From Spiribacter sp. 1M189 (GTDB taxonomy: Bacteria; Pseudomonadota; Gammaproteobacteria; Nitrococcales; Nitrococcaceae): 64,000 nucleotides of DNA. The DNA lies in contig NZ_JBAKFF010000001.1 of NCBI RefSeq assembly GCF_040838345.1, positions 310,001 through 374,000 of the forward strand, given 5' to 3'. Made by a program: the position numbers and the translations under genes. Below are positions 1 through 64,000 of the stretch, one piece after another. The notes below the pieces were generated by a model. The model saw only the letters and a program-made list of their open reading frames with translations, searched no databases and was not told where the DNA came from. Within the stretch, counting starts at the first letter, position 1, and each line of letters opens with the position of its first letter.

Positions 1-792
1 GATCGCGGCCTGCTGTTCGCCGATGCGGTCTACGAGGTCACCGCCGTCATCGACGGTGGGCTGGTGGATTTCGAAGCGCACCAGCAGCGCCTGCGCCGGA
101 GCCTTGGCGAACTTGATATCGCCTTCGACCCCGAGGCGGAGGATCTGCTGGGTATCCATCGGCAGCTTCTGCAACGCAATGATTTACGTGAGGGGCTGAT
201 CTATCTGCAGATCAGCCGTGGTGTGGCCGACCGGGACTTCGTCCAGCCCAGAGGTACACCGCCGTCCGTGATCCTTTTCACTCAGGCACTCCCATTGCTG
301 GAGGCACCGGCAGCGGCACGGGGTCTGCGGATCATCACGCGCCCGGATCTGCGCTGGCATCGCCGTGATATCAAGACCACCCAGCTGCTCTATCCTTCGA
401 TGATGAAATCCACCGCGGTGGCGGCCGGCGTGGACGACGTCTGGATGGTGGAAAACGGCGAGGTCACCGAGGGCAGTTCGAGCAACGCCCATATCATCAC
501 CGCTGAGGGCCAGCTCATCACTCGACCGCTGTCGCATGACATCCTGCATGGCATCACGCGTGCCGCGGTTCTGGATTATGCGGCCGAGGCGGACCTGGAG
601 GTGGTGGAGCGGCCATTCGGCGTGGCCGAGGCCCAAGCTGCCCGGGAGGCATTCGCGACCAGTGCCACGGCGTTCGTGACGCCAGTGGTGGAAATCAACG
701 GCCACCCGATCGGTGATGGGGCGCCCGGACCCGGCACGCGGCGGATCCGGGAGCGATATATCGCACGCAGCCGCGAGCGGCTGCAGTACTGA
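1..792 (+). CDS. dat: D-amino acid (D-alanine) aminotransferase, 5' truncated by window start
   Basis: Class IV PLP-dependent aminotransferase interconverting D-alanine and 2-oxoglutarate with pyruvate and D-glutamate, supplying D-amino acids for peptidoglycan. The reading frame is open from base 1 and starts with the family motif DRGLLFADAVYEV, so about 20 N-terminal residues lie outside the window. The Schiff-base lysine is in DIKTTQLL (Lys codon at 373-375), followed by the cofactor-binding VTEGSSSN motif and the GITR loop near the C-terminal third. 263 residues are visible, against about 285 for the family. Its stop codon directly abuts that of the convergent disulfide isomerase gene. Branched-chain aminotransferase is the main alternative, but the motif set fits D-alanine transaminase better. 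Confidence 0.88.
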   Translation, partial: DRGLLFADAVYEVTAVIDGGLVDFEAHQQRLRRSLGELDIAFDPEAEDLLGIHRQLLQRNDLREGLIYLQISRGVADRDFVQPRGTPPSVILFTQALPLLEAPAAARGLRIITRPDLRWHRRDIKTTQLLYPSMMKSTAVAAGVDDVWMVENGEVTEGSSSNAHIITAEGQLITRPLSHDILHGITRAAVLDYAAEADLEVVERPFGVAEAQAAREAFATSATAFVTPVVEINGHPIGDGAPGPGTRRIRERYIARSRERLQY

Positions 793-1566
793 CTACTCCG
801 GCCGTGGTCCGCCCATCACGGCCTCCAGTCGCTCGCCGCGGGGCAGACCCCGGGCCAGCCGAATGGCGCCGTCGGCGTCGCGGTAGAACACCGAGGGTGT
901 CCCGCGTATGCCAAGCTGGCTCATCAGCTCGTTATTCGACTGAACGGCCTGCTGGGCCTCGGCCGGGAGCCGGTCGGCCGGGGTGACACCGCCGTTGTCA
1001 AAGTTGGCCTCATGCTGATCGAGTGCGGCCGAGGGGTCTTCCGCTGCCAGCAGGGTAGCGGCTTTCGGCAGGCTGTCCTGGCGCAGCACACCCACCATGA
1101 CATGGCGAATCTGCACGTCGCCTGCCTCCACCCAGTCACGGGTCTGTTCATGGAAGCGATGGCAGAACGGACAGTTGGGGTCAGTGAACGCGTAGACGAT
1201 GCGCTCCGCGTCATCGTCGCCGTCGGTGATCCAGCTTGCCTCCGAGACCGCCTCCCACTCGCCTTCCGGTCGAGCGGCATTGGCCGCAGCGGAGAGCACG
1301 GGCTGCGACAGATTGGTGCCGTCGGCATCCAGCAGCGTGCCGACCACCACATGCTCGCCGTCGGAGGTCACGTAGGCCGCCAGGGTCTGTCCCTGGAAAC
1401 TGACGGTGTAGCCGGTCAGTCCGGCGGGCGCCTCGAAGGACTCGCCGATGGTCGCACCCCGATCCTCGAGGGCGGCGATGGGGGTGGGAAGGCCTTCCGA
1501 GGCGTCCTGTGCGGTGGCTGTGCCGCCGACGAGAAGGGCGAGAGCGGTGAGAATCAATCGGGTCAT
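793..1566 (-). CDS. DsbG/DsbC-like periplasmic thiol:disulfide interchange protein
   Basis: 257-residue secreted thioredoxin-fold protein that would isomerise or protect disulfides/cysteines in the periplasm. An N-terminal signal peptide (about residues 1-19, ending ATA-Q) is followed by a dimerisation-type N domain and a thioredoxin domain with the redox motif CPFC at 132-135 and a Thr-cisPro pair at 223-224. CPxC with Thr before cis-Pro is closer to DsbG than to DsbC (CGYC). DsbB is encoded elsewhere in the window (9917-10429), but isomerases of this class are normally kept reduced by DsbD, which is not seen here. Convergent with the aminotransferase, stop codons adjacent. Confidence 0.85.
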   Translation of the reverse strand: MTRLILTALALLVGGTATAQDASEGLPTPIAALEDRGATIGESFEAPAGLTGYTVSFQGQTLAAYVTSDGEHVVVGTLLDADGTNLSQPVLSAAANAARPEGEWEAVSEASWITDGDDDAERIVYAFTDPNCPFCHRFHEQTRDWVEAGDVQIRHVMVGVLRQDSLPKAATLLAAEDPSAALDQHEANFDNGGVTPADRLPAEAQQAVQSNNELMSQLGIRGTPSVFYRDADGAIRLARGLPRGERLEAVMGGPRPE

Positions 1567-1674
1567 GCCTGCATTGCCTTTTTGCTTGGTCGGTTGCGCG
1601 CTGCCGGGTTGGCGATCGGAAATTCATTGGAGCCTTTTCGGTATTGGAAGTTCGCGAGGCCGGTGCGGTCAACG

Positions 1675-1710
1675 AAAAAACCCCCGATCCGCCAGGCGGC
1701 ATCGGGGGTT
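1675..1710 (-). terminator. Rho-independent terminator of the HiPIP gene
   Basis: An 8-bp perfect stem (cccccgat at 1681-1688 with atcggggg at 1701-1708), extendable through gcc/ggc, is followed on the minus strand by a run of six T (1675-1680 as A on plus). It lies 20 bases beyond the HiPIP stop codon and ends that transcript before the DsbG-like gene. Confidence 0.88.
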
Positions 1711-1730
1711 TGTTATGCGCAGGGCTCGTC

Positions 1731-2066
1731 CTAGCTCATGGCGACCCAGGCGCTGCACCAGCCGTTGACGTTGACCAGCTTGCCCGGGAAAGCCGTGCAG
1801 CCGCCCCATTCCGCATCGGAATCGCCGAGATAGAGACGGCAGTTGCCGCAGATGGCACCCGGCTCACGCATGTCGTCCTTGTCAGCCGCATTGTTGACGT
1901 AGTTCAGGGCGATGGCCGTGGGGTCATCCTCCGAGAGCTTCGGCATATCCTGGGCCAGGGCGTTCGAGCCACGCACGCTCATGTAGGCGAGCGGTGCAGC
2001 GGCGACACCCATCAGGGCACCCCGAAGCAGGCGACGGCGGTCATTACTGAAATTATTGTCGGTCAT
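1731..2066 (-). CDS. High-potential iron-sulfur protein (HiPIP)
   Basis: 111-residue periplasmic one-electron carrier with a [4Fe-4S] cluster at high potential, typical of purple sulfur bacteria and related halophilic gammaproteobacteria. It has a twin-arginine signal (RRR at 10-12, hydrophobic stretch to about 39, ending ALAQ) so the cluster is inserted before export. The four cluster cysteines have the family spacing: C73-x2-C76, C90 and C104, with aromatic residues around them (Tyr, Trp, Phe). Located 150 bases downstream of the flavoprotein/TDT operon on the same strand and closed by a strong terminator. An electron-acceptor role for the neighbouring periplasmic flavoprotein is an inference from position only. 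Confidence 0.93.
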   Translation of the reverse strand: MTDNNFSNDRRRLLRGALMGVAAAPLAYMSVRGSNALAQDMPKLSEDDPTAIALNYVNNAADKDDMREPGAICGNCRLYLGDSDAEWGGCTAFPGKLVNVNGWCSAWVAMS

Positions 2067-2101
2067 GGTCTTCCCCTTGGATTGTGGAAAGGAAAATCTG
2101 T

Positions 2102-2116
2102 TTGCAATCGTTGCAA
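2102..2116. promoter_or_regulatory. Paired TTGCAA palindromes upstream of HiPIP
   Basis: TTGCAA-tcg-TTGCAA forms a 15-base inverted repeat built from two self-palindromes whose centres are nine bases apart, 36 bases upstream of the HiPIP start. It could be an operator for an own promoter of the HiPIP gene; no regulator is assigned. Confidence 0.3.
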
Positions 2117-2216
2117 TCTCTGCGTGGAGGGTACCGGTCGGCGTCCCGTGCGAAAAGGTGGTCCGTCAGAGAACTTGATCTGACGCAATTCCCCCGCGTC
2201 AGGGTGCCCTGAGGCC

Positions 2217-3176
2217 TCAGCCCTCGGCCACGCAGATCTGGCCCCGGCGTGCGGCACGTCCGGTGAGCAGGATCAGCCAGCCGATCAGCGCCGTCGTGGC
2301 AGCAACCATGATGCCCCCCAGCCAGAGCGTCCAGGGCGTCCCGGTCAGTTCGTGGTACATCAGCAGGGCCACCGTCATGGCGGCCAGCGGAAACGAGTAG
2401 GCCCAGAATGAGAGGAAGAAATCGAGCGCTGCGAATCGGCGCGCCTGCGTCGCCAGCAGCAGCGTCAGAAACAGCCCGATATTGACCAGAATCCGGCCAA
2501 ATGTGTCCAGCTCGCCGACCAGTGCCATATAGGCGATGAACCCGGCGGCGGGGGGAGCGACCAGAATGAATAGCGTCGGCAGCAGCCGGCCCGGCAGCGG
2601 GGCATGGAAGATGACTCGGTAGAAGACGATGGTCAGCAGGATGATCCAGAAGACCACACCGATGCTGAAGAAGAACCAGGAGATCGACGGATAGCCATGT
2701 GTCATCCCGGCGATGGGCACCAGAATATTGCCGACCGCCGGAATGAACCAGGCCGGGTTCATGTGCACCACTTCGAAATGGGCGTGATGCATCCAGCGGT
2801 TGATGATGAAAACCGTCAGCACCAGCTGCAGGGCGCTGCCCAGCGCCCAGAGCCAGAGCGACAGCGTCGGCGTCAGATGCCGTAGGGCGGTGCCGAGCAG
2901 GATCAGGCTGATGCTGATGGTGGGAAAAAAGCTGAGCTTGACCGGATGATCAAGCTCGGCCCTGACCGCTTCCGGGTAGCGCAGTGCCTTGGCGATGTAG
3001 GCGATGAGCAGCACCCCGAACACGGCGGCGACCACGAATACCAGGCCCTGCCCGATGACCGGCGGCGTTCCGATCACCTCGCCGGCCTTCTGCCAGACCA
3101 GCGTCAGCCCCGAGAGCCCCATCACCATGGCGAAAAAGGCGATGGGCAGATTCTGCAGCCGTGTCCCGTCGCTCAT
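2217..3176 (-). CDS. TDT/SLAC1-family anion channel or exporter (TehA-like)
   Basis: 319-residue inner-membrane protein with about ten hydrophobic segments, resembling the tellurite-resistance/dicarboxylate transporter (TDT) family that includes TehA, plant SLAC1 and the fungal sulfite exporter Ssu1. The N-terminus (LPIAFFAMVMGLSGL) matches the first pore helix of this family and the protein ends in a short basic loop. It is the third gene of a run with the flavoprotein (3543-4877) and the small membrane protein, separated from the latter by 7 bases. With a sulfide-oxidase-like partner, efflux of a sulfur oxyanion is a reasonable inference; the substrate cannot be read from the sequence. Confidence 0.82.
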   Translation of the reverse strand: MSDGTRLQNLPIAFFAMVMGLSGLTLVWQKAGEVIGTPPVIGQGLVFVVAAVFGVLLIAYIAKALRYPEAVRAELDHPVKLSFFPTISISLILLGTALRHLTPTLSLWLWALGSALQLVLTVFIINRWMHHAHFEVVHMNPAWFIPAVGNILVPIAGMTHGYPSISWFFFSIGVVFWIILLTIVFYRVIFHAPLPGRLLPTLFILVAPPAAGFIAYMALVGELDTFGRILVNIGLFLTLLLATQARRFAALDFFLSFWAYSFPLAAMTVALLMYHELTGTPWTLWLGGIMVAATTALIGWLILLTGRAARRGQICVAEG

Positions 3177-3183
3177 GAATGCC

Positions 3184-3531
3184 TCAGGCGGTTTTCCTCA
3201 TCAGCAGCTGAACGGGCGGGTAGAGAATCATCCCCGAGGCGATGCCGATGCCGATGCCGGCGCCGATCACCCCGAGGTAGTCAATGCCGCTTTGCAGGTG
3301 GGTGAGGCTGGCGCCTGTCCAGATCGGGAAGTAGAGCGCCGCCGCAATGCCCAGCAGCACACCCAGTCCCGCCGCGGTGATGATACCGCTGGAGATATTG
3401 AGTACCTGATGCCGCCCGATGACGCGTGCCAGCAGGACAAGGTCGACGAGGATGACCAGTGCCAGCGGCAGCAGGATGGGCCGGACGAGTTCGAGGACGA
3501 CCGCGAGAATGCCGAAAATCGAGAATTCCAT
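3184..3531 (-). CDS. Small inner-membrane protein of the flavoprotein operon, function unknown
   Basis: 115 residues with about three to four hydrophobic segments and almost no soluble domain; I do not recognise the family. The start was placed at the ATG at 3531 because a good ribosome-binding site (AAGGAGA) precedes it; a longer frame reading back to 3615 would run into the flavoprotein gene. It lies 11 bases after the flavoprotein stop and 7 bases before the TDT gene, so the three are co-transcribed and probably act together, for example as a membrane anchor or quinone-side partner. That role is a guess from context. Confidence 0.7.
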   Translation of the reverse strand: MEFSIFGILAVVLELVRPILLPLALVILVDLVLLARVIGRHQVLNISSGIITAAGLGVLLGIAAALYFPIWTGASLTHLQSGIDYLGVIGAGIGIGIASGMILYPPVQLLMRKTA

Positions 3532-3542
3532 GATCGCTCTCC

Positions 3543-4877
3543 TTAGACCCGGCCGCGCAGCATGGCGTTGTAGGCGGCATGCAGCATGCGTTCCTTGAGA
3601 AACCACGGTGCCCACTGGGGCTCAAAGGGATCAAGGAAGTCGAACGACGGCGTCATCTCGAGTGAGAAGTCGAACTCCACCAGCATGGCCTGGCCGCGCT
3701 CGGTGATGAGCGGACAGGAGGTGTAGCCGTTCCACTCGGCCGGGAATTCCCTGCCCTCGATGGCGGCGACCAGGTTGTCCGCGACCACGGGCGCCTGGGC
3801 CTTAACGCTGGCGGCGGTCTTGCCGATGGGCGTCCCCACCACATCACCGGCGCCGAACACGTTCGGGTAGCGGCGATGCTGCATGGTGTACTGATCGACC
3901 TCGAGCCAGCCCTGGAAATTGCCCTCCTGCCAGCCGAGGTCGCCATAGCGGATCATGTCCGGTGCGGACATGGGCGGCACGACGTGGATGAAATCGTAGT
4001 CGAGCACCCGCGCACCCTCCGGTGTCGCGAAGGTGGCCTGGCGCTTCTCCGGATCGATGCCCGACAGCGGATGATTCCACTCGATGGCGATATCGCGCTC
4101 CTCCGGGAAGTAGCGCTCCAGGAAGGCGTGGATGTCCGGCTGCGAGAAAAGCCCCTCACCCGGCGGCAGGTAGTGGAGCTCGGCGCGGTCACGCATGCCG
4201 TTATCCTGCAGTGCGTCCTCGATCAGCATCGTCACCTTGAGCGGTGCGCCGGCGCATTTGATCGGCCCGGGCGGCCGGGTGAAAAGGCCGACACCGCCCG
4301 ACTCGACGAATTGACGGGCGGCCTGCCAGGTCCGCGTGGCATTCTGCGGATCGGCATAGACGCAGCCCACGCCGTTGCTGCCGATCAGTGCCGGCTCCAT
4401 GCCTTCGATCTGATCGAAATTGAGCTGGAGTCCGGTGGTGATGACCAGATAGTCATAGTCCACCCGATCGCCGCTGGCGGTTTCCACCTGATTGTTATCG
4501 GGGTGGAAGGCAACGACATCGTCCTGGATCCATTCGTCCACCGGCGGGATGAACCGCCGGTTGGGATCCTCGACCTGTGCCGCGTCCCAGACGCCCGTGG
4601 CCACCAGTGTCAGTCCGGGCTGGTAGATGTGGGTCATGCGACTGTCGACCAGCGTGATCCGTGCCCCGTCCAGCTGTCGGGTAAGGCGGGTCGCAATGGA
4701 GATGCCAGCGGCACCGGCGCCCGCGATGACAATCCGGGCATTGGTCGACACGGCCTTCGCCGGCGTGCTGGCAAGCAACGATCCGGTACCGAGACCACCG
4801 GCCGCGGCACCGGCGGCCAGTGCCGATCCCGCCAGGAATCGCCGGCGCGATGTGTTGGTTGGTTTTGAGTGACTCAT
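3543..4877 (-). CDS. Tat-exported sulfide:quinone oxidoreductase-like flavoprotein
   Basis: 444-residue FAD-dependent oxidoreductase of the sulfide:quinone oxidoreductase (SQR)/flavocytochrome c family. A twin-arginine signal (SRRRFLAGS at 10-18, cleavage near 42) predicts a periplasmic enzyme. The FAD-binding glycine motif is at 51-60 (IAGAGAAGIS) and the second FAD contact is NVFGAGD (339-345). PIKCAGAP (205-212) carries the cysteine shared with type II SQR (Cys201 of human SQOR). The second redox cysteine expected in GDC is a valine (V346). Other cysteines are C172 and C388. A GGAGGAGG ribosome-binding site precedes the ATG. First gene of an operon with a small membrane protein and a TDT channel; divergent from a Crp/Fnr regulator. 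Sulfide or polysulfide chemistry is likely but the altered cysteine set leaves the substrate open. Confidence 0.8.
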   Translation of the reverse strand: MSHSKPTNTSRRRFLAGSALAAGAAAGGLGTGSLLASTPAKAVSTNARIVIAGAGAAGISIATRLTRQLDGARITLVDSRMTHIYQPGLTLVATGVWDAAQVEDPNRRFIPPVDEWIQDDVVAFHPDNNQVETASGDRVDYDYLVITTGLQLNFDQIEGMEPALIGSNGVGCVYADPQNATRTWQAARQFVESGGVGLFTRPPGPIKCAGAPLKVTMLIEDALQDNGMRDRAELHYLPPGEGLFSQPDIHAFLERYFPEERDIAIEWNHPLSGIDPEKRQATFATPEGARVLDYDFIHVVPPMSAPDMIRYGDLGWQEGNFQGWLEVDQYTMQHRRYPNVFGAGDVVGTPIGKTAASVKAQAPVVADNLVAAIEGREFPAEWNGYTSCPLITERGQAMLVEFDFSLEMTPSFDFLDPFEPQWAPWFLKERMLHAAYNAMLRGRV

Positions 4878-4949
4878 TAGTTCCTCCTCCCCGAGGGCGT
4901 GGTGTTCCCCCGCTTGGTGCAGGGTCTCTCGAGCCCAGGGATCCCAACA

Positions 4950-4962
4950 GTGACAAAGTCAC
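4950..4962. promoter_or_regulatory. GTGAC-aaa-GTCAC inverted repeat in the divergent intergenic region
   Basis: Perfect 5-bp inverted repeat with a 3-base spacer between the flavoprotein operon and the Crp/Fnr gene. Position between divergent starts suggests an operator; the cognate protein is unknown. Confidence 0.4.
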
Positions 4963-4992
4963 CGAGCTCGCGCGCAGGAACTGCCAGAGTTG

Positions 4993-5006
4993 TTGACCTG
5001 GATCAT
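4993..5006. promoter_or_regulatory. FNR-type box upstream of the Crp/Fnr gene
   Basis: TTGAC-ctgg-ATCAT matches the FNR/DNR consensus TTGAT-N4-ATCAA at eight of ten positions and lies 16-30 bases before the regulator start. The regulator downstream has the E..SR recognition-helix residues that read TTGA half-sites, so autoregulation is plausible. Confidence 0.45.
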
Positions 5007-5022
5007 CAAAGCGTGAGTACCG

Positions 5023-5763
5023 ATGCAAGAACTGTCTGAAGCTTCTCCTTGCCTGGCGCTCGATGCGGCGACGCCCGAGCTGCTGGGTGATGAGGCAATC
5101 GAGCGGCTGCGCGCGATTGCCATTCAACATGGAGCGGCCGAGGCCGGTACGCGGATATTCCGAGCCGGTGAACCCTTCAGGGCCATTTATGGCGTGCGTA
5201 TCGGCGCGATCAAGGCAGTCCGCCACGACGAGGCCGGCGACGAGCAGGTCGTCGCCTTCCACCTCCCCGGCGAGTTTTTCGGACTCACCGGAATCCATTC
5301 CGATCGCTACGTGAATACGGCCATCGCCCTTGAGCGTACTGCGGTCTGTGCGCTGCCCTATCAGCGACTGTTTCAGGTGGCCAATGAGCAGCCGCGCCTG
5401 CGCCGGCAGCTGATGCGCTTGATGAGTGGCGTGATTCTGACCGAACAGGATCAGTACGCCGCCATGGCCGGTCATACGGCGGATGCCCGGCTGGCCTTCC
5501 TGCTGCTTGACCTGCGCGAGCGCCTCTCCCGTGGTGGCCCACCGCGGGAGCGGCTGCGTCTGCCGATGACGCGTGCCGAGCTGGGAAGCTCGGTGGGGCT
5601 TGCCCCGGAGACCACCAGTCGCGTTTTCCAGCAGTTCCGCCGGGGCGAGCTGATCGAGGCGAGTGGCCGCAACATCCGATTCCTGGATATTGGCGGCCTG
5701 GGTCGCCTCGCTGTTCCCCTCATGCATCCCGGTCATAACGCCAATCGGACCAGTGCCGCCTGA
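5023..5763 (+). CDS. Crp/Fnr-family transcriptional regulator
   Basis: 246-residue regulator with an N-terminal cyclic-nucleotide-binding-type beta roll (about 25-125), a dimerisation helix (about 128-150) and a C-terminal winged helix-turn-helix (about 181-211). The recognition helix APETTSRVF keeps the Glu, Ser and Arg that in FNR contact TTGAT. Only two cysteines are present (10 and 109), so the N-terminal [4Fe-4S] cysteine cluster of FNR is absent; the signal sensed is therefore unknown, and DNR-like haem/NO sensing or another ligand is possible. Divergently transcribed from the SQR-like flavoprotein operon with an FNR-type box and a GTGAC palindrome between them, so it probably controls that operon. 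Confidence 0.88.
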   Translation: MQELSEASPCLALDAATPELLGDEAIERLRAIAIQHGAAEAGTRIFRAGEPFRAIYGVRIGAIKAVRHDEAGDEQVVAFHLPGEFFGLTGIHSDRYVNTAIALERTAVCALPYQRLFQVANEQPRLRRQLMRLMSGVILTEQDQYAAMAGHTADARLAFLLLDLRERLSRGGPPRERLRLPMTRAELGSSVGLAPETTSRVFQQFRRGELIEASGRNIRFLDIGGLGRLAVPLMHPGHNANRTSAA

Positions 5764-5807
5764 CGCCGCGCGCCAGACGCGCACCGTGCCGATCGGCCGG
5801 GCACTGA

Positions 5808-6203
5808 TCAGCCTTGGCTTTTCGTACTCTGCCGGCTCCCGGTAGCCGGGGTGGACGGCACCGCCTCGCGGACTGCCCGCATCTGCTCGAACCAGCTCTG
5901 CCAGAGCTGGCTGCGCATGTGCAGTGCGCTGCGGGAGAATTCCGACATCATGTCGACCATGCCATTCATGCCGGGTACGTCTCCGGCGCCGCGCTGCAAT
6001 TCATTCACCGCTCGCTCCTCGAGCTGCAGCGTTTTTTCCACCGCCTTCTGGGTCGTGTCGAGTTCGCGGCGATAAACGCTCTCGAAGCCGCCGGCTTCAC
6101 CGTCGGTCGGTGTGAGTGCCTTCATGCTACCCATCATGTATTCGCGCTGAATGTCCATCCACTCGCGGGCGAGGTCCATCATTTCGCTCTGCTGTCCAGC
6201 CAT
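5808..6203 (-). CDS. Phasin-family protein (PHA granule-associated)
   Basis: 131-residue mostly helical, amphipathic protein, Met- and Gln-rich, with an AREWMDIQREYMMGSMKAL-type N-terminal helix and a long second helix ending in WQSWFEQMRAV. This matches small phasins that coat polyhydroxyalkanoate granules. No PHA synthase or depolymerase is next to it, so function rests on family resemblance alone. The start at 6203 has GGAGG upstream. It stands alone between the Crp/Fnr gene and a divergent PRPP synthetase gene. Confidence 0.65.
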   Translation of the reverse strand: MAGQQSEMMDLAREWMDIQREYMMGSMKALTPTDGEAGGFESVYRRELDTTQKAVEKTLQLEERAVNELQRGAGDVPGMNGMVDMMSEFSRSALHMRSQLWQSWFEQMRAVREAVPSTPATGSRQSTKSQG

Positions 6204-6272
6204 TTTGGCTTGCCTCCTTTCAATCGCGTTTCGCTTTCGGTCACCTGTCGGGCAATTAGAACCATTCGAGCG

Positions 6273-6296
6273 TTCCCCGGGGAATCGGAAATTCCG
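6273..6296. promoter_or_regulatory. Two adjacent palindromes between phasin and PRPP synthetase genes
   Basis: TTCCCCGGGGAA (6273-6284) is a perfect 12-base palindrome, followed directly by CGGAAATTCCG (6286-6296), palindromic except at its centre. They lie in a divergent intergenic region and may be operators; no regulator is assigned. Confidence 0.25.
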
Positions 6297-6349
6297 CCCG
6301 ACATCGCTTCCGACTGGCCCTGATCGTCCGTCGTGGTTACCCTGCCGCC

Positions 6350-7300
6350 ATGGATAGCAGACCCGTCCGGCTCTTCGCTCCCGCCAGTCAGACCGAGCTG
6401 GCGGATAGCGTAGCGACGCACCTCGACGTTGATCTCGATTCCCTCGAGGAGCGGGATTTCGAGGATGGTGAGCACAAGACCCGGCTGCTTCGGCCGGTGG
6501 CCGGCAGTGACTGTCATGTGATTCAGTCGCTCTATGGCCATGACGGTTACTCGGTCAACGACCGGCTGGTGCGGACACTCTTTCTGCTCGCCGAACTGCG
6601 TGATCACGATGCGGCTCGGGTAACGGCGGTGCTCCCATACCTGGCTTATGCCCGCAAGGATCGCCGAACCAAGCCGCTGGACCCGGTGGCAACCCGCTAT
6701 GTCGCCCAGTTGCTGGAGGCCGTTGGTGTCGACCGCGTTGATACGCTCGATGTGCACAACCCGTCCGCTTTCGAGAACGCGTTCCGCGTGCCGGTCCGCA
6801 ACATCGAGGCGGGTCCGGAGCTGGCCGACGCACTGCTCGAGCGCGATCGACCCGCCGCCGTCACCGTCGTTTCCCCCGACGCCGGCGGCTACAAGCGCGC
6901 CGAGCGCTTTCGCGAGATCCTCGCCGAGCGCACCGGGACGCGGCCCGGTCTCGCCTTCATGGAGAAAAAACGCAGTGCTGGCACGGTGAGCGGCGACACG
7001 CTCGTGGGGGAGGTGGATGGCACGACGGCTGTCCTCGTCGATGACATGATCAGTACCGGTGGGACCCTTGCCCGGGCCGCCAGTGCATGCCGACAGGGCG
7101 GCGCCGATCGGGTGGTGGCCGTGGCGACCCACGGGCTTTTCACGGCGGATGCCAGGGCAACCCTCAAGGCTGCGCCGGTGGATCGGATCTACATCACCGA
7201 CAGTCTTGTGGCTGCGAGGCGGGCTGGTGATGCGCTGGGCGAGCGGCTCGCCGTCGTGGCGGCCGGCCCCATTCTCGCCGAAGCGATCGCCAATGGCTGA
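6350..7300 (+). CDS. Ribose-phosphate diphosphokinase (PRPP synthetase) family protein, divergent form
   Basis: 316-residue PRPP-synthetase-like enzyme transferring pyrophosphate from ATP to ribose 5-phosphate. It keeps the catalytic flexible loop (ARKDRRTKP, 101-109), the VVSPDAGG region (163-170) and the PRPP-binding loop VLVDDMISTGGT (228-239). The segment around 133-142 (DVHNPSAFEN) differs from the DLH-containing sequence of the main housekeeping enzyme, suggesting a second, differently regulated form such as a class II/III type. Its stop abuts the convergent kinase gene. An alternative pentose-phosphate substrate cannot be excluded. Confidence 0.82.
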   Translation: MDSRPVRLFAPASQTELADSVATHLDVDLDSLEERDFEDGEHKTRLLRPVAGSDCHVIQSLYGHDGYSVNDRLVRTLFLLAELRDHDAARVTAVLPYLAYARKDRRTKPLDPVATRYVAQLLEAVGVDRVDTLDVHNPSAFENAFRVPVRNIEAGPELADALLERDRPAAVTVVSPDAGGYKRAERFREILAERTGTRPGLAFMEKKRSAGTVSGDTLVGEVDGTTAVLVDDMISTGGTLARAASACRQGGADRVVAVATHGLFTADARATLKAAPVDRIYITDSLVAARRAGDALGERLAVVAAGPILAEAIANG

Positions 7301-8338
7301 TCAGCGGTCGTTCCGTTCAGGCGCCAGGCGGTTCAGGTGGCCCTCGGCCAGGCCGACATAACGGATGGCTCGGTCATCCCAGTCATTGCCGCCAAGGGCA
7401 TCCGAGTGATCGCGGTGACGGATGGCGAGGACTGCCCAGAGGAGTGCCCGGCGGGCGACGTAGAAATGCCAGAGTCCGGCCGGCGGGCACTCACCGGCTG
7501 CCTCGACGAACCGGTTCTGTAGCCGGCGAGCGGCCCTTATGGCGCCCATGCGCTCGCATTCCATGGCCAGGAAGGCGATCTCCTCGAGCGGATCCTGAAG
7601 ACGCAGCGCCCGGGAGAATTCGAGACAGTCGATGACCACCGGCTGGCCTGCGAAGTAGACATGCTCCGGGCGTAGATCGCCATGAACCTCCCGGATATGA
7701 CCCGTTCGGACCCGTTCCTCGATGAGTTGCTTCAATTCCCGGCCAAGGCGCTGCAGCGCCGATCCCAGATTGTCGAGGCCAAGGCTCCCGGGGCTTACGC
7801 CATGGCCTGCCAGTTCCTCGATCTCGTCGCTGATCTGCCGCTGCATGCGCTGCCAGTGTTCACCCGGCGAGAGCCACTCCGGCGGAGAACGCCGGTAAAA
7901 GGCGGCCAGCACGTCGACAAGGGCATCCAGGTCAGCGGGGTCGAGCCGGCCATGCCGAATCTGCCACTGCAGGTTTTGGCGCTCGTCCAGGCGCATCATC
8001 TGCACCAGGTAGTCATCCGCTTCCGCCGTGTCATCCTGGCGCCGGTGGAATGTTCCATCGGTACCGCGGCAGAGCGCGATCACGCCGAGGTAGACATCGG
8101 CGGCCAGCCGCCGGTTGAGATGGACCTCGCTCTGACAGGCCAGACGCCGCTCATGGGGTGTGTCGTGGTGCAGCAATGGCTCGTCGAGAGCCTTTTTGAG
8201 CTTGAATGCATAACGCCGGGTGAGGATGATCCAGGAGAAATGCGTTTCAATGCAGCTCGCCGGCCCGTCGTCCAGCGCCGACGGATCAGCAATAAGTGAC
8301 CGGACCATGCGCCGCTGCGATGCCAGGGGCGTGGGCAT
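7301..8338 (-). CDS. Aminoglycoside phosphotransferase-fold kinase domain protein (COG2187-like)
   Basis: 345-residue protein kinase-like (APH) fold protein. The catalytic loop is HGDLRPEH (219-226) and the metal-binding motif is IDCLEF (236-241), the pattern of the N-terminal half of two-domain proteins in which a P-loop kinase follows. Here the P-loop half is missing, so it is a stand-alone version. The physiological substrate is unknown; antibiotic modification should not be assumed. It follows selO by 3 bases on the same strand, so two kinase-fold enzymes share an operon. The start could also be the ATG at residue 11. Confidence 0.7.
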   Translation of the reverse strand: MPTPLASQRRMVRSLIADPSALDDGPASCIETHFSWIILTRRYAFKLKKALDEPLLHHDTPHERRLACQSEVHLNRRLAADVYLGVIALCRGTDGTFHRRQDDTAEADDYLVQMMRLDERQNLQWQIRHGRLDPADLDALVDVLAAFYRRSPPEWLSPGEHWQRMQRQISDEIEELAGHGVSPGSLGLDNLGSALQRLGRELKQLIEERVRTGHIREVHGDLRPEHVYFAGQPVVIDCLEFSRALRLQDPLEEIAFLAMECERMGAIRAARRLQNRFVEAAGECPPAGLWHFYVARRALLWAVLAIRHRDHSDALGGNDWDDRAIRYVGLAEGHLNRLAPERNDR

Positions 8339-8341
8339 GCC

Positions 8342-9850
8342 TCATGTCCCGCAGAAGGTGGCTGGAACGATCTCGCGGGGTCCGGGGGGTAGCGCCAGTT
8401 CCGGGAATCCCTCCGGCGACTGGTACGGGGTTTGCAGTGCATCGATCAGACGCCGGGTCGGTGCCAGGTCACCACCGCGGGCGGCCTCCAGGGCCATTTC
8501 GACGCGATGATTGCGCGGGATGACGGCCGGGTTTGCGGCTGTCATGCGGCGGATGCGGGCCGTTTCTTCGATTCCCTGCGCACGCAGACGCCCCGCGTAG
8601 TCGGCCAGCCAGTCTTCCACCCCCTCGTCATGGTCAAACCATTCACGCAGACGCTCCACCTGCTCGCGGTTGTCCGGCGGGCCTTGCATCAGTAATCGCC
8701 AGGTATTGGTGAAGTCCACCTCGTGCCGTGCCATGAGGGCGAGTAAGCGCTCCCCAAGTTCACTCACCGTGCTACCGGCGCACCTCGGGTCGTCCTCCGT
8801 TGCGGCGAGACCGAGCTTGCGGGCCAGCATGTGGTCATGGCCGATGGCGAAGCGATCCGGATACTCGCCGAGGACGGCCTCGGCGGCGTCCACGGCCGCG
8901 TTGTCGTCCTCATCCAGCAATGGCAACAGGCACTCGGCCAGGCGTGCGAGGTTCCAGTGCGCCATGCGTGGCTGCTGGTTCCAGGCATAACGGCCGTGCC
9001 GGTCCACCGAGCTGTAAACGCGATCGGGCCGGAAATGATCCATGAAGGCGCAGGGCCCGTAGTCCAGCGTTTCCCCGCTGAGGGTCATGTTGTCGGTGTT
9101 CATCACCCCATGGATGAAACCGACCCGTAGCCATTCGTTGACCAGTGTCGCTGTCCGCTCCATGACCGCCCGCAGCAACGCCAGGTAGCGCATCGGCGCC
9201 GGCTGCGCCCGCAGCGCCGGAAAATGCCACTCGATGGTGGTATCCGCCTGACACCGGAGGCCCGCCGTGTCGCCGCGATGAGCGTAGTACTCGAAGCTGC
9301 CAAAGCGCAGATGACTCGCCGCCACCCGGGTGAGCACGGCCCCCGGTTCCGGGCCGAACTGCCGATGAACCGTCTCTCCGGTCGTTGTCGCGGCGAGTGC
9401 CCGGGTGGTTGGTATGCCCAGGGCATGCATGGCCTCGCTGACTACGAATTCACGCAGGACCGGACCAAGGGCGGCCCGGCCGTCGCCGCCGCGGGAGAAC
9501 GGTGTCGGGCCCGAGCCCTTGAGCTGCAGGTCATGGCGCCGTCCGCTGCGGTCGGTCAACTGGCCGAGAACGACTGCACGCCCGTCACCCAGCTGGGGGA
9601 CGGGCTGGCCGAACTGGTGCCCCGCATAGGCGAGCGCAATCGGGACCGTCCCCTCGGGCAGCTCCGTGCCGGTCCACAGGCGCGCGGTGCGCTGGCTATC
9701 GGGCGATTCGTTGTCGATGCCCAGTTCCGCGGCCAGATCCCGGTTCCACAGCAGGAGTTCTGGATCGGCGGCGGCTACGGGTTCGCAGCGCCGGAAGCCA
9801 TCGGCCGGCAAGTGGGCCGGGTAGCGGTTTTCAAGCGTCGGGATTTCCAT
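8342..9850 (-). CDS. selO: Protein adenylyltransferase SelO (YdiU family)
   Basis: 502-residue pseudokinase-fold enzyme that transfers AMP from ATP to Ser/Thr/Tyr of target proteins and is linked to redox homeostasis. Recognisable blocks are the nucleotide-binding KGSGPTPFSRGGDGRA region, GVMNTDNMTLSG (the catalytic-loop equivalent) and DYGPCAFMD (the metal motif). The C-terminus ends in TFCGT, placing a cysteine at the position where some homologues have selenocysteine. Length is typical for the family. Divergent from dsbB, and 3 bases upstream of the APH-fold kinase gene. Confidence 0.93.
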   Translation of the reverse strand: MEIPTLENRYPAHLPADGFRRCEPVAAADPELLLWNRDLAAELGIDNESPDSQRTARLWTGTELPEGTVPIALAYAGHQFGQPVPQLGDGRAVVLGQLTDRSGRRHDLQLKGSGPTPFSRGGDGRAALGPVLREFVVSEAMHALGIPTTRALAATTTGETVHRQFGPEPGAVLTRVAASHLRFGSFEYYAHRGDTAGLRCQADTTIEWHFPALRAQPAPMRYLALLRAVMERTATLVNEWLRVGFIHGVMNTDNMTLSGETLDYGPCAFMDHFRPDRVYSSVDRHGRYAWNQQPRMAHWNLARLAECLLPLLDEDDNAAVDAAEAVLGEYPDRFAIGHDHMLARKLGLAATEDDPRCAGSTVSELGERLLALMARHEVDFTNTWRLLMQGPPDNREQVERLREWFDHDEGVEDWLADYAGRLRAQGIEETARIRRMTAANPAVIPRNHRVEMALEAARGGDLAPTRRLIDALQTPYQSPEGFPELALPPGPREIVPATFCGT

Positions 9851-9916
9851 GCCCGTACACTAACGCCTGTCGGGCGGAGCTGGCGAGGCGACGTCGTAAT
9901 CGGCAAACTGGCTCGC

Positions 9917-10429
9917 ATGCAGACCATTCACACTATGCATTGGCTGGCGCATCACCCCAGGCGTCTGAACCTGCTGCTCGCGCTGGTCTGTTTCGCGCTG
10001 GTGGCCGTCGCCGTGGCGCTGGAGGCGATCGCTGGCATGGAACCCTGTCCGCTGTGCGTGTTCCAGCGCATCGCCTTCCTGGGCATGGGCGCGGCCTTGT
10101 TGTTCGGCGTGTTCATGCCGGGTCGGCTGGCCGCCGGGCTGACCGGTCTGGCCGGGCTTGCCGGCGTCGGCCTTGCGTGGCGCCATCTCTGGCTACAGTC
10201 CCTGCCACCGGACCAGGTGCCTGCCTGCGGGCCGGGCCTGGACTATCTGCTGGATGCCTTTCCGTTGACGGAAGTGGTCAACATGGTGCTGTCGGGTTCC
10301 GGCGAATGCGCCGAGGTGGATTATGTCCTGGGTTTGAGTATCCCGGTCTGGACGTTGTTCGCTTACATTGGCGTAGGTGGCCTGGCCATTGTCATCAATG
10401 AGGCCGCCCGGCGGCGTCCGATCGCTTGA
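9917..10429 (+). CDS. dsbB: Disulfide bond formation protein DsbB
   Basis: 170-residue inner-membrane quinone reductase that reoxidises DsbA. Four transmembrane helices, first periplasmic loop cysteine pair CPLC (44-47) and the second-loop cysteines C104 and C131 are all present. The frame stays open back to 9224 over selO; the ATG at 9917 gives the family length (about 170-176), with a second candidate at 9935. No convincing ribosome-binding site is visible. The stop overlaps the start of the helicase gene by one base. Confidence 0.92.
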   Translation: MQTIHTMHWLAHHPRRLNLLLALVCFALVAVAVALEAIAGMEPCPLCVFQRIAFLGMGAALLFGVFMPGRLAAGLTGLAGLAGVGLAWRHLWLQSLPPDQVPACGPGLDYLLDAFPLTEVVNMVLSGSGECAEVDYVLGLSIPVWTLFAYIGVGGLAIVINEAARRRPIA

Positions 10430-12357
10430 TGACCGAATCCGGTGAGCTCGAACAGGCACTGGCGGCGGACGGGCCGCTGGCGGCGGTGTTGCCTGGCTAT
10501 GCGCCGCGCCCCGAGCAGCTCACCATGGCCCGCGCGGTGGCGAAGGCGATCGACGAGGAACAGGCGCTCGTGGTGGAGGCCGGCACCGGCACCGGCAAGA
10601 CGCTTGCCTATTTGATCCCGGCCCTGCAATCGGGCCAGCGGGTCATCATCTCCACCGGCACCCGCACTCTCCAGGATCAGCTCTTTCATCGCGATCTCCC
10701 CATTGCCTGTGCCGCGCTGGACCGGCCAGTGCGCACCTCGCTGCTGAAGGGCCGTGGCAATTATCTCTGTCTCTATCGAATGGAACGTACCCTTGAGGGC
10801 GGTCGCCTGGAGAGCCGCGAAATGGCCGACCAGTTGCAGCGCCTCCGGTCCTGGGGGGGGATCACGAAGCGTGGTGATCTTGCCGAAGCGCCGGTGGGGA
10901 ACATTGATGGGCGTCTGCTACCCCGGGTGACTTCAACCGCGGATAACTGCCTCGGGCAGAATTGCCCGCTGTATGCCGACTGCTTCCTTATGGAGGCGCG
11001 GCGCGAGGCTCAGGAAGCCGATGTCGTGGTCATTAACCATCATCTGCTGATGGCCGACTGGGCCCTGCGCGAAGGCGGCTTTGGCGAGGTCCTGCCGGCG
11101 GCCGATGTGACGATTCTGGATGAGGCCCACCAGCTGCCAGAGACCGCGGCGCGCTTTTTCGGCGTCACGGTCTCCAGTCGCCAGCTCCAGGATCTCGTCC
11201 GCGATATACGCCTTGAGCAGCAGCGGGAGGCGGGGGATTCCGCAGCCCTGTCGGAGCAGGCCGGCGTTGTTGAACGCTGCACCGCCGAGCTGCGGCTTGC
11301 ACTGGGCGATTCGCTAAGGCGCGCGTGGGTGGAGGTCGACCCGCAGGCCGCCCAGGCCGCCAGGGCGCTTGCCGAGGCCTTGCATGATCTGGTCGAGGGG
11401 CTGGCCCCGCAGGCAGTGCGTGGCCGGGGCCTGGAGAACTGTCATCGACGAAGCGATGAGCTGTACACGGCATTGCAGACCTTCCTCGCCGACGACGCCG
11501 ACAGTGGCCGGGTCGGCTGGGTGGAGACGCGCGGGCAGGGATTTGCCCTGCGCCTGACTCCGCTGGATGTCGCCGATCACTTCGAGGCCAGTCGAGCCCG
11601 CCATGGCCGCGCATGGATCCTGACCTCGGCGACGCTCGCGGTGGACGGGCGCTTTGACCATTTCCAGAAGCGGCTCGGACTCGAGGCAGCGGAGACACTG
11701 CGCCTCGACAGCCCCTTCGATTACGCCTCGAACACACTGCTCTATGTCCCCGAGTCGGTGCCTGAGCCCCGCGATCCGCGATTCAACGAGGCCTACCTGA
11801 ATGCCGTAGAGCCGGTGCTGGAGGCGAGCGGTGGCAGGGCTTTTCTGCTTTTCACCAGCCATCGTGCGCTCCGGCAGGCAGCCGACTGGCTGCGCTCGCG
11901 GGACTGGTCCGGCCTTCTGGTGCAGGGCGAGGCGGCCCCGAAGCAGCTCCTCGAGCGCTTTCGTGAGACGCCGGGTGCCGTGCTGCTAGGTACCCAGTCG
12001 TTCTGGGAGGGAGTCGACGTGCGTGGCCCGGCGCTCTCCTGCGTGATGATCGATCGGCTGCCGTTTGCCTCGCCCGGTGATCCGGTGTTGCAGGCGCGGG
12101 TGGCCTGGTTGCGAGAGCAGGGGCGAAGCCCCTTTGGCGAGTATCAGATACCCGAGGCCGTCATCGGCCTGCGCCAGGGTGTCGGGCGATTGATCCGCGA
12201 CGTTAGTGACCGGGGTGTGCTTGTCCTCGGTGATACGCGGATTCTGGGCAAGTCATACGGCAGGCTCTTTCGCAAAAGCCTGCCGCCCATGCCGCTCGTC
12301 CGCGACCTCGAGCCGGTCGAGGCGTTCTTCGCGGATCAGTCCTCGACGAGCTCGTAG
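10429..12357 (+). CDS. ATP-dependent DNA helicase, DinG/YoaA family (XPD-like, Fe-S)
   Basis: 642-residue superfamily 2 5'-3' helicase. Walker A is AGTGTGKT (51-58), followed by four iron-sulfur ligands C114, C174, C179 and C185, DEAH box at 231-234 and a C-terminal helicase domain ending with a QGVGRLIR motif VI. Length and the Fe-S spacing fit YoaA/DinG, which resolve stalled forks, R-loops or damaged DNA. The ATG at 10429 overlaps the dsbB stop by one base; a TTG one codon earlier is unlikely. The 3' end overlaps convergent ectC by 22 bases. Confidence 0.9.
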
Positions 12358-12725
12358 GAGCCGTCTTCATCGTGGGTCTCGCGACCCGTGACCGGCGGAT
12401 TGAAGGCACAGATCAGCCGCATGTCTTCGGTGCCGCCGCGCAGTGTATGGCGATCGTGCTGGTCGAGGGCGTAGAGGACGCCGTCGCGGATCTCATGCAC
12501 CTCGCCGGTGGCCAGATCCTCGACGCTGCCGTTGCCGGAGACGCAGTAGACCGCCTCCAGGTGATTCTTGTACCAGAGGGTCATTTCCGCACCGGCGGGG
12601 ATGATGGTCTCGTGGAAGGAAAAGCCCATTCCGTCTTTCTTGAGCAGCAGGCGGCGGCTGGTCCAGCCGGGGCCCGTGACTTCGCGATCCGAGCCCTTGA
12701 TGTCGTTAACGTCAACGATTTTCAT
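12336..12725 (-). CDS. ectC: L-ectoine synthase
   Basis: 129-residue cupin enzyme that cyclises N-gamma-acetyl-L-2,4-diaminobutyrate to ectoine, the compatible solute used against osmotic stress. The sequence begins MKIVDVNDI and contains the EctC signature [19 protein letters not shown], the [10 protein letters not shown] metal/substrate region and [14 protein letters not shown]. The ATG at 12725 was chosen because the protein then has exactly the family length; the open frame extends further but into ectA. It begins 11 bases after the ectA stop. EctB, the transaminase normally between ectA and ectC, is missing here. Confidence 0.96.
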
Positions 12726-12736
12726 TGCAGTTTTCC

Positions 12737-13270
12737 TTATGGTGCCAGTCGGTTGAGTGCCGACGGTCGGTAGGGGCCAATGGTGAACAGTTCCTCCGCC
12801 GAATGACCCGGCTCGGGGAAGTCCTCCGCCGCAAAGCAGGGGCTGATCCGGCACTCGGTATCGAGCTCCCGCGCCATGGACTGGAAAAGCGCCCGAGAGG
12901 CCTCATTCTCCGGCGCGATCGTGGTCTCCAGGAGGCTGGCCCGATCGGCGCCTGGCTGGCGCAGGAAGGCGGCGATCAAGCGTTTGCCAAGCCCCTTGCC
13001 CTGCAGGCCCGGGCGGATCCCCACCTGCCAGAGAAAGACGACCTCGGGATGACGAGGGCGGCGGTAGCCGCTGGCGAAGCCCACGATCCGGCCGTCATGT
13101 TCGGCGACCACGCAGGTGTCCGAGAAGTCCCTCGCCAGCAGCATATACAGATAGCTCGAGTTGAGATCGAGCGTGCCCGTGTCACGGGCGACGGCCCAGA
13201 GGGCGCCCCCTTCGTCAGTGCGCGGTGAGCGCAACCGAATGCCCTGGTCGGGGATTTCTTCGTCGGTCAA
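12737..13270 (-). CDS. ectA: L-2,4-diaminobutyrate N-acetyltransferase
   Basis: GNAT-fold acetyltransferase catalysing the second step of ectoine synthesis, acetyl-CoA plus diaminobutyrate. The region [16 protein letters not shown] and the acetyl-CoA loop [11 protein letters not shown] are typical of EctA, as is [16 protein letters not shown]. Two starts compete. A TTG at 13270 has a good AGGAG six bases upstream and gives 177 residues; an ATG at 13303 gives 188 residues but has no visible ribosome-binding site. I prefer 13270. Followed by ectC in the same transcript, without ectB. Confidence 0.92.
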
Positions 13271-13422
13271 TCGTGACTCCTGATGATCTGCGTGAATGAC
13301 CATGGCGATGTTAGCAATGCCTGCGCGAAAACCGCCAATAAAAACGTGGTCAAGCGCAGAATCGTGGACTATCCTCTCGGCATTGGCGGAGTGTTCGCTC
13401 ACGCCCGTTTCCGGTACGCCTC

Positions 13423-14712
13423 ATGCATCACACGCTGTCGCCTTTCATCGCGCTGTTCGCCTCGTTTGGTCTGCTGCTCACCGGCGGGGGGCTTTTGACC
13501 ACGCTGGTCGGTGTGCGCATGTCGGAGGAGGCGTTCGCCACCGAGCTCATCGGCGTCGTCACCGCCTGTTATTCGGTGGGCTTCGTGATGGCGACCCGGG
13601 TCTGCGCGGGCATCATCTCGCGCGTTGGACATATCCGCAGTTTCGCGGCTTTCGCGGCGATGGCGGCGATCAGCACGCTCGCCTATCCGCTGCTGATCGA
13701 GCCCTGGCTCTGGGCCGCCATGCGGCTGGTCTACGGGTTCAGTCTGGCCGGCCTGTACATGGTCACCGAGAGCTGGCTCAACGACCGCACCCCGAGTGAG
13801 CGACGCGGACAGGTCCTGAGTGTCTACAGCATTGTCAGCTATGTCGGGCTCGGTGGCGGGCAGTTCCTCCTGCTGACCGGTCGTGCTGGCAGTTTCGAAC
13901 TCTTCAGCCTGGCAGCCATGCTGATTGCCGCGGCGGTGGTGCCGGTGACCATTACCCGCATCACATCGCCGGAACTGCCGGTAGTCGAGCGGGTGGGTCT
14001 GCGGGGTCTGTTCGATGCGTCACCCCTGGGGATGGTTGGCTCAGCGCTCGCCGGCACGATCAACGGGGCTTTCCTCGGGCTGGCGCCTGTCTATGCCCGC
14101 AGCACCGGCTTTAGCGACGCCGGCATTGCGCTGCTGATGGGGCTGAGCATCCTCGGCGGTTTCCTGCTGCAGTGGCCCATCGGCCATCTCTCCGATCGTT
14201 TCAACCGCCGTGATGTGCTCATGGGGGTGAGCTTCTCGATGATGGCCTGCAGCCTGGCGATTGTTTTCTCGACGGGTCGTAGCGAACTGGCCATTATCGC
14301 GCTGGGCGTGCTCTGGGGCGGGCTGGCCTTCACGCTCTACCCAATCTCATTGTCCCTTGCCAACGACTTTCTCGAACCGCGTCAGATGCTCGGCGCCAGT
14401 GCCAGCCTGCTGCTGGTGCATGGTGCGGGCATGATCGCTGGTCCGCTGATCGCCTCGCAGCTCATGGCGATCATTGGCGCCCCCGGGCTTTTCTGGACCC
14501 TTGCTGGCGCCGGACTGCTCCTGGGCGGCTTCGCCTGGTTGCGCCAGCAGGTCGGGCCACCCATTCCCGTGGGCGAGCCATCGACCTACCGGGTGGTGCC
14601 GCGGGAGGGCGTCTATGCCGGTGGGCTGGATCCGCGCTACGAGGAAGCCCAGCTGGAATTCGACTTCGAGGCCGATAGCCCCGAGCCTCCCGAACCTGAG
14701 GCTGAACCATGA
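13423..14712 (+). CDS. MFS transporter, YcaD-like
   Basis: 429-residue major facilitator with twelve predicted membrane segments. It carries the MFS loop motif between segments 2 and 3 in degenerate form and its repeat in GHLSDRFNRRDVL between segments 8 and 9; the SLAGLYMVTESWLNDR stretch is characteristic of YcaD/YfkF-type transporters. An acidic, Pro-rich soluble tail of about 40 residues follows. Substrate unknown. The stop overlaps the tsaB start (ATGA), so the two are translationally coupled. Divergent from ectAC. Confidence 0.83.
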   Translation: MHHTLSPFIALFASFGLLLTGGGLLTTLVGVRMSEEAFATELIGVVTACYSVGFVMATRVCAGIISRVGHIRSFAAFAAMAAISTLAYPLLIEPWLWAAMRLVYGFSLAGLYMVTESWLNDRTPSERRGQVLSVYSIVSYVGLGGGQFLLLTGRAGSFELFSLAAMLIAAAVVPVTITRITSPELPVVERVGLRGLFDASPLGMVGSALAGTINGAFLGLAPVYARSTGFSDAGIALLMGLSILGGFLLQWPIGHLSDRFNRRDVLMGVSFSMMACSLAIVFSTGRSELAIIALGVLWGGLAFTLYPISLSLANDFLEPRQMLGASASLLLVHGAGMIAGPLIASQLMAIIGAPGLFWTLAGAGLLLGGFAWLRQQVGPPIPVGEPSTYRVVPREGVYAGGLDPRYEEAQLEFDFEADSPEPPEPEAEP

Positions 14713-15401
14713 CATCGTCTCCCATTATGCTGGGGCTGGATGCCAGCACCGGTACCTGTTCCGTGGCCCTTGCCGTTGGTGACGCGATCCACACCCGCCT
14801 GCAACGGCAGCCCAAGGGGCATGCCGCGTTGTTGTTGGCGCTTGCCGACGAACTGCTCGCTGAGGCAGGGCTCGCCCGCAGAATGGTGGATGCGATCGCC
14901 TGCACCCGTGGACCGGGCGGATTCACCGGTGTGCGAATCGGTGTGGGTGTCGCCCAGGGCCTGGCGCTGGGGCTAGACCGGCCGGTCGTGCCGCTGTCGA
15001 CCCTGCAGGTGCTCGCCGAAACGGCTATCCGGCAACAGCCCCGGGGTGATGGCGTCCTGGTCCTGCTTGACGCGCGCATGGGCGAAGTCTATGGCGGGCT
15101 TTACCGTCACGAGCGCAATGCGCCGGGGACGAGCACGGTAGTGGACGCGGAATGGTTGGGCCCGCCGCTGCCACCCAGCCTTCCATCCGGTGAGTGGGCT
15201 GGTGCAGGAAGCGGTTTTGCGGCCTATCCTGACCTGGCTTCAATGGTGGGTCTTCATTCGGTCGAAGCCGACTGCGTCCCCGATATGGGGTCGGCCATGC
15301 CGCTGGCGCGACGCCGGCTCGCCGCCGGCGAGGGCGTGCCGGGTCATTGCCTCGAGCCGGTGTATCTCAGAAATCGGGTTGCTGATCCACCGGCAACTTG
15401 A
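14709..15401 (+). CDS. tsaB: tRNA threonylcarbamoyladenosine biosynthesis protein TsaB
   Basis: 230-residue ASKHA-fold protein that scaffolds TsaD and TsaE when threonylcarbamoyl is attached to A37 of ANN-decoding tRNAs. The N-terminal LGLDASTGTCSVAL phosphate-like motif and CTRGPGGFTGVRIGV, the hallmark of TsaB, are clear, and length is as expected. Its catalytic metal-binding histidines are absent, as in all TsaB. Overlaps the MFS stop by four bases. An Hsp20 gene with its own apparent promoter follows. Confidence 0.95.
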   Translation: MTSSPIMLGLDASTGTCSVALAVGDAIHTRLQRQPKGHAALLLALADELLAEAGLARRMVDAIACTRGPGGFTGVRIGVGVAQGLALGLDRPVVPLSTLQVLAETAIRQQPRGDGVLVLLDARMGEVYGGLYRHERNAPGTSTVVDAEWLGPPLPPSLPSGEWAGAGSGFAAYPDLASMVGLHSVEADCVPDMGSAMPLARRRLAAGEGVPGHCLEPVYLRNRVADPPAT

Positions 15402-15425
15402 AAAGCGGGATGGGAGTCCGCAGAT
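15397..15425 (+). promoter_or_regulatory. Candidate sigma-32 heat-shock promoter for hsp20
   Basis: CTTGAA (15397-15402, overlapping the tsaB stop) is followed after 15 bases by CCGCAGAT, matching the -10 consensus CCCCATNT at five of seven defined positions. It would give a leader of about 50 bases before the hsp20 start. In that leader TCCTGA (15425-15430) can pair exactly with TCAGGA (15469-15474), masking part of the Shine-Dalgarno. Confidence 0.4.
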
Positions 15426-15483
15426 CCTGATTCAGGGAGGGATGAATAGGATATTCAAACCACTGATCTCAGGAGGTAACGAC

Positions 15484-15930
15484 ATGGATCTCAAACCCTA
15501 TCGTCCCATGGGAGGCCTTTTTGACCTCCATCGCGAGCTCAACCGTTTCTTCGATTCGCCGTGGGCCACGACGACGCCGGATGGCTCCACCGTGGAGACC
15601 AGCCAGTGGGTGCCGGCGGTGGATATCCGTGAGTCCGATGACCACTATGAAGTCGAGGCCGATATTCCGGGCGTCAAGCCCAGCGACATTGAGGTCACCA
15701 TGGAACACGGCATGCTCAGCATTCAGGGCGAGCGCCACTACGAGTCGAGCAGGGAAGAGCATGGCGCACGCCGCCTGGAGCGCTCTCACGGCGTGTTTTA
15801 CCGGCGTTTCGCGCTGCCGGATGATGCCGATCCGGATGCCATCGAGGCGAAGGGCGACAATGGTGTGCTGACCGTGACCATTGGCAAGCAGAAGCAAGCC
15901 CACAGCCGGCGCATTCCGGTTAAGCATTGA
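15484..15930 (+). CDS. Hsp20/IbpA-type small heat shock protein
   Basis: 148-residue ATP-independent holdase that keeps unfolding proteins soluble for DnaK/ClpB. An N-terminal arm (MGGLFDLHRELNRFF) precedes the alpha-crystallin domain (about 40-138) with the conserved GVLTVTIGK strand, and the C-terminus carries the oligomerisation motif IPV three residues before the end. The start at 15484 has a strong AGGAGGT. The open frame reads farther upstream into tsaB but that is not coding. A sigma-32-like promoter and a possible RNA thermometer precede it. Confidence 0.94.
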   Translation: MDLKPYRPMGGLFDLHRELNRFFDSPWATTTPDGSTVETSQWVPAVDIRESDDHYEVEADIPGVKPSDIEVTMEHGMLSIQGERHYESSREEHGARRLERSHGVFYRRFALPDDADPDAIEAKGDNGVLTVTIGKQKQAHSRRIPVKH

Positions 15931-15992
15931 GACCGGACGGGGTTTCACGCATCGGCCGATGGGCTTAGGCTTGGGACTGCCAGCAGGAGCCC

Positions 15993-16538
15993 ATGCCGAT
16001 GCGTGATCCACTTGACAGCGATTTCTCCGGTCAGACGGTGGTCAGCCCCTTCCCAGGTGAAGGGCACGATCACCAGCAGTGCATCGACCAGGCACTGGCC
16101 GAGGCCGAGCGACTCTGTGCCGCTCGGGGGCGGCGTCTGACGCCGCTTCGGCGCCGCGTCCTCGAACTGATCTGGGACAGCCACCAGCCGGTCAAGGCCT
16201 ATGATCTGCTGGCGCGGCTGCAGGCCGACTCGGCATCCGCTGCACCGCCGACCGTCTATCGGGCGCTCGACTTCCTCATGGCCGAACGCCTGGTCCATCG
16301 CCTGGCTTCCATGAATGCCTACGTCGGCTGTGGTCACCCCGGGCATCGACACACGGGGCAGTTTCTCATCTGCCGATGCTGCCATGCAGTGGCTGAAATG
16401 GATGATCCCGATATTGAATCGATGCTGGACTCCCGCGCCAGCGACCTCGGGTTTGCCCTGGTGGATCAGACCATCGAGCTCGAGGGGCTATGCCCCCGCT
16501 GCCGGGGCGGGCATGCCCTGGCTGAGGTCTCAGGCTAG
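15993..16538 (+). CDS. zur: Fur-family regulator, zinc uptake regulator Zur
   Basis: 181-residue metalloregulator. The N-terminal winged helix (about 45-105, with PPTVYRALDFL as recognition helix) is followed by a dimerisation domain with two CxxC pairs (C127/C130 and C167/C170) that hold structural zinc, plus C113 and several histidines for the sensing site. An N-terminal extension of about 40 residues and the CGHPGHRH segment are more like Zur than Fur. No zinc transporter genes are adjacent. A start at the ATG two codons downstream is also possible. Confidence 0.82.
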   Translation: MPMRDPLDSDFSGQTVVSPFPGEGHDHQQCIDQALAEAERLCAARGRRLTPLRRRVLELIWDSHQPVKAYDLLARLQADSASAAPPTVYRALDFLMAERLVHRLASMNAYVGCGHPGHRHTGQFLICRCCHAVAEMDDPDIESMLDSRASDLGFALVDQTIELEGLCPRCRGGHALAEVSG

Positions 16539-16594
16539 GCTCCTCCGCCGAGCGGCATTTGCCGCCATTCAATGCTGCCGACTATCCTTCACGT

Positions 16595-17341
16595 ATGAAG
16601 CATTCGTCTGGCGAGAGCATTGATCCCCGCGAAATGGACCACTACGACCGCCTCGCCGCGAGCTGGTGGGATCCGGAGGGGCCGTTCTGGCCGCTCCACG
16701 GCCTCAACCGATTCCGGGTTCAGTACCTCCGCGCACGCCTGATCGAGCACTTTCATCTGACGGACGATGATCAGCCCCTGCATGGCCTTTCCGTTCTCGA
16801 CATTGGCTGCGGTGGCGGTATCCTTAGCGAGTCCATGGCCCGGCTCGGGGCGCGGGTGACCGGCCTTGACCCGGTGGCCCGAAACATCGCCATCGCCGAA
16901 GATCACGCCGCGGCATCGGGGCTTGCCATCGACTATCGTTGCGAGACCGTGGAGGCCCATGAGCCTCTGTCCGGTGGCTATGACGTGGTGCTCAACATGG
17001 AGGTGGTGGAGCATGTCGAGGGCCTGCCGGGCTTTCTCACCGCCTGCGCCGCCCAGCTGCGCCCCGGCGGCGTGATGTTCGTGGCCACCATCAACCGCAC
17101 ACCGCTCGCGGCGCTGACCGCCCTGTTCGCCGCCGAGTACATCCTGCGCTGGCTGCCAAAGGGGACCCATCAGTACCGCAAGCTTCGGCGGCCGGCCGAG
17201 GTCAGGGAGCCGCTTGCCGAGAGCGGTGTCGAGGTGGTCCATGAGACTGGTGTGGCCTTGAGCCCCATTACCCGCCGTTTCCGCTACACGCGGAACATGG
17301 CGGTCAACTACATGATGATGGCGGTGAAAAGCGCCGCTTGA
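16595..17341 (+). CDS. ubiG: Ubiquinone biosynthesis O-methyltransferase UbiG
   Basis: 248-residue SAM-dependent methyltransferase performing both O-methylations of ubiquinone synthesis. The SAM motif I is VLDIGCGGGILS (67-78), preceded by the UbiG-specific RLAASWWDPEGPFWPLHGLNRFR-type N-terminus and followed by NMEVVEHVEG and the membrane-binding ALFAAEYILRWLPKGTH insertion. The ATG at 16595 gives the family length; an upstream TTG at 16559 would add 12 atypical residues. Upstream of an M23 peptidase gene by 13 bases. Confidence 0.95.
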   Translation: MKHSSGESIDPREMDHYDRLAASWWDPEGPFWPLHGLNRFRVQYLRARLIEHFHLTDDDQPLHGLSVLDIGCGGGILSESMARLGARVTGLDPVARNIAIAEDHAAASGLAIDYRCETVEAHEPLSGGYDVVLNMEVVEHVEGLPGFLTACAAQLRPGGVMFVATINRTPLAALTALFAAEYILRWLPKGTHQYRKLRRPAEVREPLAESGVEVVHETGVALSPITRRFRYTRNMAVNYMMMAVKSAA

Positions 17342-17354
17342 AGGAGGCGATGGC

Positions 17355-18185
17355 ATGGGCGTCAATGGCATCCGAACCGCCGTGCTGGCGGCAATGCTCG
17401 GCCTTGCCGGTGTGGTGCAGGCACTTGAGCTCAGTGGCCCCCAGCGTCAGGGTGGGCTGCTGGCCGGGCAGGTCGAGGCCGACGCCCGGGTCGAGGCGCT
17501 TGGCCGAGTCATCCCGGTGGATGGCGCCGGGCGCTTTCTGCTGGGCCTTGGCCGCGATGCACCGCAGACCGTCACGGTCACTGTCACCCAGGCCGACGGC
17601 ACCACTCGCGAGCATGCCCTCGCGGTGGAGCCGCGGGACTATGATATCCAGCGTATCGATGGTCTGCCGCAGAATCAGGTCAACCCCGATGGCGAGACGC
17701 TGGCGCGGATCCGTGAGGATGCGGCCAGGGTGAGGGAGGCGCGCAGCCGCCGGATCGACGAGCGCCACTTCGACGCTGGCTGGAGATGGCCGGTGACCGG
17801 GCCGATATCGGGGATCTACGGCAGTCAGCGCATCCTCAATGGCGAGCCACGTCAGCCGCATTATGGCATCGATATCGCCCGGCCCACCGGCACGCCGGTG
17901 GTTGCCCCCTCGGACGGCGTGGTCACGCTGGCGGCGGAGGATCTGTTCTTCTCCGGCGGGACGCTCATCATCGATCACGGGCAGGGGCTCTCTTCGAGCT
18001 TTCTGCATCTTTCACGGATCCTGGTACAGCCGGGTGAACCGGTCCGCCAGGGCGAGGTCGTCGCCGAAGTGGGGGCCACGGGCCGGGTGACCGGCGCCCA
18101 TCTGGACTGGCGGATGAACTGGTTTGATCAACGCATCGACCCGTCACTGCTGGTGCCGCCGATGCGCGAGGCACGGGCGGAATGA
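17355..18185 (+). CDS. M23-family (LytM-type) metallopeptidase
   Basis: 276-residue exported protein: signal peptide (about 1-23), an N-terminal beta domain and a C-terminal LytM domain (about 145-270) that cleaves peptide cross-links in peptidoglycan or, if degenerate, activates amidases. Zinc ligands H169 and D173 (HYGID) and H249 are present, with H218 in FLHLS. The usual HxH of the last motif is HLD, so the base histidine is an aspartate; a changed mechanism or a regulatory role is possible. Overlaps the photolyase start (ATGA). Confidence 0.85.
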   Translation: MGVNGIRTAVLAAMLGLAGVVQALELSGPQRQGGLLAGQVEADARVEALGRVIPVDGAGRFLLGLGRDAPQTVTVTVTQADGTTREHALAVEPRDYDIQRIDGLPQNQVNPDGETLARIREDAARVREARSRRIDERHFDAGWRWPVTGPISGIYGSQRILNGEPRQPHYGIDIARPTGTPVVAPSDGVVTLAAEDLFFSGGTLIIDHGQGLSSSFLHLSRILVQPGEPVRQGEVVAEVGATGRVTGAHLDWRMNWFDQRIDPSLLVPPMREARAE

Positions 18186-19756
18186 GCGCGGAGCAGCGCC
18201 TGATCGTGGTGCTTGGCGATCAGCTCGATCGCCGGGGACCGCTACTGGACGATCTTGACGCCGCTCGCGATGCGGTCTGGATGACCGAGGCGGTGGCCGA
18301 AGCCGAGCGCGGCCCCGTGCATCAGCAGCGCCTCGTGCTTTTTTTCTCCGCCATGCGACATCTGCGTGACGAGCTCCTCGCACGGGGCATCACCGTGCAT
18401 TACCGCTGTATCGAGGATGCCCCCGTCGGCGCCCCGGAGCAGGGTCTGGCGGATCACCTGCGTGCGGATATCGCGCGCCTGCAGCCGGGAACCATTGTCA
18501 TGATGGAGGCCGGGGACTGGGCCATTGAGCAGAGCCTGCAGGACGTGGTGCGCGAGTCGGGCGTGACGCTGCAGTGGCACCGCGACAGTCATTTTCTCGC
18601 CAGCCGAGAATCCTTCGCGCGCTGGGCCGAAGGCCGCAAGACCCTCACCCTCGAGTACTTCTACCGCAGCATGCGCAAGCGTCATGCTGTGCTCATGGAA
18701 GGTGATCAACCGGTGGGCGGCGCATGGAACTTCGACAAGGATAATCGTGCCGCGTTTGGCAAGGATGGACCCGGTGAGCTACCGCCGCATCCACGCTTCC
18801 AGCCCGATGCCACGACCCGCCAGGTGATTGACCGCATACGCGAGCGATACAGTGATCACCCGGGGGATGCCCGTGATTTCCACCAGCCGGTGACACCGGA
18901 TCAGGCCCTCCAGGCCCTTGATGATTTCATCCAGTATCGCCTGCCTCACTTCGGGACCTGGCAGGATGCGATCTGGGTGGGTGAACCGCTGCTCTACCAT
19001 GCGCGGCTGTCGACGTCGCTCAACCTGCATCTGCTGGATCCGCGTGATTGCCTGGAGCGGGCCGAGGCGGCCTATCATCGCGGTGAGGCACCGCTTAATG
19101 CCGTGGAGGGGTTCGTCCGCCAGGTCCTGGGGTGGCGGGAGTTCATCCGTGGCATCTACTGGCTGAAGATGCCGGGCTATGCCGATGCCAACGCGCTGGA
19201 TCACCACGAACGGCTGCCGTCCTTCTACTGGACTGGCGATACCGACATGGTCTGCGTGGCGGATGCCATGGCAGCGGTGCTTCGCCATGGCTATGCGCAT
19301 CATATCCAGCGGCTGATGGTGCTGGGGCTTTTCGCACAGCTCTACGGCGCCCATCCCTATGCCTTCCACGAGTGGCACATGGCGCTCTACCTGGATGCCG
19401 TGGATTGGGTCAGCCTGCCCAACGCATTGGGGATGAGTCAGTTCGGTGACGGAGGCGTGGTGGGGACCAAGCCTTATTGCGCGAGTGGGGCGTACATCGG
19501 CCGCATGAGTAACGCCTGCGCCCAGTGTCGCTATGACCCCCGGCAGGCTACCGGTGAGCGGGCCTGTCCCTTCACCACCCTCTACTGGGAGTTCCTCGAC
19601 CGACACGAGGAACGGCTGGGGGATAATCGTCGACTGCAGTTCCAGTACCGCAACCTGCAGCGCAAAAGCGAATCCCAGCGCGCGGCGATCCGCGAGCAGG
19701 CCAAGCGGTTGCGCGGGCGAATGGCAGCCGACCCTGATCACCGCGAGAGAAATTGA
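18182..19756 (+). CDS. Iron-sulfur bacterial cryptochrome/photolyase (FeS-BCP, (6-4) photolyase type)
   Basis: 524-residue flavoprotein of the prokaryotic FeS-BCP class, like Agrobacterium PhrB, which repairs (6-4) photoproducts with blue light. The four [4Fe-4S] ligands match the class spacing: C358, then C446-x2-C449-x12-C462. An N-terminal Rossmann antenna domain (about 5-130; DMRL as antenna cofactor in the family) precedes the helical FAD domain, with the conserved HHIQRLMVLG segment and WHMALYLDAVDW. Coupled by overlap to the M23 gene upstream and 2 bases from the sodium channel gene downstream. Confidence 0.92.
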   Translation: MSAEQRLIVVLGDQLDRRGPLLDDLDAARDAVWMTEAVAEAERGPVHQQRLVLFFSAMRHLRDELLARGITVHYRCIEDAPVGAPEQGLADHLRADIARLQPGTIVMMEAGDWAIEQSLQDVVRESGVTLQWHRDSHFLASRESFARWAEGRKTLTLEYFYRSMRKRHAVLMEGDQPVGGAWNFDKDNRAAFGKDGPGELPPHPRFQPDATTRQVIDRIRERYSDHPGDARDFHQPVTPDQALQALDDFIQYRLPHFGTWQDAIWVGEPLLYHARLSTSLNLHLLDPRDCLERAEAAYHRGEAPLNAVEGFVRQVLGWREFIRGIYWLKMPGYADANALDHHERLPSFYWTGDTDMVCVADAMAAVLRHGYAHHIQRLMVLGLFAQLYGAHPYAFHEWHMALYLDAVDWVSLPNALGMSQFGDGGVVGTKPYCASGAYIGRMSNACAQCRYDPRQATGERACPFTTLYWEFLDRHEERLGDNRRLQFQYRNLQRKSESQRAAIREQAKRLRGRMAADPDHRERN

Positions 19757-19758
19757 CC

Positions 19759-20598
19759 ATGCAACGGCTCCAGGACTTGCGCCAGGCCGCTGGCCGCTGG
19801 ATCGAATCGCCCCTGCCGCATAACACCATTATCGTGCTGATCGTGCTTAACGCGATCCTGCTGGGATTGGCTACATCACAAAGCATCATGGGGGTGGCGG
19901 GCGGCTGGATCCTGGCAATCGAGGCGCTGATCGTCGGCGTTTTCGCCCTCGAGATCGCCATCAAGCTACTCGCCTGGGGACCACGGTTCTTTCGCAGTGG
20001 TTGGAACCTGTTCGACTTCGTCATTGTCGGGATTGCGCTGGTGCCGTCCGCGGGTCCGCTGAGTATTCTGCGGTCACTGCGCATCCTCCGCGTCCTGCGC
20101 CTGCTATCCACCGTGCGTCGGCTGCGCCTGCTGATCGAGGCGCTGATCTCACCCATTCCCAGCATCGGCTGGATCGTCTTCCTGCTCGGTCTGGTTTTCT
20201 ACATCTTCGGCGTGATGGGTACCGAACTGTTCGCGGCGCAGTTTCCGGCATGGTTCGGTACGCTGGGACGGTCCATGTACACGCTGTTTCAGGTCATGAC
20301 CCTGGAGAGCTGGTCCATGGGCATCGCCCGCCCGGTCATGGAGGTCTATCCGTTCGCCTGGCTCTACTTTGTCTCATTCATTCTCGTGACCGCGTTCACG
20401 ATTCTGAACCTTTTCATCGGTATCATTGTCAACACGATGCAGGCGGCGCACTGGGAAGAAGAAGATGATCGCCGTGCTGAAACCGAGGCCAAGGCGCACC
20501 GCGAGCGTGAGGAAATCCTTGAGCTCCTGCGCCGGACCGACGAGCGACTGACCCGGCTGGAGGCGTCGCGATTGATGCGCGTCAAGCAAAGCGACTGA
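19759..20598 (+). CDS. Bacterial voltage-gated sodium channel (NaChBac/BacNav family)
   Basis: 279-residue single-domain six-helix channel, active as a tetramer. S4 (about 102-123) has arginines at every third position (R105, R108, R111, R114) for voltage sensing. The pore loop selectivity filter is TLESWS (181-186), identical to the sodium-selective consensus. S6 ends in NLFIGIIVNTMQ, followed by an acidic neck (EEEDDRRAE) and a C-terminal coiled coil (about 245-272) that assembles the tetramer. Related channels occur in alkaliphilic and halophilic bacteria for sodium homeostasis or motility. Two bases after the photolyase stop. Confidence 0.94.
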   Translation: MQRLQDLRQAAGRWIESPLPHNTIIVLIVLNAILLGLATSQSIMGVAGGWILAIEALIVGVFALEIAIKLLAWGPRFFRSGWNLFDFVIVGIALVPSAGPLSILRSLRILRVLRLLSTVRRLRLLIEALISPIPSIGWIVFLLGLVFYIFGVMGTELFAAQFPAWFGTLGRSMYTLFQVMTLESWSMGIARPVMEVYPFAWLYFVSFILVTAFTILNLFIGIIVNTMQAAHWEEEDDRRAETEAKAHREREEILELLRRTDERLTRLEASRLMRVKQSD

Positions 20599-20610
20599 GC
20601 AGTACGGGAA

Positions 20611-20641
20611 TTGATGGTCATCCTCACGATAGTGATATACT
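20611..20641 (+). promoter_or_regulatory. Possible sigma-70 promoter
   Basis: TTGATG (20611-20616) and TATACT (20636-20641) are separated by 19 bases, slightly long. It would start a transcript near 20648 that meets the hairpin at 20679 or reads through to the DUF423 gene. Confidence 0.35.
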
Positions 20642-20678
20642 GCGCCGCAACACATGGTTTTTCTCTCTCCTCCTCTTG

Positions 20679-20704
20679 GCCGGCCTCAGCGTCGGCTTTT
20701 TTTT
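20679..20704 (+). terminator. Rho-independent terminator after the sodium-channel gene
   Basis: GCCGGC (20679-20684) pairs with GTCGGC (20691-20696), one G-U pair, six-base loop, followed by eight T (20697-20704). It ends the operon from the left, and may attenuate a transcript starting at the promoter at 20611. Confidence 0.75.
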
Positions 20705-20719
20705 GTCTGAAGGAAACTG

Positions 20720-21142
20720 ATGATGCAGGGAAACGGCCATATCGACGGGTTCCGGAGCCTGGTTGCCGGTGTGCTTCTGCTCGGTACGGGCGTGGTCCTG
20801 GGTGCCTTCGGAGCGCACGGGCTGGATGAAAACCTGTCGCCGGCCAGCCGGGCGGCCTGGCAGACGGCGGTGCAATACCAGCTGATCCATGGCCTGGCGA
20901 TTTTCGTCCTCGGGGCAATCGCCGACCGCCTGCCGGCGGGGCAGATCCGGGGGCATGCGGCATTCCTGCTCGGCGCGGGCTGCGTGCTTTTCAGCGGCAG
21001 CATCTACTGGCTCACCCTCGGAGGCCCCTGGTGGCTGGGCCCGGTGACGCCGCTGGGGGGCGTGACCATGATCATGGGCTGGGTGTGGGTGCTGCGCTGG
21101 CTGTGGCTCGCCCGGGCGCAGGCGACTCAGCCCGCCGGCTGA
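20720..21142 (+). CDS. DUF423 (YgdD) family inner-membrane protein
   Basis: 140-residue protein with four hydrophobic helices. The signature GAFGAHGL near the N-terminus and YQLIHGLAI are diagnostic of the DUF423/YgdD family, whose function is not established. AAGGAAAC precedes tandem ATG codons (20720 and 20723). Overlaps the 3' end of the convergent pdeM by 16 bases. Confidence 0.88.
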   Translation: MMQGNGHIDGFRSLVAGVLLLGTGVVLGAFGAHGLDENLSPASRAAWQTAVQYQLIHGLAIFVLGAIADRLPAGQIRGHAAFLLGAGCVLFSGSIYWLTLGGPWWLGPVTPLGGVTMIMGWVWVLRWLWLARAQATQPAG

Positions 21143-21795
21143 GGTCCGTCCACTGCCAGAACCGCCTCGCCACTGGTGACGTAGCGGTACCGGCCACGAC
21201 CCGCGCTTACCGGCGCGCCACCGGTCATGCCGCCAAAGGCCGGCAGTATCAGACCGTTGGCGGGTTCGCGGATGAATGCCGGCAGCCGCAGACTGTCACC
21301 ACCGGCGTTGAGTCGGACCACGGGATGCCAATGGCCGGCCACCCAGGGCTGACCGGTTGCCCGCTCGGGTGGGTGATGCCGCAGCACCAGGCCATTGCGC
21401 TCGATGCCTTCTTCGTAACAATCCATCTCCGGCTCGAGTTGCCGTAGCCCCCGGTCATGGTTGCCGATGATCGCTGTCATCGCGATCCCGCCATGCCGGG
21501 CCCGCCAGTCGACGATCTGGCGATACAGGGCCGGATCGCTACCCAGCCGCACATGCAGGATATCGCCGAGCAGTATCACCTCCCTGGGCTGCCAGGCCGC
21601 GATCAGGGCATCCAGCCGTTGCAGACTCGAGGCGGTGTCACCCTCGGGTATGGCAAGACCGGCCCTGCGGAAGGCTGCTGCCTTACCCAGATGCAGATCG
21701 GCCAGGAGCAGTGCGGACAGCGCCGGCCAGAAAACCGCCCGCTCCGGGAGTAGCTGCAGCGCATGCCCGCCGATGTCGACGGTCTGTTCACTCAT
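21127..21795 (-). CDS. pdeM: Ligase-associated DNA damage response endonuclease PdeM
   Basis: 222-residue calcineurin-like metallophosphoesterase; the Pseudomonas putida homologue (MPE) is a manganese-dependent single-strand DNA endonuclease. Metal motifs run in order: LADLHLGK (D-x-H, about 31-38), ILLGDILH, IGNHDRG and GHWHP. Last gene of the four-gene ligase-associated operon; its ATG overlaps the helicase stop by four bases. Confidence 0.92.
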   Translation of the reverse strand: MSEQTVDIGGHALQLLPERAVFWPALSALLLADLHLGKAAAFRRAGLAIPEGDTASSLQRLDALIAAWQPREVILLGDILHVRLGSDPALYRQIVDWRARHGGIAMTAIIGNHDRGLRQLEPEMDCYEEGIERNGLVLRHHPPERATGQPWVAGHWHPVVRLNAGGDSLRLPAFIREPANGLILPAFGGMTGGAPVSAGRGRYRYVTSGEAVLAVDGPQPAG

Positions 21796-24248
21796 GTGCG
21801 GTCGGCCGCGCGTTCGAGCTGCGCGACCATCTTCGCGACGCGATCCTGCCAGCGCTGCGTGGTCAGGCGGTTGCGCAGCCGCTCGGCCCAGAGGGGAAAG
21901 GCCAGGGGCGTGAAGCGTTCGGTGTCGTGAATGACCAGTTCGGCACTGGCGATGGCCTTGAGGGCGCTGCGCAGCCGCTCCACCTCCAGGGCGCTGTCCA
22001 GCACCTCCCGCCGCGCCTGGGTGAGCAGCCGGTTATCGGGGTCGTAGCGATTGATGGTGTCGAAGATCAGTCCACTGGAAGCCTGCAGTTGGCGCGCCGT
22101 TTTGCCGCGCCCGGGATAGCCCTGGAAGATCAGACCGGCAATCCGGGCGATGTCCCGGAACTGGCGGCGGGCGAGTTCGCTGGCGTTCATCGCCGCGAGC
22201 AGATCATCCACCAGGCCGTCCGGGGAGAACAGCGCGCGCCACTCGTGCTCATCCATTGAGGGTAACGGCTCACCGACCAGCTCAAAGCCATAATCATTGA
22301 CCGAGAGGCTGAAGGTCGCCGGACTCTGCTGGCCCAGCCGCCAGGCGGTGAGCGTCGCCAGGCCCTCATGGGCGAGTCGGCCGGCAAAGGGGTAGACGAA
22401 AAGATGCTGACCCTCCCGCGATCGGGTGCGCTCGATCAGCAGTTGCCCCGGGCGGGGCAGAGACGACCAGCTCGACTGAATCTGCAGCAGCGGTTTGATG
22501 GCCGCCATCTCCGGCTCGCCGCAATGGCCGTCGGCGGCTTCGGAGAAGAGTTCGAGGACACGACCGGCGAGCGCGGTGGACAGCGGCAGCCGGCCACCCT
22601 GCCACCGTGGTACCGCCTGGCGTCGGGACCCCGCACGTTTGACGAAGGCGGTCAGATCGCGGACGCGGATCAGCTCAAGGCTGCGCCCGGCAAACAGAAA
22701 GGCATCGCCGGGCTTGAGCCGGGCGATGAAGCTCTCCTCGATGGTGCCGATATGCCCGCCGCGCTGGTAGCGCACGGCGATGGCGGCATCGCTGGTGATC
22801 GTGCCAATGCTCATGCGGTGGCGGCTGGCCTGGGCTCGCCCGGCGATCCGGTAAACACCGTCGCTGCCCCGCACGACCCGCTGGAAGTCGGGATAGGCCT
22901 CCAGTACCGGACCGCCGCGGGTCACGAACTCCAGGACCCATTGCCAGGCGTCGTCGCCGAGTCCGCTGTAGGCATGGGTCGTGCGGATCTCCTCCAACAG
23001 GTGATCGGCTTCAAAGCCATCGCCGGTCGCCAGCGTCACCAGGTGCTGGGCAAGCACGTCCAGGCTGTGTCTCAGGGGGCGCCTTGCCTCCACTTCGCCG
23101 GCGGCCCAGGCCCGCCGCGCCGCGGCAATCTCCACAAGCTCCAGGGCATGCGTAGGGACACACAGGATGCGACTGTCGCGGCCGGGCTGATGGCCACTGC
23201 GGCCGGCCCGCTGGGCCAGACGGGCAACCCCCTTGGGACTGCCCACCTGGATCACCTGGTCCACCGGGGAGAAGTCCACGCCCAGATCGAGGCTGGAGGT
23301 GGCGACCACGCAACGGAATTGGCCGGCGGCGAGGCCGGCCTCAATACGCTCGCGCAGGCTGCGATCGATGGAGCCATGATGCAGGCCGAGCCCTTCGAGC
23401 CAGTCCGGTCGGGCCCGGAGGAGTGATTCGAACCAGAGCTCGGCCTGGGAGCGGGTATTGGTGAAGAGCAGACAGCTCTTTGGGGTCTCCAGGGCGTCGA
23501 TCACGTCGTCGATGAGCTGGGTGCCGAGATGGCCGGCCCAGGGAAAGCGTGTGTCGGCCGCCGGCAGCAGCGTGCGGATATCGATGGGGCGGGCCGGTGG
23601 GCCCTGAATGAGCCGGCCCGAGGCGCTGTCCTCGCCGAGGAGGCAGTCCCGGGCCTCTTCGAGATTACCCAGGGTCGCTGAGAGCCCCCAGGTCCGTAGC
23701 CCCGGCGCCAGCCGCCGTAGCCGGGCCAGACAGAGCTCCAGCTGCACACCCCGCTTGGTGCCTATGAGCTCATGCCATTCATCCACCACGACGGTGTTCA
23801 GGTTGCGGAACTGGCGGGCGGCGTCACGATAGGAGAGCAGCAGCGACAGGCTCTCCGGCGTGGTCACCAGCACTTCCGGCGGTCGCTGCCGTTGCCGGGC
23901 CCGGGCGCTACTGCCGGTATCTCCGGTTCGCTTTTCCACCCGCCAGTCGAGGCCCACACCGGCGGCGGCAGCAGCGAGGTTGTTGACGGTATCGCCGGCC
24001 AAGGCCCGCAGCGGCGTAATCCACAGGACCCGCAGGCCGCCTCGGCGGTCGCCGCGATCCGCCTCGCTCAGGCCCTCGATCAGCGGGCCACCCCAGGCGG
24101 CGAGGGATTTGCCGGAACCGGTCGCGGAATGGATCAGCCCACTCTCGCCACGGCCATAGGCCGCCCAGGCGTCCAGCTGAAACGCTTCGGGCCGCCAGCC
24201 GCGGGCGGTGAACCAGGCGGTCAGCCGGGCCTGCGGGTTGTCGCTCAT
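21792..24248 (-). CDS. Ligase-associated DNA damage response DEXH-box helicase (Lhr-type)
   Basis: 818-residue superfamily 2 helicase corresponding to the Lhr core: two RecA domains with SATGSGKS as Walker A (about 40-47) and DEWH as the DEXH box (about 156-159), a winged helix and the Lhr-specific C-terminal domain ending near EVERLRSALKAI. It unwinds 3'-tailed DNA in this family. Short of full-length Lhr (about 1500) because the extra C-terminal half is naturally absent in this operon type. Starts four bases inside the ligase stop. Confidence 0.93.
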   Translation of the reverse strand: MSDNPQARLTAWFTARGWRPEAFQLDAWAAYGRGESGLIHSATGSGKSLAAWGGPLIEGLSEADRGDRRGGLRVLWITPLRALAGDTVNNLAAAAAGVGLDWRVEKRTGDTGSSARARQRQRPPEVLVTTPESLSLLLSYRDAARQFRNLNTVVVDEWHELIGTKRGVQLELCLARLRRLAPGLRTWGLSATLGNLEEARDCLLGEDSASGRLIQGPPARPIDIRTLLPAADTRFPWAGHLGTQLIDDVIDALETPKSCLLFTNTRSQAELWFESLLRARPDWLEGLGLHHGSIDRSLRERIEAGLAAGQFRCVVATSSLDLGVDFSPVDQVIQVGSPKGVARLAQRAGRSGHQPGRDSRILCVPTHALELVEIAAARRAWAAGEVEARRPLRHSLDVLAQHLVTLATGDGFEADHLLEEIRTTHAYSGLGDDAWQWVLEFVTRGGPVLEAYPDFQRVVRGSDGVYRIAGRAQASRHRMSIGTITSDAAIAVRYQRGGHIGTIEESFIARLKPGDAFLFAGRSLELIRVRDLTAFVKRAGSRRQAVPRWQGGRLPLSTALAGRVLELFSEAADGHCGEPEMAAIKPLLQIQSSWSSLPRPGQLLIERTRSREGQHLFVYPFAGRLAHEGLATLTAWRLGQQSPATFSLSVNDYGFELVGEPLPSMDEHEWRALFSPDGLVDDLLAAMNASELARRQFRDIARIAGLIFQGYPGRGKTARQLQASSGLIFDTINRYDPDNRLLTQARREVLDSALEVERLRSALKAIASAELVIHDTERFTPLAFPLWAERLRNRLTTQRWQDRVAKMVAQLERAADRT

Positions 24249-25834
24249 GGCAGCAGGGCCTTCGCCTGGGCCAGCGTATCGGCGTCTCCGGGGCCGAGAT
24301 CCTCACGCCAGCGTGCGATCCGTGGAAAGCGCAGGGCAAGTCCGGACTTATGGCGTGATGAGGGCGCAATACCCTCGAAGGCAAGTTCGAAGACCTGGAC
24401 CGGTTCCACCGAGCGCACCGGCCCGAAGCGCTCTCTTGTGTGGCGACGGATCCATCGGTCGAGACGCCGGATCTCGGCATCATCCAGCCCGGAATAGGCC
24501 TTGGCGATGGGCACGAGACGCTCTCCATCGGGGACGGCGAAGCTGTAATCGGTATAGAGGTTGGCGCGGCGGCCATGCCCCGGCTGGGCATACAGCAGAA
24601 TGACATCCAGGGTCAGCGGGCTGATTTTCCACTTCCACCATGGGCCGCGGGGACGTCCGGTGCCGTAGGCGGTGTCGCGGCCCTTGAGCATGATGCCTTC
24701 CACCCCGCGTTCACGGGACTGCTCGCGCAGCGCGGCGAGATCGCGCCAGCTGTCGCACGCTATGCGGGGCGAGAGCATCAGCGGTGTATCGATGCCGGCC
24801 ATCAGTTCCTCGAGCCAGGCCCGACGGCGCTCAAGGGGTGCCTCGCGCAGGTCCCGGCCGTCCGCCTCCAGCAGATCGTAGGCGAGCAGTCGCACCGGCA
24901 CCTCGCGCATGAAACGCTGGCTCACCCGTTTGCGCCCCAATCGGCGCTGGAGCTGAGCGAAGGGAAGTACCGTGTCTTTCCAGGCGAGGACCTCGCCATC
25001 AATGACCGTATCCGGCGGCAGCTGGGTCGCCCCCTGCGCGAGCTCAGGGAAGGTCTCGGTGATCAGCGATTCACCGCGGGACCACAGGTGGACGGCATCC
25101 GCCCGCCGGACCAGTTGCGCGCGGATACCGTCCCACTTCCACTCCAGCTGCCAGTCGTCGATGGCACCCAGGGACGCCGCCGGCTCATCCTCCAGCGGAT
25201 GAGCGAGGAAAAACGGGTAGGGCCGCGAGGCGTCTTCCCGGCCGGAGCGTTCGTCGAACAGGCCGCGAAAGAAAGCCGCATCCGGAGTCCACTGGCCCAT
25301 CAGCCGATGGGCGATCACCGGCCGGGGCTGGCCGCTGGCCTGGGCCAGGGCCCGTTCGACCAGTGTCTGGGAGACGCCCACGCGCAGCGCGCCGGTGAGC
25401 AGCTTGGTGTAGAGAAAGCGCGAGCCCTCGTCCAGCTGCTGCCACGCCGTGGTGACCCGTTGCCGACGCGCGTCGTCGTCAAGCTCGCGCAGGACCTGGA
25501 TCTCTTCCTCCAGCCAGACGGCGAGCCCGCGGTCATCGGTCGGCCCGGCATCTCCAGGCCCCTGGAGCAGTAATGCGATGGTCTCGGCAAGATCGCCGAC
25601 ATGCTCATGGGTCTCCTCCACGAGCCAGCCCGGCAGTCCGCTGACATCCGCCAGCCACTGACGCAGCTGCATCGGCCCGATCAGCCGCTTCAGACGTCGG
25701 CCGCTCAGGAAATACACCGCCCAGGCGCCGTCGGCGGCCTCGACCGTTGAGAAATAGTCCGCCATGGCCGCCACCTTGGCGTTGGTGCCGCGCTGTTCAT
25801 CCAGTTCCCGGAATAGGGCTGCGAACGCCTGCAT
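24245..25834 (-). CDS. ATP-dependent DNA ligase of the ligase-associated repair cluster
   Basis: 529-residue ligase sealing nicks with ATP. A helical N-terminal DNA-binding domain (1-200) is followed by the nucleotidyltransferase domain with the adenylated lysine K233 in KWDGIR, and an OB domain. GIMLKGRD (motif IV region) and the GPWWKWKI (motif V) are visible. Overlaps both neighbours by the ATGA type, showing tight coupling with the exonuclease and helicase. Homologues are annotated as cisplatin-resistance or ligase-associated ligases. Confidence 0.94.
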   Translation of the reverse strand: MQAFAALFRELDEQRGTNAKVAAMADYFSTVEAADGAWAVYFLSGRRLKRLIGPMQLRQWLADVSGLPGWLVEETHEHVGDLAETIALLLQGPGDAGPTDDRGLAVWLEEEIQVLRELDDDARRQRVTTAWQQLDEGSRFLYTKLLTGALRVGVSQTLVERALAQASGQPRPVIAHRLMGQWTPDAAFFRGLFDERSGREDASRPYPFFLAHPLEDEPAASLGAIDDWQLEWKWDGIRAQLVRRADAVHLWSRGESLITETFPELAQGATQLPPDTVIDGEVLAWKDTVLPFAQLQRRLGRKRVSQRFMREVPVRLLAYDLLEADGRDLREAPLERRRAWLEELMAGIDTPLMLSPRIACDSWRDLAALREQSRERGVEGIMLKGRDTAYGTGRPRGPWWKWKISPLTLDVILLYAQPGHGRRANLYTDYSFAVPDGERLVPIAKAYSGLDDAEIRRLDRWIRRHTRERFGPVRSVEPVQVFELAFEGIAPSSRHKSGLALRFPRIARWREDLGPGDADTLAQAKALLP

Positions 25835-26838
25835 CAGTCGCTGTCCTCGTCATCGCCGAACAGTGTGGCCAGCGGGCGGGCCTGCAGACCCTGTTCATTG
25901 AGGTAGCGCACCAGTTCATCCGCGCGGCCATGCGTGGTGAGGACCTGGCGGGCGCCGGTGTCGCGGATGGTCTGCAGCAGGCCGGGCCAGTCGACATGGT
26001 CGGAGATCACGAAACCCCGATCATGACCGCGCCGCCGGCGGTTGCCACGGATTCGCATCCAGCCGGACGCGAATCCGGTCACCGGCTTGCGGAAACGCCG
26101 CATCCAGGTGGAACCGGCTGCACTGGGCGGTGCGATGACCAGGCTGCTGCCATAGTCCTCGTCCTTCGCGGCCTCGCTGACCATGCGGGTGGGTGGCAGT
26201 TCCACGCCGGCATCCCGATAATCCTGGGTGAGCGGGGCAACCGCCCCGTGCAGGTAGATCGGGCCGGGATGTTCCGCCGGCAGCGCCGCCAGCAGCCGCT
26301 GGGCCTTGCCGAGGGCATAGGAGAAGAGCATCGTGGTGCGGCGCTCACTGGCGTTCCGCTGCCACCAGGCGTGGATGTCGGCGGCCACCGACTCCACCGC
26401 CGGCCAGCGGTAGACCGGCAGGGCAAAGGTGGCCTCGGTGATGAAAGTATCGCAGGCAAGGGGCTCAAACGGCGCGCAGGTGGGGTCGGCGTCGCGCTTG
26501 TAGTCGCCCGAGGCGACCCAGACTTCCCCGCGGTATTCGACGCGGATCTGTGCCGAGCCGAGAATATGGCCGGCGGGGTGCAGGCTGACCGCCACCGGAC
26601 CGAACTGCACGGGGACGCCGTAGTCCACACCGTGGATGACTCCCCTTGGTCCCAGGCGTCGGCGCAACAGGCCCAGCCCCGGGCTGGCGGCCCAGTACTG
26701 TTCGCTGCCAGCACGGGCATGGTCGGCGTGGGCATGGGTGATCACGGCGCGGGACACCGGGCGCCAGGGATCGATGTAGAAATCGCCGGCGGCACAGTAA
26801 AGACCCTTGCCCGTCGGCTGTATGAGCGGCGACGACAT
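25834..26838 (-). CDS. Ligase-associated DNA damage response exonuclease (metallo-beta-lactamase fold)
   Basis: 334-residue beta-CASP/SNM1-like nuclease. The zinc motif HAHADH is at 35-40, followed by GHILGSAQIRVEY and SGDYKRDADPT, then the beta-CASP insertion and a C-terminal YTTHGRADELV-like end. First gene of the repair operon (exonuclease, ligase, helicase, PdeM). A divergent SDR gene begins 35 bases away, so promoters for both must sit in that short gap. Confidence 0.92.
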   Translation of the reverse strand: MSSPLIQPTGKGLYCAAGDFYIDPWRPVSRAVITHAHADHARAGSEQYWAASPGLGLLRRRLGPRGVIHGVDYGVPVQFGPVAVSLHPAGHILGSAQIRVEYRGEVWVASGDYKRDADPTCAPFEPLACDTFITEATFALPVYRWPAVESVAADIHAWWQRNASERRTTMLFSYALGKAQRLLAALPAEHPGPIYLHGAVAPLTQDYRDAGVELPPTRMVSEAAKDEDYGSSLVIAPPSAAGSTWMRRFRKPVTGFASGWMRIRGNRRRRGHDRGFVISDHVDWPGLLQTIRDTGARQVLTTHGRADELVRYLNEQGLQARPLATLFGDDEDSD

Positions 26839-26873
26839 AAAGCCTATTGTAGCGCGGCTTGAGGAGTGTATTG

Positions 26874-27641
26874 ATGGACACGCTGAATGCCGAATCCACC
26901 GCGCTGGTCGTGGGGGCCAGTGGCGGTATCGGTCATGCCTTTGTGCGCCGGTTGCTGGCCGAGAGTCGGGTCAGGCGGGTCTGGGCGGCCACCCGCTCGC
27001 CGCGCAGTCCCGACCTGATGGCCCTCGGGGAGGCCTACGGCGATCGCCTGGCGCCCGTGGTGGTGGATATCCTCGACGAGCAGAGCATCGCCGATCTCGC
27101 GCGGCACATCGGCGGGCGCGATCCGCGGCTCCACCTGCTGATTAACGCGTTCGGGTTCCTGCATGACCGCGAGGCGGACATCTGGCCCGAAAAGCGCCTC
27201 GAGGACATCACGCCGGAGGCCATGCTGCGCAACTACCGCGTTAATACGCTGGCACCGGCGCTGATCGCACGACACTTCCTTCCGCTGCTTAACCACCGGG
27301 AGAGGGCCGTGTTCGCCAGTCTCTCGGCCCGGGTGGGCAGCATCGGCGATAACCGGCTGGGCGGCTGGTACAGCTACCGCACCAGCAAGGCCGCCCAGAA
27401 TATGTTCACCCGCGGACTGGCGATCGAGTGTGGTCGCCGTGCCAAGCGGGTGATCTGTCTCGCCCTGCACCCCGGCACCACCGACACTGGCCTGTCCGAG
27501 CCGTTCCAGGGACGTGTGCCGGAGGACAAGCTGTTCAGCCCGGACTTTGCCGCCGGCAAACTCCTCGAGCGCATCGACGCCGCCAGCGCGGAAGATTCGG
27601 GCGGATTTTTCGCCTGGGACGGCGCGCCGATTCCCTGGTGA
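26874..27641 (+). CDS. SDR-family NAD(P)-dependent oxidoreductase (C-factor-like)
   Basis: 255-residue classical short-chain dehydrogenase. Cofactor motif GASGGIG at 14-20, catalytic Ser 149 or 151, Tyr168 and Lys172 (YRTSK). The closest pattern is the CsgA/C-factor-like subgroup; substrate unknown. ATG at 26874 with GAGGAG upstream; five in-frame codons earlier there is a weaker start. Convergent with the M20 peptidase, 11 bases apart. Confidence 0.88.
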   Translation: MDTLNAESTALVVGASGGIGHAFVRRLLAESRVRRVWAATRSPRSPDLMALGEAYGDRLAPVVVDILDEQSIADLARHIGGRDPRLHLLINAFGFLHDREADIWPEKRLEDITPEAMLRNYRVNTLAPALIARHFLPLLNHRERAVFASLSARVGSIGDNRLGGWYSYRTSKAAQNMFTRGLAIECGRRAKRVICLALHPGTTDTGLSEPFQGRVPEDKLFSPDFAAGKLLERIDAASAEDSGGFFAWDGAPIPW

Positions 27642-27652
27642 GGCCTGCCGGG

Positions 27653-29074
27653 TCAGGCGGCACTGGATTGTGCCGCCAGTGCCTCGGCAACCACACCGCA
27701 TAGGCGCTGGGCCATGGGCAGGTGGAGGAATTCGTTCGGGCCATGGGCGTTGGAACCGGGGCCGAGCACACCGGTGACGAGGAAACGGGCTGCCGGGAAC
27801 TGCTCGCCGAGCAGGTTCATGAGCGGAATGCTGCCGCCTTCGCCCATGAACACGGCGGGCTTGCCGAACCAGTGTTCTGATCCGCGGGCGAGACTGTCAC
27901 CGAGCCAGCCGGCGAATGCCGGCGCATTCCATCCGTTGGCGCCACCGGCCGCCCGGTAATGGACCTCCGCACCCTGCGGTGGCTCGCGTGTGAGTGCCTC
28001 GGCCACCGCCCGTCCGGCGATATCGCTGTCCACGGTTGGTGGCAGGCGTAGCGACAGTCTCAACGTGGTCTCCGGCCGGAGGACATTGCCCGCCTCGCTG
28101 CTCTCCGGCAGACCGCTGGCGCCGATCACTTCCAGCGCCGGCCGCCAGGTGCGGTTGAGAATGAGTGTCTCGGTATCCGCGCTGTTGGCACGGGTGCCAC
28201 CCGCCAGGGGGAATTTCCCGGCCAGCGCGTCACCCACGATGCCGGCTGCCAGCGCGGCCTGATCCCGACGTTCGTCCGGTATGTCGGCCTGCAGGGCCGG
28301 GAGGCGGATATCCCCGGTCGCCGAATCCTCGAGGCGCTCCAGCAGTGCCCGGGCGATCCGGAAGCTCGACGGCACGACGCCGCCGGCGTCGCCGGAGTGC
28401 ACGCCCTGGTCCAGCACCCGGACGGTCAGGTCGCCAGCGGCCATGCCCCTCAGCGAGGTGGTCACCCAGAGCTGATCATAGTTGGCGCAGCCGGAATCGA
28501 GGCAGACCACCAGGCCCGGTTCGCCGATGCGCCCGGCGAGATGCACCAGATAGGCGGGGAGGTCGGGGCTGCCGCTTTCCTCGGCACATTCGATGAGCAA
28601 CATGCAACGCGGGTGGGGGACGCCCTGTTCGTGCAGGAGACGCACCGCCTCGAGCGAGGAGAACAGGGCGTAGCCATCGTCGGCCGCACCGCGCCCGTAG
28701 AGACGGTCGTCCGCGATCACGGGCTGCCATGGGCCCTTGTCGGCGTCCCAGCCGCTGGCCTCGGGCTGCTTGTCGAGATGCCCATAGAGCAGGGTCTCGC
28801 CGGCACCGGTGCCGGGAATATCCACCCACAACACAGGGGTCCGCCCGGGGAGGCGGATCACCTCGATCCCGCTACCGGGAGGTGCATGGCGTCGACACCA
28901 TTCCTCGGCGAGGGCGACGGCTTCGTCAATGTGGCCATTGCGCGCCCAGTCGGGGTCGAAGGCCGGTGACTTCGCCGGGATTCGGATGAACTCCTGTAGC
29001 GCCGGGAGGATGTTGTCCTGCCAGTCGGATTCGACCATCTCCCGCGCCATGGCGGGGTTGAATTCATGGGCCAT
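27653..29074 (-). CDS. M20-family metallopeptidase (dipeptidase/carboxypeptidase)
   Basis: 473-residue dinuclear zinc hydrolase. Metal ligands in order: LLYGHLDKQPE (His and catalytic Asp, about 95-105), RGAADDGYA (bridging Asp), ECAEESGSPD (catalytic and ligand Glu), CLDSGCAN, and NAHGPNEFL near the C-terminus. Resembles carnosinase/CNDP-type dipeptidases. No signal peptide, so cytosolic. The dimerisation lid domain lies at about 210-380. Confidence 0.9.
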   Translation of the reverse strand: MAHEFNPAMAREMVESDWQDNILPALQEFIRIPAKSPAFDPDWARNGHIDEAVALAEEWCRRHAPPGSGIEVIRLPGRTPVLWVDIPGTGAGETLLYGHLDKQPEASGWDADKGPWQPVIADDRLYGRGAADDGYALFSSLEAVRLLHEQGVPHPRCMLLIECAEESGSPDLPAYLVHLAGRIGEPGLVVCLDSGCANYDQLWVTTSLRGMAAGDLTVRVLDQGVHSGDAGGVVPSSFRIARALLERLEDSATGDIRLPALQADIPDERRDQAALAAGIVGDALAGKFPLAGGTRANSADTETLILNRTWRPALEVIGASGLPESSEAGNVLRPETTLRLSLRLPPTVDSDIAGRAVAEALTREPPQGAEVHYRAAGGANGWNAPAFAGWLGDSLARGSEHWFGKPAVFMGEGGSIPLMNLLGEQFPAARFLVTGVLGPGSNAHGPNEFLHLPMAQRLCGVVAEALAAQSSAA

Positions 29075-29125
29075 GGGGCCTCCGCTTGCTCTTTCAGGCT
29101 GTCTCGACAGGGTATCGGTCTGTCG

Positions 29126-30916
29126 CTAGAGCGGCCAGACCCGCGGGATGATCAGCAGGGCGAGGGTCATTACGATCAGGTTCAGCGGCAGGCCAAAGCG
29201 GAGGTAGTCGGTAAAGCGGTAGGCGCCCGGGCCGAACACCATCAGGTTGGTCTGGTAGCCGATGGGCGTGGCGAAGGCGGCCGAGGCGGCGATCATGATG
29301 GCGATCACGAAGGGCGTCGCGGAGACACCGAGCGACTCCGCGGCGGCCATGGCCACCGGGAAAATCAGCACGGCGGCGGCGTTGTTGGTGATGAGCTCGG
29401 TGGCCACCAGTGTCAGCAGATAAATGGCTGCCAGGGTGAGCAGTGGCCGATCGGCTGTCATGGCCATCACCTGGCTGCTGATCGCCACGGCAGCGCCGCT
29501 GTTATCCATGGCCTGGCCGATGCCCAGCGCCGCGCCGATCACCAGCAGGACATTCCAGTTGATATTGCGGATGGCTTCGCCCAGATCCATGCAGCGCGTG
29601 ACGATCAGTGCAATGGCGGCCAGCAGGGCGGCATTGAGCATGCTCACCCAGGGCGTGGTCGCGAGTCCGACCATACCGATGAGAATGGGTAGCGCCAGCC
29701 AGGCCTTTTCGTGCTGTGGCGGGGCCGAATCCTCCACGCCGCTGACCAGATAGAAGTCACGGGCATCGCGCTGGCGCTCCAGAAAGCTGGGATGCGTCTC
29801 CAGCAGCAGCGTGTCGCCCGGGCGCAGGACGATATCGCCGATCTTGCCGGGTAACTGGCGGCCGCCGCGGGCAACGGCGATCACCGCCGCCTGGTAGCGC
29901 TCACGGAAACGGCCGGCGCGAATGCTGCGGCCGACAAGGGGGCAGGCCTCCGAGACAACCGCCTCCACGAGGCAGCGCTCGCGACGCGGCTCTTCCAGGT
30001 CTTCCACTGCATCGGTGGCCGGCTTCAGCCCGCGCATCTTGTGCAGGTCGACCACCGATTCCAGTACGCCAACGAACACCAGCCGGTCGCTGCCTTGGAG
30101 CTGCTCGGTGGGTCCCACCGCCGGTATAACGCGACCCCTGCGCTCAATCTCGGCAAGAAAAAGCCCGGGCAGATGGCGCAGCCCAGCCTCCTCAATGCTC
30201 TTGCCTACCAGGGGCCCTTCCGCCGTGACCTCGATCTCCACCGTATAGCGCTTCGGGTCGAGGCGGTCCGCGGTGGCGTCACGTCGATCCGGCAATAGCC
30301 AGGGCGAGGCGATCAGCAGGTAGGCCAGACCGGCCAGGGTAACCGGCACGCCAACCCAGGCCAGATCAAACAGCGCAAGACCTGGTGCCGCGTTCTGTGT
30401 GCGCAGGAGGTCATTGACGATCAGGTTCGTGCTGGTCCCGATCAGGGTGCAGGTGCCGCCCAGAATGGCCGCGTAGCTGAGCGGGAGGTAAAGCCGCGAG
30501 GCCGGCAGTTGCAGCCGTCGCGCCAGATCGTCCACCACCGGCAGAAACAGGGCGACAATGGGGGTGTTGTTGAGAAAGGCACTTAGGCCAGCTACGGGCG
30601 TAAGTAGCCGCCACTGTGCCGAGCGCAGACCCTCCGCGCGGCCAATGAGGGGGTTCGCGATCAGCGCCACTGCGCCGGTGCGGGTAAGCCCGGCTGCCAC
30701 CACGAACAGCAGTCCGACGGTGATCAGGCCGCTGCTGCCGAAACCTTGCGCCGCCGCGGCCGGCGTCAGCAGTTGCTCAGTGCCACTGATCGCGGTGGCG
30801 GTGATCAGCACCGCGAGTCCGCTGAAAAGGATCCCCACCGGTGAGGCCCGGCCACTCACCAGTCCGCCCAGCACCGATAGCACGACGGCGATCGTCAGCC
30901 AGCCTTCCCAACCCAT
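29126..30916 (-). CDS. SLC13-family (DASS/ArsB-NhaD superfamily) permease with two TrkA-C domains
   Basis: 596-residue transporter: five or six N-terminal membrane helices (about 5-195), two cytosolic RCK_C/TrkA-C domains (about 205-370), and a second membrane half (about 385-595) with the AMDNSGAAVAI and NNAAAVL motifs. Homologues move sulfate, dicarboxylates or other anions with sodium. The ATG at 30916 is chosen because AAGGGAG lies eight bases upstream; the GTG at 30925 would overlap that site. Follows the BtuF-like gene by 21 bases on the same strand. Confidence 0.87.
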   Translation of the reverse strand: MGWEGWLTIAVVLSVLGGLVSGRASPVGILFSGLAVLITATAISGTEQLLTPAAAAQGFGSSGLITVGLLFVVAAGLTRTGAVALIANPLIGRAEGLRSAQWRLLTPVAGLSAFLNNTPIVALFLPVVDDLARRLQLPASRLYLPLSYAAILGGTCTLIGTSTNLIVNDLLRTQNAAPGLALFDLAWVGVPVTLAGLAYLLIASPWLLPDRRDATADRLDPKRYTVEIEVTAEGPLVGKSIEEAGLRHLPGLFLAEIERRGRVIPAVGPTEQLQGSDRLVFVGVLESVVDLHKMRGLKPATDAVEDLEEPRRERCLVEAVVSEACPLVGRSIRAGRFRERYQAAVIAVARGGRQLPGKIGDIVLRPGDTLLLETHPSFLERQRDARDFYLVSGVEDSAPPQHEKAWLALPILIGMVGLATTPWVSMLNAALLAAIALIVTRCMDLGEAIRNINWNVLLVIGAALGIGQAMDNSGAAVAISSQVMAMTADRPLLTLAAIYLLTLVATELITNNAAAVLIFPVAMAAAESLGVSATPFVIAIMIAASAAFATPIGYQTNLMVFGPGAYRFTDYLRFGLPLNLIVMTLALLIIPRVWPL

Positions 30917-30937
30917 CGCTACCACTCCCTTGCCGGC

Positions 30938-31858
30938 TCAGGCCGCTTCCCCGAGCTCTTCGCGGCGGGCCTGACGCCAGTATCCCGGCGCCGGATCCGG
31001 CTGGCCATTGCCGAGAATGTGGGCCATGAGCTCCAGCCCGGTGAAGGCCGCTGGGCCGGGGCGGCTGAAAAAGCGGTTACCGTCGACCAGGTAAATCGCA
31101 TGATTCCGCACGGCCACCAGCTCGTTCCAGCCAGGCCGTGAGCGCATCGATCTCAGACCACGGGCGGCGCCGGCCAGGGACTGTCCGCAGGGAAGCATGA
31201 CGATGATTTCGGGGTCGAATCGCCGTACCGTGTTCCAGTCAACCACGACGGAGTGATCGCCCGGCGCACTCAGCGACTCACCACCGGCAGTAACGACCAT
31301 ATCGGGAATCCAGTGGCCGCCCACGAACAGCGGATCGGGCCATTCAACGGTCAGCACCCGCCTTGACGGCGCTCGATGACGGCGTACGGCCTCACGGCGC
31401 CGATCCAGCGTGTCGATCAGCGTGCTGCCGGTATCCGCAACACCCGCTGCCTCGGCCACCCGCCGGATGTCATGGATCAGGCCGTCCAGATCCCGTCCGT
31501 CCAGGGCCAGTACCTCGGCGTCGCCGATGGCCTCGGCGGTGAGGCTGCCGGGTGTTGCGGCACAGACATCACATAGTGACTGAGAGAGGATGAGTTGCGG
31601 GTCCAGCTCGCGGAGTGCCGCCTGATCGGCTTGGAACAGGGGCGCCCCCGATGCCAGGCGATCACGTACCTCTCGGTCAATCGCGGCCGGTTCGGTTTCC
31701 TGCGGGTCAAGAGCGGCCAGACTGACCCGTCGTCGATCCATGACCGAGGCCGGTTGATCGCATTCCGCGGAGATGCCGACCAGGCGGTCTTCGAGACCCA
31801 GGGCCGAGACGATCTCGGTGGCGCCGGGCAGAAGAGAGACGATTCGGTCTGGCTGCAT
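30938..31858 (-). CDS. Cobalamin/corrinoid-binding BtuF-like protein without signal peptide
   Basis: 306 residues of the helical-backbone substrate-binding fold (BtuF/FecB type): RIVSLLPGATEIVSALG at the N-terminus, LILSQSLCDVCA in the first lobe, and RPGPAAFTGLE near the end. The sequence starts directly with the mature fold, so no export signal is seen; the protein is either cytosolic or exported in another way. No BtuC/BtuD genes are near. It may act as a cytosolic corrinoid or metal-chelate binder; annotation as ABC uptake component is uncertain. Confidence 0.75.
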   Translation of the reverse strand: MQPDRIVSLLPGATEIVSALGLEDRLVGISAECDQPASVMDRRRVSLAALDPQETEPAAIDREVRDRLASGAPLFQADQAALRELDPQLILSQSLCDVCAATPGSLTAEAIGDAEVLALDGRDLDGLIHDIRRVAEAAGVADTGSTLIDTLDRRREAVRRHRAPSRRVLTVEWPDPLFVGGHWIPDMVVTAGGESLSAPGDHSVVVDWNTVRRFDPEIIVMLPCGQSLAGAARGLRSMRSRPGWNELVAVRNHAIYLVDGNRFFSRPGPAAFTGLELMAHILGNGQPDPAPGYWRQARREELGEAA

Positions 31859-31873
31859 GGGAAGGAGGAGGAT

Positions 31874-32056
31874 CTAGCGGCGCCGCCGCTGAGCCTCGTG
31901 GTGGCTATCGATCCATGCCTGCTTTTTGAGATGCGACTGAAGTTCGCGTCGCAGCTGCTCTTCGAAGGCACGCGCTTCCAGTTCGCTATCCACTTGGGCG
32001 CGAAGCGCATTCAGTGCCTCACGGCTCATTTCCGCAAGTTTGATTTCTCGCTCCAC
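31874..32056 (-). CDS. Small charged helical protein, unknown function
   Basis: 60 residues, predicted fully helical and rich in Glu, Arg and Gln (EREIKLAEMSREAL..., ending QRRRR). GTG start; no strong ribosome-binding site. It is 30 bases downstream of the ProQ-like gene and 15 bases upstream of the BtuF-like gene, all on the same strand, which is the main support. It could be a translated companion of the RNA chaperone or spurious. Confidence 0.45.
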   Translation of the reverse strand: MEREIKLAEMSREALNALRAQVDSELEARAFEEQLRRELQSHLKKQAWIDSHHEAQRRRR

Positions 32057-32086
32057 TTATCTGCTCTCGTCGCTGATGGCGATGGT

Positions 32087-32533
32087 CTATTGATTGAATC
32101 GATCGGCGAGCTGCTGGAGCTTCTCCCGCCGGCGCTGCTCCGCCGCCTCCTCGGCTCGCAACCGCCGGCGCTCTGCTGCTCTCGCCTTCTGCTCGTTGCG
32201 TTGCTCGCGGGCCCGCGCAATGGCCTGTTCGGTCACCGCTTCGATCGTTTCACCGGCGAGGTTGATCCGTTCGTGACCGGCGATGATGGCGTTCAGATAG
32301 GCCGGTGAGCGGGTATATCGCGCCAGCGCCTGGCGGATCAGCCAGGTCGGAATATCGCTCGCCTGATCGCCGTCGTCCAGTGACTTGCGGATATCCTTCT
32401 CGATGCCGATCGCCAATGGTCTCACGTCATCACGCCTGGCGGTGAAACAGGCCGGAAACCGCTTGATCAGTTCATCGATAAACGCCCGCGTGCGCTCGGC
32501 ACGACGGCGTCGCTGATTGGCTGTGTTAGACAT
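32087..32533 (-). CDS. ProQ/FinO-domain RNA chaperone
   Basis: 148-residue protein with the FinO/ProQ RNA-binding domain (about 15-105): RRDDVRPLAIGIEKDI and YLNAIIAGHERINLAGE are the family hallmarks. A basic, Arg/Glu-rich helical tail follows (about 108-148); the C-terminal Tudor-like domain of E. coli ProQ is absent. ATG at 32533 is chosen as the longer frame adds residues unlike the family. Expected to bind structured 3' ends of mRNAs and small RNAs. Confidence 0.88.
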   Translation of the reverse strand: MSNTANQRRRRAERTRAFIDELIKRFPACFTARRDDVRPLAIGIEKDIRKSLDDGDQASDIPTWLIRQALARYTRSPAYLNAIIAGHERINLAGETIEAVTEQAIARAREQRNEQKARAAERRRLRAEEAAEQRRREKLQQLADRFNQ

Positions 32534-32664
32534 GGCTAGAGGCCGGTTACTCCGGATTCGATCTGTCATTCCGGAGCATACGCCATACGCGCACGGGTCA
32601 ACAGACCGCCAGTCGGGTTGTATGATGCCAGGATGTGAGAACAATTGCCGTTGGGGTAGAACCG

Positions 32665-33084
32665 ATGAGCGCAGACACCGTGATCCCGAAAAACCAGCTT
32701 CTGAAGATTCTCGAAGACAGCCCGTTCGAGCATCTATCCAGCAGCGTCCATGTCATGGACAACCAGCGGGGCAGCGGACACGAGCTCGCTGGCGTGTCGT
32801 TGTACTCCAACGCCCGCGGCTGGATGGCTCAGGTCAACTGGCGGGCGGTCGTCGAGGCCGATGAAATCACCCTGCGCGTGGGCGATGGTGACAGCGGCGA
32901 GCGCGCTTATGAGCTGCGTGACGAACACCACACACGGCTGGCGGTGGGTGACGAAGGGGGCGACCCGGTCAGTGCCGACGAGGTCTCGGCACTGGTGGCG
33001 CAGTCGCCGCTGGCGAAGAGTTGGGAAGAGGATGTCGTGGGCGTGCTCAAGGAGACCCGAGAGCGCCAGGCGACGCTTCACTGA
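32665..33084 (+). CDS. Conserved hypothetical protein, 139 residues
   Basis: A soluble, acidic protein that I do not recognise. It has alternating strands in the middle (SLYSNARGWMAQVNW, EITLRVGD) and a C-terminal helix (LAKSWEEDVVGVLKETRE). No cysteines, signal peptide or membrane segment. ATG at 32665 follows a GGGGTAG sequence. It precedes the UDG-family gene by one base, so the two are co-translated, but no functional link can be read. Confidence 0.7.
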   Translation: MSADTVIPKNQLLKILEDSPFEHLSSSVHVMDNQRGSGHELAGVSLYSNARGWMAQVNWRAVVEADEITLRVGDGDSGERAYELRDEHHTRLAVGDEGGDPVSADEVSALVAQSPLAKSWEEDVVGVLKETRERQATLH

Positions 33085-33085
33085 C

Positions 33086-33766
33086 ATGCGCCATCTACCG
33101 GCTGGGCTGCTGGATCGGTTCCGGGAGGCGGCCCGGGATCTCCCACAGCGGGATGATTCCGTCTATGCCCGAGCCGGCCGCGATCCCTGCGATCCGGTTT
33201 TTGGCCTGGGACCCAGGGATGCCGGGATCGCCTTTTTCGGGCGTGATCCGGGTCGGGACGAGGTGCATGTCGGCGTCCCTTTCATTGGCGCCGGAGGCCG
33301 CCAGGTCCGGCGGGTTCTGTACCGGCGCCATCATCACGGCGAGATGGTCGATACCGATGATGCCCTCAGGGCCGGTGAGGGCTATTTCTGGGCCAATACT
33401 GTGCCGTACAAGCCGGTGGGTAACCGGGCCTGGTCCATGCGCGTCAAACGGCAGTTCCAGCCGCTGGTGGCGGAGGTGTTGCTCCGCCTTTGGGAAGGCC
33501 GCCATATCATCAGTCTCGGTCGCGAGGCGTTTTTCTGGTTCGGGATCGGCCAGGGTCGCGAGGTGCGCCAGCATCTCGAGTATCACTGGCAAAGCCCGAA
33601 TCGGTTTGAGACCTCGCTGAGCGTCGATTTTGCCGGTCCCGCGGGAATGGCCCGCACCCTCGAGATCCATCCGCTGCCGCATCCCTCGCCATTAAACGCG
33701 ACCTGGTTCAAACGCTTCCCCGGACTGCTCGCGCAGCGTCTCGAGACGCTGGAGGAGCACTCGTGA
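33086..33766 (+). CDS. Uracil-DNA glycosylase superfamily protein
   Basis: 226 residues. Motif 1 region is FFGRDPGRDEVHVGVPFIG, resembling GEAPGxxED of family 4/5 UDGs with variation (Arg-Asp in place of Glu-Ala); motif 2 is HPLPHPSPLNATW, resembling HPSPxN. Family 4 Fe-S cysteines are not present. The protein would remove uracil or another damaged base, but divergence in motif 1 makes substrate uncertain. GTGA overlap with the creatininase-family gene downstream. Confidence 0.8.
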   Translation: MRHLPAGLLDRFREAARDLPQRDDSVYARAGRDPCDPVFGLGPRDAGIAFFGRDPGRDEVHVGVPFIGAGGRQVRRVLYRRHHHGEMVDTDDALRAGEGYFWANTVPYKPVGNRAWSMRVKRQFQPLVAEVLLRLWEGRHIISLGREAFFWFGIGQGREVRQHLEYHWQSPNRFETSLSVDFAGPAGMARTLEIHPLPHPSPLNATWFKRFPGLLAQRLETLEEHS

Positions 33767-34578
33767 GCGTTCACTACTGGGCGGAGCTCAACAGCGCTGG
33801 CGTGGCGGACTATCAGTCATCGGAGTCAGTCGCCATGCTGCCCCTGGGCGCGGTGGAGCAGCACGGTCCGCATCTGCCGCTGAACACGGATACTCGGATC
33901 GCACAGGGCCTGGCCGAGGAGGCCATGAAGCGCTATCGGTCAGGATGTCCGCTGCTGTGCCTGCCCGCGCTGAGTATCGGCCAGGGTATTGAGCATATCG
34001 CGCATTGCGGGACGCTGGCGCTTGAGCCGGCCACCTTCGAGGCGGTCCTCTATGATCTCGGCGCGTCGGTGGCCCGCGCTGGGCTACGGCGGCTGGTCCT
34101 CCTCTCCGCCCACGGTGGCAATCTGGCTGCCGTTGATACGGCGGCCCTGCGGTTGCGTCGTGATTTCGGTCTGCTCGTGGTCAAGGCCTGTTATTTCGAC
34201 TTCCCGCCCCTCGCGGGCGCCATACCGGAGCGTGAGCTCCGCGAGGGGCTGCACGGCGGTGCCCTGGAAACGGCCTTGATGATGCATTTCGACCCGGCGC
34301 AGGTGGATATCGAGCGACTCGATCATCACCCGTCGATCGAGTTTGATGCGCTGGCCGACAATCATTGGCTGGGCGCCGAGACACGGGCGGCACGATTCGC
34401 CTGGCTGGCGGACGATCTCAATCCCTCAGGGGTCTGCGGGGACAGCCGGCTTGCCACGGCGGCCCTGGGCGCTCGTCTTGCGGCGCATTATGGGGGGATC
34501 CTGGCCGCTGTGATCGAAGAGGCCGCTGGCTTTCCGCTCGACCGGCTCAAGTCGCCGGGGGCGGATCCTCAGCGCTGA
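33763..34578 (+). CDS. Creatininase-family amidohydrolase (possible FAPy deformylase-like)
   Basis: 271-residue metal-dependent amidohydrolase. Metal ligands expected for the fold are present: E32, H34, D43 (VEQHGPHLPLNTD), H117 (LLSAHGGN), and E169 (HGGALET). The family includes creatininase, MftE and archaeal ArfB, which deformylates the formylamino-pyrimidine derived from GTP. Immediate convergence with a GTP cyclohydrolase II gene (10-base overlap) makes an ArfB-like or related role on a GTP-derived pyrimidine attractive, but this is inference. GTG start coupled to the UDG-family stop. Confidence 0.85.
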   Translation: MSVHYWAELNSAGVADYQSSESVAMLPLGAVEQHGPHLPLNTDTRIAQGLAEEAMKRYRSGCPLLCLPALSIGQGIEHIAHCGTLALEPATFEAVLYDLGASVARAGLRRLVLLSAHGGNLAAVDTAALRLRRDFGLLVVKACYFDFPPLAGAIPERELREGLHGGALETALMMHFDPAQVDIERLDHHPSIEFDALADNHWLGAETRAARFAWLADDLNPSGVCGDSRLATAALGARLAAHYGGILAAVIEEAAGFPLDRLKSPGADPQR

Positions 34579-35684
34579 TTGCCGTCCGCCGCCGAATCGG
34601 CGAATACCTCTTCAAGCCAATGTCCCGCTCGGTTGGCCTTGGCCGTCAGATAGGGAGCGTTGTGACGGTTCAGCTCACCATGGATCGCCTCCCGGCCGGC
34701 GATCTCGACGCCAGCGGCTTCGAGCGCTGCAATCTTGCCCGGATTGTTAGTCATCAGCCGGACCCGGCTGATGCCCAGGTCATCCAGCATCGCAGCGGCG
34801 ACATCGTAGCGTCGCTCGTCCTCCCCGAACCCGAGCAGCTGGTCGGCATCCATGGTATCCAACCCGGTATCCTGCAGCCCGTAGGCACGCAGCTTGTTGG
34901 CCAGGCCGATGCCGCGGCCCTCCTGGGCAAGATAGAGCAGGATGCCGCCGCCTTCCTCGGCAATGGCATGCACGGCACTGCGCAGCTGCTCCCCGCAGTC
35001 GCAGCGCAGCGAGCCAAAAAGGTCACCGGTCAGGCACGCCGAGTGCATGCGTAGCGCCGGTGTCGTCGGCCACTGCCGCGGGTCGCCAATGACCAGTGCG
35101 ACATGCTCGAGCAGCCCATCCGCCTCGCGGTAGAGAATGAAACGCGACTGTTCCGCGCCGCTCAGCGGCACCCGGGCCTCGCTGACACGCTCCGGGTGGC
35201 GGCCGCTGTCGGCGAAAAACCGTCGTGCCTCTCCGCGGTCGATGGACAGCACCTCGCCCCGCTGGATCTCGCCGGCCAGGCGGTCCCGGTCAGGGTCACT
35301 CTCGATCGCCAGCAATGCGGGCAGGAGCGTTGCGCGTCGAGCCAGCTCCAGCGCCTGTCGTTCGCCGTCGGTCACCGGTCGGGCCGTCGTGCCGGTAGGC
35401 TCGGCATCCCGGCCCTTCGCCAGCGCTCGTGCGGTTTCCATGAGGCTGGCTTCAGGGACGGCGACGGCAATGCCATCACCGGCATGGCCATCCAGCCCGA
35501 GGGCCTCGGCGCGGTGAGCGGTGAGCAGCACGCTGGGAGTGCCGGAGGCCAGCCCGAGGGCCTGTTCAAGCCGGGCTTCGGTGAGATTCTCCAGTGCCAG
35601 TATCAGCGACCCGCCCGCCTCGCCGGCGACATGAACGGGCTCGCCGCGCCTGAGGTCGATCAGTGCGCGCCGGATACGCTGCAT
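34569..35684 (-). CDS. ribA: GTP cyclohydrolase II with non-canonical N-terminal domain
   Basis: 371-residue enzyme opening GTP to 2,5-diamino-6-ribosylamino-pyrimidinone phosphate, formate and pyrophosphate. Zinc cysteines C217-x10-C228-x-C230, the AQEGRGIGLANK catalytic loop and MTNNPGK phosphate site are intact. The N-terminal 170 residues sit where RibBA carries DHBP synthase but lack its acidic active-site motifs, so only cyclohydrolase activity is predicted. ATG at 35684 with AAAGGAG; the longer frame to 36008 lies over the divergent reductase gene. May serve riboflavin or the surrounding cluster. Confidence 0.88.
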   Translation of the reverse strand: MQRIRRALIDLRRGEPVHVAGEAGGSLILALENLTEARLEQALGLASGTPSVLLTAHRAEALGLDGHAGDGIAVAVPEASLMETARALAKGRDAEPTGTTARPVTDGERQALELARRATLLPALLAIESDPDRDRLAGEIQRGEVLSIDRGEARRFFADSGRHPERVSEARVPLSGAEQSRFILYREADGLLEHVALVIGDPRQWPTTPALRMHSACLTGDLFGSLRCDCGEQLRSAVHAIAEEGGGILLYLAQEGRGIGLANKLRAYGLQDTGLDTMDADQLLGFGEDERRYDVAAAMLDDLGISRVRLMTNNPGKIAALEAAGVEIAGREAIHGELNRHNAPYLTAKANRAGHWLEEVFADSAADGNQR

Positions 35685-35743
35685 GGTTTCTCCTTTATTC
35701 CGGTCTCTGGCGATAGACCGCCTCGGACTGTAACAATTCCGTG

Positions 35744-36574
35744 ATGATGACACAGGATGATAACCCCGCCATGCCGGAGACACCGGATCGGACCTGGTCG
35801 CGACTGCTTGCCGCCTGTCATGACGGCCTGGCTGATCCGCCGGCCGGGGTGTCGCGCGGACCGGCCGCCGCCGATGTGGTCGCGTTTGCCGAAGAGGTGG
35901 CGGCGCAGAGGCTTTGGCAGCGCTACGCCCCCCTGGCCCGTCCTGTTGGCAAGGGCGTCCGGGTCGTCGCGCAGCTGGGTCAGAGCCTCGATGGCCGTAT
36001 CGCGACACCCACCGGCCATTCCCATTACATCACCGGTCCGGCCGATCGTGCTCATCTGCACCGGCTGAGGGCGCTCAGCGACGCCGTACTTGTCGGGGCG
36101 GGTACGGTGATCGCCGATGATCCGCGACTGACGGTGCGCGAAGTGACCGGTCCCCAGCCCATTCGGGTGGTGTGTGCCGGACGTGACGGGATCGATCCCG
36201 ACAGAGCGATCTTCCGCGATGGCATGGCACCGACCTGGGGGGTAGCACCGGCCGCGGTGACCATGCCACCGGTGGATCGCCGCATCCATCCGGCGGACAT
36301 GACACCGGAGTCCGTGCTGGCAGCGCTTGAGGCCGCGGGGGTTCGGCGCTTGCTCGTGGAAGGCGGCGCGAGGACGGTGTCGGCCTGGTTGGCGGCCGGC
36401 CTGGTGGACCACCTCTATCTGGCAGTGGCGCCGGTCATCATCGGCGCCGGGCCGACCGGACTGCAGCTGCCGGCGATCAGCCGCATGGATGAGGCCTGGC
36501 GGCCGCCGGTGGAGCAGTTCGAGCTCGGTGAGGATCGGCTTTATCGGCTGGATTTTATCGGCGCGTCAGGCTGA
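35744..36574 (+). CDS. RibD C-terminal-type (dihydrofolate-reductase-fold) reductase without deaminase domain
   Basis: 276 residues. The reductase domain (about 70-270) has LGQSLDGRIATPTGHSHYI, LRALSDAVLVGAGTVIADDPRLTVR and LLVEGGARTVSAWL, the pattern of 5-amino-6-ribosylamino-uracil reductases. An N-terminal extension of about 65 residues replaces the usual zinc deaminase, so a reductase acting before or without deamination, as in archaea and fungi, is expected. Starts: GTG 35741, ATG 35744 or 35747. Divergent from ribA, convergent with the membrane protein gene (20-base overlap). Confidence 0.85.
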   Translation: MMTQDDNPAMPETPDRTWSRLLAACHDGLADPPAGVSRGPAAADVVAFAEEVAAQRLWQRYAPLARPVGKGVRVVAQLGQSLDGRIATPTGHSHYITGPADRAHLHRLRALSDAVLVGAGTVIADDPRLTVREVTGPQPIRVVCAGRDGIDPDRAIFRDGMAPTWGVAPAAVTMPPVDRRIHPADMTPESVLAALEAAGVRRLLVEGGARTVSAWLAAGLVDHLYLAVAPVIIGAGPTGLQLPAISRMDEAWRPPVEQFELGEDRLYRLDFIGASG

Positions 36575-37433
36575 CCAGCCCCGGCGTGCTGGCCAGCAGG
36601 GTAAGCCCGCCGTAGAGGACGGCGGCGCTAATCCCCTCGGCGGCCGGTAGTCCGGCCATTGGCCAGAGGATTGCCGCTGCCCCTTCTCTCAGTCCCCAGC
36701 CGGCAATACTTGCCGGAATCAGCATGGTGAAGAGCACCAAGGGGATCAGCGGCAGCCAGTCGGCGGCGCTGCTCGACGGGGCCAGCGCCATCACGCAACA
36801 GGCATAGACGGCGATATAGCTGGCGGCGACCAGCAGGGAGGCCAGCAACTGCACCGGCAGCACCGCCGGTGTCAGCAGCGCGCGCTGAAGCGCCTGCCAC
36901 CAGTCTCGAAGCCAGGGTGGCCGCCAGCCGATGGCGATGGCGAGGCCCGCGCCCCCGGTCAGCACAGCGAGCGCCAACAGCGCGGTCCTGGCTGCGTTGC
37001 CGATCGTGATCAGGCCGTCGCCGGGCGGCCATAGCCACCAGCTCAGGATGGCCAGGCCGGCCATGGCCAGCTGACCGGAGAAACGTTCGATGACGACTGC
37101 CTGAAAGGCCGGTGTGCGCCGGGGTGCATCGCTGCCGTGCCGCCACGCTCGCTGGGCATCCCCGATCACACCCCCGGGCAGGATCTGGTTGACCAGTGTG
37201 GCCAGGTAGTACTCGCGGACCGCGGTACCGGCTGCCAGGGTCAGCTGCAATCTCGTCGCGGTGAACCGCCAGCGCCAGGCCGAGAGGATGACCTGCAGGA
37301 CGGTGATCACGAGCCCGGCGAGGATCCAGCGCAGCTCGATACGCTGCAGCTGGCCCACGACGCCGTCCCCGAACTGCAGGGCAATAAAGCCCAGGATGCC
37401 CGCGCTGACGAGCAGCCGGATCAGCCGCGGCAT
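36555..37433 (-). CDS. Lysylphosphatidylglycerol synthase TM-region (UPF0104/AglD-like) membrane protein
   Basis: 292 residues, about seven to eight membrane helices. It shows the family features REYYLATLVNQILPGGVIGDAQRAWR and VIERFSGQLAM. Such proteins are proposed lipid flippases or lipid-linked transferases (MprF membrane half, AglD, hopanoid-associated). No soluble synthase domain. Last gene of a five-gene minus-strand run (dehydrogenase, PTPS-like, glycosyltransferase, methyltransferase, this gene), overlapping the methyltransferase by 13 bases, which suggests handling of a glycosylated lipid product. Confidence 0.83.
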   Translation of the reverse strand: MPRLIRLLVSAGILGFIALQFGDGVVGQLQRIELRWILAGLVITVLQVILSAWRWRFTATRLQLTLAAGTAVREYYLATLVNQILPGGVIGDAQRAWRHGSDAPRRTPAFQAVVIERFSGQLAMAGLAILSWWLWPPGDGLITIGNAARTALLALAVLTGGAGLAIAIGWRPPWLRDWWQALQRALLTPAVLPVQLLASLLVAASYIAVYACCVMALAPSSSAADWLPLIPLVLFTMLIPASIAGWGLREGAAAILWPMAGLPAAEGISAAVLYGGLTLLASTPGLVSLTRR

Positions 37434-38242
37434 GGCAGGGACAGGACATCCTGATGGCCAACACGGATATGACTGTGATCGATATCGGCCATGCGCGCCG
37501 CCAGCCAGGCATCCAGGCGACCGGCCTCGGCCGGTCGTCGGGCCATGGCGGCTTCATGCCAACCCTGCAGCAACAGGCGTTGTAACGGCGCCTGGGCCGG
37601 CGTCAGGTGCCAGTCGCTCCGGTGACGGATCACGGTTGCCCCGCGCCGGGTGAATGCGGCGTCCACCGTGGCGGCGGCATCCGGTCCCAATGCCCTGCCC
37701 ATGTCCTTCTCGCTACGCTGATGCTCGAGCACGGCGTTTTTGACGAGCGCGTCATCCGGAAGGGCAGGCGAGAGCGCCATGCGGCCGTCAAAACTCAGCG
37801 CCAGGAGCGCCGGCAGGCCATGTGCCGTGCAATAGTCGGCGAGTCGCTCGATCCAGTCCTCCGTGACCAGGTCGAGCAGCGCCGATGCAGTGATCAGATC
37901 CACCGCTGCCGGCAAACAGGATGGGAACTCGGCCAGGTCCGCCGCATGCGCGGTTATGGTGAGGTCATCCGGCGCACCCGAGGGGGGCTGCGCCGTTGCC
38001 GTTGCGCTGGCCCGGGTGAGCAGCTCGCGGTCGTGGTCAATCAGCCACCATTGCTGCGGCTGTGGCAATCGCGGGGCCAGGTAGCGCAGATTGCTGCCCG
38101 CGCCTGCGCCCAGGTCAGCGATCCGCAGGGGGCGTGCGACAGGGAGCCCCTCCCCGAGCCGCTGCGTCAGCAGATCGGGTCGGGCGGCGTGGTCAGCAGG
38201 TTCGCGGAGCGCGAGCCAGTCGGCGGCAAACTGCTCAGGCAT
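37421..38242 (-). CDS. Class I SAM-dependent methyltransferase
   Basis: 273 residues. Motif I is IADLGAGAGSNLRYLAPRL (about 41-59), followed by WWLIDHDRELL (motif II acidic residue) and a DLITASALLDLV block. The second half is not specific. Substrate unknown; context suggests methylation of the cluster product. The start at ATG 38242 overlaps the glycosyltransferase stop by 8 bases; an apparent longer frame runs inside the glycosyltransferase gene. Confidence 0.85.
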   Translation of the reverse strand: MPEQFAADWLALREPADHAARPDLLTQRLGEGLPVARPLRIADLGAGAGSNLRYLAPRLPQPQQWWLIDHDRELLTRASATATAQPPSGAPDDLTITAHAADLAEFPSCLPAAVDLITASALLDLVTEDWIERLADYCTAHGLPALLALSFDGRMALSPALPDDALVKNAVLEHQRSEKDMGRALGPDAAATVDAAFTRRGATVIRHRSDWHLTPAQAPLQRLLLQGWHEAAMARRPAEAGRLDAWLAARMADIDHSHIRVGHQDVLSLPCRG

Positions 38243-39287
38243 CGTTACCTCGATCCAGAAGGGCCATGAAACGCTGGATGGCGGGCGTCCAGCCGGCCAG
38301 TCGGCGTCGCGCCCGCTGGGCCCCCTCGACGAGTGACTGCCGCAGGGCATGGTCATCCAGCAGACGTTGCAGGGCATCGGCGAGTGCTGTCGTATCGTCG
38401 GGCCTGACCGCAAGGCCGGCGTCCGCCGGCAGTGTCGTGGCGAGGGCACCCCCCGTGGTGGTCAGCACGGGCAACCCGTAGGCCATCGCTTCATTGATCA
38501 CCATACCGTAGCCCTCGTAGCGCGAGGGTAGGACGAACAGATCAGCAGTCCGATAGGCGGCATCGAGGCGCTCGGCATCCAGTGCGCCGGCGATCTCCAC
38601 GCGCCCGGCAAGCCCCAGGGCATTTCTTTTTTCGTGGACTGCCGCGGCGTATGGCGGGTCCAGGTCGGCAGGCCCTGCCAGTCGGCAATGCCAGCGTCGA
38701 TCGGCGATTCGCCAGAGCGCGTCGAGCAGCACATGCTGCGCCTTGCGCGGGGACAAGGCGGCCACACACAGCAGTGTCGGCACGCCATCAGGGCTGCCGG
38801 TGGCAAGAGGCTGGGGTGAACAGCCGGGCTCGATGACCTCTACCGCGCCCTGGTGGATGCCCAGTTCCCGAAGGCGATGGGCCGTGAACCCGCTTGTGGT
38901 GATCACGCACCGCGCCTGCGCCACCGCCTCGGTCTCGCGGTCGAGCAGTCGACGGCCAAGCGCCGCATCGATTCCGCTCTCGTCGGAAAGGGGGTGATGG
39001 ATGAGCGCATGCAGACGCAGTCGCCGGGCATGACGCGCGAAGATCTCCGGTAGCCCGCCCAGTACCAGGCCGTCCACCACGACGGTTGCCTGGTCGGGAA
39101 GTGGCTCAAGCGCCGCATTAATAGCGGCTCGAGCGGTCTCATCGCCCTGGGGGAACCGACCCGGCAGCTCGCTGACCGCCACGGCGAGACCCTGCTGACG
39201 CAGACCCCGAACGATCTCCCGATCGTAGCGGCTACCGCCGGTGGGCCGCTCGAGTGCGCCGGGGACCAGGAAATGGCAGTCGCTCAC
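38235..39287 (-). CDS. GT4-family glycosyltransferase
   Basis: 350-residue GT-B retaining glycosyltransferase. N-terminal acceptor domain begins FLVPGALERPTGGSRYDREI; the C-terminal nucleotide-sugar domain has LFVLPSRYEGYGMVINEAMAYGLPV, the E-x7-E motif of GT4. Donor and acceptor unknown. Overlaps the PTPS-like gene by four bases and the methyltransferase by eight. Confidence 0.9.
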   Translation of the reverse strand: MSDCHFLVPGALERPTGGSRYDREIVRGLRQQGLAVAVSELPGRFPQGDETARAAINAALEPLPDQATVVVDGLVLGGLPEIFARHARRLRLHALIHHPLSDESGIDAALGRRLLDRETEAVAQARCVITTSGFTAHRLRELGIHQGAVEVIEPGCSPQPLATGSPDGVPTLLCVAALSPRKAQHVLLDALWRIADRRWHCRLAGPADLDPPYAAAVHEKRNALGLAGRVEIAGALDAERLDAAYRTADLFVLPSRYEGYGMVINEAMAYGLPVLTTTGGALATTLPADAGLAVRPDDTTALADALQRLLDDHALRQSLVEGAQRARRRLAGWTPAIQRFMALLDRGNDA

Positions 39288-39688
39288 GCCCGCAATGGTC
39301 GCTCGTAGGCAGCGGAGGCCACATGGGACTCATGCAGCGTGACGCGCAACCGGTCCAGCGACCCGGCGGTCTCGCCAAGATCACCGGCAAGGGCGGCCGA
39401 GGCGAGCGCATCGGCGATATGCCGGGCCAGGTACTCGGTGGTGGTATTAACGCCCTCAAACTCGGACAGCGCGTCGAGGTTGGCCAGGTTATAGCGGCTC
39501 AGGATGCTGCGCAGGACCTCGGTGGCACGGGCGATGTCAACGACCACGCCATCGGCGTCCAGCGCTTCCCGAAAGAACGTTGCGTCTGTCACATAGGTCG
39601 CGCCATGCAGCGCCTGGGCGGGCCCAAACGTCTCGCCGCGGAAGCTGTGGGCAATCATGAAATGGTCTCGGACATTAACGCGGTACAT
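39284..39688 (-). CDS. PTPS-fold (6-carboxytetrahydropterin synthase-like) protein lacking catalytic residues
   Basis: 134-residue T-fold protein similar in outline to PTPS/QueD: RDHFMIAHSF (first zinc histidine), LHGATYVTDATF, GVVVDI, NTTTEYLARHI and VTLHES (pterin-anchor Glu region). Three key features are changed. The zinc motif HGH is HGA, the catalytic cysteine before it is absent, and the catalytic Asp-His of LDHxNLD reads YNLANLD. It is thus unlikely to be a normal PTPS or QueD; a ligand-binding or differently catalytic role on a pterin-like compound is inferred. GGAGT precedes the ATG at 39688. Confidence 0.8.
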   Translation of the reverse strand: MYRVNVRDHFMIAHSFRGETFGPAQALHGATYVTDATFFREALDADGVVVDIARATEVLRSILSRYNLANLDALSEFEGVNTTTEYLARHIADALASAALAGDLGETAGSLDRLRVTLHESHVASAAYERPLRA

Positions 39689-39690
39689 GG

Positions 39691-40668
39691 TCACTCCTTG
39701 TAGCGGATACGGTGGCACAGGCCGGTGCCATCGAGGATGGCATCCATGGCCTGTGGCAGCTGTTCGAAGGGGGTCTCGTCGTCGATCAGCGCTTCCCATT
39801 CGGGATGGGCCGCGAGCAATTGCAGCGCTTTGCGAAGGCGACGCCGATGATCCCATCGCGGTTGCATCAACGGCGGGATCTGGCCGACCTGGCTCGAGCG
39901 CAGGGTGAGACGCCGAGAGTGGAATGCCTCTCCGAGGGGCAGATTGATCCGTTGGTCGCCAAACCAGCTGAGCTCGATAATGGTGGCCTCGTTGCCGGCC
40001 GCCCCCAGCGCCAGTTGCAGCCCGGCCTCACTTGCGCTGGCATGGATGATCCGGTCGTTGCCGGTGCGGGCCTCATCGGGATGGGCGAAGTCGATGCCCA
40101 GTCCGCCCGCTATCGCCCGCCGTGCCGGGTTGATATCGACCAGTTGCACCTCGGTGCCAGGGATGCCCGCGCAGAGCGCAGCGGTGAGTGTGCCGACCAC
40201 ACCGGCGCCGATCACGCTGATGCGCTCGCCGGGTCGGGGCGCGGCATCCCAGCACGCATTCAGGGCCGTCTCTGCATTGGCGGCGAGCACGGCGCGCTCG
40301 GCCGGCAGGTCCGCCGGCAGCGGCTCGACGGCGTCGGCCGGCACGAGATAGCGCGTTTGATGGGGGTAGAGACAGAACACCGTCTGTCCCACCCAGTCCG
40401 GAGGGCCTGCCTCGACGAGGCCGACATTAACGTAGCCGTACTTGACCGGCGCCGGGAATTCGCCGTCCTGGAAGGGCGCCCGCATTCTTCGGGCCTCGCT
40501 CGCCGGCACCTTCCCATGCCAGACCAGCGACTCGGTGCCGCGGCTTATGCCGGTGTAGAGCGTTCGGACCAGGAGGTCGCCCGGACCGGGCTCCCCGACC
40601 GGCTCCATGCGATGCTCACCCTTGCCGGGCGCGGTTATCCAGAAGGCCTGAGCGCTGCGATCACTCAT
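39691..40668 (-). CDS. MDR-type (zinc-binding alcohol dehydrogenase-like) oxidoreductase
   Basis: 325 residues. GroES-like N domain with TLYTGISRGTESLVWHG, where the usual catalytic zinc Cys and GHE signatures are replaced by SRGTE as in BchC-type dehydrogenases, and a Rossmann domain with GAGVVGTL (about 150-157). It would oxidise an alcohol or reduce a carbonyl with NAD(P). The ATG at 40668 has AAGGGAG 13 bases upstream; an ATG at 40701 is also possible. First gene of the minus-strand cluster operon; PTPS-like gene starts 2 bases after its stop. Confidence 0.84.
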   Translation of the reverse strand: MSDRSAQAFWITAPGKGEHRMEPVGEPGPGDLLVRTLYTGISRGTESLVWHGKVPASEARRMRAPFQDGEFPAPVKYGYVNVGLVEAGPPDWVGQTVFCLYPHQTRYLVPADAVEPLPADLPAERAVLAANAETALNACWDAAPRPGERISVIGAGVVGTLTAALCAGIPGTEVQLVDINPARRAIAGGLGIDFAHPDEARTGNDRIIHASASEAGLQLALGAAGNEATIIELSWFGDQRINLPLGEAFHSRRLTLRSSQVGQIPPLMQPRWDHRRRLRKALQLLAAHPEWEALIDDETPFEQLPQAMDAILDGTGLCHRIRYKE

Positions 40669-40732
40669 CGCCGGGTATTGCTCCCTTGCTGATAGACTCA
40701 TGATCCTCGTTTCCGATGAGCGGAGGGTAGCA

Positions 40733-41449
40733 TTGGTTCCGCGTCGCGCCGCCGATATCCCCTGGCTGATCCTTCCCGACCTGCTGGTGGCTGCCATCGT
40801 GCTGGCGGCGGCAGCCGGCGGTCTGAGGCTCTCACTGGATCTGCCCGCCGGTGTCCTGCCCCTGGCGCTGCTCGCCTATGCGGCCATGGCGGTCATGCTG
40901 TGGCGGTTGTGTGGCAACCGACCCCTGACGCCGGCCGATCGCGTCACCATGGGTCGAGGGCTGCTGGTGATGCTGCTGATCGGCTTGCTGCCTGCTGCCG
41001 GGGGCCTGCGGGAGGAGCCCGTGCTTCCCTTCGCGATCGCTCTGACGGCGGTGCTGCTGGATGGCCTGGATGGCTTCGTGGCCCGCCGACTGCACTGTGT
41101 CACTCAAGCCGGCGCCCGTTTCGACATGGAGCTCGATGCGGTGCTGCTGCTGGTGCTCTGCCTCTGGCTCGTGCAGCTGGGGCTTGCCGGCCCCTGGGTG
41201 CTCGGCATCGGTGCCTGGCGTTACGTTTTCGTGCTGGCTGGCCGCCTGCGTCCTCAGCTCCGCCGGCCCCTGGCCCCGTCCCAGCGTCGTCGGGTGATCT
41301 GCGGTATCCAGGGGGTGGGGCTGGGGATCTGCCTCGCGCCCGGTTTTCCGCCGGCGTGGGTGCCGCCGCTCGCGGCTGCGTTGCTGGCTCTTTTGAGTTA
41401 TTCGTTCCTGGTGGATGCTGCGGCATCATGGCAGATAGAAAAGAATTGA
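40733..41449 (+). CDS. CDP-alcohol phosphatidyltransferase family protein
   Basis: 238-residue integral membrane enzyme transferring a phospho-alcohol from a CDP donor. The complete signature D-G-x2-A-R-x8-G-x3-D-x3-D is present in DGFVARRLHCVTQAGARFD plus the final Asp three residues on. About six to seven membrane helices. TTG at 40733 preceded by GGAGGG at ideal spacing is preferred over ATG 40700, which would overlap the alternative dehydrogenase start. Divergent from the cluster operon; YceI and patatin genes follow on the same strand. Confidence 0.86.
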   Translation: MVPRRAADIPWLILPDLLVAAIVLAAAAGGLRLSLDLPAGVLPLALLAYAAMAVMLWRLCGNRPLTPADRVTMGRGLLVMLLIGLLPAAGGLREEPVLPFAIALTAVLLDGLDGFVARRLHCVTQAGARFDMELDAVLLLVLCLWLVQLGLAGPWVLGIGAWRYVFVLAGRLRPQLRRPLAPSQRRRVICGIQGVGLGICLAPGFPPAWVPPLAAALLALLSYSFLVDAAASWQIEKN

Positions 41450-41460
41450 GGAGTTGGATC

Positions 41461-42054
41461 ATGCACAAGCTGATGCTCAAGTCCGCACTGTTGGGGCTTC
41501 TGCTTTCCATCGGTGCCGCTTCGCAGGCCGAACCGGAGCGTTTCGTGCTCGACGAGAGCCATGTCAGTGTGGGTTTCCTGGCAGGGCATGCCCGCTTTGC
41601 CGACGTGCTTGGACAGTTCACCGACGTCTCCGGCGGTTTCGTCTATGACGCCGAAGCTGAGCGGCTGGTGTCCGGTACGGTCACCGTGGATGCGGCGAGC
41701 GTTTTCACGGGTCATGACGATCGTGACGGTCATCTCCGGGACGGCGATTTCCTGGCGGTCGAGCAGTACCCGGTGATCCGATTCGAGGCAACCGGTTATG
41801 AACCGACCGGCGAGGGCGAGGGCACGTTGCGGGGCGATCTGACCCTGCTCGGCGAGACGCGGCCGATCGAGCTCGAGCTCATCCTCAATCGGCGCGCCCC
41901 GCATCCCATCGGCGGCGCCGATACGCTGGGTGGCTCGGCCCGTGGCGCGATCAACCGCAGTGACTTCGGTATGGATTACGCCCTCGAGGGCGATCTGGTG
42001 GGCGATCAGATTGAGCTGATCATCGAATTCGAGGCCATTCAGGAGGATGCCTGA
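41461..42054 (+). CDS. YceI-family periplasmic lipid-binding protein
   Basis: 197 residues with a signal peptide (about 1-22, ending ASQA) and a lipocalin-like YceI barrel: FVLDESHVSVGFLAGHARF, SGTVTVDAASVFTG, FEATGYEPT, LTLLGETRPIELEL and SARGAINRSDFGM. Homologues bind polyisoprenoids or ubiquinone-like lipids. GAGGAG ribosome-binding site. Eleven bases after the CDP-alcohol transferase gene, overlapping the patatin gene by 8 bases, so a lipid-centred operon. Confidence 0.92.
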   Translation: MHKLMLKSALLGLLLSIGAASQAEPERFVLDESHVSVGFLAGHARFADVLGQFTDVSGGFVYDAEAERLVSGTVTVDAASVFTGHDDRDGHLRDGDFLAVEQYPVIRFEATGYEPTGEGEGTLRGDLTLLGETRPIELELILNRRAPHPIGGADTLGGSARGAINRSDFGMDYALEGDLVGDQIELIIEFEAIQEDA

Positions 42055-43030
42055 GGCGGTCACCGACGTTCGCCGACCGCGCATCGGGCTCGCGCTGGGC
42101 GGCGGCGCGGCGCGCGGCTGGGCGCACATCGGGGTGATCCGCGCGCTGCGGGAGGCGGGTATCGAGGCGGATATCATTGCCGGCACCTCGGTGGGTGCCA
42201 TCGCCGGGGCGATGCTCTGCAGCGGGCATCTCGATGCCTTCGAGCAGTGGGTGCGGTCGCTCAACCGCCGCGATGTGCTGGCCTACATGGATTTCGACAT
42301 CGGTAATGGCGGCTTTATCCAGGGGCGGCGCCTGATGGCCCGCTTCCACAAGACCTTCGACGCCATGGATTTCGCGGATCTGGACCATGCACTGGGCGTT
42401 GTCGCCACCGACCTCTACAGTGGCCAGGAGCGCTGGCTGCGGGAGGGCGATCTGGCCACCGCAGTGCGGGCTTCGATGGCGCTGCCGGGCGTATTCACGC
42501 CGGTGCATGTCAAAGGTGAGTGGTTGGTGGACGGCGGTCTGGTCAACCCGGTGCCGATCTCGCTGTGCCATGCCATGGGCGCTGATCGGGTCATCGCCGT
42601 CAATCTCAGCGGCGGGCTCGTCGGGAGGCGGATCCAGTCGCCGCTCGGGCAGGCGGCGGCGCATGGAACGGATGGCGAGGATCACCTGATTTCCGATCAC
42701 CCGGATGGCGGGGTGGGAGCACCGCTTGCCTGGTGGCATCGCTTGTCCAGCGGGTTCCGGGGCAGTGCCGAGGCGCTCCAGGCCCAGTTCCAGCGGGGCG
42801 AGCAGGATTCCGCCCCGGGCGTTTTCGACGTCATCGCCACGGCGGTGAATGTCATGCAGGACCGCATCACCCGCAGCCGCATGGCGGGCGACCCGCCGGA
42901 TCTGCTGATCAGCCCGCGGCTTGCGCATATCGGGCTGCTGGAGCTGCACCGTGGCGAAGAGGCGATTGCCGAGGGGTATGACTGCGTGGAGCGTATGCGC
43001 CCCGCGGTTGAGGCGTTCCTCGAAGACTAG
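42047..43030 (+). CDS. Patatin-like phospholipase, RssA family
   Basis: 327-residue serine lipase/acylhydrolase. Oxyanion motif GGGAARGW (18-25), nucleophile S48 in GTSVG, catalytic D162 in VDGGL. No signal peptide. The C-terminal region from about 200 resembles RssA-type proteins and is not conserved among patatins generally. Substrate probably membrane lipid. Convergent overlap of four bases with the phosphoribulokinase-like gene. Confidence 0.9.
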   Translation: MPEAVTDVRRPRIGLALGGGAARGWAHIGVIRALREAGIEADIIAGTSVGAIAGAMLCSGHLDAFEQWVRSLNRRDVLAYMDFDIGNGGFIQGRRLMARFHKTFDAMDFADLDHALGVVATDLYSGQERWLREGDLATAVRASMALPGVFTPVHVKGEWLVDGGLVNPVPISLCHAMGADRVIAVNLSGGLVGRRIQSPLGQAAAHGTDGEDHLISDHPDGGVGAPLAWWHRLSSGFRGSAEALQAQFQRGEQDSAPGVFDVIATAVNVMQDRITRSRMAGDPPDLLISPRLAHIGLLELHRGEEAIAEGYDCVERMRPAVEAFLED

Positions 43031-44040
43031 TCGGCGAGGGCGGACACCCGAGTGAGGACGGGCCAGGCCACGAGCATCTGCGCAAAGCGAACGGTGGCGG
43101 GTCTCAAGGGCTCGTCGGTGCGCTCGCCCGCCGGCGCATCCAGGCCAGCGAACGCACAGATTGCCTGTTCCAGCGTCTCCAGCGCGGCGGGCGCCATGTA
43201 CCCATCGACATGCAGCACATTGACTGCCCGGCCGCGAAAATGGCTCGGCACGGTGGCGAGCATGAAGGGCATGGCGTGCTGGCGGGTCATGTTGCTGAGA
43301 TCCACGGGCAGGAAAAGTGACTGCAGGTCGTCATCGCGCGGTTCGACGATAACCTCGAGGTGATAGCAGGTCTCCTGCACGTCGGCATCCAGCCGGCCCA
43401 GCGCCAGTCTTCCCAGTTCGCTCGGGTGGATGCGCAGGATGACGTCAGCGACGTCCTGCTGGCCGGCAATCCAGCGCTCGTACTGACTGGCCCGGCGGCT
43501 GATTTCGGCGTCGGCATCCGACGGTGCATAGCCCCGCTCGCGCGTGTCCCGGTGATGTTTCCACTCCCGCTTGACCGCTGCAGCGGTGTCCACGTAGACA
43601 GAGAAATCGAGCAGCGGCCGGAATTCCGGATACAGGGTGTGCAACCCTTCGACCACCACCACGGGCGTGGGGCTGTGCCGGCGGGGGGGCTGGAAGCGTC
43701 CCGTGGCATGGTCATAAACCGGTATCTCCACCGCCTCGCCGGCACGCAGGCGCTGGAGGTGGTCAACCGCCTGGTCCAGGTGGTTGGCATCGGGGTCCAG
43801 CGGGGTCCGGCCGGAGAGTCGACGGGTGGCGCGATCCTCGGCGTGATAGCCATCCAGACTGATCTGACTGACCCGCTCGGCGCCAAGCAGCCGCTCCAGG
43901 CCCTGTGTATAGGTGCTCTTGCCGCTGCCGCTGTCACCGGCGACACCCACCACGATCGGCTGCTGCCGGGTGGCCAGCCGGGCGTGCAGCTGATTGGCGC
44001 CGGGACGCGGCGCCTTGTCCTGGGCGGTGCGGGCTGTCAT
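43027..44040 (-). CDS. Phosphoribulokinase/uridine kinase-family protein, cyanobacterial (class II)-like
   Basis: 337-residue P-loop kinase. Walker A GVAGDSGSGKST (32-43), SLDGYHAEDR, TPLDPDANHLD, and VVEGLHTLYPEFRPLLDFSVYVD follow the class II PRK pattern more than the short proteobacterial one. Both thioredoxin-regulated cysteines of plant/cyanobacterial PRK are serine here (GSGKS and SLDGYH), so no redox switch. No RuBisCO gene in the window. It may phosphorylate ribulose 5-phosphate or a related pentose/nucleoside; ATG 44040 chosen for family length. Confidence 0.78.
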   Translation of the reverse strand: MTARTAQDKAPRPGANQLHARLATRQQPIVVGVAGDSGSGKSTYTQGLERLLGAERVSQISLDGYHAEDRATRRLSGRTPLDPDANHLDQAVDHLQRLRAGEAVEIPVYDHATGRFQPPRRHSPTPVVVVEGLHTLYPEFRPLLDFSVYVDTAAAVKREWKHHRDTRERGYAPSDADAEISRRASQYERWIAGQQDVADVILRIHPSELGRLALGRLDADVQETCYHLEVIVEPRDDDLQSLFLPVDLSNMTRQHAMPFMLATVPSHFRGRAVNVLHVDGYMAPAALETLEQAICAFAGLDAPAGERTDEPLRPATVRFAQMLVAWPVLTRVSALAD

Positions 44041-44186
44041 GGGGGAACCTTCGACGCAATGGGCCGGATCGCCGCTGTGCGGAGATTCGCTCCCGCCGCG
44101 GTACCCTGTCAAATCCGGGCAGACCGGGAGTTGCTCACCGGCAAGCGGGCGGTTAGCTTTGCTACTGCGGACAAAGGAGTTTTCCG

Positions 44187-44666
44187 ATGGCAATCAAGAC
44201 CACCGATCTGTGCGACGAACATGCCGAGCAGCTGCGCATCCTCTCCCCCATTTTCGGGGATTACGGGGGGCGGCATGGGTTTGCCGGCATTATCGAGACG
44301 GTGAAGACCTTCGAGGACAACACTCGGGTGCGGGAGGTCCTCGAAACCCCGGGGGACGGGCGGGTGTTGGTTGTGGACGGCGCCGGGTCGCTGCGCTGCG
44401 CGCTGGTGGGTGACCAGCTCGCGGCCAAGGCCCGTGACAACGGCTGGACGGGTCTACTGGTCTATGGCTGTGTGCGTGATGCGGCCGATCTCGCGGATCT
44501 GGATATCGGTATCAAGGCGTTGAACACTCACCCCCGCCGGAGCGAGAAGAATAATGTCGGTGAAGTCGGGGGCGCCGTGACCCTGGCCGGCGCCACCATC
44601 AAGCCGGGCGAGTGGCTGTGCGCCGATCGCGACGGTATCGTCATCGCCGTGGAGGCGCTGGTCTAG
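44187..44666 (+). CDS. rraA: RraA family protein (regulator of RNase E activity / 4-hydroxy-4-methyl-2-oxoglutarate aldolase fold)
   Basis: 159 residues, the length of RraA. DYGGRHGFAGIIETVKTFEDN and LVYGCVRDAADL match; GDQLAAKARDNGW carries the metal-linked loop. In E. coli RraA binds and inhibits RNase E; related proteins are aldolases. AAAGGAG ribosome-binding site. Followed 29 bases later by a CBS gene. Confidence 0.93.
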   Translation: MAIKTTDLCDEHAEQLRILSPIFGDYGGRHGFAGIIETVKTFEDNTRVREVLETPGDGRVLVVDGAGSLRCALVGDQLAAKARDNGWTGLLVYGCVRDAADLADLDIGIKALNTHPRRSEKNNVGEVGGAVTLAGATIKPGEWLCADRDGIVIAVEALV

Positions 44667-44695
44667 GCGCAGTGCCCTCGGCAAGGAGAGAGCAT

Positions 44696-45154
44696 ATGGC
44701 GGAATCCATTCGATCACTGCTGCGCGAACGCCCCGCGGCACTGCATGCCCTGGGCCCCGACAGTACCGTGGCCGATGCGGTCGGACTGATGAATCGCAAC
44801 AACATCGGGGCGGTGTTGGTCATGACCCCGGATGAGGCCCTGCTGGGCGTGTTTACTGAGCGCGATGTGCTGCGCCGGGTGCTCGGTGAGCGTCTCGATC
44901 CCGCCGCCACGCCGCTGGAATCCGTCATGACCCGAAAGGTCTTCTGGATCCCCCCGACAGCCAGCGTGGACGAGGCGATGACGGTGGTCTCTGAGCGCAA
45001 TGTGCGGCATCTGCCGGTCATGGATCAGGAGCGGGTCCTTGGCATGATCTCGGTGCGAGACCTCACCGCCGCCGTGGTCCGGGAGCGCGATCTGCAGGTC
45101 GCGGAGCTCACCAGCTACATGCATGGTAGTTACGGGGGCCATGTCGGAAGCTGA
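44696..45154 (+). CDS. Tandem CBS-domain protein
   Basis: 152 residues forming one Bateman module: first CBS about 10-70 (LMNRNNIGAVLVM, LLGVFTERDVLRRV), second about 78-135 (SVDEAMTVVSERNVRHLPVMD, GMISVRDLTAAVV). Such free-standing modules bind adenine nucleotides or NAD and regulate partners. AAGGAGAG precedes the ATG. Overlaps hslR by 14 bases. Confidence 0.9.
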   Translation: MAESIRSLLRERPAALHALGPDSTVADAVGLMNRNNIGAVLVMTPDEALLGVFTERDVLRRVLGERLDPAATPLESVMTRKVFWIPPTASVDEAMTVVSERNVRHLPVMDQERVLGMISVRDLTAAVVRERDLQVAELTSYMHGSYGGHVGS

Positions 45155-45536
45155 TGCAGTCCGCCTCGACCGTTGGCTGTGGGCGGCGCGGTTCTTCAAG
45201 ACCCGCCGCCTCGCCGTGGATGCCATCAAGGGCGGAAAGGTGAGCGTTGACGGGGCCCGGGCCAAGCCCGCACGAGCCGTCAAAGTGGGTCAACGCCTGA
45301 TCATCCGCAAGGGGCCACAGACCTTCGAAGTGGACGTTGAGGGCCTCGCCGAGCAGCGCGGCCCGGCGCCGGAGGCGCAGAAGCTCTACACCGAGACCGC
45401 TGCCAGCGAGGCGACCCGTGAGCAGCAGCGTGCCGAGCTGCGGGCGGCGGCCGCTGCGCAGCCTCGGCCCGACCATCGCCCTGAACGCCGTGATCGCCGG
45501 CGGCTTGCGGCGTTCAAGCGCGGCGGCCAGGACTGA
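45141..45536 (+). CDS. hslR: Heat shock protein 15 (HslR), S4-domain RNA-binding protein
   Basis: 131 residues. S4 domain at 6-65 (RLDRWLWAARFFKTRRLAVDAI..GKVSVDGARAKPAR) and a basic C-terminal tail rich in Arg, Ala and Gln. Hsp15 rescues stalled 50S subunits carrying peptidyl-tRNA. ATG 45141 fits the family start. Convergent with uvrA, 3 bases apart. Confidence 0.92.
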   Translation: MSEADAVRLDRWLWAARFFKTRRLAVDAIKGGKVSVDGARAKPARAVKVGQRLIIRKGPQTFEVDVEGLAEQRGPAPEAQKLYTETAASEATREQQRAELRAAAAAQPRPDHRPERRDRRRLAAFKRGGQD

Positions 45537-45539
45537 CGA

Positions 45540-48500
45540 TCAACTGACTGCCTCGCCGGAGCGGCCTGCCTGCCGGGTGGACATGAACTCTGCGAGAAGG
45601 CGGCCGGTATGCGATTCGCGATTTCGGCATGCCTGCTCCGGCGTGCCCTGAACCACGATACGCCCGCCGCCATCTCCGCCCTCCGGCCCGAGGTCGATCA
45701 GCCAGTCGGCCTCGGCGAGCACGTCGAGGTTGTGCTCAATGACGACGACGCTGTGTCCCGCGTCCACCAGTCGATGCAGGACACCGGTGAGGCGCTCGAC
45801 ATCGGCGATATGCAGCCCGACGGTGGGCTCGTCGAGGATGTAGAGCGTTCTCGCCGCCGCTGTCCTGCCGGTCTCCGGCCTTGCCTTGGCCAGTTCGCTG
45901 ACGAGCTTGATCCGCTGGGCCTCGCCGCCGGACAGCGTCGGACTCGGCTGACCTAGGGTGAGATACCCAAGCCCCGTATCCCGCAGCAGCCCCAGCGTAT
46001 GGTGGAGTCGCTTGTGTGCCGCGAAGAAATCGACCGCCGTTTCGATATCCATGCTCAGGACATCGCCGATCGAACAGCCCCGCCAGGTGACGGCCAGGGT
46101 CTCCGGCGTGAAGCGCTGGCCGTGACAGGTCTCGCAGGGCACGGTGACGTCCGGGAGAAAGTTCATCTCGATCCGCCGCATGCCCTGCCCCTCGCAGTCC
46201 GGGCAGCGGCCCTCGCTGGTGTTGAATGAAAAGCGTCCTGGCCCGTAACCACGGATACGGGCCTCTTCGGTCTGGGCGAACAGGCGCCGTATCTCGTCGT
46301 AGATGCCGACATAGGTGACGGGGCAGGAGCGGGGGGTCTTGCCGATGGGCGTCTGGTCGACCTCGAGAACACGATCCACTGCCTGCCAGCCGGTGATGTC
46401 CCGACAGCCATGCGGCGCCGCGCTGGCATCGCCGGTACGGCCGAGCCGGGCCCGCAGGCTGCCATGGAGCACCTCCCGAACCAGGGTGCTTTTACCGGAT
46501 CCGGATACACCGCTCACTGCCGTCAGGCGGCCCAGCGGGATGCGCGCATTGACCTCGCGGAGATTGTTGGCGTGAACTCTCAGCAGCTTGATGGCTTCCG
46601 TGGCGTGGGCATCGCGGCGTTCGCCGCGCTGTGGGTGATGCATGGGATTGCTCAGGGCGCGCCCGGTGACCGAATCGGGATTGGCAAGCAGGTCCTCGAG
46701 CCGGCCCTCGGCCACGATCCGTCCGCCCTGCACACCGGCGCCGGGGCCGAGGTCAATGACATGCTCGGCGCGGCGGATCGTATCCTCGTCATGTTCGACG
46801 ACGACCATGGTGTTGCCCTTGGCTTCCAGTGCCGCCAGCGTGTCGAGGAGCATCCGATTGTCGCGGGCATGCAGTCCGATGGTCGGTTCATCGAGGATGT
46901 AGCAGACGCCCTGGAGGTTGGAACCAAGCTGGGCCGCCAGCCGGATACGCTGGGCCTCACCGCCGGAGAGCGTCGGCGCCGCCCGATCGAGGGTGAGGTA
47001 GCCGAGGCCGACCGCCGCCAGGAACCCGAGCCGCCCCTGCAGCTCGGACAGGATGTCGCGGGCAATCGCGGCTTCCCGACCCGTCAGTTCGATGTCGCGG
47101 AAAAAGGCCTCGGCCCCGGCCACCGAGAGGCCGCCATAGTCGGCAATGCCGCGGTCGAGAAAACGCACGGCCAGCGCCTCCGGTCGCAGGCGATGACCGT
47201 GACAGGCGGGGCAGATCCGCGGTCCTTCCTCGTCTCCGCCTCGCCACTGTCGCTCCTCGCCGGTCTGCTCGGCATCGAAGCCCTTGAGCACGACGCCGGT
47301 GCCGAAGCACGTCGGGCACCAGCCATGCCGGGTGTTGTAGGAGAATAGTCTCGGATCCAGCGGGCTGAAGCTGCGATTGCAGCCGGGGCAGGCGCGCTCC
47401 GTGGAATAGAGGGTGGTCTCCCCCGTCGCTCTGGCCACCTTGACCTGGCCCTTGCCATAGCCTAGGACCTGCGCCAGCGCGGCACCCAGTGTGTCCTCGT
47501 CGGCAGGATCCGGCTCGAGGGTGGCGACGGGCAGATCGATATCATGTTCCTGGTAACGGTCGAGGCGAGGCCAGTCGGCGGTGGGCAGATCCTCGCCATC
47601 CACGCGTAGGTGGCTGAAGCCTTTGCCGCCGGCCCACTGGGCCAGGTCGGTGTAGTACCCCTTACGCGCCACGACCAGCGGTGCCAGGAGCGTGACCGCT
47701 TCGCCGCGATGCGCCTCGACGAGGTGGGCGGCGATGGACTCACGGCTCTGTTCGCGGATGGGCAGATCGCAGTCGGGACAGTACTGGGTGCCCAGTTTGA
47801 CGAACATCAGCCGCAGGAAGTGATGCAGCTCTGTCATCGTGGCCACGGTGCTCTTGTGGCCACCGCGGCTGGTGCGCTGCTCGATGGCCACCGTGGGCGG
47901 GATGCCGAAGACCGCGTCGACGTCGGGCCGGGCGGCGGGCTGGACGAACTGCCGGGCGTAGGCGTTGAGCGACTCCAGGTAGCGGCGCTGGCCTTCGTTG
48001 AAGAGGATGTCGAAGGCCACCGTGCTCTTCCCGGAGCCGGACAGGCCGGTGATCACGGTAAGGCGGTCCTGCGGGATGCGCAGATCGATGCCGCGCAGAT
48101 TGTGTTCGCGCGCATTGCGGATTTCGATGGCCCGGGGTTCGGCCGTCATCGACTGCTTCACGCCTCGTGCCGCCGTCTCAAGCGGGGGGGCATCCGCCAC
48201 GCGCTCGCCTTGGTAGCGTTTGAGTGCGTTGCCGGTATGGCTTTCGGCCACGGCCATGACCGCCTCGGGTGTGCCCTCGGCAACCAGTCGGCCACCGGCA
48301 TCGCCGCCCTCCGGCCCCAGGTCCACCAGCCAGTCGGCGGCCAGCATGACATCCAGGTTATGCTCGATGACGATGACGGAATGCCCGGCCTCCATCAGCC
48401 GCTCAAGGGCGGTGAGCAGGACACGGATATCCTCGAAATGCAGCCCGGTGGTGGGTTCGTCGAAGAGGAACAGCTTATGCCCGCCGCCCCGCTTGCGGGC

Positions 48501-51077
48501 CTTGGCCAGGTGACCGGCAAGCTTCAGGCGCTGGGCTTCGCCGCCGGATAGGGTGGGCACGGGCTGGCCCAGTTGCATGTAGCCAAGACCCACTGCCGCA
48601 AGGGGCTCCAGGCCGCGGAGGATGTCCGGCTGGTCGGCAAAGAAGGCACGCGCTTCGTCCACGGTCATCTCCAGGCATTCGGCAATGGAGACCGGCGGCC
48701 GATCGCAGTCCTGGGCCGGCGCGATGCGGACCTCGAGCACGGCATCGCGATAGCGGCGTCCGTCGCAGGTGGGGCAGCGCAGGTAGACATCCGAGAGGAA
48801 CTGCATCTCGACATGCTCGAAACCGTTGCCGCCACAGGCCGGACAGCGGCCGGCACCGGCGTTGAAGCTGAAGGTGCCGGCGGTATAACCCCGCTCCCGG
48901 GCAAGCGGCTCGCGGGCGAATGCCTTGCGAATCGGGTCGAAGGCACCGACATAGCTGGCCGGATTGGAGCGTGTGGTGCGGCCGATGGCCGACTGATCGA
49001 CCAGGACCACCTCGTCGATGGTCTCCGCGCCATGAATGGCCGTGTGCCTGCCGGGTGGATCCACGGCTTCACCGAACATCTTGCGCAGGCTGCGGTAGAT
49101 GACGGACTCGAGCAGCGTGGACTTGCCGGATCCGGATACGCCGGTCAGACAGACCAGGCGGTGCAGGGGCAGACGCACATCGAATCCGTCGAGGTTGTGC
49201 TCACTTGCTCCCTCAATGGTGATCCATTGGGCCGGTGCCTCGCGGTGCGCGCGTCGGCCGGCAGCCTCCACGCGGCGGCGTCCCTGCAGATAGGCGCCGG
49301 TCAGCGATGTCTTATCCTTCATCAGCGCGGCCGGCGAGCCATTGAAGACAATATCGCCGCCTTCCCGGCCAGGGCCCGGGCCGATATCGATGATCCGGTC
49401 GGCGGCCTGCATGATGTCGGGGTCGTGTTCGACCACAAGCAGCGTGTTGCCGGCATCGCGCAGGCGGTGCATCACCGAGGTGATGCGCTGGATATCCCGG
49501 GGATGCAGTCCGATGCTCGGTTCATCGAGGACGAATAGGGTATTGACCAGCGAGGTGCCCAGTGCTGTGGTGAGATTGATGCGCTGGACCTCGCCACCCG
49601 ACAGCGTCCGCGACTGGCGGTCGAGCGTCAGGTAGCCGACGCCGACCTGCTGGAGAAAGCCAAGTCGCGCGCGGATCGCCTCCAGTAGCAGGGGAACCGC
49701 CTCGTCCAGGGGAGCGGGGAGCGCGAGCCGCTCGAAGAATTGCCCGGCACGCGCCAGTGGCAGGGTCATCAGGTCGTGGACGTTCAGCCCCGGCAGTCCC
49801 CGGAATACCGATTCGGGCATGGACAGGCCGCGGGCGCGATGTCGCTCGGCGGGTGGCACCGCCAGGGCCGCCTCATCATGCCCGCCCAGGCGCCAGAGCA
49901 GCGCCTCGGGCTTGAGGCGTGCCCCCTCGCAGTCCGGACAGAGATCGTAACTGCGATATTTGGATAGCAGCACGCGGACATGCATTTTATAGCTCTTCGA
50001 CTCCAGCCAGTCGAAGAACCGGCGCACGCCGTGCCACTGACCCCGACCGCCGCCTTCGCCCTCGATGACCCAGTCGCGGTCGGCCGCCGGCAGATCCTGC
50101 CAGGGAACATCGGTGGCCACGCCACGGCGGCGGGCATGACGCATCAGATCCTTCTGACATTCCGCGGATTTGCCTGACTGCCAGGGGCGGATGGCGCCGC
50201 CGGCCAGGGTCTTGCGGGGATCGGGAATGACCAGCCCGTAGTCGATGCCCATGATGCGGCCAAAGCCGCGGCAGGTCTCGCAGGCACCCACCGGCGAGTT
50301 GAACGAGAAAAGACTGGGGCTGGGGTCGCGATAATGCCGGTTGCAGTCGGCGCAGTGCAGCGCCTGTGAAAATCGATGCTCGTCCACGGGCTCGCGCTGG
50401 TCATCCAGCTCCATCACGACCAGATGGCCACGGCCATGCTGAAAGGCCGCCTCGGCAGCTTCAATGAGCCGATCGCGCCGCGATTCCTCCACCCGAATGC
50501 GGTCCTGGATGACGCGCAGACGCCCGTCCGCCTGATCGCTTATGCGGGTGTAGCCCTGTCGCTCCAGCAGGCCGCGGATCTCAGCGCGGTCATAGTTCTC
50601 GGGAATCTCCACATCGAAGGCGACCACGGCCCGCGCCCCCGGACAGCGCTCATGGAGCCGCTGATAGACTCCCTCGGCCGTATCCCGCGTCACCGCCCGC
50701 CCGCAGCCACCGCAGTAGAGCCGTGCCCCACGGGCAAACAGCAGCTTGAGGTGATCATTGAGCTCGGTCATCGTGCCCACGGTGGAGCGGGAGGTGCGCA
50801 CGGGGTTGGTCTGATCAATGGCGATGGCCGGCGGTATACCTTCCACCCGATCCGTGGCGGGGCGATCCATGCGATCGAGAAACTGTCGGGCGTAGGGGGA
50901 GAACGTCTCGACGTAGCGGCGCTGGCCCTCGGCATAGATGGTGTCAAACGCCAGCGACGACTTGCCGGATCCGGATACCCCGGTGATCACGGCGAATTCG
51001 CCGGTGGGCAGATCCAGGTCCAGATTGCGCAGGTTGTTCTGGCGGGCACCGCGGATGCGGATGGTGGAGTCACTCAT
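45540..51077 (-). CDS. uvrA: Double-length excinuclease ABC subunit UvrA (two UvrA units in one chain)
   Basis: 1845-residue protein, about twice the usual 940. Four P-loops of GxSGSGKS type near residues 33-40, 645, 1010 and 1522 and four LSGGE signatures show two complete UvrA copies in tandem, joined around residue 960-985. Each copy keeps UvrB-binding/zinc regions: CGGCGRAV and CPACGGNGFEHVEM in copy one, CPDCDLPI and CPDCEGQGMRRIEM in copy two. UvrA recognises bulky DNA damage and loads UvrB; a tandem chain would form the dimer within one polypeptide. Overlaps tmcA by 8 bases. No frameshift; start supported by family N-terminus IRIRGARQNNL. Confidence 0.93.
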   Translation of the reverse strand: MSDSTIRIRGARQNNLRNLDLDLPTGEFAVITGVSGSGKSSLAFDTIYAEGQRRYVETFSPYARQFLDRMDRPATDRVEGIPPAIAIDQTNPVRTSRSTVGTMTELNDHLKLLFARGARLYCGGCGRAVTRDTAEGVYQRLHERCPGARAVVAFDVEIPENYDRAEIRGLLERQGYTRISDQADGRLRVIQDRIRVEESRRDRLIEAAEAAFQHGRGHLVVMELDDQREPVDEHRFSQALHCADCNRHYRDPSPSLFSFNSPVGACETCRGFGRIMGIDYGLVIPDPRKTLAGGAIRPWQSGKSAECQKDLMRHARRRGVATDVPWQDLPAADRDWVIEGEGGGRGQWHGVRRFFDWLESKSYKMHVRVLLSKYRSYDLCPDCEGARLKPEALLWRLGGHDEAALAVPPAERHRARGLSMPESVFRGLPGLNVHDLMTLPLARAGQFFERLALPAPLDEAVPLLLEAIRARLGFLQQVGVGYLTLDRQSRTLSGGEVQRINLTTALGTSLVNTLFVLDEPSIGLHPRDIQRITSVMHRLRDAGNTLLVVEHDPDIMQAADRIIDIGPGPGREGGDIVFNGSPAALMKDKTSLTGAYLQGRRRVEAAGRRAHREAPAQWITIEGASEHNLDGFDVRLPLHRLVCLTGVSGSGKSTLLESVIYRSLRKMFGEAVDPPGRHTAIHGAETIDEVVLVDQSAIGRTTRSNPASYVGAFDPIRKAFAREPLARERGYTAGTFSFNAGAGRCPACGGNGFEHVEMQFLSDVYLRCPTCDGRRYRDAVLEVRIAPAQDCDRPPVSIAECLEMTVDEARAFFADQPDILRGLEPLAAVGLGYMQLGQPVPTLSGGEAQRLKLAGHLAKARKRGGGHKLFLFDEPTTGLHFEDIRVLLTALERLMEAGHSVIVIEHNLDVMLAADWLVDLGPEGGDAGGRLVAEGTPEAVMAVAESHTGNALKRYQGERVADAPPLETAARGVKQSMTAEPRAIEIRNAREHNLRGIDLRIPQDRLTVITGLSGSGKSTVAFDILFNEGQRRYLESLNAYARQFVQPAARPDVDAVFGIPPTVAIEQRTSRGGHKSTVATMTELHHFLRLMFVKLGTQYCPDCDLPIREQSRESIAAHLVEAHRGEAVTLLAPLVVARKGYYTDLAQWAGGKGFSHLRVDGEDLPTADWPRLDRYQEHDIDLPVATLEPDPADEDTLGAALAQVLGYGKGQVKVARATGETTLYSTERACPGCNRSFSPLDPRLFSYNTRHGWCPTCFGTGVVLKGFDAEQTGEERQWRGGDEEGPRICPACHGHRLRPEALAVRFLDRGIADYGGLSVAGAEAFFRDIELTGREAAIARDILSELQGRLGFLAAVGLGYLTLDRAAPTLSGGEAQRIRLAAQLGSNLQGVCYILDEPTIGLHARDNRMLLDTLAALEAKGNTMVVVEHDEDTIRRAEHVIDLGPGAGVQGGRIVAEGRLEDLLANPDSVTGRALSNPMHHPQRGERRDAHATEAIKLLRVHANNLREVNARIPLGRLTAVSGVSGSGKSTLVREVLHGSLRARLGRTGDASAAPHGCRDITGWQAVDRVLEVDQTPIGKTPRSCPVTYVGIYDEIRRLFAQTEEARIRGYGPGRFSFNTSEGRCPDCEGQGMRRIEMNFLPDVTVPCETCHGQRFTPETLAVTWRGCSIGDVLSMDIETAVDFFAAHKRLHHTLGLLRDTGLGYLTLGQPSPTLSGGEAQRIKLVSELAKARPETGRTAAARTLYILDEPTVGLHIADVERLTGVLHRLVDAGHSVVVIEHNLDVLAEADWLIDLGPEGGDGGGRIVVQGTPEQACRNRESHTGRLLAEFMSTRQAGRSGEAVS

Positions 51078-53097
51078 CGTCGGTCCTCAGGCATTGTGCG
51101 AGCAGTTTGCGCAGCCGGGCGATCGCTTCCCGGCGCCCGGATAGTCCAGCGGTCTGCGCCATGGCCATACCATCCATCGGCCGGTCCACCGCGGCATCCA
51201 GCAGCGCCCGGTCATCGCCGTCGAAGGACCCGGCGCCGCTGACCGCCCAGCGTGCCAGCGCACCATGGGTATCGAGCAGTGATCGATGGCCGCGGGCGAA
51301 GGCCTCGAGATCGACCTGATCAATGGCGGCTGGATCAACAGCGACGGGCAGGTCCTGCTGCAGTCGGGAGGCGAGCGCCGTGGGGACGTCGCTCAGGCCC
51401 TGCGCCAGCTGGTCGGGCAGATGCACGGCCATGCGCTGACGGGCCTGCGCCAGAAGCTCGTCGCCATGAGGATCCAGCCCCTGGAGCAGGATGACCGCAT
51501 GACTGCCGCTGCTAGCGTCGCGACGGTTACCCACCCGTGCCGGTCGAAGACCACAGGCAAGCCAGAAGTCTAGCACCTCGGCGGTCATCCCGAAGCTGGT
51601 GCCAAGCCAGTCGAGCCCGTCATCGAGAGCACTCGCTCGAGCGGCATCGACCAGTGCCCTGCCGATGCCGGCACGGCGGCAGTCCGGATGCACCGCGATG
51701 CGCTGGATACGCAGTCCCCTCCGGGTAGCGGCCTCGCTGATGCCGGCGTGGAATGTCAGTGACTGGGCGATCAGGTGCCCCGCCGGGCGGCGTCGGCCGG
51801 CATGGATCTCTCGGCTTAACGTCGGGTCGAGTCCGCCCTCGACACGGCCGGCAAGGATGCCGATGACGGCGCCCTGATCACGGGCCAGCCATAGACGCAT
51901 GGACGGGTCATCCAGCAGCTGTCTTAGGTCCCGGGGTCGGGTCTGGTAATGGCCGGCCACCAGCAGGCCGAATGCATCGGCAAGATCCTGTTCTCTGCCT
52001 GCCAGATCAGCGCCCGCCACGCATTCGATCTGCGGGGCACCGGCATTGTCATGGGAGCGTGGATCCGTGTCGAGAAGCAGTAGCGTGTCCACCAGGCACT
52101 CGAGGGGGTCGTCAGGTGCCCAGCGGATCGGTCGGGAGAGTTTTACATGGCGGAACGTACGCGGCTGGCGGGCGAGGGTGTCCGCCAGCCTGACGATCAG
52201 GCCGCGGCCGCTGCCCTCGTAGCCATGCACTGTGCCGGTGATCACGCAGCGGCGGTTTTCCTTGATCAGCCGCTCGACCAGTGGGAGGGGCATCGCGGCC
52301 GCCTCGTCGATGAACAGCAGTGAACGCGCCGGTCGGACATCTTCGGGCGCGAGGAAAACCGGGGGCGTCCGCCCGGCGCTGGCCAACGCGGTGGCAGCGG
52401 CGGACCGGGACGGCGCCGTGAGCCGGATATCGGCCCGTTCGCCAAGGGCACGGGCGGCGAGGCCCAGCGCCGCCGATTTGCCGCGCCCGCGATCGGCAGT
52501 GATCAGCAGCGTCGCCGGGTCGTCATCCCGCGTCAGGTCGGTGATCGCGTCGATGACGCGCTTTTGGGCCGCCGTGGGTTCAAGCGTGCCTGCGCCTACA
52601 CCCGGATAGCCCGTCGGACGGGGCAGGGCGTCCATGTCGTCACTCGCGGCCTGGCGTCGAACCGCCGGTGATTCCCCGAGATGGCGGATCAGCCGGCCAA
52701 TGAACGCGGATCCTGACGGGTCGGGAGAGACCCCTTCGCTCAGCAGTCGGGCCAGCGCGGGATCCGGAGCGGTTGGCCATGCCGCCGCCGGTGGGGTAAG
52801 CAGCAGACAGTGACCGCCGCCACCGATCGCACCGGCAAGAGCGCCGAGATCATCCGGATCGAGGCCGGAATGCGCGTCGATCACACCGGCGGCAAGGGTT
52901 CGTCCAAGGAGCGATCGACCCTGGCCGGCGGGGACTGCGCGAATCCCCCCGGCGCCGGTTTCGCCATCGCCTCCCGCGGTTGTCCCGACCCATCCAACGG
53001 CGTCGGGATCCTGTTCCGCAAGCAGGTTAAGTGCCTGCTGCCGGCATCCGGCCGCCGTGCCTTCGATCCAGATCAGATCGCGAGGCCTCTCCCGCAT
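51070..53097 (-). CDS. tmcA: tRNA(Met) cytidine acetyltransferase TmcA
   Basis: 675 residues. It combines an N-terminal DUF1726 domain, a RecA-like helicase module (TADRGRGKSAALG Walker A near 200, LLFIDEAAAMPLPLVERL Walker B) and a GNAT domain (IAVHPDCRRAGIGRALVDAA near 465). It acetylates C34 of elongator tRNA-Met with acetyl-CoA and ATP. Tight overlaps with uvrA (8 bases) and the ABC transporter (1 base) indicate an operon. Confidence 0.94.
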   Translation of the reverse strand: MRERPRDLIWIEGTAAGCRQQALNLLAEQDPDAVGWVGTTAGGDGETGAGGIRAVPAGQGRSLLGRTLAAGVIDAHSGLDPDDLGALAGAIGGGGHCLLLTPPAAAWPTAPDPALARLLSEGVSPDPSGSAFIGRLIRHLGESPAVRRQAASDDMDALPRPTGYPGVGAGTLEPTAAQKRVIDAITDLTRDDDPATLLITADRGRGKSAALGLAARALGERADIRLTAPSRSAAATALASAGRTPPVFLAPEDVRPARSLLFIDEAAAMPLPLVERLIKENRRCVITGTVHGYEGSGRGLIVRLADTLARQPRTFRHVKLSRPIRWAPDDPLECLVDTLLLLDTDPRSHDNAGAPQIECVAGADLAGREQDLADAFGLLVAGHYQTRPRDLRQLLDDPSMRLWLARDQGAVIGILAGRVEGGLDPTLSREIHAGRRRPAGHLIAQSLTFHAGISEAATRRGLRIQRIAVHPDCRRAGIGRALVDAARASALDDGLDWLGTSFGMTAEVLDFWLACGLRPARVGNRRDASSGSHAVILLQGLDPHGDELLAQARQRMAVHLPDQLAQGLSDVPTALASRLQQDLPVAVDPAAIDQVDLEAFARGHRSLLDTHGALARWAVSGAGSFDGDDRALLDAAVDRPMDGMAMAQTAGLSGRREAIARLRKLLAQCLRTDDE

Positions 53098-54941
53098 TAC
53101 TGATAGCCCGCGGCCTGCAGCCGGAAGAGCCGCGCGTAGCGGCCATCGGCATCCAGCAGTGCGGCGTGACTGCCGCGCTCGATGATCCGCCCGCCCTCAA
53201 TGACGATAATCTCATCCGCCATGCGCACCGTGGAGAAGCGGTGCGAGATGAGGATGGCCATCCGATCGCGGGTGAGTGTGCGGAAATGCTCGAAGATTTC
53301 CGCCTCGGCGGCGGCATCCATGGCGGCGGTGGGCTCGTCCAGCACGAGGATGTCCGCGCCTTCGCGCATGAACGCCCGCGCCACGGCAATCTTCTGCCAC
53401 TGTCCCCCCGACAGCTCGCGGCCATCGCGGAACCAGCGACCGAGCTGGGCATGGTACCCACCGGGAATGGCCTCGATGAAAGGCTCCGCCAGGCCCTGGC
53501 GGGCGGCCCGCTGCCAGCGCGCCTCGTCATCGAAATGACGGACATCGCCGGCACCGATGTTCTCGCCCACCGGCAGCTGATAGCGCATGAAATCCTGGAA
53601 AATGATGCCGATGCGCTCGCGCAGCGTCTGGCTGTCCCAGTCGTGCAGATCCGTGCCATCCAGCAGTATCCGCCCGGCCGTCGGTGCGTAGAGACCGGCC
53701 AGGAGCTTGATCAGCGTGGTCTTGCCCGAACCGTTGTCGCCCACCAGGGCGATACTGCGGCCCGGTTGCAGGTGGAGCGAGACATTGCGAAGGGCATCGT
53801 CCTCACTGCCGGGGTAGCGAAAGCTGACCGCCTCGAATCGTAACCCGTCACCGGGTACGGCACCTTTGGTGGCCTCGCCGGTGCCAACGGTTACCGGCTG
53901 CTCGAGATATTCATACAGATTGGAGAGGTAGAGGTTGTCCTCGTACATGCCGCTGATGGCGGTCAGGCTGGCACTCACGGCACTCTGACCCTGCCGGAAG
54001 ACGCTCAGGTACATGGTCATCTGACCCAGTGTGATCTGGCCGGCCACTGTGGTCATGACAATCCATGCGTAGGTCGCATAGAACGCCAGGGTGGCGATCA
54101 GCCCCAGGCCGAAGCCCCACAGGTCGCGGCGGAGGGTCAGCCGGCGGTCTTCCCGGTAGAGACGACGAAAGATGTCCCGATACCGATCGAGCAGCAGCGG
54201 CCCGAGCTGGAACAGCTTGACCTCCTTGGCGCTGTCCTCGCGGGCGAGCACGGTCTCCAGATACATCTGCTGGCGGGTATCCGGGCTGCGCCAGCGGAAC
54301 AGGCGGAAGGCATCGCCCGAGAACTTCGCCTCGGAGAAGAACTGCGGCAGTCCGGCTGCCACCAGAATGGCCACCGCCCAGGGTGAAAAGCCCAGCAGCA
54401 GGCCCGCAAAACTGGCAAGTGAAATGCCATTCTGAATGAGGCCGAAGGTGCGATTGACGAGGCTCAGGGGGCGACTGGACGCCTCGCGCCGCGCACGGGT
54501 GAGCTTGTCGTAGAACTCCGAATCCTCGAAGTCGGCAAGCTGCAGCGTCTGCGCCTTCTCCAGGATCATGACGTTGACGCGCTGCCCGAGCTGGGCACGC
54601 AGCAACGACTGGACGATCTGGATGCCGCGCTGGGCGCCGGCGATGCCCGCCATGATCCCGCCTTCGAGCGCAACCAGCCAGAGCAGCCGCGGCGGTATAC
54701 CCGCCTCCGCGTTGATGGCATCGACCACGCCATCGACGATGAGCTGGCCAACCCATGCGGCCGCCGCCGGCAGCAGGCCCGCCACCAGCGTGGCGACCGC
54801 CAGTATGACCGTGAGCGGGCGACTGGTCTGCCAGACCAGCTCGATGGCTCGCCGGCTGTAGCGGAAGACACCCAGATACTGACGCCAGCCCCGCGGTGGG
54901 TTGCAGTCGTTGGCGGTTGCCGTCTGCGCAGGGGATGCCAT
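53097..54941 (-). CDS. ABC transporter, fused permease and ATPase half-transporter
   Basis: 614 residues: membrane domain with six helices (about 35-330) and nucleotide-binding domain (about 365-605) with GDNGSGKTT (Walker A), ELSGGQWQKIAVARA (signature) and ILVLDEPTAAMD (Walker B). A homodimeric exporter of lipids, peptides or drugs is expected; the coupling segment LYLSNLYEYLEQP resembles lipid/lantibiotic exporters. First gene of the tmcA-uvrA operon. Substrate unknown. Confidence 0.9.
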   Translation of the reverse strand: MASPAQTATANDCNPPRGWRQYLGVFRYSRRAIELVWQTSRPLTVILAVATLVAGLLPAAAAWVGQLIVDGVVDAINAEAGIPPRLLWLVALEGGIMAGIAGAQRGIQIVQSLLRAQLGQRVNVMILEKAQTLQLADFEDSEFYDKLTRARREASSRPLSLVNRTFGLIQNGISLASFAGLLLGFSPWAVAILVAAGLPQFFSEAKFSGDAFRLFRWRSPDTRQQMYLETVLAREDSAKEVKLFQLGPLLLDRYRDIFRRLYREDRRLTLRRDLWGFGLGLIATLAFYATYAWIVMTTVAGQITLGQMTMYLSVFRQGQSAVSASLTAISGMYEDNLYLSNLYEYLEQPVTVGTGEATKGAVPGDGLRFEAVSFRYPGSEDDALRNVSLHLQPGRSIALVGDNGSGKTTLIKLLAGLYAPTAGRILLDGTDLHDWDSQTLRERIGIIFQDFMRYQLPVGENIGAGDVRHFDDEARWQRAARQGLAEPFIEAIPGGYHAQLGRWFRDGRELSGGQWQKIAVARAFMREGADILVLDEPTAAMDAAAEAEIFEHFRTLTRDRMAILISHRFSTVRMADEIIVIEGGRIIERGSHAALLDADGRYARLFRLQAAGYQ

Positions 54942-54999
54942 CGCCCCAGTTTAACGAATGACTTGACGACTGCGAGGGAATAGCGGTTAACTCCTGATC

Positions 55000-55086
55000 A
55001 TGTTGACGGATTTCAATCATCGTCCTTCCATTGTGCTTCTGCGCGGTCTATTCCCCGGGCTGCTGCTGCGCCGCGCGCGCAGTTAA
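55000..55086 (+). CDS. Candidate Leu-rich leader peptide upstream of leuA
   Basis: 28-codon frame from ATG 55000 to TAA 55086 encoding MLTDFNHRPSIVLLRGLFPG then LLLRRARS. Besides an Ile-Val pair it has seven leucines, including a CTG-CTG-CTG run and a CTA codon that should be rare at this GC content. CTGCGC (55066-55071) and GCGCAG (55077-55082) form a hairpin across the Leu run and stop, where a stalled ribosome would change folding. This is the arrangement of amino-acid attenuation. No good ribosome-binding site is seen, a weakness. Confidence 0.5.
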   Translation: MLTDFNHRPSIVLLRGLFPGLLLRRARS

Positions 55087-55123
55087 TCGAACCCCACTCA
55101 AGAAAAGACCTCATCCCTCTCCA

Positions 55124-55141
55124 ACCGCCCGAAACGGCGGT
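55124..55141 (+). promoter_or_regulatory. Hairpin between leader ORF and leuA (possible attenuator element)
   Basis: ACCGCC (55124-55129) pairs with GGCGGT (55136-55141) over a six-base loop. There is no following T-run, so it is not a classical intrinsic terminator; it might be an anti-antiterminator arm or act on leuA translation. Confidence 0.35.
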
Positions 55142-55175
55142 GTCAGTCCCGTTGCATGACAGGGAGCGCAAGACG

Positions 55176-56876
55176 ATGCTCGATGACCCGACCCGCAAAT
55201 ATCAGCCGTTCCGTCCGATCCGTCTCCGCGACCGGCAATGGCCGGACCATACAATCACCCGGCCGCCGGTGTGGATGAGCACGGACCTGCGCGACGGTAA
55301 CCAGGCGCTGTTCGAACCGATGGACGTGGAGCGCAAGCGTGCCTTGTATGACTGCCTGGTGGATGTGGGCTTCCGCGAGATCGAAGTCGGCTTCCCCTCT
55401 GCCTCGCAGGCCGACTATGACTTCGTGCGTCACCTCATCGACAGCGACGCCATCCCCGAAGGTGTCTGGATCGAGGTGCTCACCCAGGCCCGCCCGGAAT
55501 TGATCGAGCGGACCTTCGAGGCCGTGGCCGGCGCGCCCCGCGTGATTGTCCATGTCTACAACGCGACCTCCCCGGTATTTCGCGAGGTCGTCTTCCGACA
55601 GAGCGCTGAAGGTGTCCAGACAATGGCCGTTGAGGCGGCTCGGCAGATCCGCGGGCTGGCCGCTGAGCGTCCGGAAACCGTCTGGCGGTTTCAGTATAGT
55701 CCGGAGACCTTCAGCACCACGGAGCCCGAGTTTGCCCTCTCCGTCGTCGACGCGGTGACCGCGGTCTGGGAGGCCTCGGCGGAGGTGCCGGTCATCATCA
55801 ATCTGCCGGCGACGGTGGAGATGGCCGCGCCCAATGTCTATGCCGACCAGATCGAGTGGATGCATCGGCATCTCGCCCGGCGGGAGGGCATCGTCTTGAG
55901 CGTGCACCCGCACAATGATCGCGGCACCGGTGTGGCCGCGGCGGAGCTCGCGCTCATGGCCGGGGCCGATCGCGTCGAGGGTTGTCTTTTCGGCAACGGT
56001 GAGCGCACGGGCAATGTCGATCTCGTCACCCTCGCCCTCAATCTCTATACCCAGGGCGTGCATCCGGGGCTGGATTTCTCGCGCATCAATGACGTGCTGC
56101 GCACCGTCGAGCACTGTACCCAGATTCCGGTTCACCCACGGCATCCCTACGTCGGCGACCTGGTCTTCACCGCATTTTCCGGATCCCATCAGGATGCCAT
56201 TCGCAAGGGCTTTGCCGTGCAACCGGAGGATGGACTCTGGTCGGTGCCTTATCTGACGATCGACCCGCGCGATCTCGGCCGCAGCTACGAGTCGGTAATC
56301 CGGGTCAACAGCCAGTCGGGCAAGGGCGGCATGGCCTATTTAATGGAGCAGGCATACGGCGTGACGCTGCCGCGGCGTCTGCAGGTGGAATTCTCGCGGG
56401 TGGTGCAGGCGCACATGGACGCCGGGGGCGGTGAGGTCTCCGCCGAGGCGCTGTGGGATCTTTTTGAAAGAGAGTATCTGCTGCTGGAAGCCCCGATCCA
56501 CTACATCGGTCATACGCTGTTCGATGCCGGCGAGCGGCAGGGCCTGCGCCTTTGCATTCGCCAGCAGGGGGAGACCGTCACTCTCAACGGCTTTGGCAAC
56601 GGGCCCATCGATGCCCTGCTGGATGCGCTGGGCAGTCCGGTGCGGGTACAGCACTACGAGGAGCACTCCCTGAGCCATGGCTCCGATGCCGGCGCGGTGT
56701 GTTTCATGGAACTTGCCGCCGAGGGAATCGACGGTGACGTCTACGGTGTGGGGATGGATGCCAATATCGTCACCGCATCGGTGCGGGCGGTCCTCAGCGG
56801 GATCAATCGCATGGCGTCTCAGGCACCGGTGGTACTCGGCAATGCCGCCAGCGTGGCCAGGAATGCCTCGCCGTAG
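55176..56876 (+). CDS. leuA: 2-isopropylmalate synthase, long (LeuA2) form
   Basis: 566-residue enzyme condensing acetyl-CoA with 2-oxoisovalerate, first step of leucine synthesis. DLRDGNQAL (catalytic Arg/Asp), [16 protein letters not shown] (metal His region), [12 protein letters not shown] and the C-terminal regulatory domain with [14 protein letters not shown], which confers leucine feedback, are present. ATG 55176 has GGGAG upstream; a GTG at 55140 would lie in the leader hairpin. The 3' end overlaps convergent recQ by 58 bases. Confidence 0.95.
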
Positions 56877-58645
56877 CGCTCCAGCTTTCGCGCCCCGACA
56901 CCGGGCAGGTCGGCGAATTCGGCAAGATTCGTCGGGCGCTGCTCGAGCATGGCGAGCAGCGTCGCATCGTGGAAGATGACGTACGGCGGCACACCCTCAT
57001 GCTCGGCAAGGCGCCGACGCGCCGCGCGCAGGGCGGCCCAGGTGTCGGGATCCACGGCCACGTCGGCGGCGGCGACCCGCATTCGCGGCTGCGCCCGCCG
57101 GCTGGGCAGGTCCTCGCGCAGAAACAGCTCAGTCTCGCCCCGTAACAGCGGGCGACAGGCCTCGGCGAGGCGCAGGCCGCCGTGGCCCTCGGGGTCCGGC
57201 TCAAGGTAGCCGTGCGCCAGTAGTTGCCGGATGATGGACTGCCAGGTCGCCCGGGGCAGATCAGTGCCGATGCCGAAGGTGCTCAAGCGCTCATGCCCGC
57301 GCTGTCGAAGCCGGTCGTTATCCTCGCCGAGCAGCACATCAATGACGTGGCCAGCCCCGAAGCGCTGCCCTGTGCGGTATACACAAGACAGCAGCCGTCT
57401 CGCCGGATCCGTTGCGTCCCAGGTGCGCGGCGGATTCTGGCAGTTATCGCAGTTGCCGCAGCGATCTGGATACACCTCGCCGAAATGTGCGAGCAGGGTG
57501 GGCCGACGGCACTGGCTGGTCTCGCAGAAGGCGAGCAGCGCCTCCAGGCGCTGTTGCTCACGGCGCTTGTGGCCCGCGCCAGCCTGCGAGTCGGCGCTCA
57601 TCTGACGGATGCGGTAGATGTCCTGCAATCCATACACAAGCCATGCCTCCGCCGGGAGCCCGTCGCGACCGCCCCGTCCGGTCTCCTGATAGTAGGCCTC
57701 GAGGGTCTTGGGCAGATCCAGGTGGGCGACAAAGCGGACATCCGGCTTGTCGATACCCATGCCGAAGGCAACGGTGGCTACCATCACCAGGCCATCCTCG
57801 CGCAGGAAGCGTGACTGGTGATGCTGGCGCAGGGCCGGCTCGAGGCCGGCATGGTAGGCAAGCGCCGGGATCCCGCGGGTGTTGAGCCAGTCGGCGATCT
57901 GTTCGGTGGCTCGGCGTGACATGCAATAGACGATCCCGGACTCACCAGCATGCCGTTCGCGGATGAAGCGCAGGAGTTGGTCCCGAGGCCGGTCCTTGAG
58001 CCCGATTTCGTAGCGGATGTTGGGTCGGTCGAAACTGGAGACGAAAACTCGGGCATCGGCGGGTAGCAGTCGCTGGCGGATCTCCTCGCGGGTGCGTTGA
58101 TCGGCCGTGGCCGTGAGGGCGATACGTGGAACGCCGGGAAATCGGTCGCCGAGGATGTCCAGCTGCAGATACTCGGGTCGGAAATCATGTCCCCATTGAG
58201 AGACGCAATGCGCTTCGTCGATGGCGAATAGCGCGATCCTGACGTCTGACAGCCGCTGCAGGAGGTCGCTGCCGAGGAGCCGCTCCGGTGCGACGTAGAG
58301 CAGATCGAGTTCACCGGCCTGCAGGGCGCGTTCGATATCGAGCCGTTCCTCAGCGCAGAGACTGGAGTTCAGCGCCGCGGCGCGGACGCCCTGCTGACGC
58401 AGGGCGGCGACCTGATCGGACATGAGAGCGATCAGCGGCGAAACGACCACCGCCACACCATCGCGCAGCAGGGCGGGGATCTGGTAGCAGAGCGACTTCC
58501 CGCCACCGGTGGGCATCAGCACCAGGGCATTGCCACCGTCGGCCACGCAGTCGATGACCTCGCCCTGCTGACCGCGAAAGCGCGAATAACCGAATACCTG
58601 TTCCAGCACGGCCCGAGCGGCCGTGCTCCCCTGCGATGGCTTCAT
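56819..58645 (-). CDS. recQ: ATP-dependent DNA helicase RecQ
   Basis: 608 residues: RecA domains with [12 protein letters not shown] (Walker A) and [17 protein letters not shown] (motif II plus aromatic loop), RQC with zinc cysteines (CDNC-type, about 370-400), winged helix, and C-terminal HRDC (about 525-600). RecQ restarts forks and feeds RecFOR recombination. Overlaps the leuA end by 58 bases tail to tail. Confidence 0.95.
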
Positions 58646-58759
58646 TTGCGCCTTTTCAGGAGCCGGCGATGAGCAGGCTTTTGCAATGCGGGCGCTTCAT
58701 CAAGAGAGATCATCCTGGTGAAAGTGGACCGTCATGATATCGCCGTCGCGCCCCGCAAG

Positions 58760-61700
58760 TCAGTGGAAATTGCGTGACCGGGTTTGCAGCTCCCCCAGCA
58801 GATGGCTATGATCTTCGAGACGTCCGGCGACCAGATGGCAGACGTCACCGCGGCGCTCCCATATGCCCACGACGCCGAGCAGACGCGCCCCAACCACCAG
58901 TGATCGCTGCCGTGCGGCCAGGTCTTTCCAGATCACCACATTGGTGACCCCGGATTCGTCTTCCAGTGTCAGGAAGACCACGCCACCGGCGGCGCCGGGC
59001 CGTTGTCGGTTGATCACGAGCCCGGCTGCCCGGGCGATTCGACGATGTCCGGTCTGTGCCAGTTCACTCACGGGGCGATAGCCGCTGCGCCGCAGCCGAT
59101 CGCGTAGCAGTGCCAGAGGGTGCCGGCCCAGCGTCAGCCCGAGGCTGCGATAATCACCCAGCAGATCTTCGGCTTCGGAAGGGGCGGGCAGCGCCGGGGG
59201 TGTCTCGGAGTGAGGGGTCGAGTCCAGTAACGGACCCCGGGCCTCAATACCGAGTACCTGCCACCATGCCTGACGCCGATGTCCGCCAAGCCCGGCCATG
59301 GCCCCGGCATCAGCGAGTGCGCGCAGATTGCCGCGATCGAGCCCGGCGCGATGAGCCAGGTCGCCTATGTTGCTGAAAGGGCCATCCGTTTCGCGGCTCT
59401 GACGGATCCGCTCTGCCGCGGCCCTGCCGAGGCCGCGGATCAGACGCAGGCCGAGGCGCAGCACAGGCCGTTGGGATGGGGCCTCTTTATTGTCATGCTC
59501 AAGGCTGCAGTCCCAGTCGCTGTACCGGACATCCACACCCCGCACCACGACGCCATGAGCGCGGGCGTCACGGACCAGCTGCGCTGGTGCGTAGAACCCC
59601 ATGGGCTGACTGTTGAGCAGGGCGCAGACAAAAACGTCGGGGTAGTGGCGCTTGATCCAGGCAGAGACATAGACGAGCAGGGCAAAGCTGGCGGCATGGG
59701 ATTCCGGGAAGCCGTACTCGCCGAAACCGCAGATCTGCTCGAAGACCCGTTCGGCAAATGCCGGTGCGTAACCACGCTCGGCCATCCCCTGCAGCAGCCG
59801 TTCGCGGAACGGACCCAGTCCGCCACGTTTTTTCCATGCCGCCATGGCCCGACGCAGGGAATCCGCCTCTCCCGGGGTAAAGCCGGCGGCCACCACGGCC
59901 AGCTGCATGACCTGTTCCTGGAAGATGGGAACGCCCAGGGTGCGTTCCAGCACGCCGCGAACCTCGTCGCTGGGATAGTCCACCGCCTCACTGCCCTCGC
60001 GGCGTCGCAGATAGGGGTGGACCATATCGCCCTGGATGGGGCCGGGCCGGACGATGGAGATCTCGATCACCAGATCGTAGAAACACGCTGGCCTGAGCCG
60101 CGGCAGCATGGCCATCTGCGCTCGTGACTCCACCTGGAAAACGCCAACGGTGTCGGCCTGGCAGAGCATTGCGTAGACGGATGGATCCTCGGCCGGAATG
60201 TCCGCCAGCGTCAGACAGCGGCCGTGATGCTGTTCGATGAGCGCCAGGCTCCGACGGATGGCACTCAGCATGCCCAGCGCCAGGCAGTCGACCTTGAGCA
60301 GCCCCAGGGTCTCCAGGTCGTCCTTGTCCCACTGGATGATGCTGCGTCCCGCCATGGCCGCGTTCTCCGTGGGAACCAGCTCGCTGAGTGGGCCACGGCT
60401 GATCACGAACCCACCGACATGCTGTGAGAGATGGCGCGGGAATCCGAGCAGCTCGCGGGTGAGCGTGAGCAGGCGGTGAACCACCGGGTTCTGCGGATCG
60501 AATCCCGCCTCGCGCAGGCGCTCGTCATCAATCGTCCGGCCATCCCACCACTGCATGCTACCCGCCAGTCGGTCGACCTGTTCCCCATCCAGCCCGAGTG
60601 CCTTGCCGACATCCCGCAACGCGCTGCGGGGGCGATAGCTGATGACCGTGGCAGCCAGCGCGGCACGATGCCGGCCGTATTTGCGATAGACGTACTGGAT
60701 GACCTCCTCGCGGCGGTCATGCTCGAAGTCAACATCGATATCCGGCGGTTCGTTGCGCTCGCGGGAAATGAAACGTTCGAACAACAGGCTGGAGCGGGCG
60801 GGATCCACGGCAGTGATGCCCAGGCAGTAGCAGACGCTCGAGTTGGCGGCCGAGCCGCGCCCCTGGCACAGAATGCCCTGGCGTCGTGCAAAGTCGACGA
60901 TATCGTGCACCGTCAGGAAGTAGGGCTCGTAGGCCAGATCCTGAATGATCTGCAGCTCGTGTTCGATGCTCTGACGAATGCGTTCGGGGACCCCCTCCGG
61001 CCATCGCCGACCGGCTCCGGCCTCCACCAGATGACGCAGCCAGCTCGTGGGGGTATGCGCCGCCGGTACCAGCTCTTCCGGGTATTCGTAGCGCAGTTCA
61101 TCCAGGGAAAATCGGCAGCGCGCGGCGATAGCCACCGTCTCGGCGAGCATGGCCGCGGGGTAGTCCCGCCCCAGGCGTCTGCGCGGGCGTAGATGCCGTT
61201 CGCCATTGCGGGCAAGCGCGTCGCCAAGTGTGCCCACCGGTTGCCCATGGCGAATGGCGGTGAGTGTGTCCTGCAGGGCCCGTCGTCCGCGCCGATGCAT
61301 GAGAACACCGCCACTGGCCACCGCCGGCAAGTGATATCGGTGGGCTAGCACCTGGCAGTGGTCGAGGCGTTCGCTATCACGTCCGTCACGCCGGGTCTGC
61401 GCCGTCAGCCAGCTGCGTTGTGGAAAGGTCCGGCGAAGCCATTCGATGTCGCCTTCGTCGGTGCCGGGCTCTGTTATGAGCAGGGCAAGGCAGCCCGGGA
61501 TGCCGTCCTGCAGGTCTTCGCGTTCAAGCCGATAGTGCCCCTTTCCTGCCTGACTTCGGCCCAGCGCAATGAGCGCGGAGAGCCGGCCATAGGCGTAGCG
61601 ATCGGGTGCCAGTAGGATCAGGTGAAGGCCATCCGTCAGGCGTAACTCGCTGCCCACGATCAGTTGGATGCGGCGCTCACGGGCGGCCGCATGGGCCCGA

Positions 61701-61861
61701 ACCACCCCGGCGAGGGAGCACTCGTCGGTAATGGCCAGTGCCTCGTAGCCCAGTTCATCGGCCCGCCTGATCAGCTCCTCGGGGTGTGAAGCCCCCCGCA
61801 GGAAGCTGAAGTTGCTGACGCAGTGAAGCTCGGCGTAGGCCGGCATCGTTGCATCCATCAT
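58760..61861 (-). CDS. dnaE2: Error-prone DNA polymerase ImuC (DnaE2)
   Basis: 1033-residue C-family polymerase of the SOS mutasome. N-terminal PHP domain (YAELHCVSNFSFLRGASHPEEL), polymerase palm with DIDVDFEHDRREEVIQYV and GRGSAANSSVCYCLGI, a thumb with AASFALLVYVSAWIKRHYPDVF, and a C-terminal OB fold. Short C-terminus without the DnaE1 tau-binding part fits ImuC. Starts 2 bases after the EamA stop; an inner ATG five codons on is possible. Confidence 0.95.
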   Translation of the reverse strand: MMDATMPAYAELHCVSNFSFLRGASHPEELIRRADELGYEALAITDECSLAGVVRAHAAARERRIQLIVGSELRLTDGLHLILLAPDRYAYGRLSALIALGRSQAGKGHYRLEREDLQDGIPGCLALLITEPGTDEGDIEWLRRTFPQRSWLTAQTRRDGRDSERLDHCQVLAHRYHLPAVASGGVLMHRRGRRALQDTLTAIRHGQPVGTLGDALARNGERHLRPRRRLGRDYPAAMLAETVAIAARCRFSLDELRYEYPEELVPAAHTPTSWLRHLVEAGAGRRWPEGVPERIRQSIEHELQIIQDLAYEPYFLTVHDIVDFARRQGILCQGRGSAANSSVCYCLGITAVDPARSSLLFERFISRERNEPPDIDVDFEHDRREEVIQYVYRKYGRHRAALAATVISYRPRSALRDVGKALGLDGEQVDRLAGSMQWWDGRTIDDERLREAGFDPQNPVVHRLLTLTRELLGFPRHLSQHVGGFVISRGPLSELVPTENAAMAGRSIIQWDKDDLETLGLLKVDCLALGMLSAIRRSLALIEQHHGRCLTLADIPAEDPSVYAMLCQADTVGVFQVESRAQMAMLPRLRPACFYDLVIEISIVRPGPIQGDMVHPYLRRREGSEAVDYPSDEVRGVLERTLGVPIFQEQVMQLAVVAAGFTPGEADSLRRAMAAWKKRGGLGPFRERLLQGMAERGYAPAFAERVFEQICGFGEYGFPESHAASFALLVYVSAWIKRHYPDVFVCALLNSQPMGFYAPAQLVRDARAHGVVVRGVDVRYSDWDCSLEHDNKEAPSQRPVLRLGLRLIRGLGRAAAERIRQSRETDGPFSNIGDLAHRAGLDRGNLRALADAGAMAGLGGHRRQAWWQVLGIEARGPLLDSTPHSETPPALPAPSEAEDLLGDYRSLGLTLGRHPLALLRDRLRRSGYRPVSELAQTGHRRIARAAGLVINRQRPGAAGGVVFLTLEDESGVTNVVIWKDLAARQRSLVVGARLLGVVGIWERRGDVCHLVAGRLEDHSHLLGELQTRSRNFH

Positions 61862-61863
61862 GC

Positions 61864-62790
61864 TCAGCCGTCCGGCTGACGATGAGCCCGGGGTAGCGTG
61901 AGCAGGGCGACCGAGCCGGTCAGCATAACGGCGCCGAGGAGTCCGTAAGTGCCCAGTGCCTCGTTGAGTATCAGCCAGGCCAGTAGTGCCGCACCCAGCG
62001 GTTCCAGCAGCACCAGGATGCTGGAGATGGTGGCGGTGGTATGCCGCAGTCCGTTGAAGAAGAACACGTACCCCAGCGTGGTCGGGACCAGGGCAATGTA
62101 GAGCAGCGCCGGGATAGCGACATCAGCATCCCTCAGTACAGGCACGAAACCGCTCCACAGCGCCAGGGGGAGCATTACCACCGCACCGACTCCGAACCCG
62201 AAGGCGGCGCTCTGCATTGGATGGACGCGTCCGGCGGCATGACGGCCGATCAATGTAAACGCGGCGTAGCAGGCCGCTGCGGCCAGTGCGAAGCCGATCC
62301 CTGCCCAGAGCCCCGAGCCGAGTTGCAGCGCCTGGGGTGAAATCACCAGCAGAGCGGTGCCGGTGATGGCGACCAGCATTGCCGTCAGTACCCGACGTGT
62401 CAGGGGCTCGTGGAGCAGGATGGCGGCGAGGAGCGCCACCAGTACCGGCGCCAGGCACAGTGTGATGAGCGTGGCGAGCCCGGCACCGATCATTTTGACC
62501 GAGATCAGATAACCCACCTGGAATCCGGTCTGCGCGAGTCCGAGGGCAACCAGCCAGCGGCGGTTGCCGGACGGCAGCTGCATGAAGTCACGGCCCTGAT
62601 AGAGCAGGCCCAGCAGCATGAAAAGCGGCGACGCAATGACAAACCGGATGAAGGCCACGGTCAGCGGAGAGACATCGGTCTGTTCAAAGAGGATACGGGA
62701 GACGATGCCGGTGGTGCTCCAGAGTGTCGCGCCAATGGCAACCAGAAGCATGCCCCGGGTGGCATGGGAAGTGTGAGCCGGCGTCGACAT
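61864..62790 (-). CDS. EamA/DMT-superfamily transporter
   Basis: 308 residues, ten predicted helices in two five-helix EamA repeats (about 10-145 and 155-295); FIRFVIASPLFMLLG and EPLGAALLAWLILNEALGTY are typical. Exports small metabolites such as amino acids in the family; substrate unknown. It sits between imuB and imuC on the same strand, with a 2-base gap to imuC, so it is part of the mutagenesis transcript. ATG 62790 chosen over upstream frame that runs into imuB. Confidence 0.87.
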   Translation of the reverse strand: MSTPAHTSHATRGMLLVAIGATLWSTTGIVSRILFEQTDVSPLTVAFIRFVIASPLFMLLGLLYQGRDFMQLPSGNRRWLVALGLAQTGFQVGYLISVKMIGAGLATLITLCLAPVLVALLAAILLHEPLTRRVLTAMLVAITGTALLVISPQALQLGSGLWAGIGFALAAAACYAAFTLIGRHAAGRVHPMQSAAFGFGVGAVVMLPLALWSGFVPVLRDADVAIPALLYIALVPTTLGYVFFFNGLRHTTATISSILVLLEPLGAALLAWLILNEALGTYGLLGAVMLTGSVALLTLPRAHRQPDG

Positions 62791-62830
62791 GGCGCCGGAG
62801 CATACGATATTCGAACGCGCTGCGGGCATT

Positions 62831-64000
62831 TCAGGCGAAGATTCCGTGCAGGTACCAGCGCCGCTGACCACGCCGGTCCCGGAAAATCCAGATCCGGCGG
62901 CCCTGGCGGGTTCTCGCACGATAGTAATCGCGGGTCACGTCATGGCCGTCCCACCAGCCGGTTTCGATGCGCTCCGGGCCGTCCTCCAGCAGCAATGGTG
63001 TGGCCTCGTACTCCGGCTGCCCCTGTGGGCTTTTCAGCGGAACAGGCTGCTCAAGCAGCCAGCATGGACGCGTGACGGTGGCCGGCATTGCCTTTTGCTG
63101 AATAGCACTTCCGGGGGGTTGGTACGCCCAGGCCTTCTCCGGGCGATGCTCCGCGCGCATGGCCAGCCTATGCACCCGGGACTCGCCCAGCCGGCTATTG
63201 AGCGTTTCGATCAGGCGATGCCAGTCTTCAGCGGCGTTGCTCCCATCAGCCTCATCGAGTAGATCAAGGGCGATGCTGGTATCTGGCATGGGGTGGAAAC
63301 GCCCGGCCCGCAGATGGATGGCCACCACGTCGCCGGAGAGGGTCAGTCCGTCCAGATGCCGATCCAGCAGCCATTTCAGATGACCGGCGTCCCGGCAGGG
63401 AGAAAGCACCCCGACAGGCAGCAGGGTGGGGCGGCCCTGACGGTGATGCAGAGCGAAGCGCAGCCGCCTGACACCGGCATCGTGGCGGCGCAGGTTGCTG
63501 CAGAGCTCGTCGATGAGCCGCTGCAACTCCGGCCGCAGCGCATTGATGTCTGCCAGCGCCTCGACAAACGTCAGCCGGCGATCGAAACGTGCTGGAGGAT
63601 GCCAGTCCTCCCGCGGGTCGGGGCGCTCGCCATGGGCTCGCTGGAGCATCTCCAGCAGCCCCCGCCCCAGACGCCGAGTCGCACCCGCCCCCGGCAGGGC
63701 ACGGATATCGCCAATGGTTTCGCAGCCCAGGCCCTGCAGGGCATCGGTCACGCGTTGCTCGACCGGCAGGATGGCCACCGGTAGTCCGCCGAGCCGTGAG
63801 CCCAGTGCCTTGCGCGCCGTGACGGGTGTCTCGTCGCCGGCACGGGCCAGCAACCATGCCGCCGTCGGGGTCGGGGCAATGCCGATGGTGACCTGATGGC
63901 CGAGTTGCCGAATGCCTTCCAGAATCCGCTGTCGCAGCGGCTCCAGTCCCTGGAAATAGCGCAGGCTGCCTTCGATCTCGAGTAACAGCGCGGCGGGCGC
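62831..64000 (-). CDS. imuB: Y-family polymerase-like protein ImuB, 5' end beyond window
   Basis: 389 residues visible; the frame is open to the window edge. The visible part starts in the palm (LLLEIEGSLRYFQGLEPLR, TIGIAPTPTAAWLLARAG), continues through helix-hairpin-helix (LGCETIGDIRALPG), the little finger, and a C-terminal region ending RDRRGQRRWYLHGIFA as in ImuB. ImuB lacks polymerase activity in the family and bridges the clamp, ImuA and ImuC. EamA gene follows 40 bases on. Confidence 0.92.
   Translation of the reverse strand, partial: APAALLLEIEGSLRYFQGLEPLRQRILEGIRQLGHQVTIGIAPTPTAAWLLARAGDETPVTARKALGSRLGGLPVAILPVEQRVTDALQGLGCETIGDIRALPGAGATRRLGRGLLEMLQRAHGERPDPREDWHPPARFDRRLTFVEALADINALRPELQRLIDELCSNLRRHDAGVRRLRFALHHRQGRPTLLPVGVLSPCRDAGHLKWLLDRHLDGLTLSGDVVAIHLRAGRFHPMPDTSIALDLLDEADGSNAAEDWHRLIETLNSRLGESRVHRLAMRAEHRPEKAWAYQPPGSAIQQKAMPATVTRPCWLLEQPVPLKSPQGQPEYEATPLLLEDGPERIETGWWDGHDVTRDYYRARTRQGRRIWIFRDRRGQRRWYLHGIFA

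Follow-up and report, generated by a model that had tools for sequence, protein, structure and literature searches.

The conclusion that the nine genes at positions 33763 to 41449 of the analyzed window, a 64,000-nucleotide stretch of the Spiribacter sp. 1M189 genome, encode a dedicated GTP-derived pathway other than riboflavin synthesis is well supported, because gene order is conserved, the PTPS-IV protein is strictly paired with an MDR-family dehydrogenase, a separate riboflavin set is present in the genome, and the cluster versions of both RibA and RibD_C come from two lineages. We propose, with chances that we judge to be about even, that this pathway is a GTP branch running through a second RibA/RibD_C pair to a glycosylated, methylated ribityl-pterin, which would be linked to lipid or envelope in the lineage of the window. 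The original prediction of an undescribed GTP-derived pathway is upheld in part: the pathway is dedicated, conserved and distinct from riboflavin synthesis, GTP is its most likely starting point, and the word undescribed stands only with the qualification given below.

The nine genes overlap by 4–20 bp or are separated by 2–62 bp, with an overlap of 4 bp between the GT4 and PTPS-IV genes, and eight of the nine families passed the Pfam cut-offs, the exception being the MDR gene; the near-gapless set of named families that had been predicted was thus found as described. RNA families and tRNA genes were not detected in the window, and no viral relatives were confirmed. Order and orientation of all nine genes are kept in 14 of 20 relatives, and the arrangement is therefore far beyond chance. 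Three of the six relatives without the full set (L034, L042 and L046) end at the edge of a contig or of the examined stretch, and the other three lack genes within it, namely the creatininase gene in L047 and both the creatininase and RibA genes in L037 and L049. Within the genus, the cluster is present in 13 of 14 genomes, its own included, and the core of PTPS-like protein, MDR dehydrogenase and GT4 glycosyltransferase occurs in five phyla. The best 80 named loci carry MDR in 80, GT4 in 80, methyltransferase in 77, CDP-alcohol phosphatidyltransferase (CDPOH) in 66, RibD_C in 64, the LPG_synthase_TM protein in 42, creatininase in 37 and RibA in 36 cases, and loci of Lentzea, Saccharothrix and Saccharopolyspora retain the gene content in shuffled order. 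Among 31 Pseudomonadota loci of an even sample, MDR was found in 31, GT4 in 30, methyltransferase in 29 (23 separate genes and six fusions with GT4) and RibD_C in 27, while RibA, creatininase, CDPOH (15/31) and LPG_synthase_TM (14/31) are each missing from more than half. Of 397 sampled Pseudomonadota genomes, 32 contain both PTPS-IV and MDR, and at the cut-offs used neither was detected in the remaining 365. Co-occurrence in other genomes, suggested as a check, is thus very strong across the 20 relatives, the best 80 loci, the even sample and the 397 genomes. Sampling of 296 Actinomycetota gave 11 matches, one of them not PTPS-IV; with this locus (L218) left out, the even sample has nine actinomycete PTPS-IV loci, including a truncated one, with RibD_C in 2/9, CDPOH in 7/9 and LPG_synthase_TM in 8/9.

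This regularity bears on the idea that the cluster, from a RibA/RibD-like start, makes an antimetabolite for secretion, comparable to toxoflavin or to nucleoside antibiotics. Toxoflavin synthesis likewise begins with relatives of RibA and RibD and with a methyltransferase, but is not known to involve GT4, PTPS-IV, MDR or membrane enzymes. The presence of the cluster in nearly all genomes of the genus and the exact pairing of PTPS-IV with MDR resemble core metabolism, and Pfam names no exporter or resistance gene in the cluster, which makes an antimetabolite quite improbable.

The entry into the proposed pathway is suggested by the RibA and RibD_C proteins. RibA (34569–35684, minus strand, start at 35684; Pfam GTP_cyclohydro2, 2e-56) has an N-terminal extension of about 165 amino acids and HSAC in place of HSEC at the first zinc cysteine. 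The cysteines expected of a GTP cyclohydrolase II, C220, C231 and C233 in the numbering of a 374-aa slice, are conserved in 100% of 52 sequences, and the NCBIfam scores were 227.9 over a cut-off of 148 for PRK00393 and 199.5, slightly below the cut-off of 205.85, for TIGR00505. The RibD_C-type reductase (35747–36574, plus strand, with an alternative GTG start at 35741; Pfam RibD_C, 2.3e-40) is not a bifunctional RibD, as RibD_C alone was matched, without a deaminase domain, and TIGR00326 scored 103.2 against a cut-off of 156.35. Tree analyses placed the cluster RibA proteins in two lineages and the cluster RibD_C proteins also in two, from which it follows that opening of the GTP ring and reduction without deamination are the likely entry. 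The first two or three steps would accordingly share enzyme families with the riboflavin pathway (RibA, RibD and the archaeal ArfB-type deformylase), whereas the later genes differ, and Pfam detected neither a deaminase nor a lumazine or riboflavin synthase in the cluster. The search for a second riboflavin set, proposed as a check, located ribD, ribE, ribBA, ribH and a canonical ribA elsewhere in the genome. The cluster was consequently rejected as the riboflavin set of this organism, given the separate set and the lack of lumazine and riboflavin synthases. An auxiliary supply of riboflavin with the remaining genes as passengers would agree with the presence of RibA and RibD_C families, but the missing enzymes, the set elsewhere and an invariant core formed by PTPS-IV, MDR and GT4 rather than by rib genes leave it hardly probable at all.

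The creatininase-family amidohydrolase (33763–34578, plus strand, GTG start; Pfam Creatininase, 1.8e-60) was proposed as a deformylase acting after RibA. Residues E32, H34, D43 (96%), H117 and E169 (100%), which we take to be the metal ligands of the creatininase superfamily, are conserved among 53 sequences. The protein was not recognized as the deformylase ArfB itself (20.7 vs 180 bits, NCBIfam), the superfamily being common to both. In a first set of loci, creatininase accompanied 43 of 44 RibA proteins that had lost either the Glu beside the zinc Cys or a Tyr, two of the 43 being duplicate contigs, and none of seven canonical ones. The rule that creatininase occurs only where RibA has lost Glu or Tyr nevertheless failed for Glu in a second set, where eight loci have the Glu to Ala change without creatininase, as does one locus of the first set. 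In Actinomycetota, creatininase was present in 16/16 loci with the Tyr lost and in 0/9 with the Tyr kept; according to the RibA tree, this link is a single evolutionary event, and the Fisher value of 7e-8 obtained for the Glu/Tyr rule was set aside on account of this and of the failure for Glu. RibA of the Lentzea type has His at the Tyr position, and the Micromonospora type is canonical. In addition, one locus (L065) has creatininase although the zinc-type RibA of that genome, on another contig, retains both Glu and Tyr. The pairing of Tyr loss with creatininase fits a separate deformylase, albeit on the strength of one evolutionary event, and the predicted role is thus favoured by the Actinomycetota loci and not by the Glu change, which does not track creatininase.

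The PTPS-IV protein (39284–39688, minus strand; Pfam PTPS, 4.8e-22) lacks the catalytic set of canonical PTPS and QueD, that is, the catalytic Cys, the HGH zinc motif and the Asp-His pair. Alignment with seven canonical homologues revealed Cys changed to Ala, HGH to HGA and DH to NL, NY or NF, so that the Cys, the third zinc His and the Asp-His pair are gone, which agrees with the altered PTPS-fold protein of the original prediction. The signature F21-G22-P23-A24-Q25 is present in 97–100% of 91 sequences, and FGPAQ occurs in 39 of 41 even-sample loci, the exceptions being one cut before the motif and one with HGH and without FGPAQ. E120 aligns with the Glu of the canonical WET motif and is conserved in 100% of the 91 sequences. 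In canonical PTPS and QueD, this Glu anchors the 2-amino-4-oxo pyrimidine of the pterin. PTPS-IV thus shares fold and anchoring Glu with the enzymes of queuosine and biopterin synthesis, but differs from them in the lost residues and in a context of GTP cyclohydrolase II instead of I. A profile search matched it to SCO6650 of Streptomyces coelicolor (PDB 3d7j) at 7.2e-66, and its AF2 model superimposed on this structure with a TM score of 0.91 at 58% identity. SCO6650 is reportedly devoid of zinc and of activity, and SCO6655 is reported to be a GTP cyclohydrolase II homologue that releases a formylated product. Four loci with PTPS proteins 89–94% identical to SCO6650 display the order CDPOH-MDR-PTPS-GT4-methyltransferase-LPG_synthase_TM-creatininase-RibA; they differ from the window in that RibD_C was not found in these 20-kb loci and that their RibA has Met at the Tyr position. 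The PTPS-IV subgroup of COG0720 with its FGPAQ signature (AGeNNT cluster-node 62) and a neighbourhood including PF00925 and PF01872 are already in print (PMC5445326). The available part of that paper takes PF00925 as GTP cyclohydrolase I/FolE2 and names neither the product nor the remaining cluster genes. PTPS-IV has also been assigned to archaeal F420 synthesis on unpublished grounds (PMC5041015), a role that does not fit the present loci. The pathway can therefore be called undescribed in the sense that no description of its product was found in the open-access literature searched, while the subgroup, part of its neighbourhood and the SCO6650 structure were known.

The adjacent MDR-family dehydrogenase (39691–40668, minus strand) had no Pfam match at 0.001 and is BchC-like without being assigned to BchC, as the NCBIfam match (1.5e-12) reached 47.3 of the 291.25 bits required. 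Its PDB matches were alcohol, threonine and sorbitol dehydrogenases, and a profile search against the PDB gave no match at 1e-18. The minus strand also encodes the GT4 glycosyltransferase (38235–39287, GTG start; Pfam Glyco_trans_1_4, 5.1e-31, with PDB neighbours by profile) and a class I SAM-dependent methyltransferase (37421–38242; Pfam Methyltransf_25, 5.1e-07), the AF2 model of which (pLDDT 93.4) was matched by Foldseek to many generic methyltransferases. The LPG_synthase_TM protein (36555–37433, minus strand; Pfam, 7.7e-31) is not an MprF-type LPG synthase, since its 292 amino acids comprise the transmembrane domain alone without a catalytic domain (Pfam), and may be a flippase or lipid-handling protein. 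CDPOH (40700–41449, plus strand; Pfam, 1.3e-14) belongs to enzymes with the motif DGxxAR(x8)GxxxDxxxD, and the corresponding residues D121, D124, G125, A128, R129, G138 and D142 (100%) and D146 (98%) are conserved among 82 sequences. A gene for a YceI-like protein (41461–42054, plus strand; Pfam YceI, 8.4e-38) begins 11 bp downstream of CDPOH and is a candidate tenth member limited to certain lineages, the family comprising 19 ORFs among 100 loci and occurring in 4/31 even-sample Pseudomonadota loci.

Whether these membrane proteins belong to the pathway proper separates the lipid-linked product from a soluble, glycosylated and methylated ribityl-pterin or pyrimidine cofactor, for which CDPOH and the LPG-type protein would be lineage-specific additions for storage or export outside the core. 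Pteridine glycosides are known from other bacteria, and PTPS-IV, MDR, GT4, methyltransferase and RibD_C are near universal in the Pseudomonadota loci, as opposed to the membrane genes. Against this, both membrane genes are frequent in the loci nearest to that of the window and in the even-sample actinomycete loci, and envelope genes (sulfatase-like, YceI and OpgGH) repeatedly lie nearby. We regard a soluble cofactor as possible but doubtful. Alternatively, the pathway could supply an envelope glycan, for instance an osmoregulated periplasmic glucan, with a substituent or a precursor, GT4 and enzymes of the OpgH type coupling the GTP-derived group to sugar. OpgH was found in 13/31 and OpgG in 6/31 of the even-sample Pseudomonadota loci, four OpgH proteins being named MdoH by NCBIfam and two OpgG proteins MdoG by Pfam, and weakly sulfatase-like membrane proteins recur, although three ORFs of that family, as defined by neighbour clustering, overlap CDPOH. 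OpgG and OpgH are, however, absent from the ten even-sample Actinomycetota loci and MdoG was not matched in the genome to which the window belongs, which weakens the periplasmic glucan as a general answer; a glycan of this kind is an improbable explanation. Nor is the lipid reading general, given that nine loci of another class of Pseudomonadota have an OpgH-like gene and CDPOH was not found in them.

For the lipid- or envelope-linked ribityl-pterin that we prefer, we infer each chemical step, the order of steps and the link to lipid. The branch would leave GTP through the second, riboflavin-independent RibA/RibD_C pair: the cluster RibA would open GTP, the creatininase-family enzyme would act as deformylase in cases where RibA retains the formyl group, and the RibD_C reductase would convert the ribosyl to a ribityl group without deamination, yielding 2,5-diamino-6-ribitylamino-pyrimidinone phosphate. 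PTPS-IV, which has kept the anchoring Glu and lost the PTPS/QueD catalytic set, may bind this compound and, together with its constant partner MDR, most likely form or redox-adjust the second ring of a ribityl-pterin. GT4 would then add a sugar and the SAM-dependent enzyme a methyl group, and in the lineage of the window CDPOH and the LPG-type membrane protein may attach the product to an envelope lipid or move it with one.

In its boldest form, which we hold to be unlikely, the proposal would mean that a glycosylated ribityl-pterin with a lipid anchor serves bacteria of no fewer than five phyla as a cofactor in the membrane or as part of the envelope, and that its second ring is closed by PTPS-IV and MDR through chemistry unlike that of PTPS, QueD or lumazine synthase. 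We know of no description of such a class of molecule, a flavin/pterin hybrid made from GTP without deamination. If the proposed pathway is right, a metabolite of several per cent of the sampled bacteria in two large phyla would have been overlooked, and a function would be provided both for an as yet unexplained PTPS subgroup and for the solved structure 3D7J. Practical hosts for finding the compound would be Streptomyces coelicolor and the halophilic Halomonas.

The nine genes at 33763-41449 of the window encode a real, widespread and dedicated pathway that most likely starts from GTP through RibA (GTP cyclohydrolase II, GCH II) and RibD_C reductase chemistry, a reading well supported by sequence comparison. 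The families predicted for them were borne out, namely creatininase-family amidohydrolase (the proposed deformylase), RibA, RibD_C reductase, LPG_synthase_TM protein (LPG), class I SAM-dependent methyltransferase (MTase), GT4 glycosyltransferase, PTPS, MDR dehydrogenase and CDP-alcohol phosphatidyltransferase (CDPOH): eight of the nine were identified by Pfam, and the MDR gene matched NCBIfam BchC below the cut-off and dehydrogenases in the PDB. MDR, PTPS, GT4, MTase and LPG form a single minus-strand run; overlaps amount to 4 bp (GT4/PTPS), 8 bp (MTase/GT4), 10 bp (creatininase/RibA), 13 bp (LPG/MTase) and 20 bp (RibD_C/LPG), PTPS and MDR are spaced by 2 bp, the divergent pairs RibA/RibD_C and MDR/CDPOH lie 62 and 31 bp apart, and a YceI gene follows 11 bp downstream of CDPOH. 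On the other side, a uracil-DNA-glycosylase family gene (33086-33766, plus strand) shares 4 bp with the beginning of creatininase; queried in a frame other than the gene's own, this stretch had cluster-adjacent matches in members of the genus and in L040, a relative. A phosphoribulokinase/uridine kinase family gene (43027-44193, minus strand) adjoins a patatin-like gene, and ORF families resembling the two occur in 10 and 11 loci. At 45540-51077 (minus strand), a single open frame of 1845 aa carries, by reading only, two tandem UvrA-like ABC units, about twice the usual UvrA length.

The alternative that the cluster is the riboflavin set of this genome was rejected: RibD, RibE, RibBA, RibH and a canonical RibA are encoded elsewhere, and the complete second set whose presence was to be checked was thus found. 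The genome (1.95 Mb, 99.83% complete) has three GCH II and two RibD_C matches. Complete RibD (deaminase and reductase domains), RibE (two lumazine-binding stretches), RibBA and RibH all lie around C1:1216843-1220294 on the genome's contig C1, and the separate RibA, with canonical HSECLTGD and RAY motifs, lies at C1:1825089. RibBA (C1:1217365-1218519; 1471-2625, minus strand, of the riboflavin stretch L133) has a RibA half above the Pfam cut-off and, by reading, zero zinc cysteines. The window PTPS gene (39284-39688, minus strand) is the sole PTPS-family match in the genome.

PTPS matched at 0.001 in 33 of 95 genomes searched (own included); the protein is 55-100% identical to that of the window in 23 of these (own included) and 26-30% in the other 10, seven of which were aligned and resemble ordinary QueD. 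Of the 14 genomes of the genus (own included), 13 carry the window-type PTPS, and the one without it is 74% complete. All nine genes occur in identical order and orientation in 14 of 20 relatives (stretches of 10.9-20 kb); three are cut by a contig or stretch end (L034, L042, L046), and within the fetched stretch L047 lacks creatininase and L037 and L049 lack creatininase and RibA.

Co-occurrence in other genomes, proposed as a check of the original prediction, was found at larger distances as well. In a cross-phylum scan with one genome per species, the best 80 of at least 575 confirmed relatives, belonging to Pseudomonadota, Actinomycetota, Gemmatimonadota, Acidobacteriota and Myxococcota, contained PTPS, MDR and GT4 in all 80 loci, MTase in 77, CDPOH in 66, RibD_C in 64, LPG in 42, creatininase in 37 and RibA in 36, some counts being lowered by contig ends. 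Five Gemmatimonadota loci (L088, L098, L114, L124, L127) have RibA 0.7-6 kb outside the fetched stretch, on contigs identified by their length and the position of the locus, and Lentzea, Saccharothrix and Saccharopolyspora share identical gene content in rearranged order. In an even sample of Pseudomonadota, PTPS-IV, the PTPS subgroup with the FGPAQ motif to which the window protein belongs, was present in 32 of 397 genomes (own included); the MDR profile at 1e-30 matched the same 32 and none of the 365 others, absence holding at the sensitivity of 5 (MDR) and up to 10 (PTPS) first-look candidates scored per genome. The main MDR match adjoins the PTPS gene in every one of the 32; in one genome a further, weaker match lies away from it, one match is split with an internal stop, and two more have one internal stop. 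The even sample of Actinomycetota gave 11 PTPS matches among 296 genomes (centre genome included), of which L218, carrying HGH but lacking FGPAQ, is not PTPS-IV, and L217 is cut before the motif position. Neighbourhoods were counted without L218 and the centre genome. The 31 Pseudomonadota loci contain MDR in 31, GT4 in 30, MTase in 29 (23 separate, 6 fused to GT4), RibD_C in 27, CDPOH in 15, LPG in 14, RibA in 13 and creatininase in 7, and the 9 actinomycete loci MDR in 8, GT4 in 9, MTase in 7, RibD_C in 2, CDPOH in 7, LPG in 8, RibA in 8 and creatininase in 6. Exact duplicates between sets are L041 and L053, L043 and L076, and L227 and L119.

The best solved relative of the PTPS profile was SCO6650 (3d7j; 7.2e-66), and the AlphaFold2 model of the window protein (pLDDT 91.5) superposed on it with a TM of 0.91 at 58% identity. 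That this PTPS is altered, as predicted, was confirmed by alignment with seven homologues of the ordinary kind from relatives: it has Ala for the catalytic Cys of QueD/PTPS, HGA for HGH and Asn-Leu, Asn-Tyr or Asn-Phe for the Asp-His pair, whereas the pterin-binding Glu is common to both; H9, H14, H28 and H122 are invariant in 91 sequences. With Glu retained and the catalytic residues replaced, PTPS-IV should, by established enzymology, bind a 2-amino-4-oxo-pyrimidine and should not perform the PTPS or QueD reaction. The actinomycete locus L218 (~7.8-11 kb) has MDR, GT4 and RibD_C beside a PTPS with HGH and FGPAT that shares 38% identity with SCO6650 and may stand midway between PTPS-IV and enzymes of the QueD type. 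The FGPAQ subgroup is described as adjoining PF00925 and PF01872 (PMC5445326), and PTPS-IV in archaeal F420 synthesis is mentioned as unpublished (PMC5041015); the cluster loci described here do not resemble F420 loci.

RibA and RibD_C of the cluster each fall into two lineages. In the RibA tree (43 rows, 6 of them non-cluster RibA), 9 actinomycete rows belong to one lineage together with those of Pseudomonadota, Gemmatimonadota and Acidobacteriota, while 16 actinomycete rows make up the other, a clade grouping with non-cluster RibA (joining fork 98/92). Of the cluster RibD_C, 17 rows from four phyla form one clade (99/96) apart from housekeeping RibD, and the actinomycete ones fall in a second clade of 11 rows (100/99). 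One of the 17 rows, from genome G110, lies beside an Ala/Tyr-type RibA and not beside the PTPS gene. Two non-cluster copies from Streptomyces-like genomes, labelled housekeeping, nest among the cluster rows of the second clade; the label may be wrong and the copies may serve the pathway. That these two activities joined one and the same core more than once is an argument for counting GTP ring-opening and side-chain reduction as steps of the pathway.

RibA types, named by the residue beside the first zinc Cys (Glu, Ala or Ser) and that at the RAY motif (Tyr, His, Gln or Met), were compared with the presence of creatininase. In Actinomycetota, creatininase accompanies all RibA that lost the RAY Tyr to His, Gln or Met (10/10 in the first set, 6/6 in the second) and none that kept it (0/7, 0/1 and 0/1, the last being L217, typed by hand), two of the nine Tyr-keeping loci (L073, L217) lying on short contigs. 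However, Tyr loss with creatininase is one event on the RibA tree, which counts against the link. Two further actinomycete loci with creatininase are L099, whose RibA is of the His type and lies on a different contig close to its end, and L129, with no RibA long enough to type. Also against it, typed cluster RibA outside Actinomycetota keep Tyr and have Ala or Ser in place of Glu, the five Gemmatimonadota copies outside their stretches all being Ala/Tyr type; such Ala/Ser types occur with creatininase in 33 loci of the first set (31 without duplicates) and 5 of the second, and without it in 1 and 8, respectively (Tyr read from the printed stretch in 3 of the 8). Creatininase is present with no RibA within the stretch in L221 and L230 (second set). 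L065 also has creatininase; the zinc-type RibA of its genome lies on another contig and keeps both Glu and Tyr. In S. coelicolor, SCO6655 lies five loci from SCO6650 and is a GCH II that reportedly releases its product in formylated form owing to the replacement of Tyr by Met. Four loci of Streptomyces type, whose PTPS shares 89-94% identity with SCO6650, have a Met-type RibA that comes fifth when recognised genes are counted from PTPS, creatininase lying between the two, an arrangement that fits SCO6655.

Regarding the later steps, the solved neighbours of the GT4 profile were Tll1590 (a sucrose-phosphate synthase), D-inositol 3-phosphate glycosyltransferase and phosphatidylinositol monomannoside mannosyltransferase, with sugar or polyol phosphates or phosphatidylinositol mannoside as acceptors; ribityl phosphate would fit as acceptor, although GT4 enzymes are diverse. 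GT4 and MTase are fused in one open frame in L219, L222, L223, L231, L232 and L234, which suggests that they act consecutively. The CDPOH profile weakly matched choline phosphotransferase and serine, glycerol-phosphate and inositol phosphatidyltransferases. Other genes that recur around the cluster indicate a connection with the envelope: 100 loci contain 31 ORFs of a sulfatase-like membrane protein family, 3 of them overlapping CDPOH (of 8 scanned, 5 were over the Pfam cut-off, 2 under and 1 without match), as well as FkbM methyltransferase (24), YceI (19), OpgG (12) and OpgH (11), and the 31 loci of the even sample OpgH (13), FkbM (10), OpgG (6), sulfatase-like (6) and YceI (4). NCBIfam assigns four of the OpgH proteins to the MdoH type, and Pfam identifies two of the OpgG proteins as MdoG; MdoG was not found in the Spiribacter genome. 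Nine of the 13 OpgH loci are from another class of Pseudomonadota, probably Alphaproteobacteria, and CDPOH was found in none of these nine. In L235 (named by NCBIfam), L236, L237, L239, L247, L248 and L249, the place divergent from MDR that the CDP-alcohol transferase takes in gammaproteobacterial loci is occupied by an MdoH-type glucosyltransferase (~11.4-13.2 kb).

No product of the pathway was found in the open-access literature searched. Of the pathway originally predicted, with its GTP-derived, glycosylated and possibly lipid-linked product, comparison upholds its dedicated nature and its start from GTP, while the steps that follow the reductase, like the lipid link, are what we infer; the pathway would end in a glycosylated product, which may be lipid-linked.
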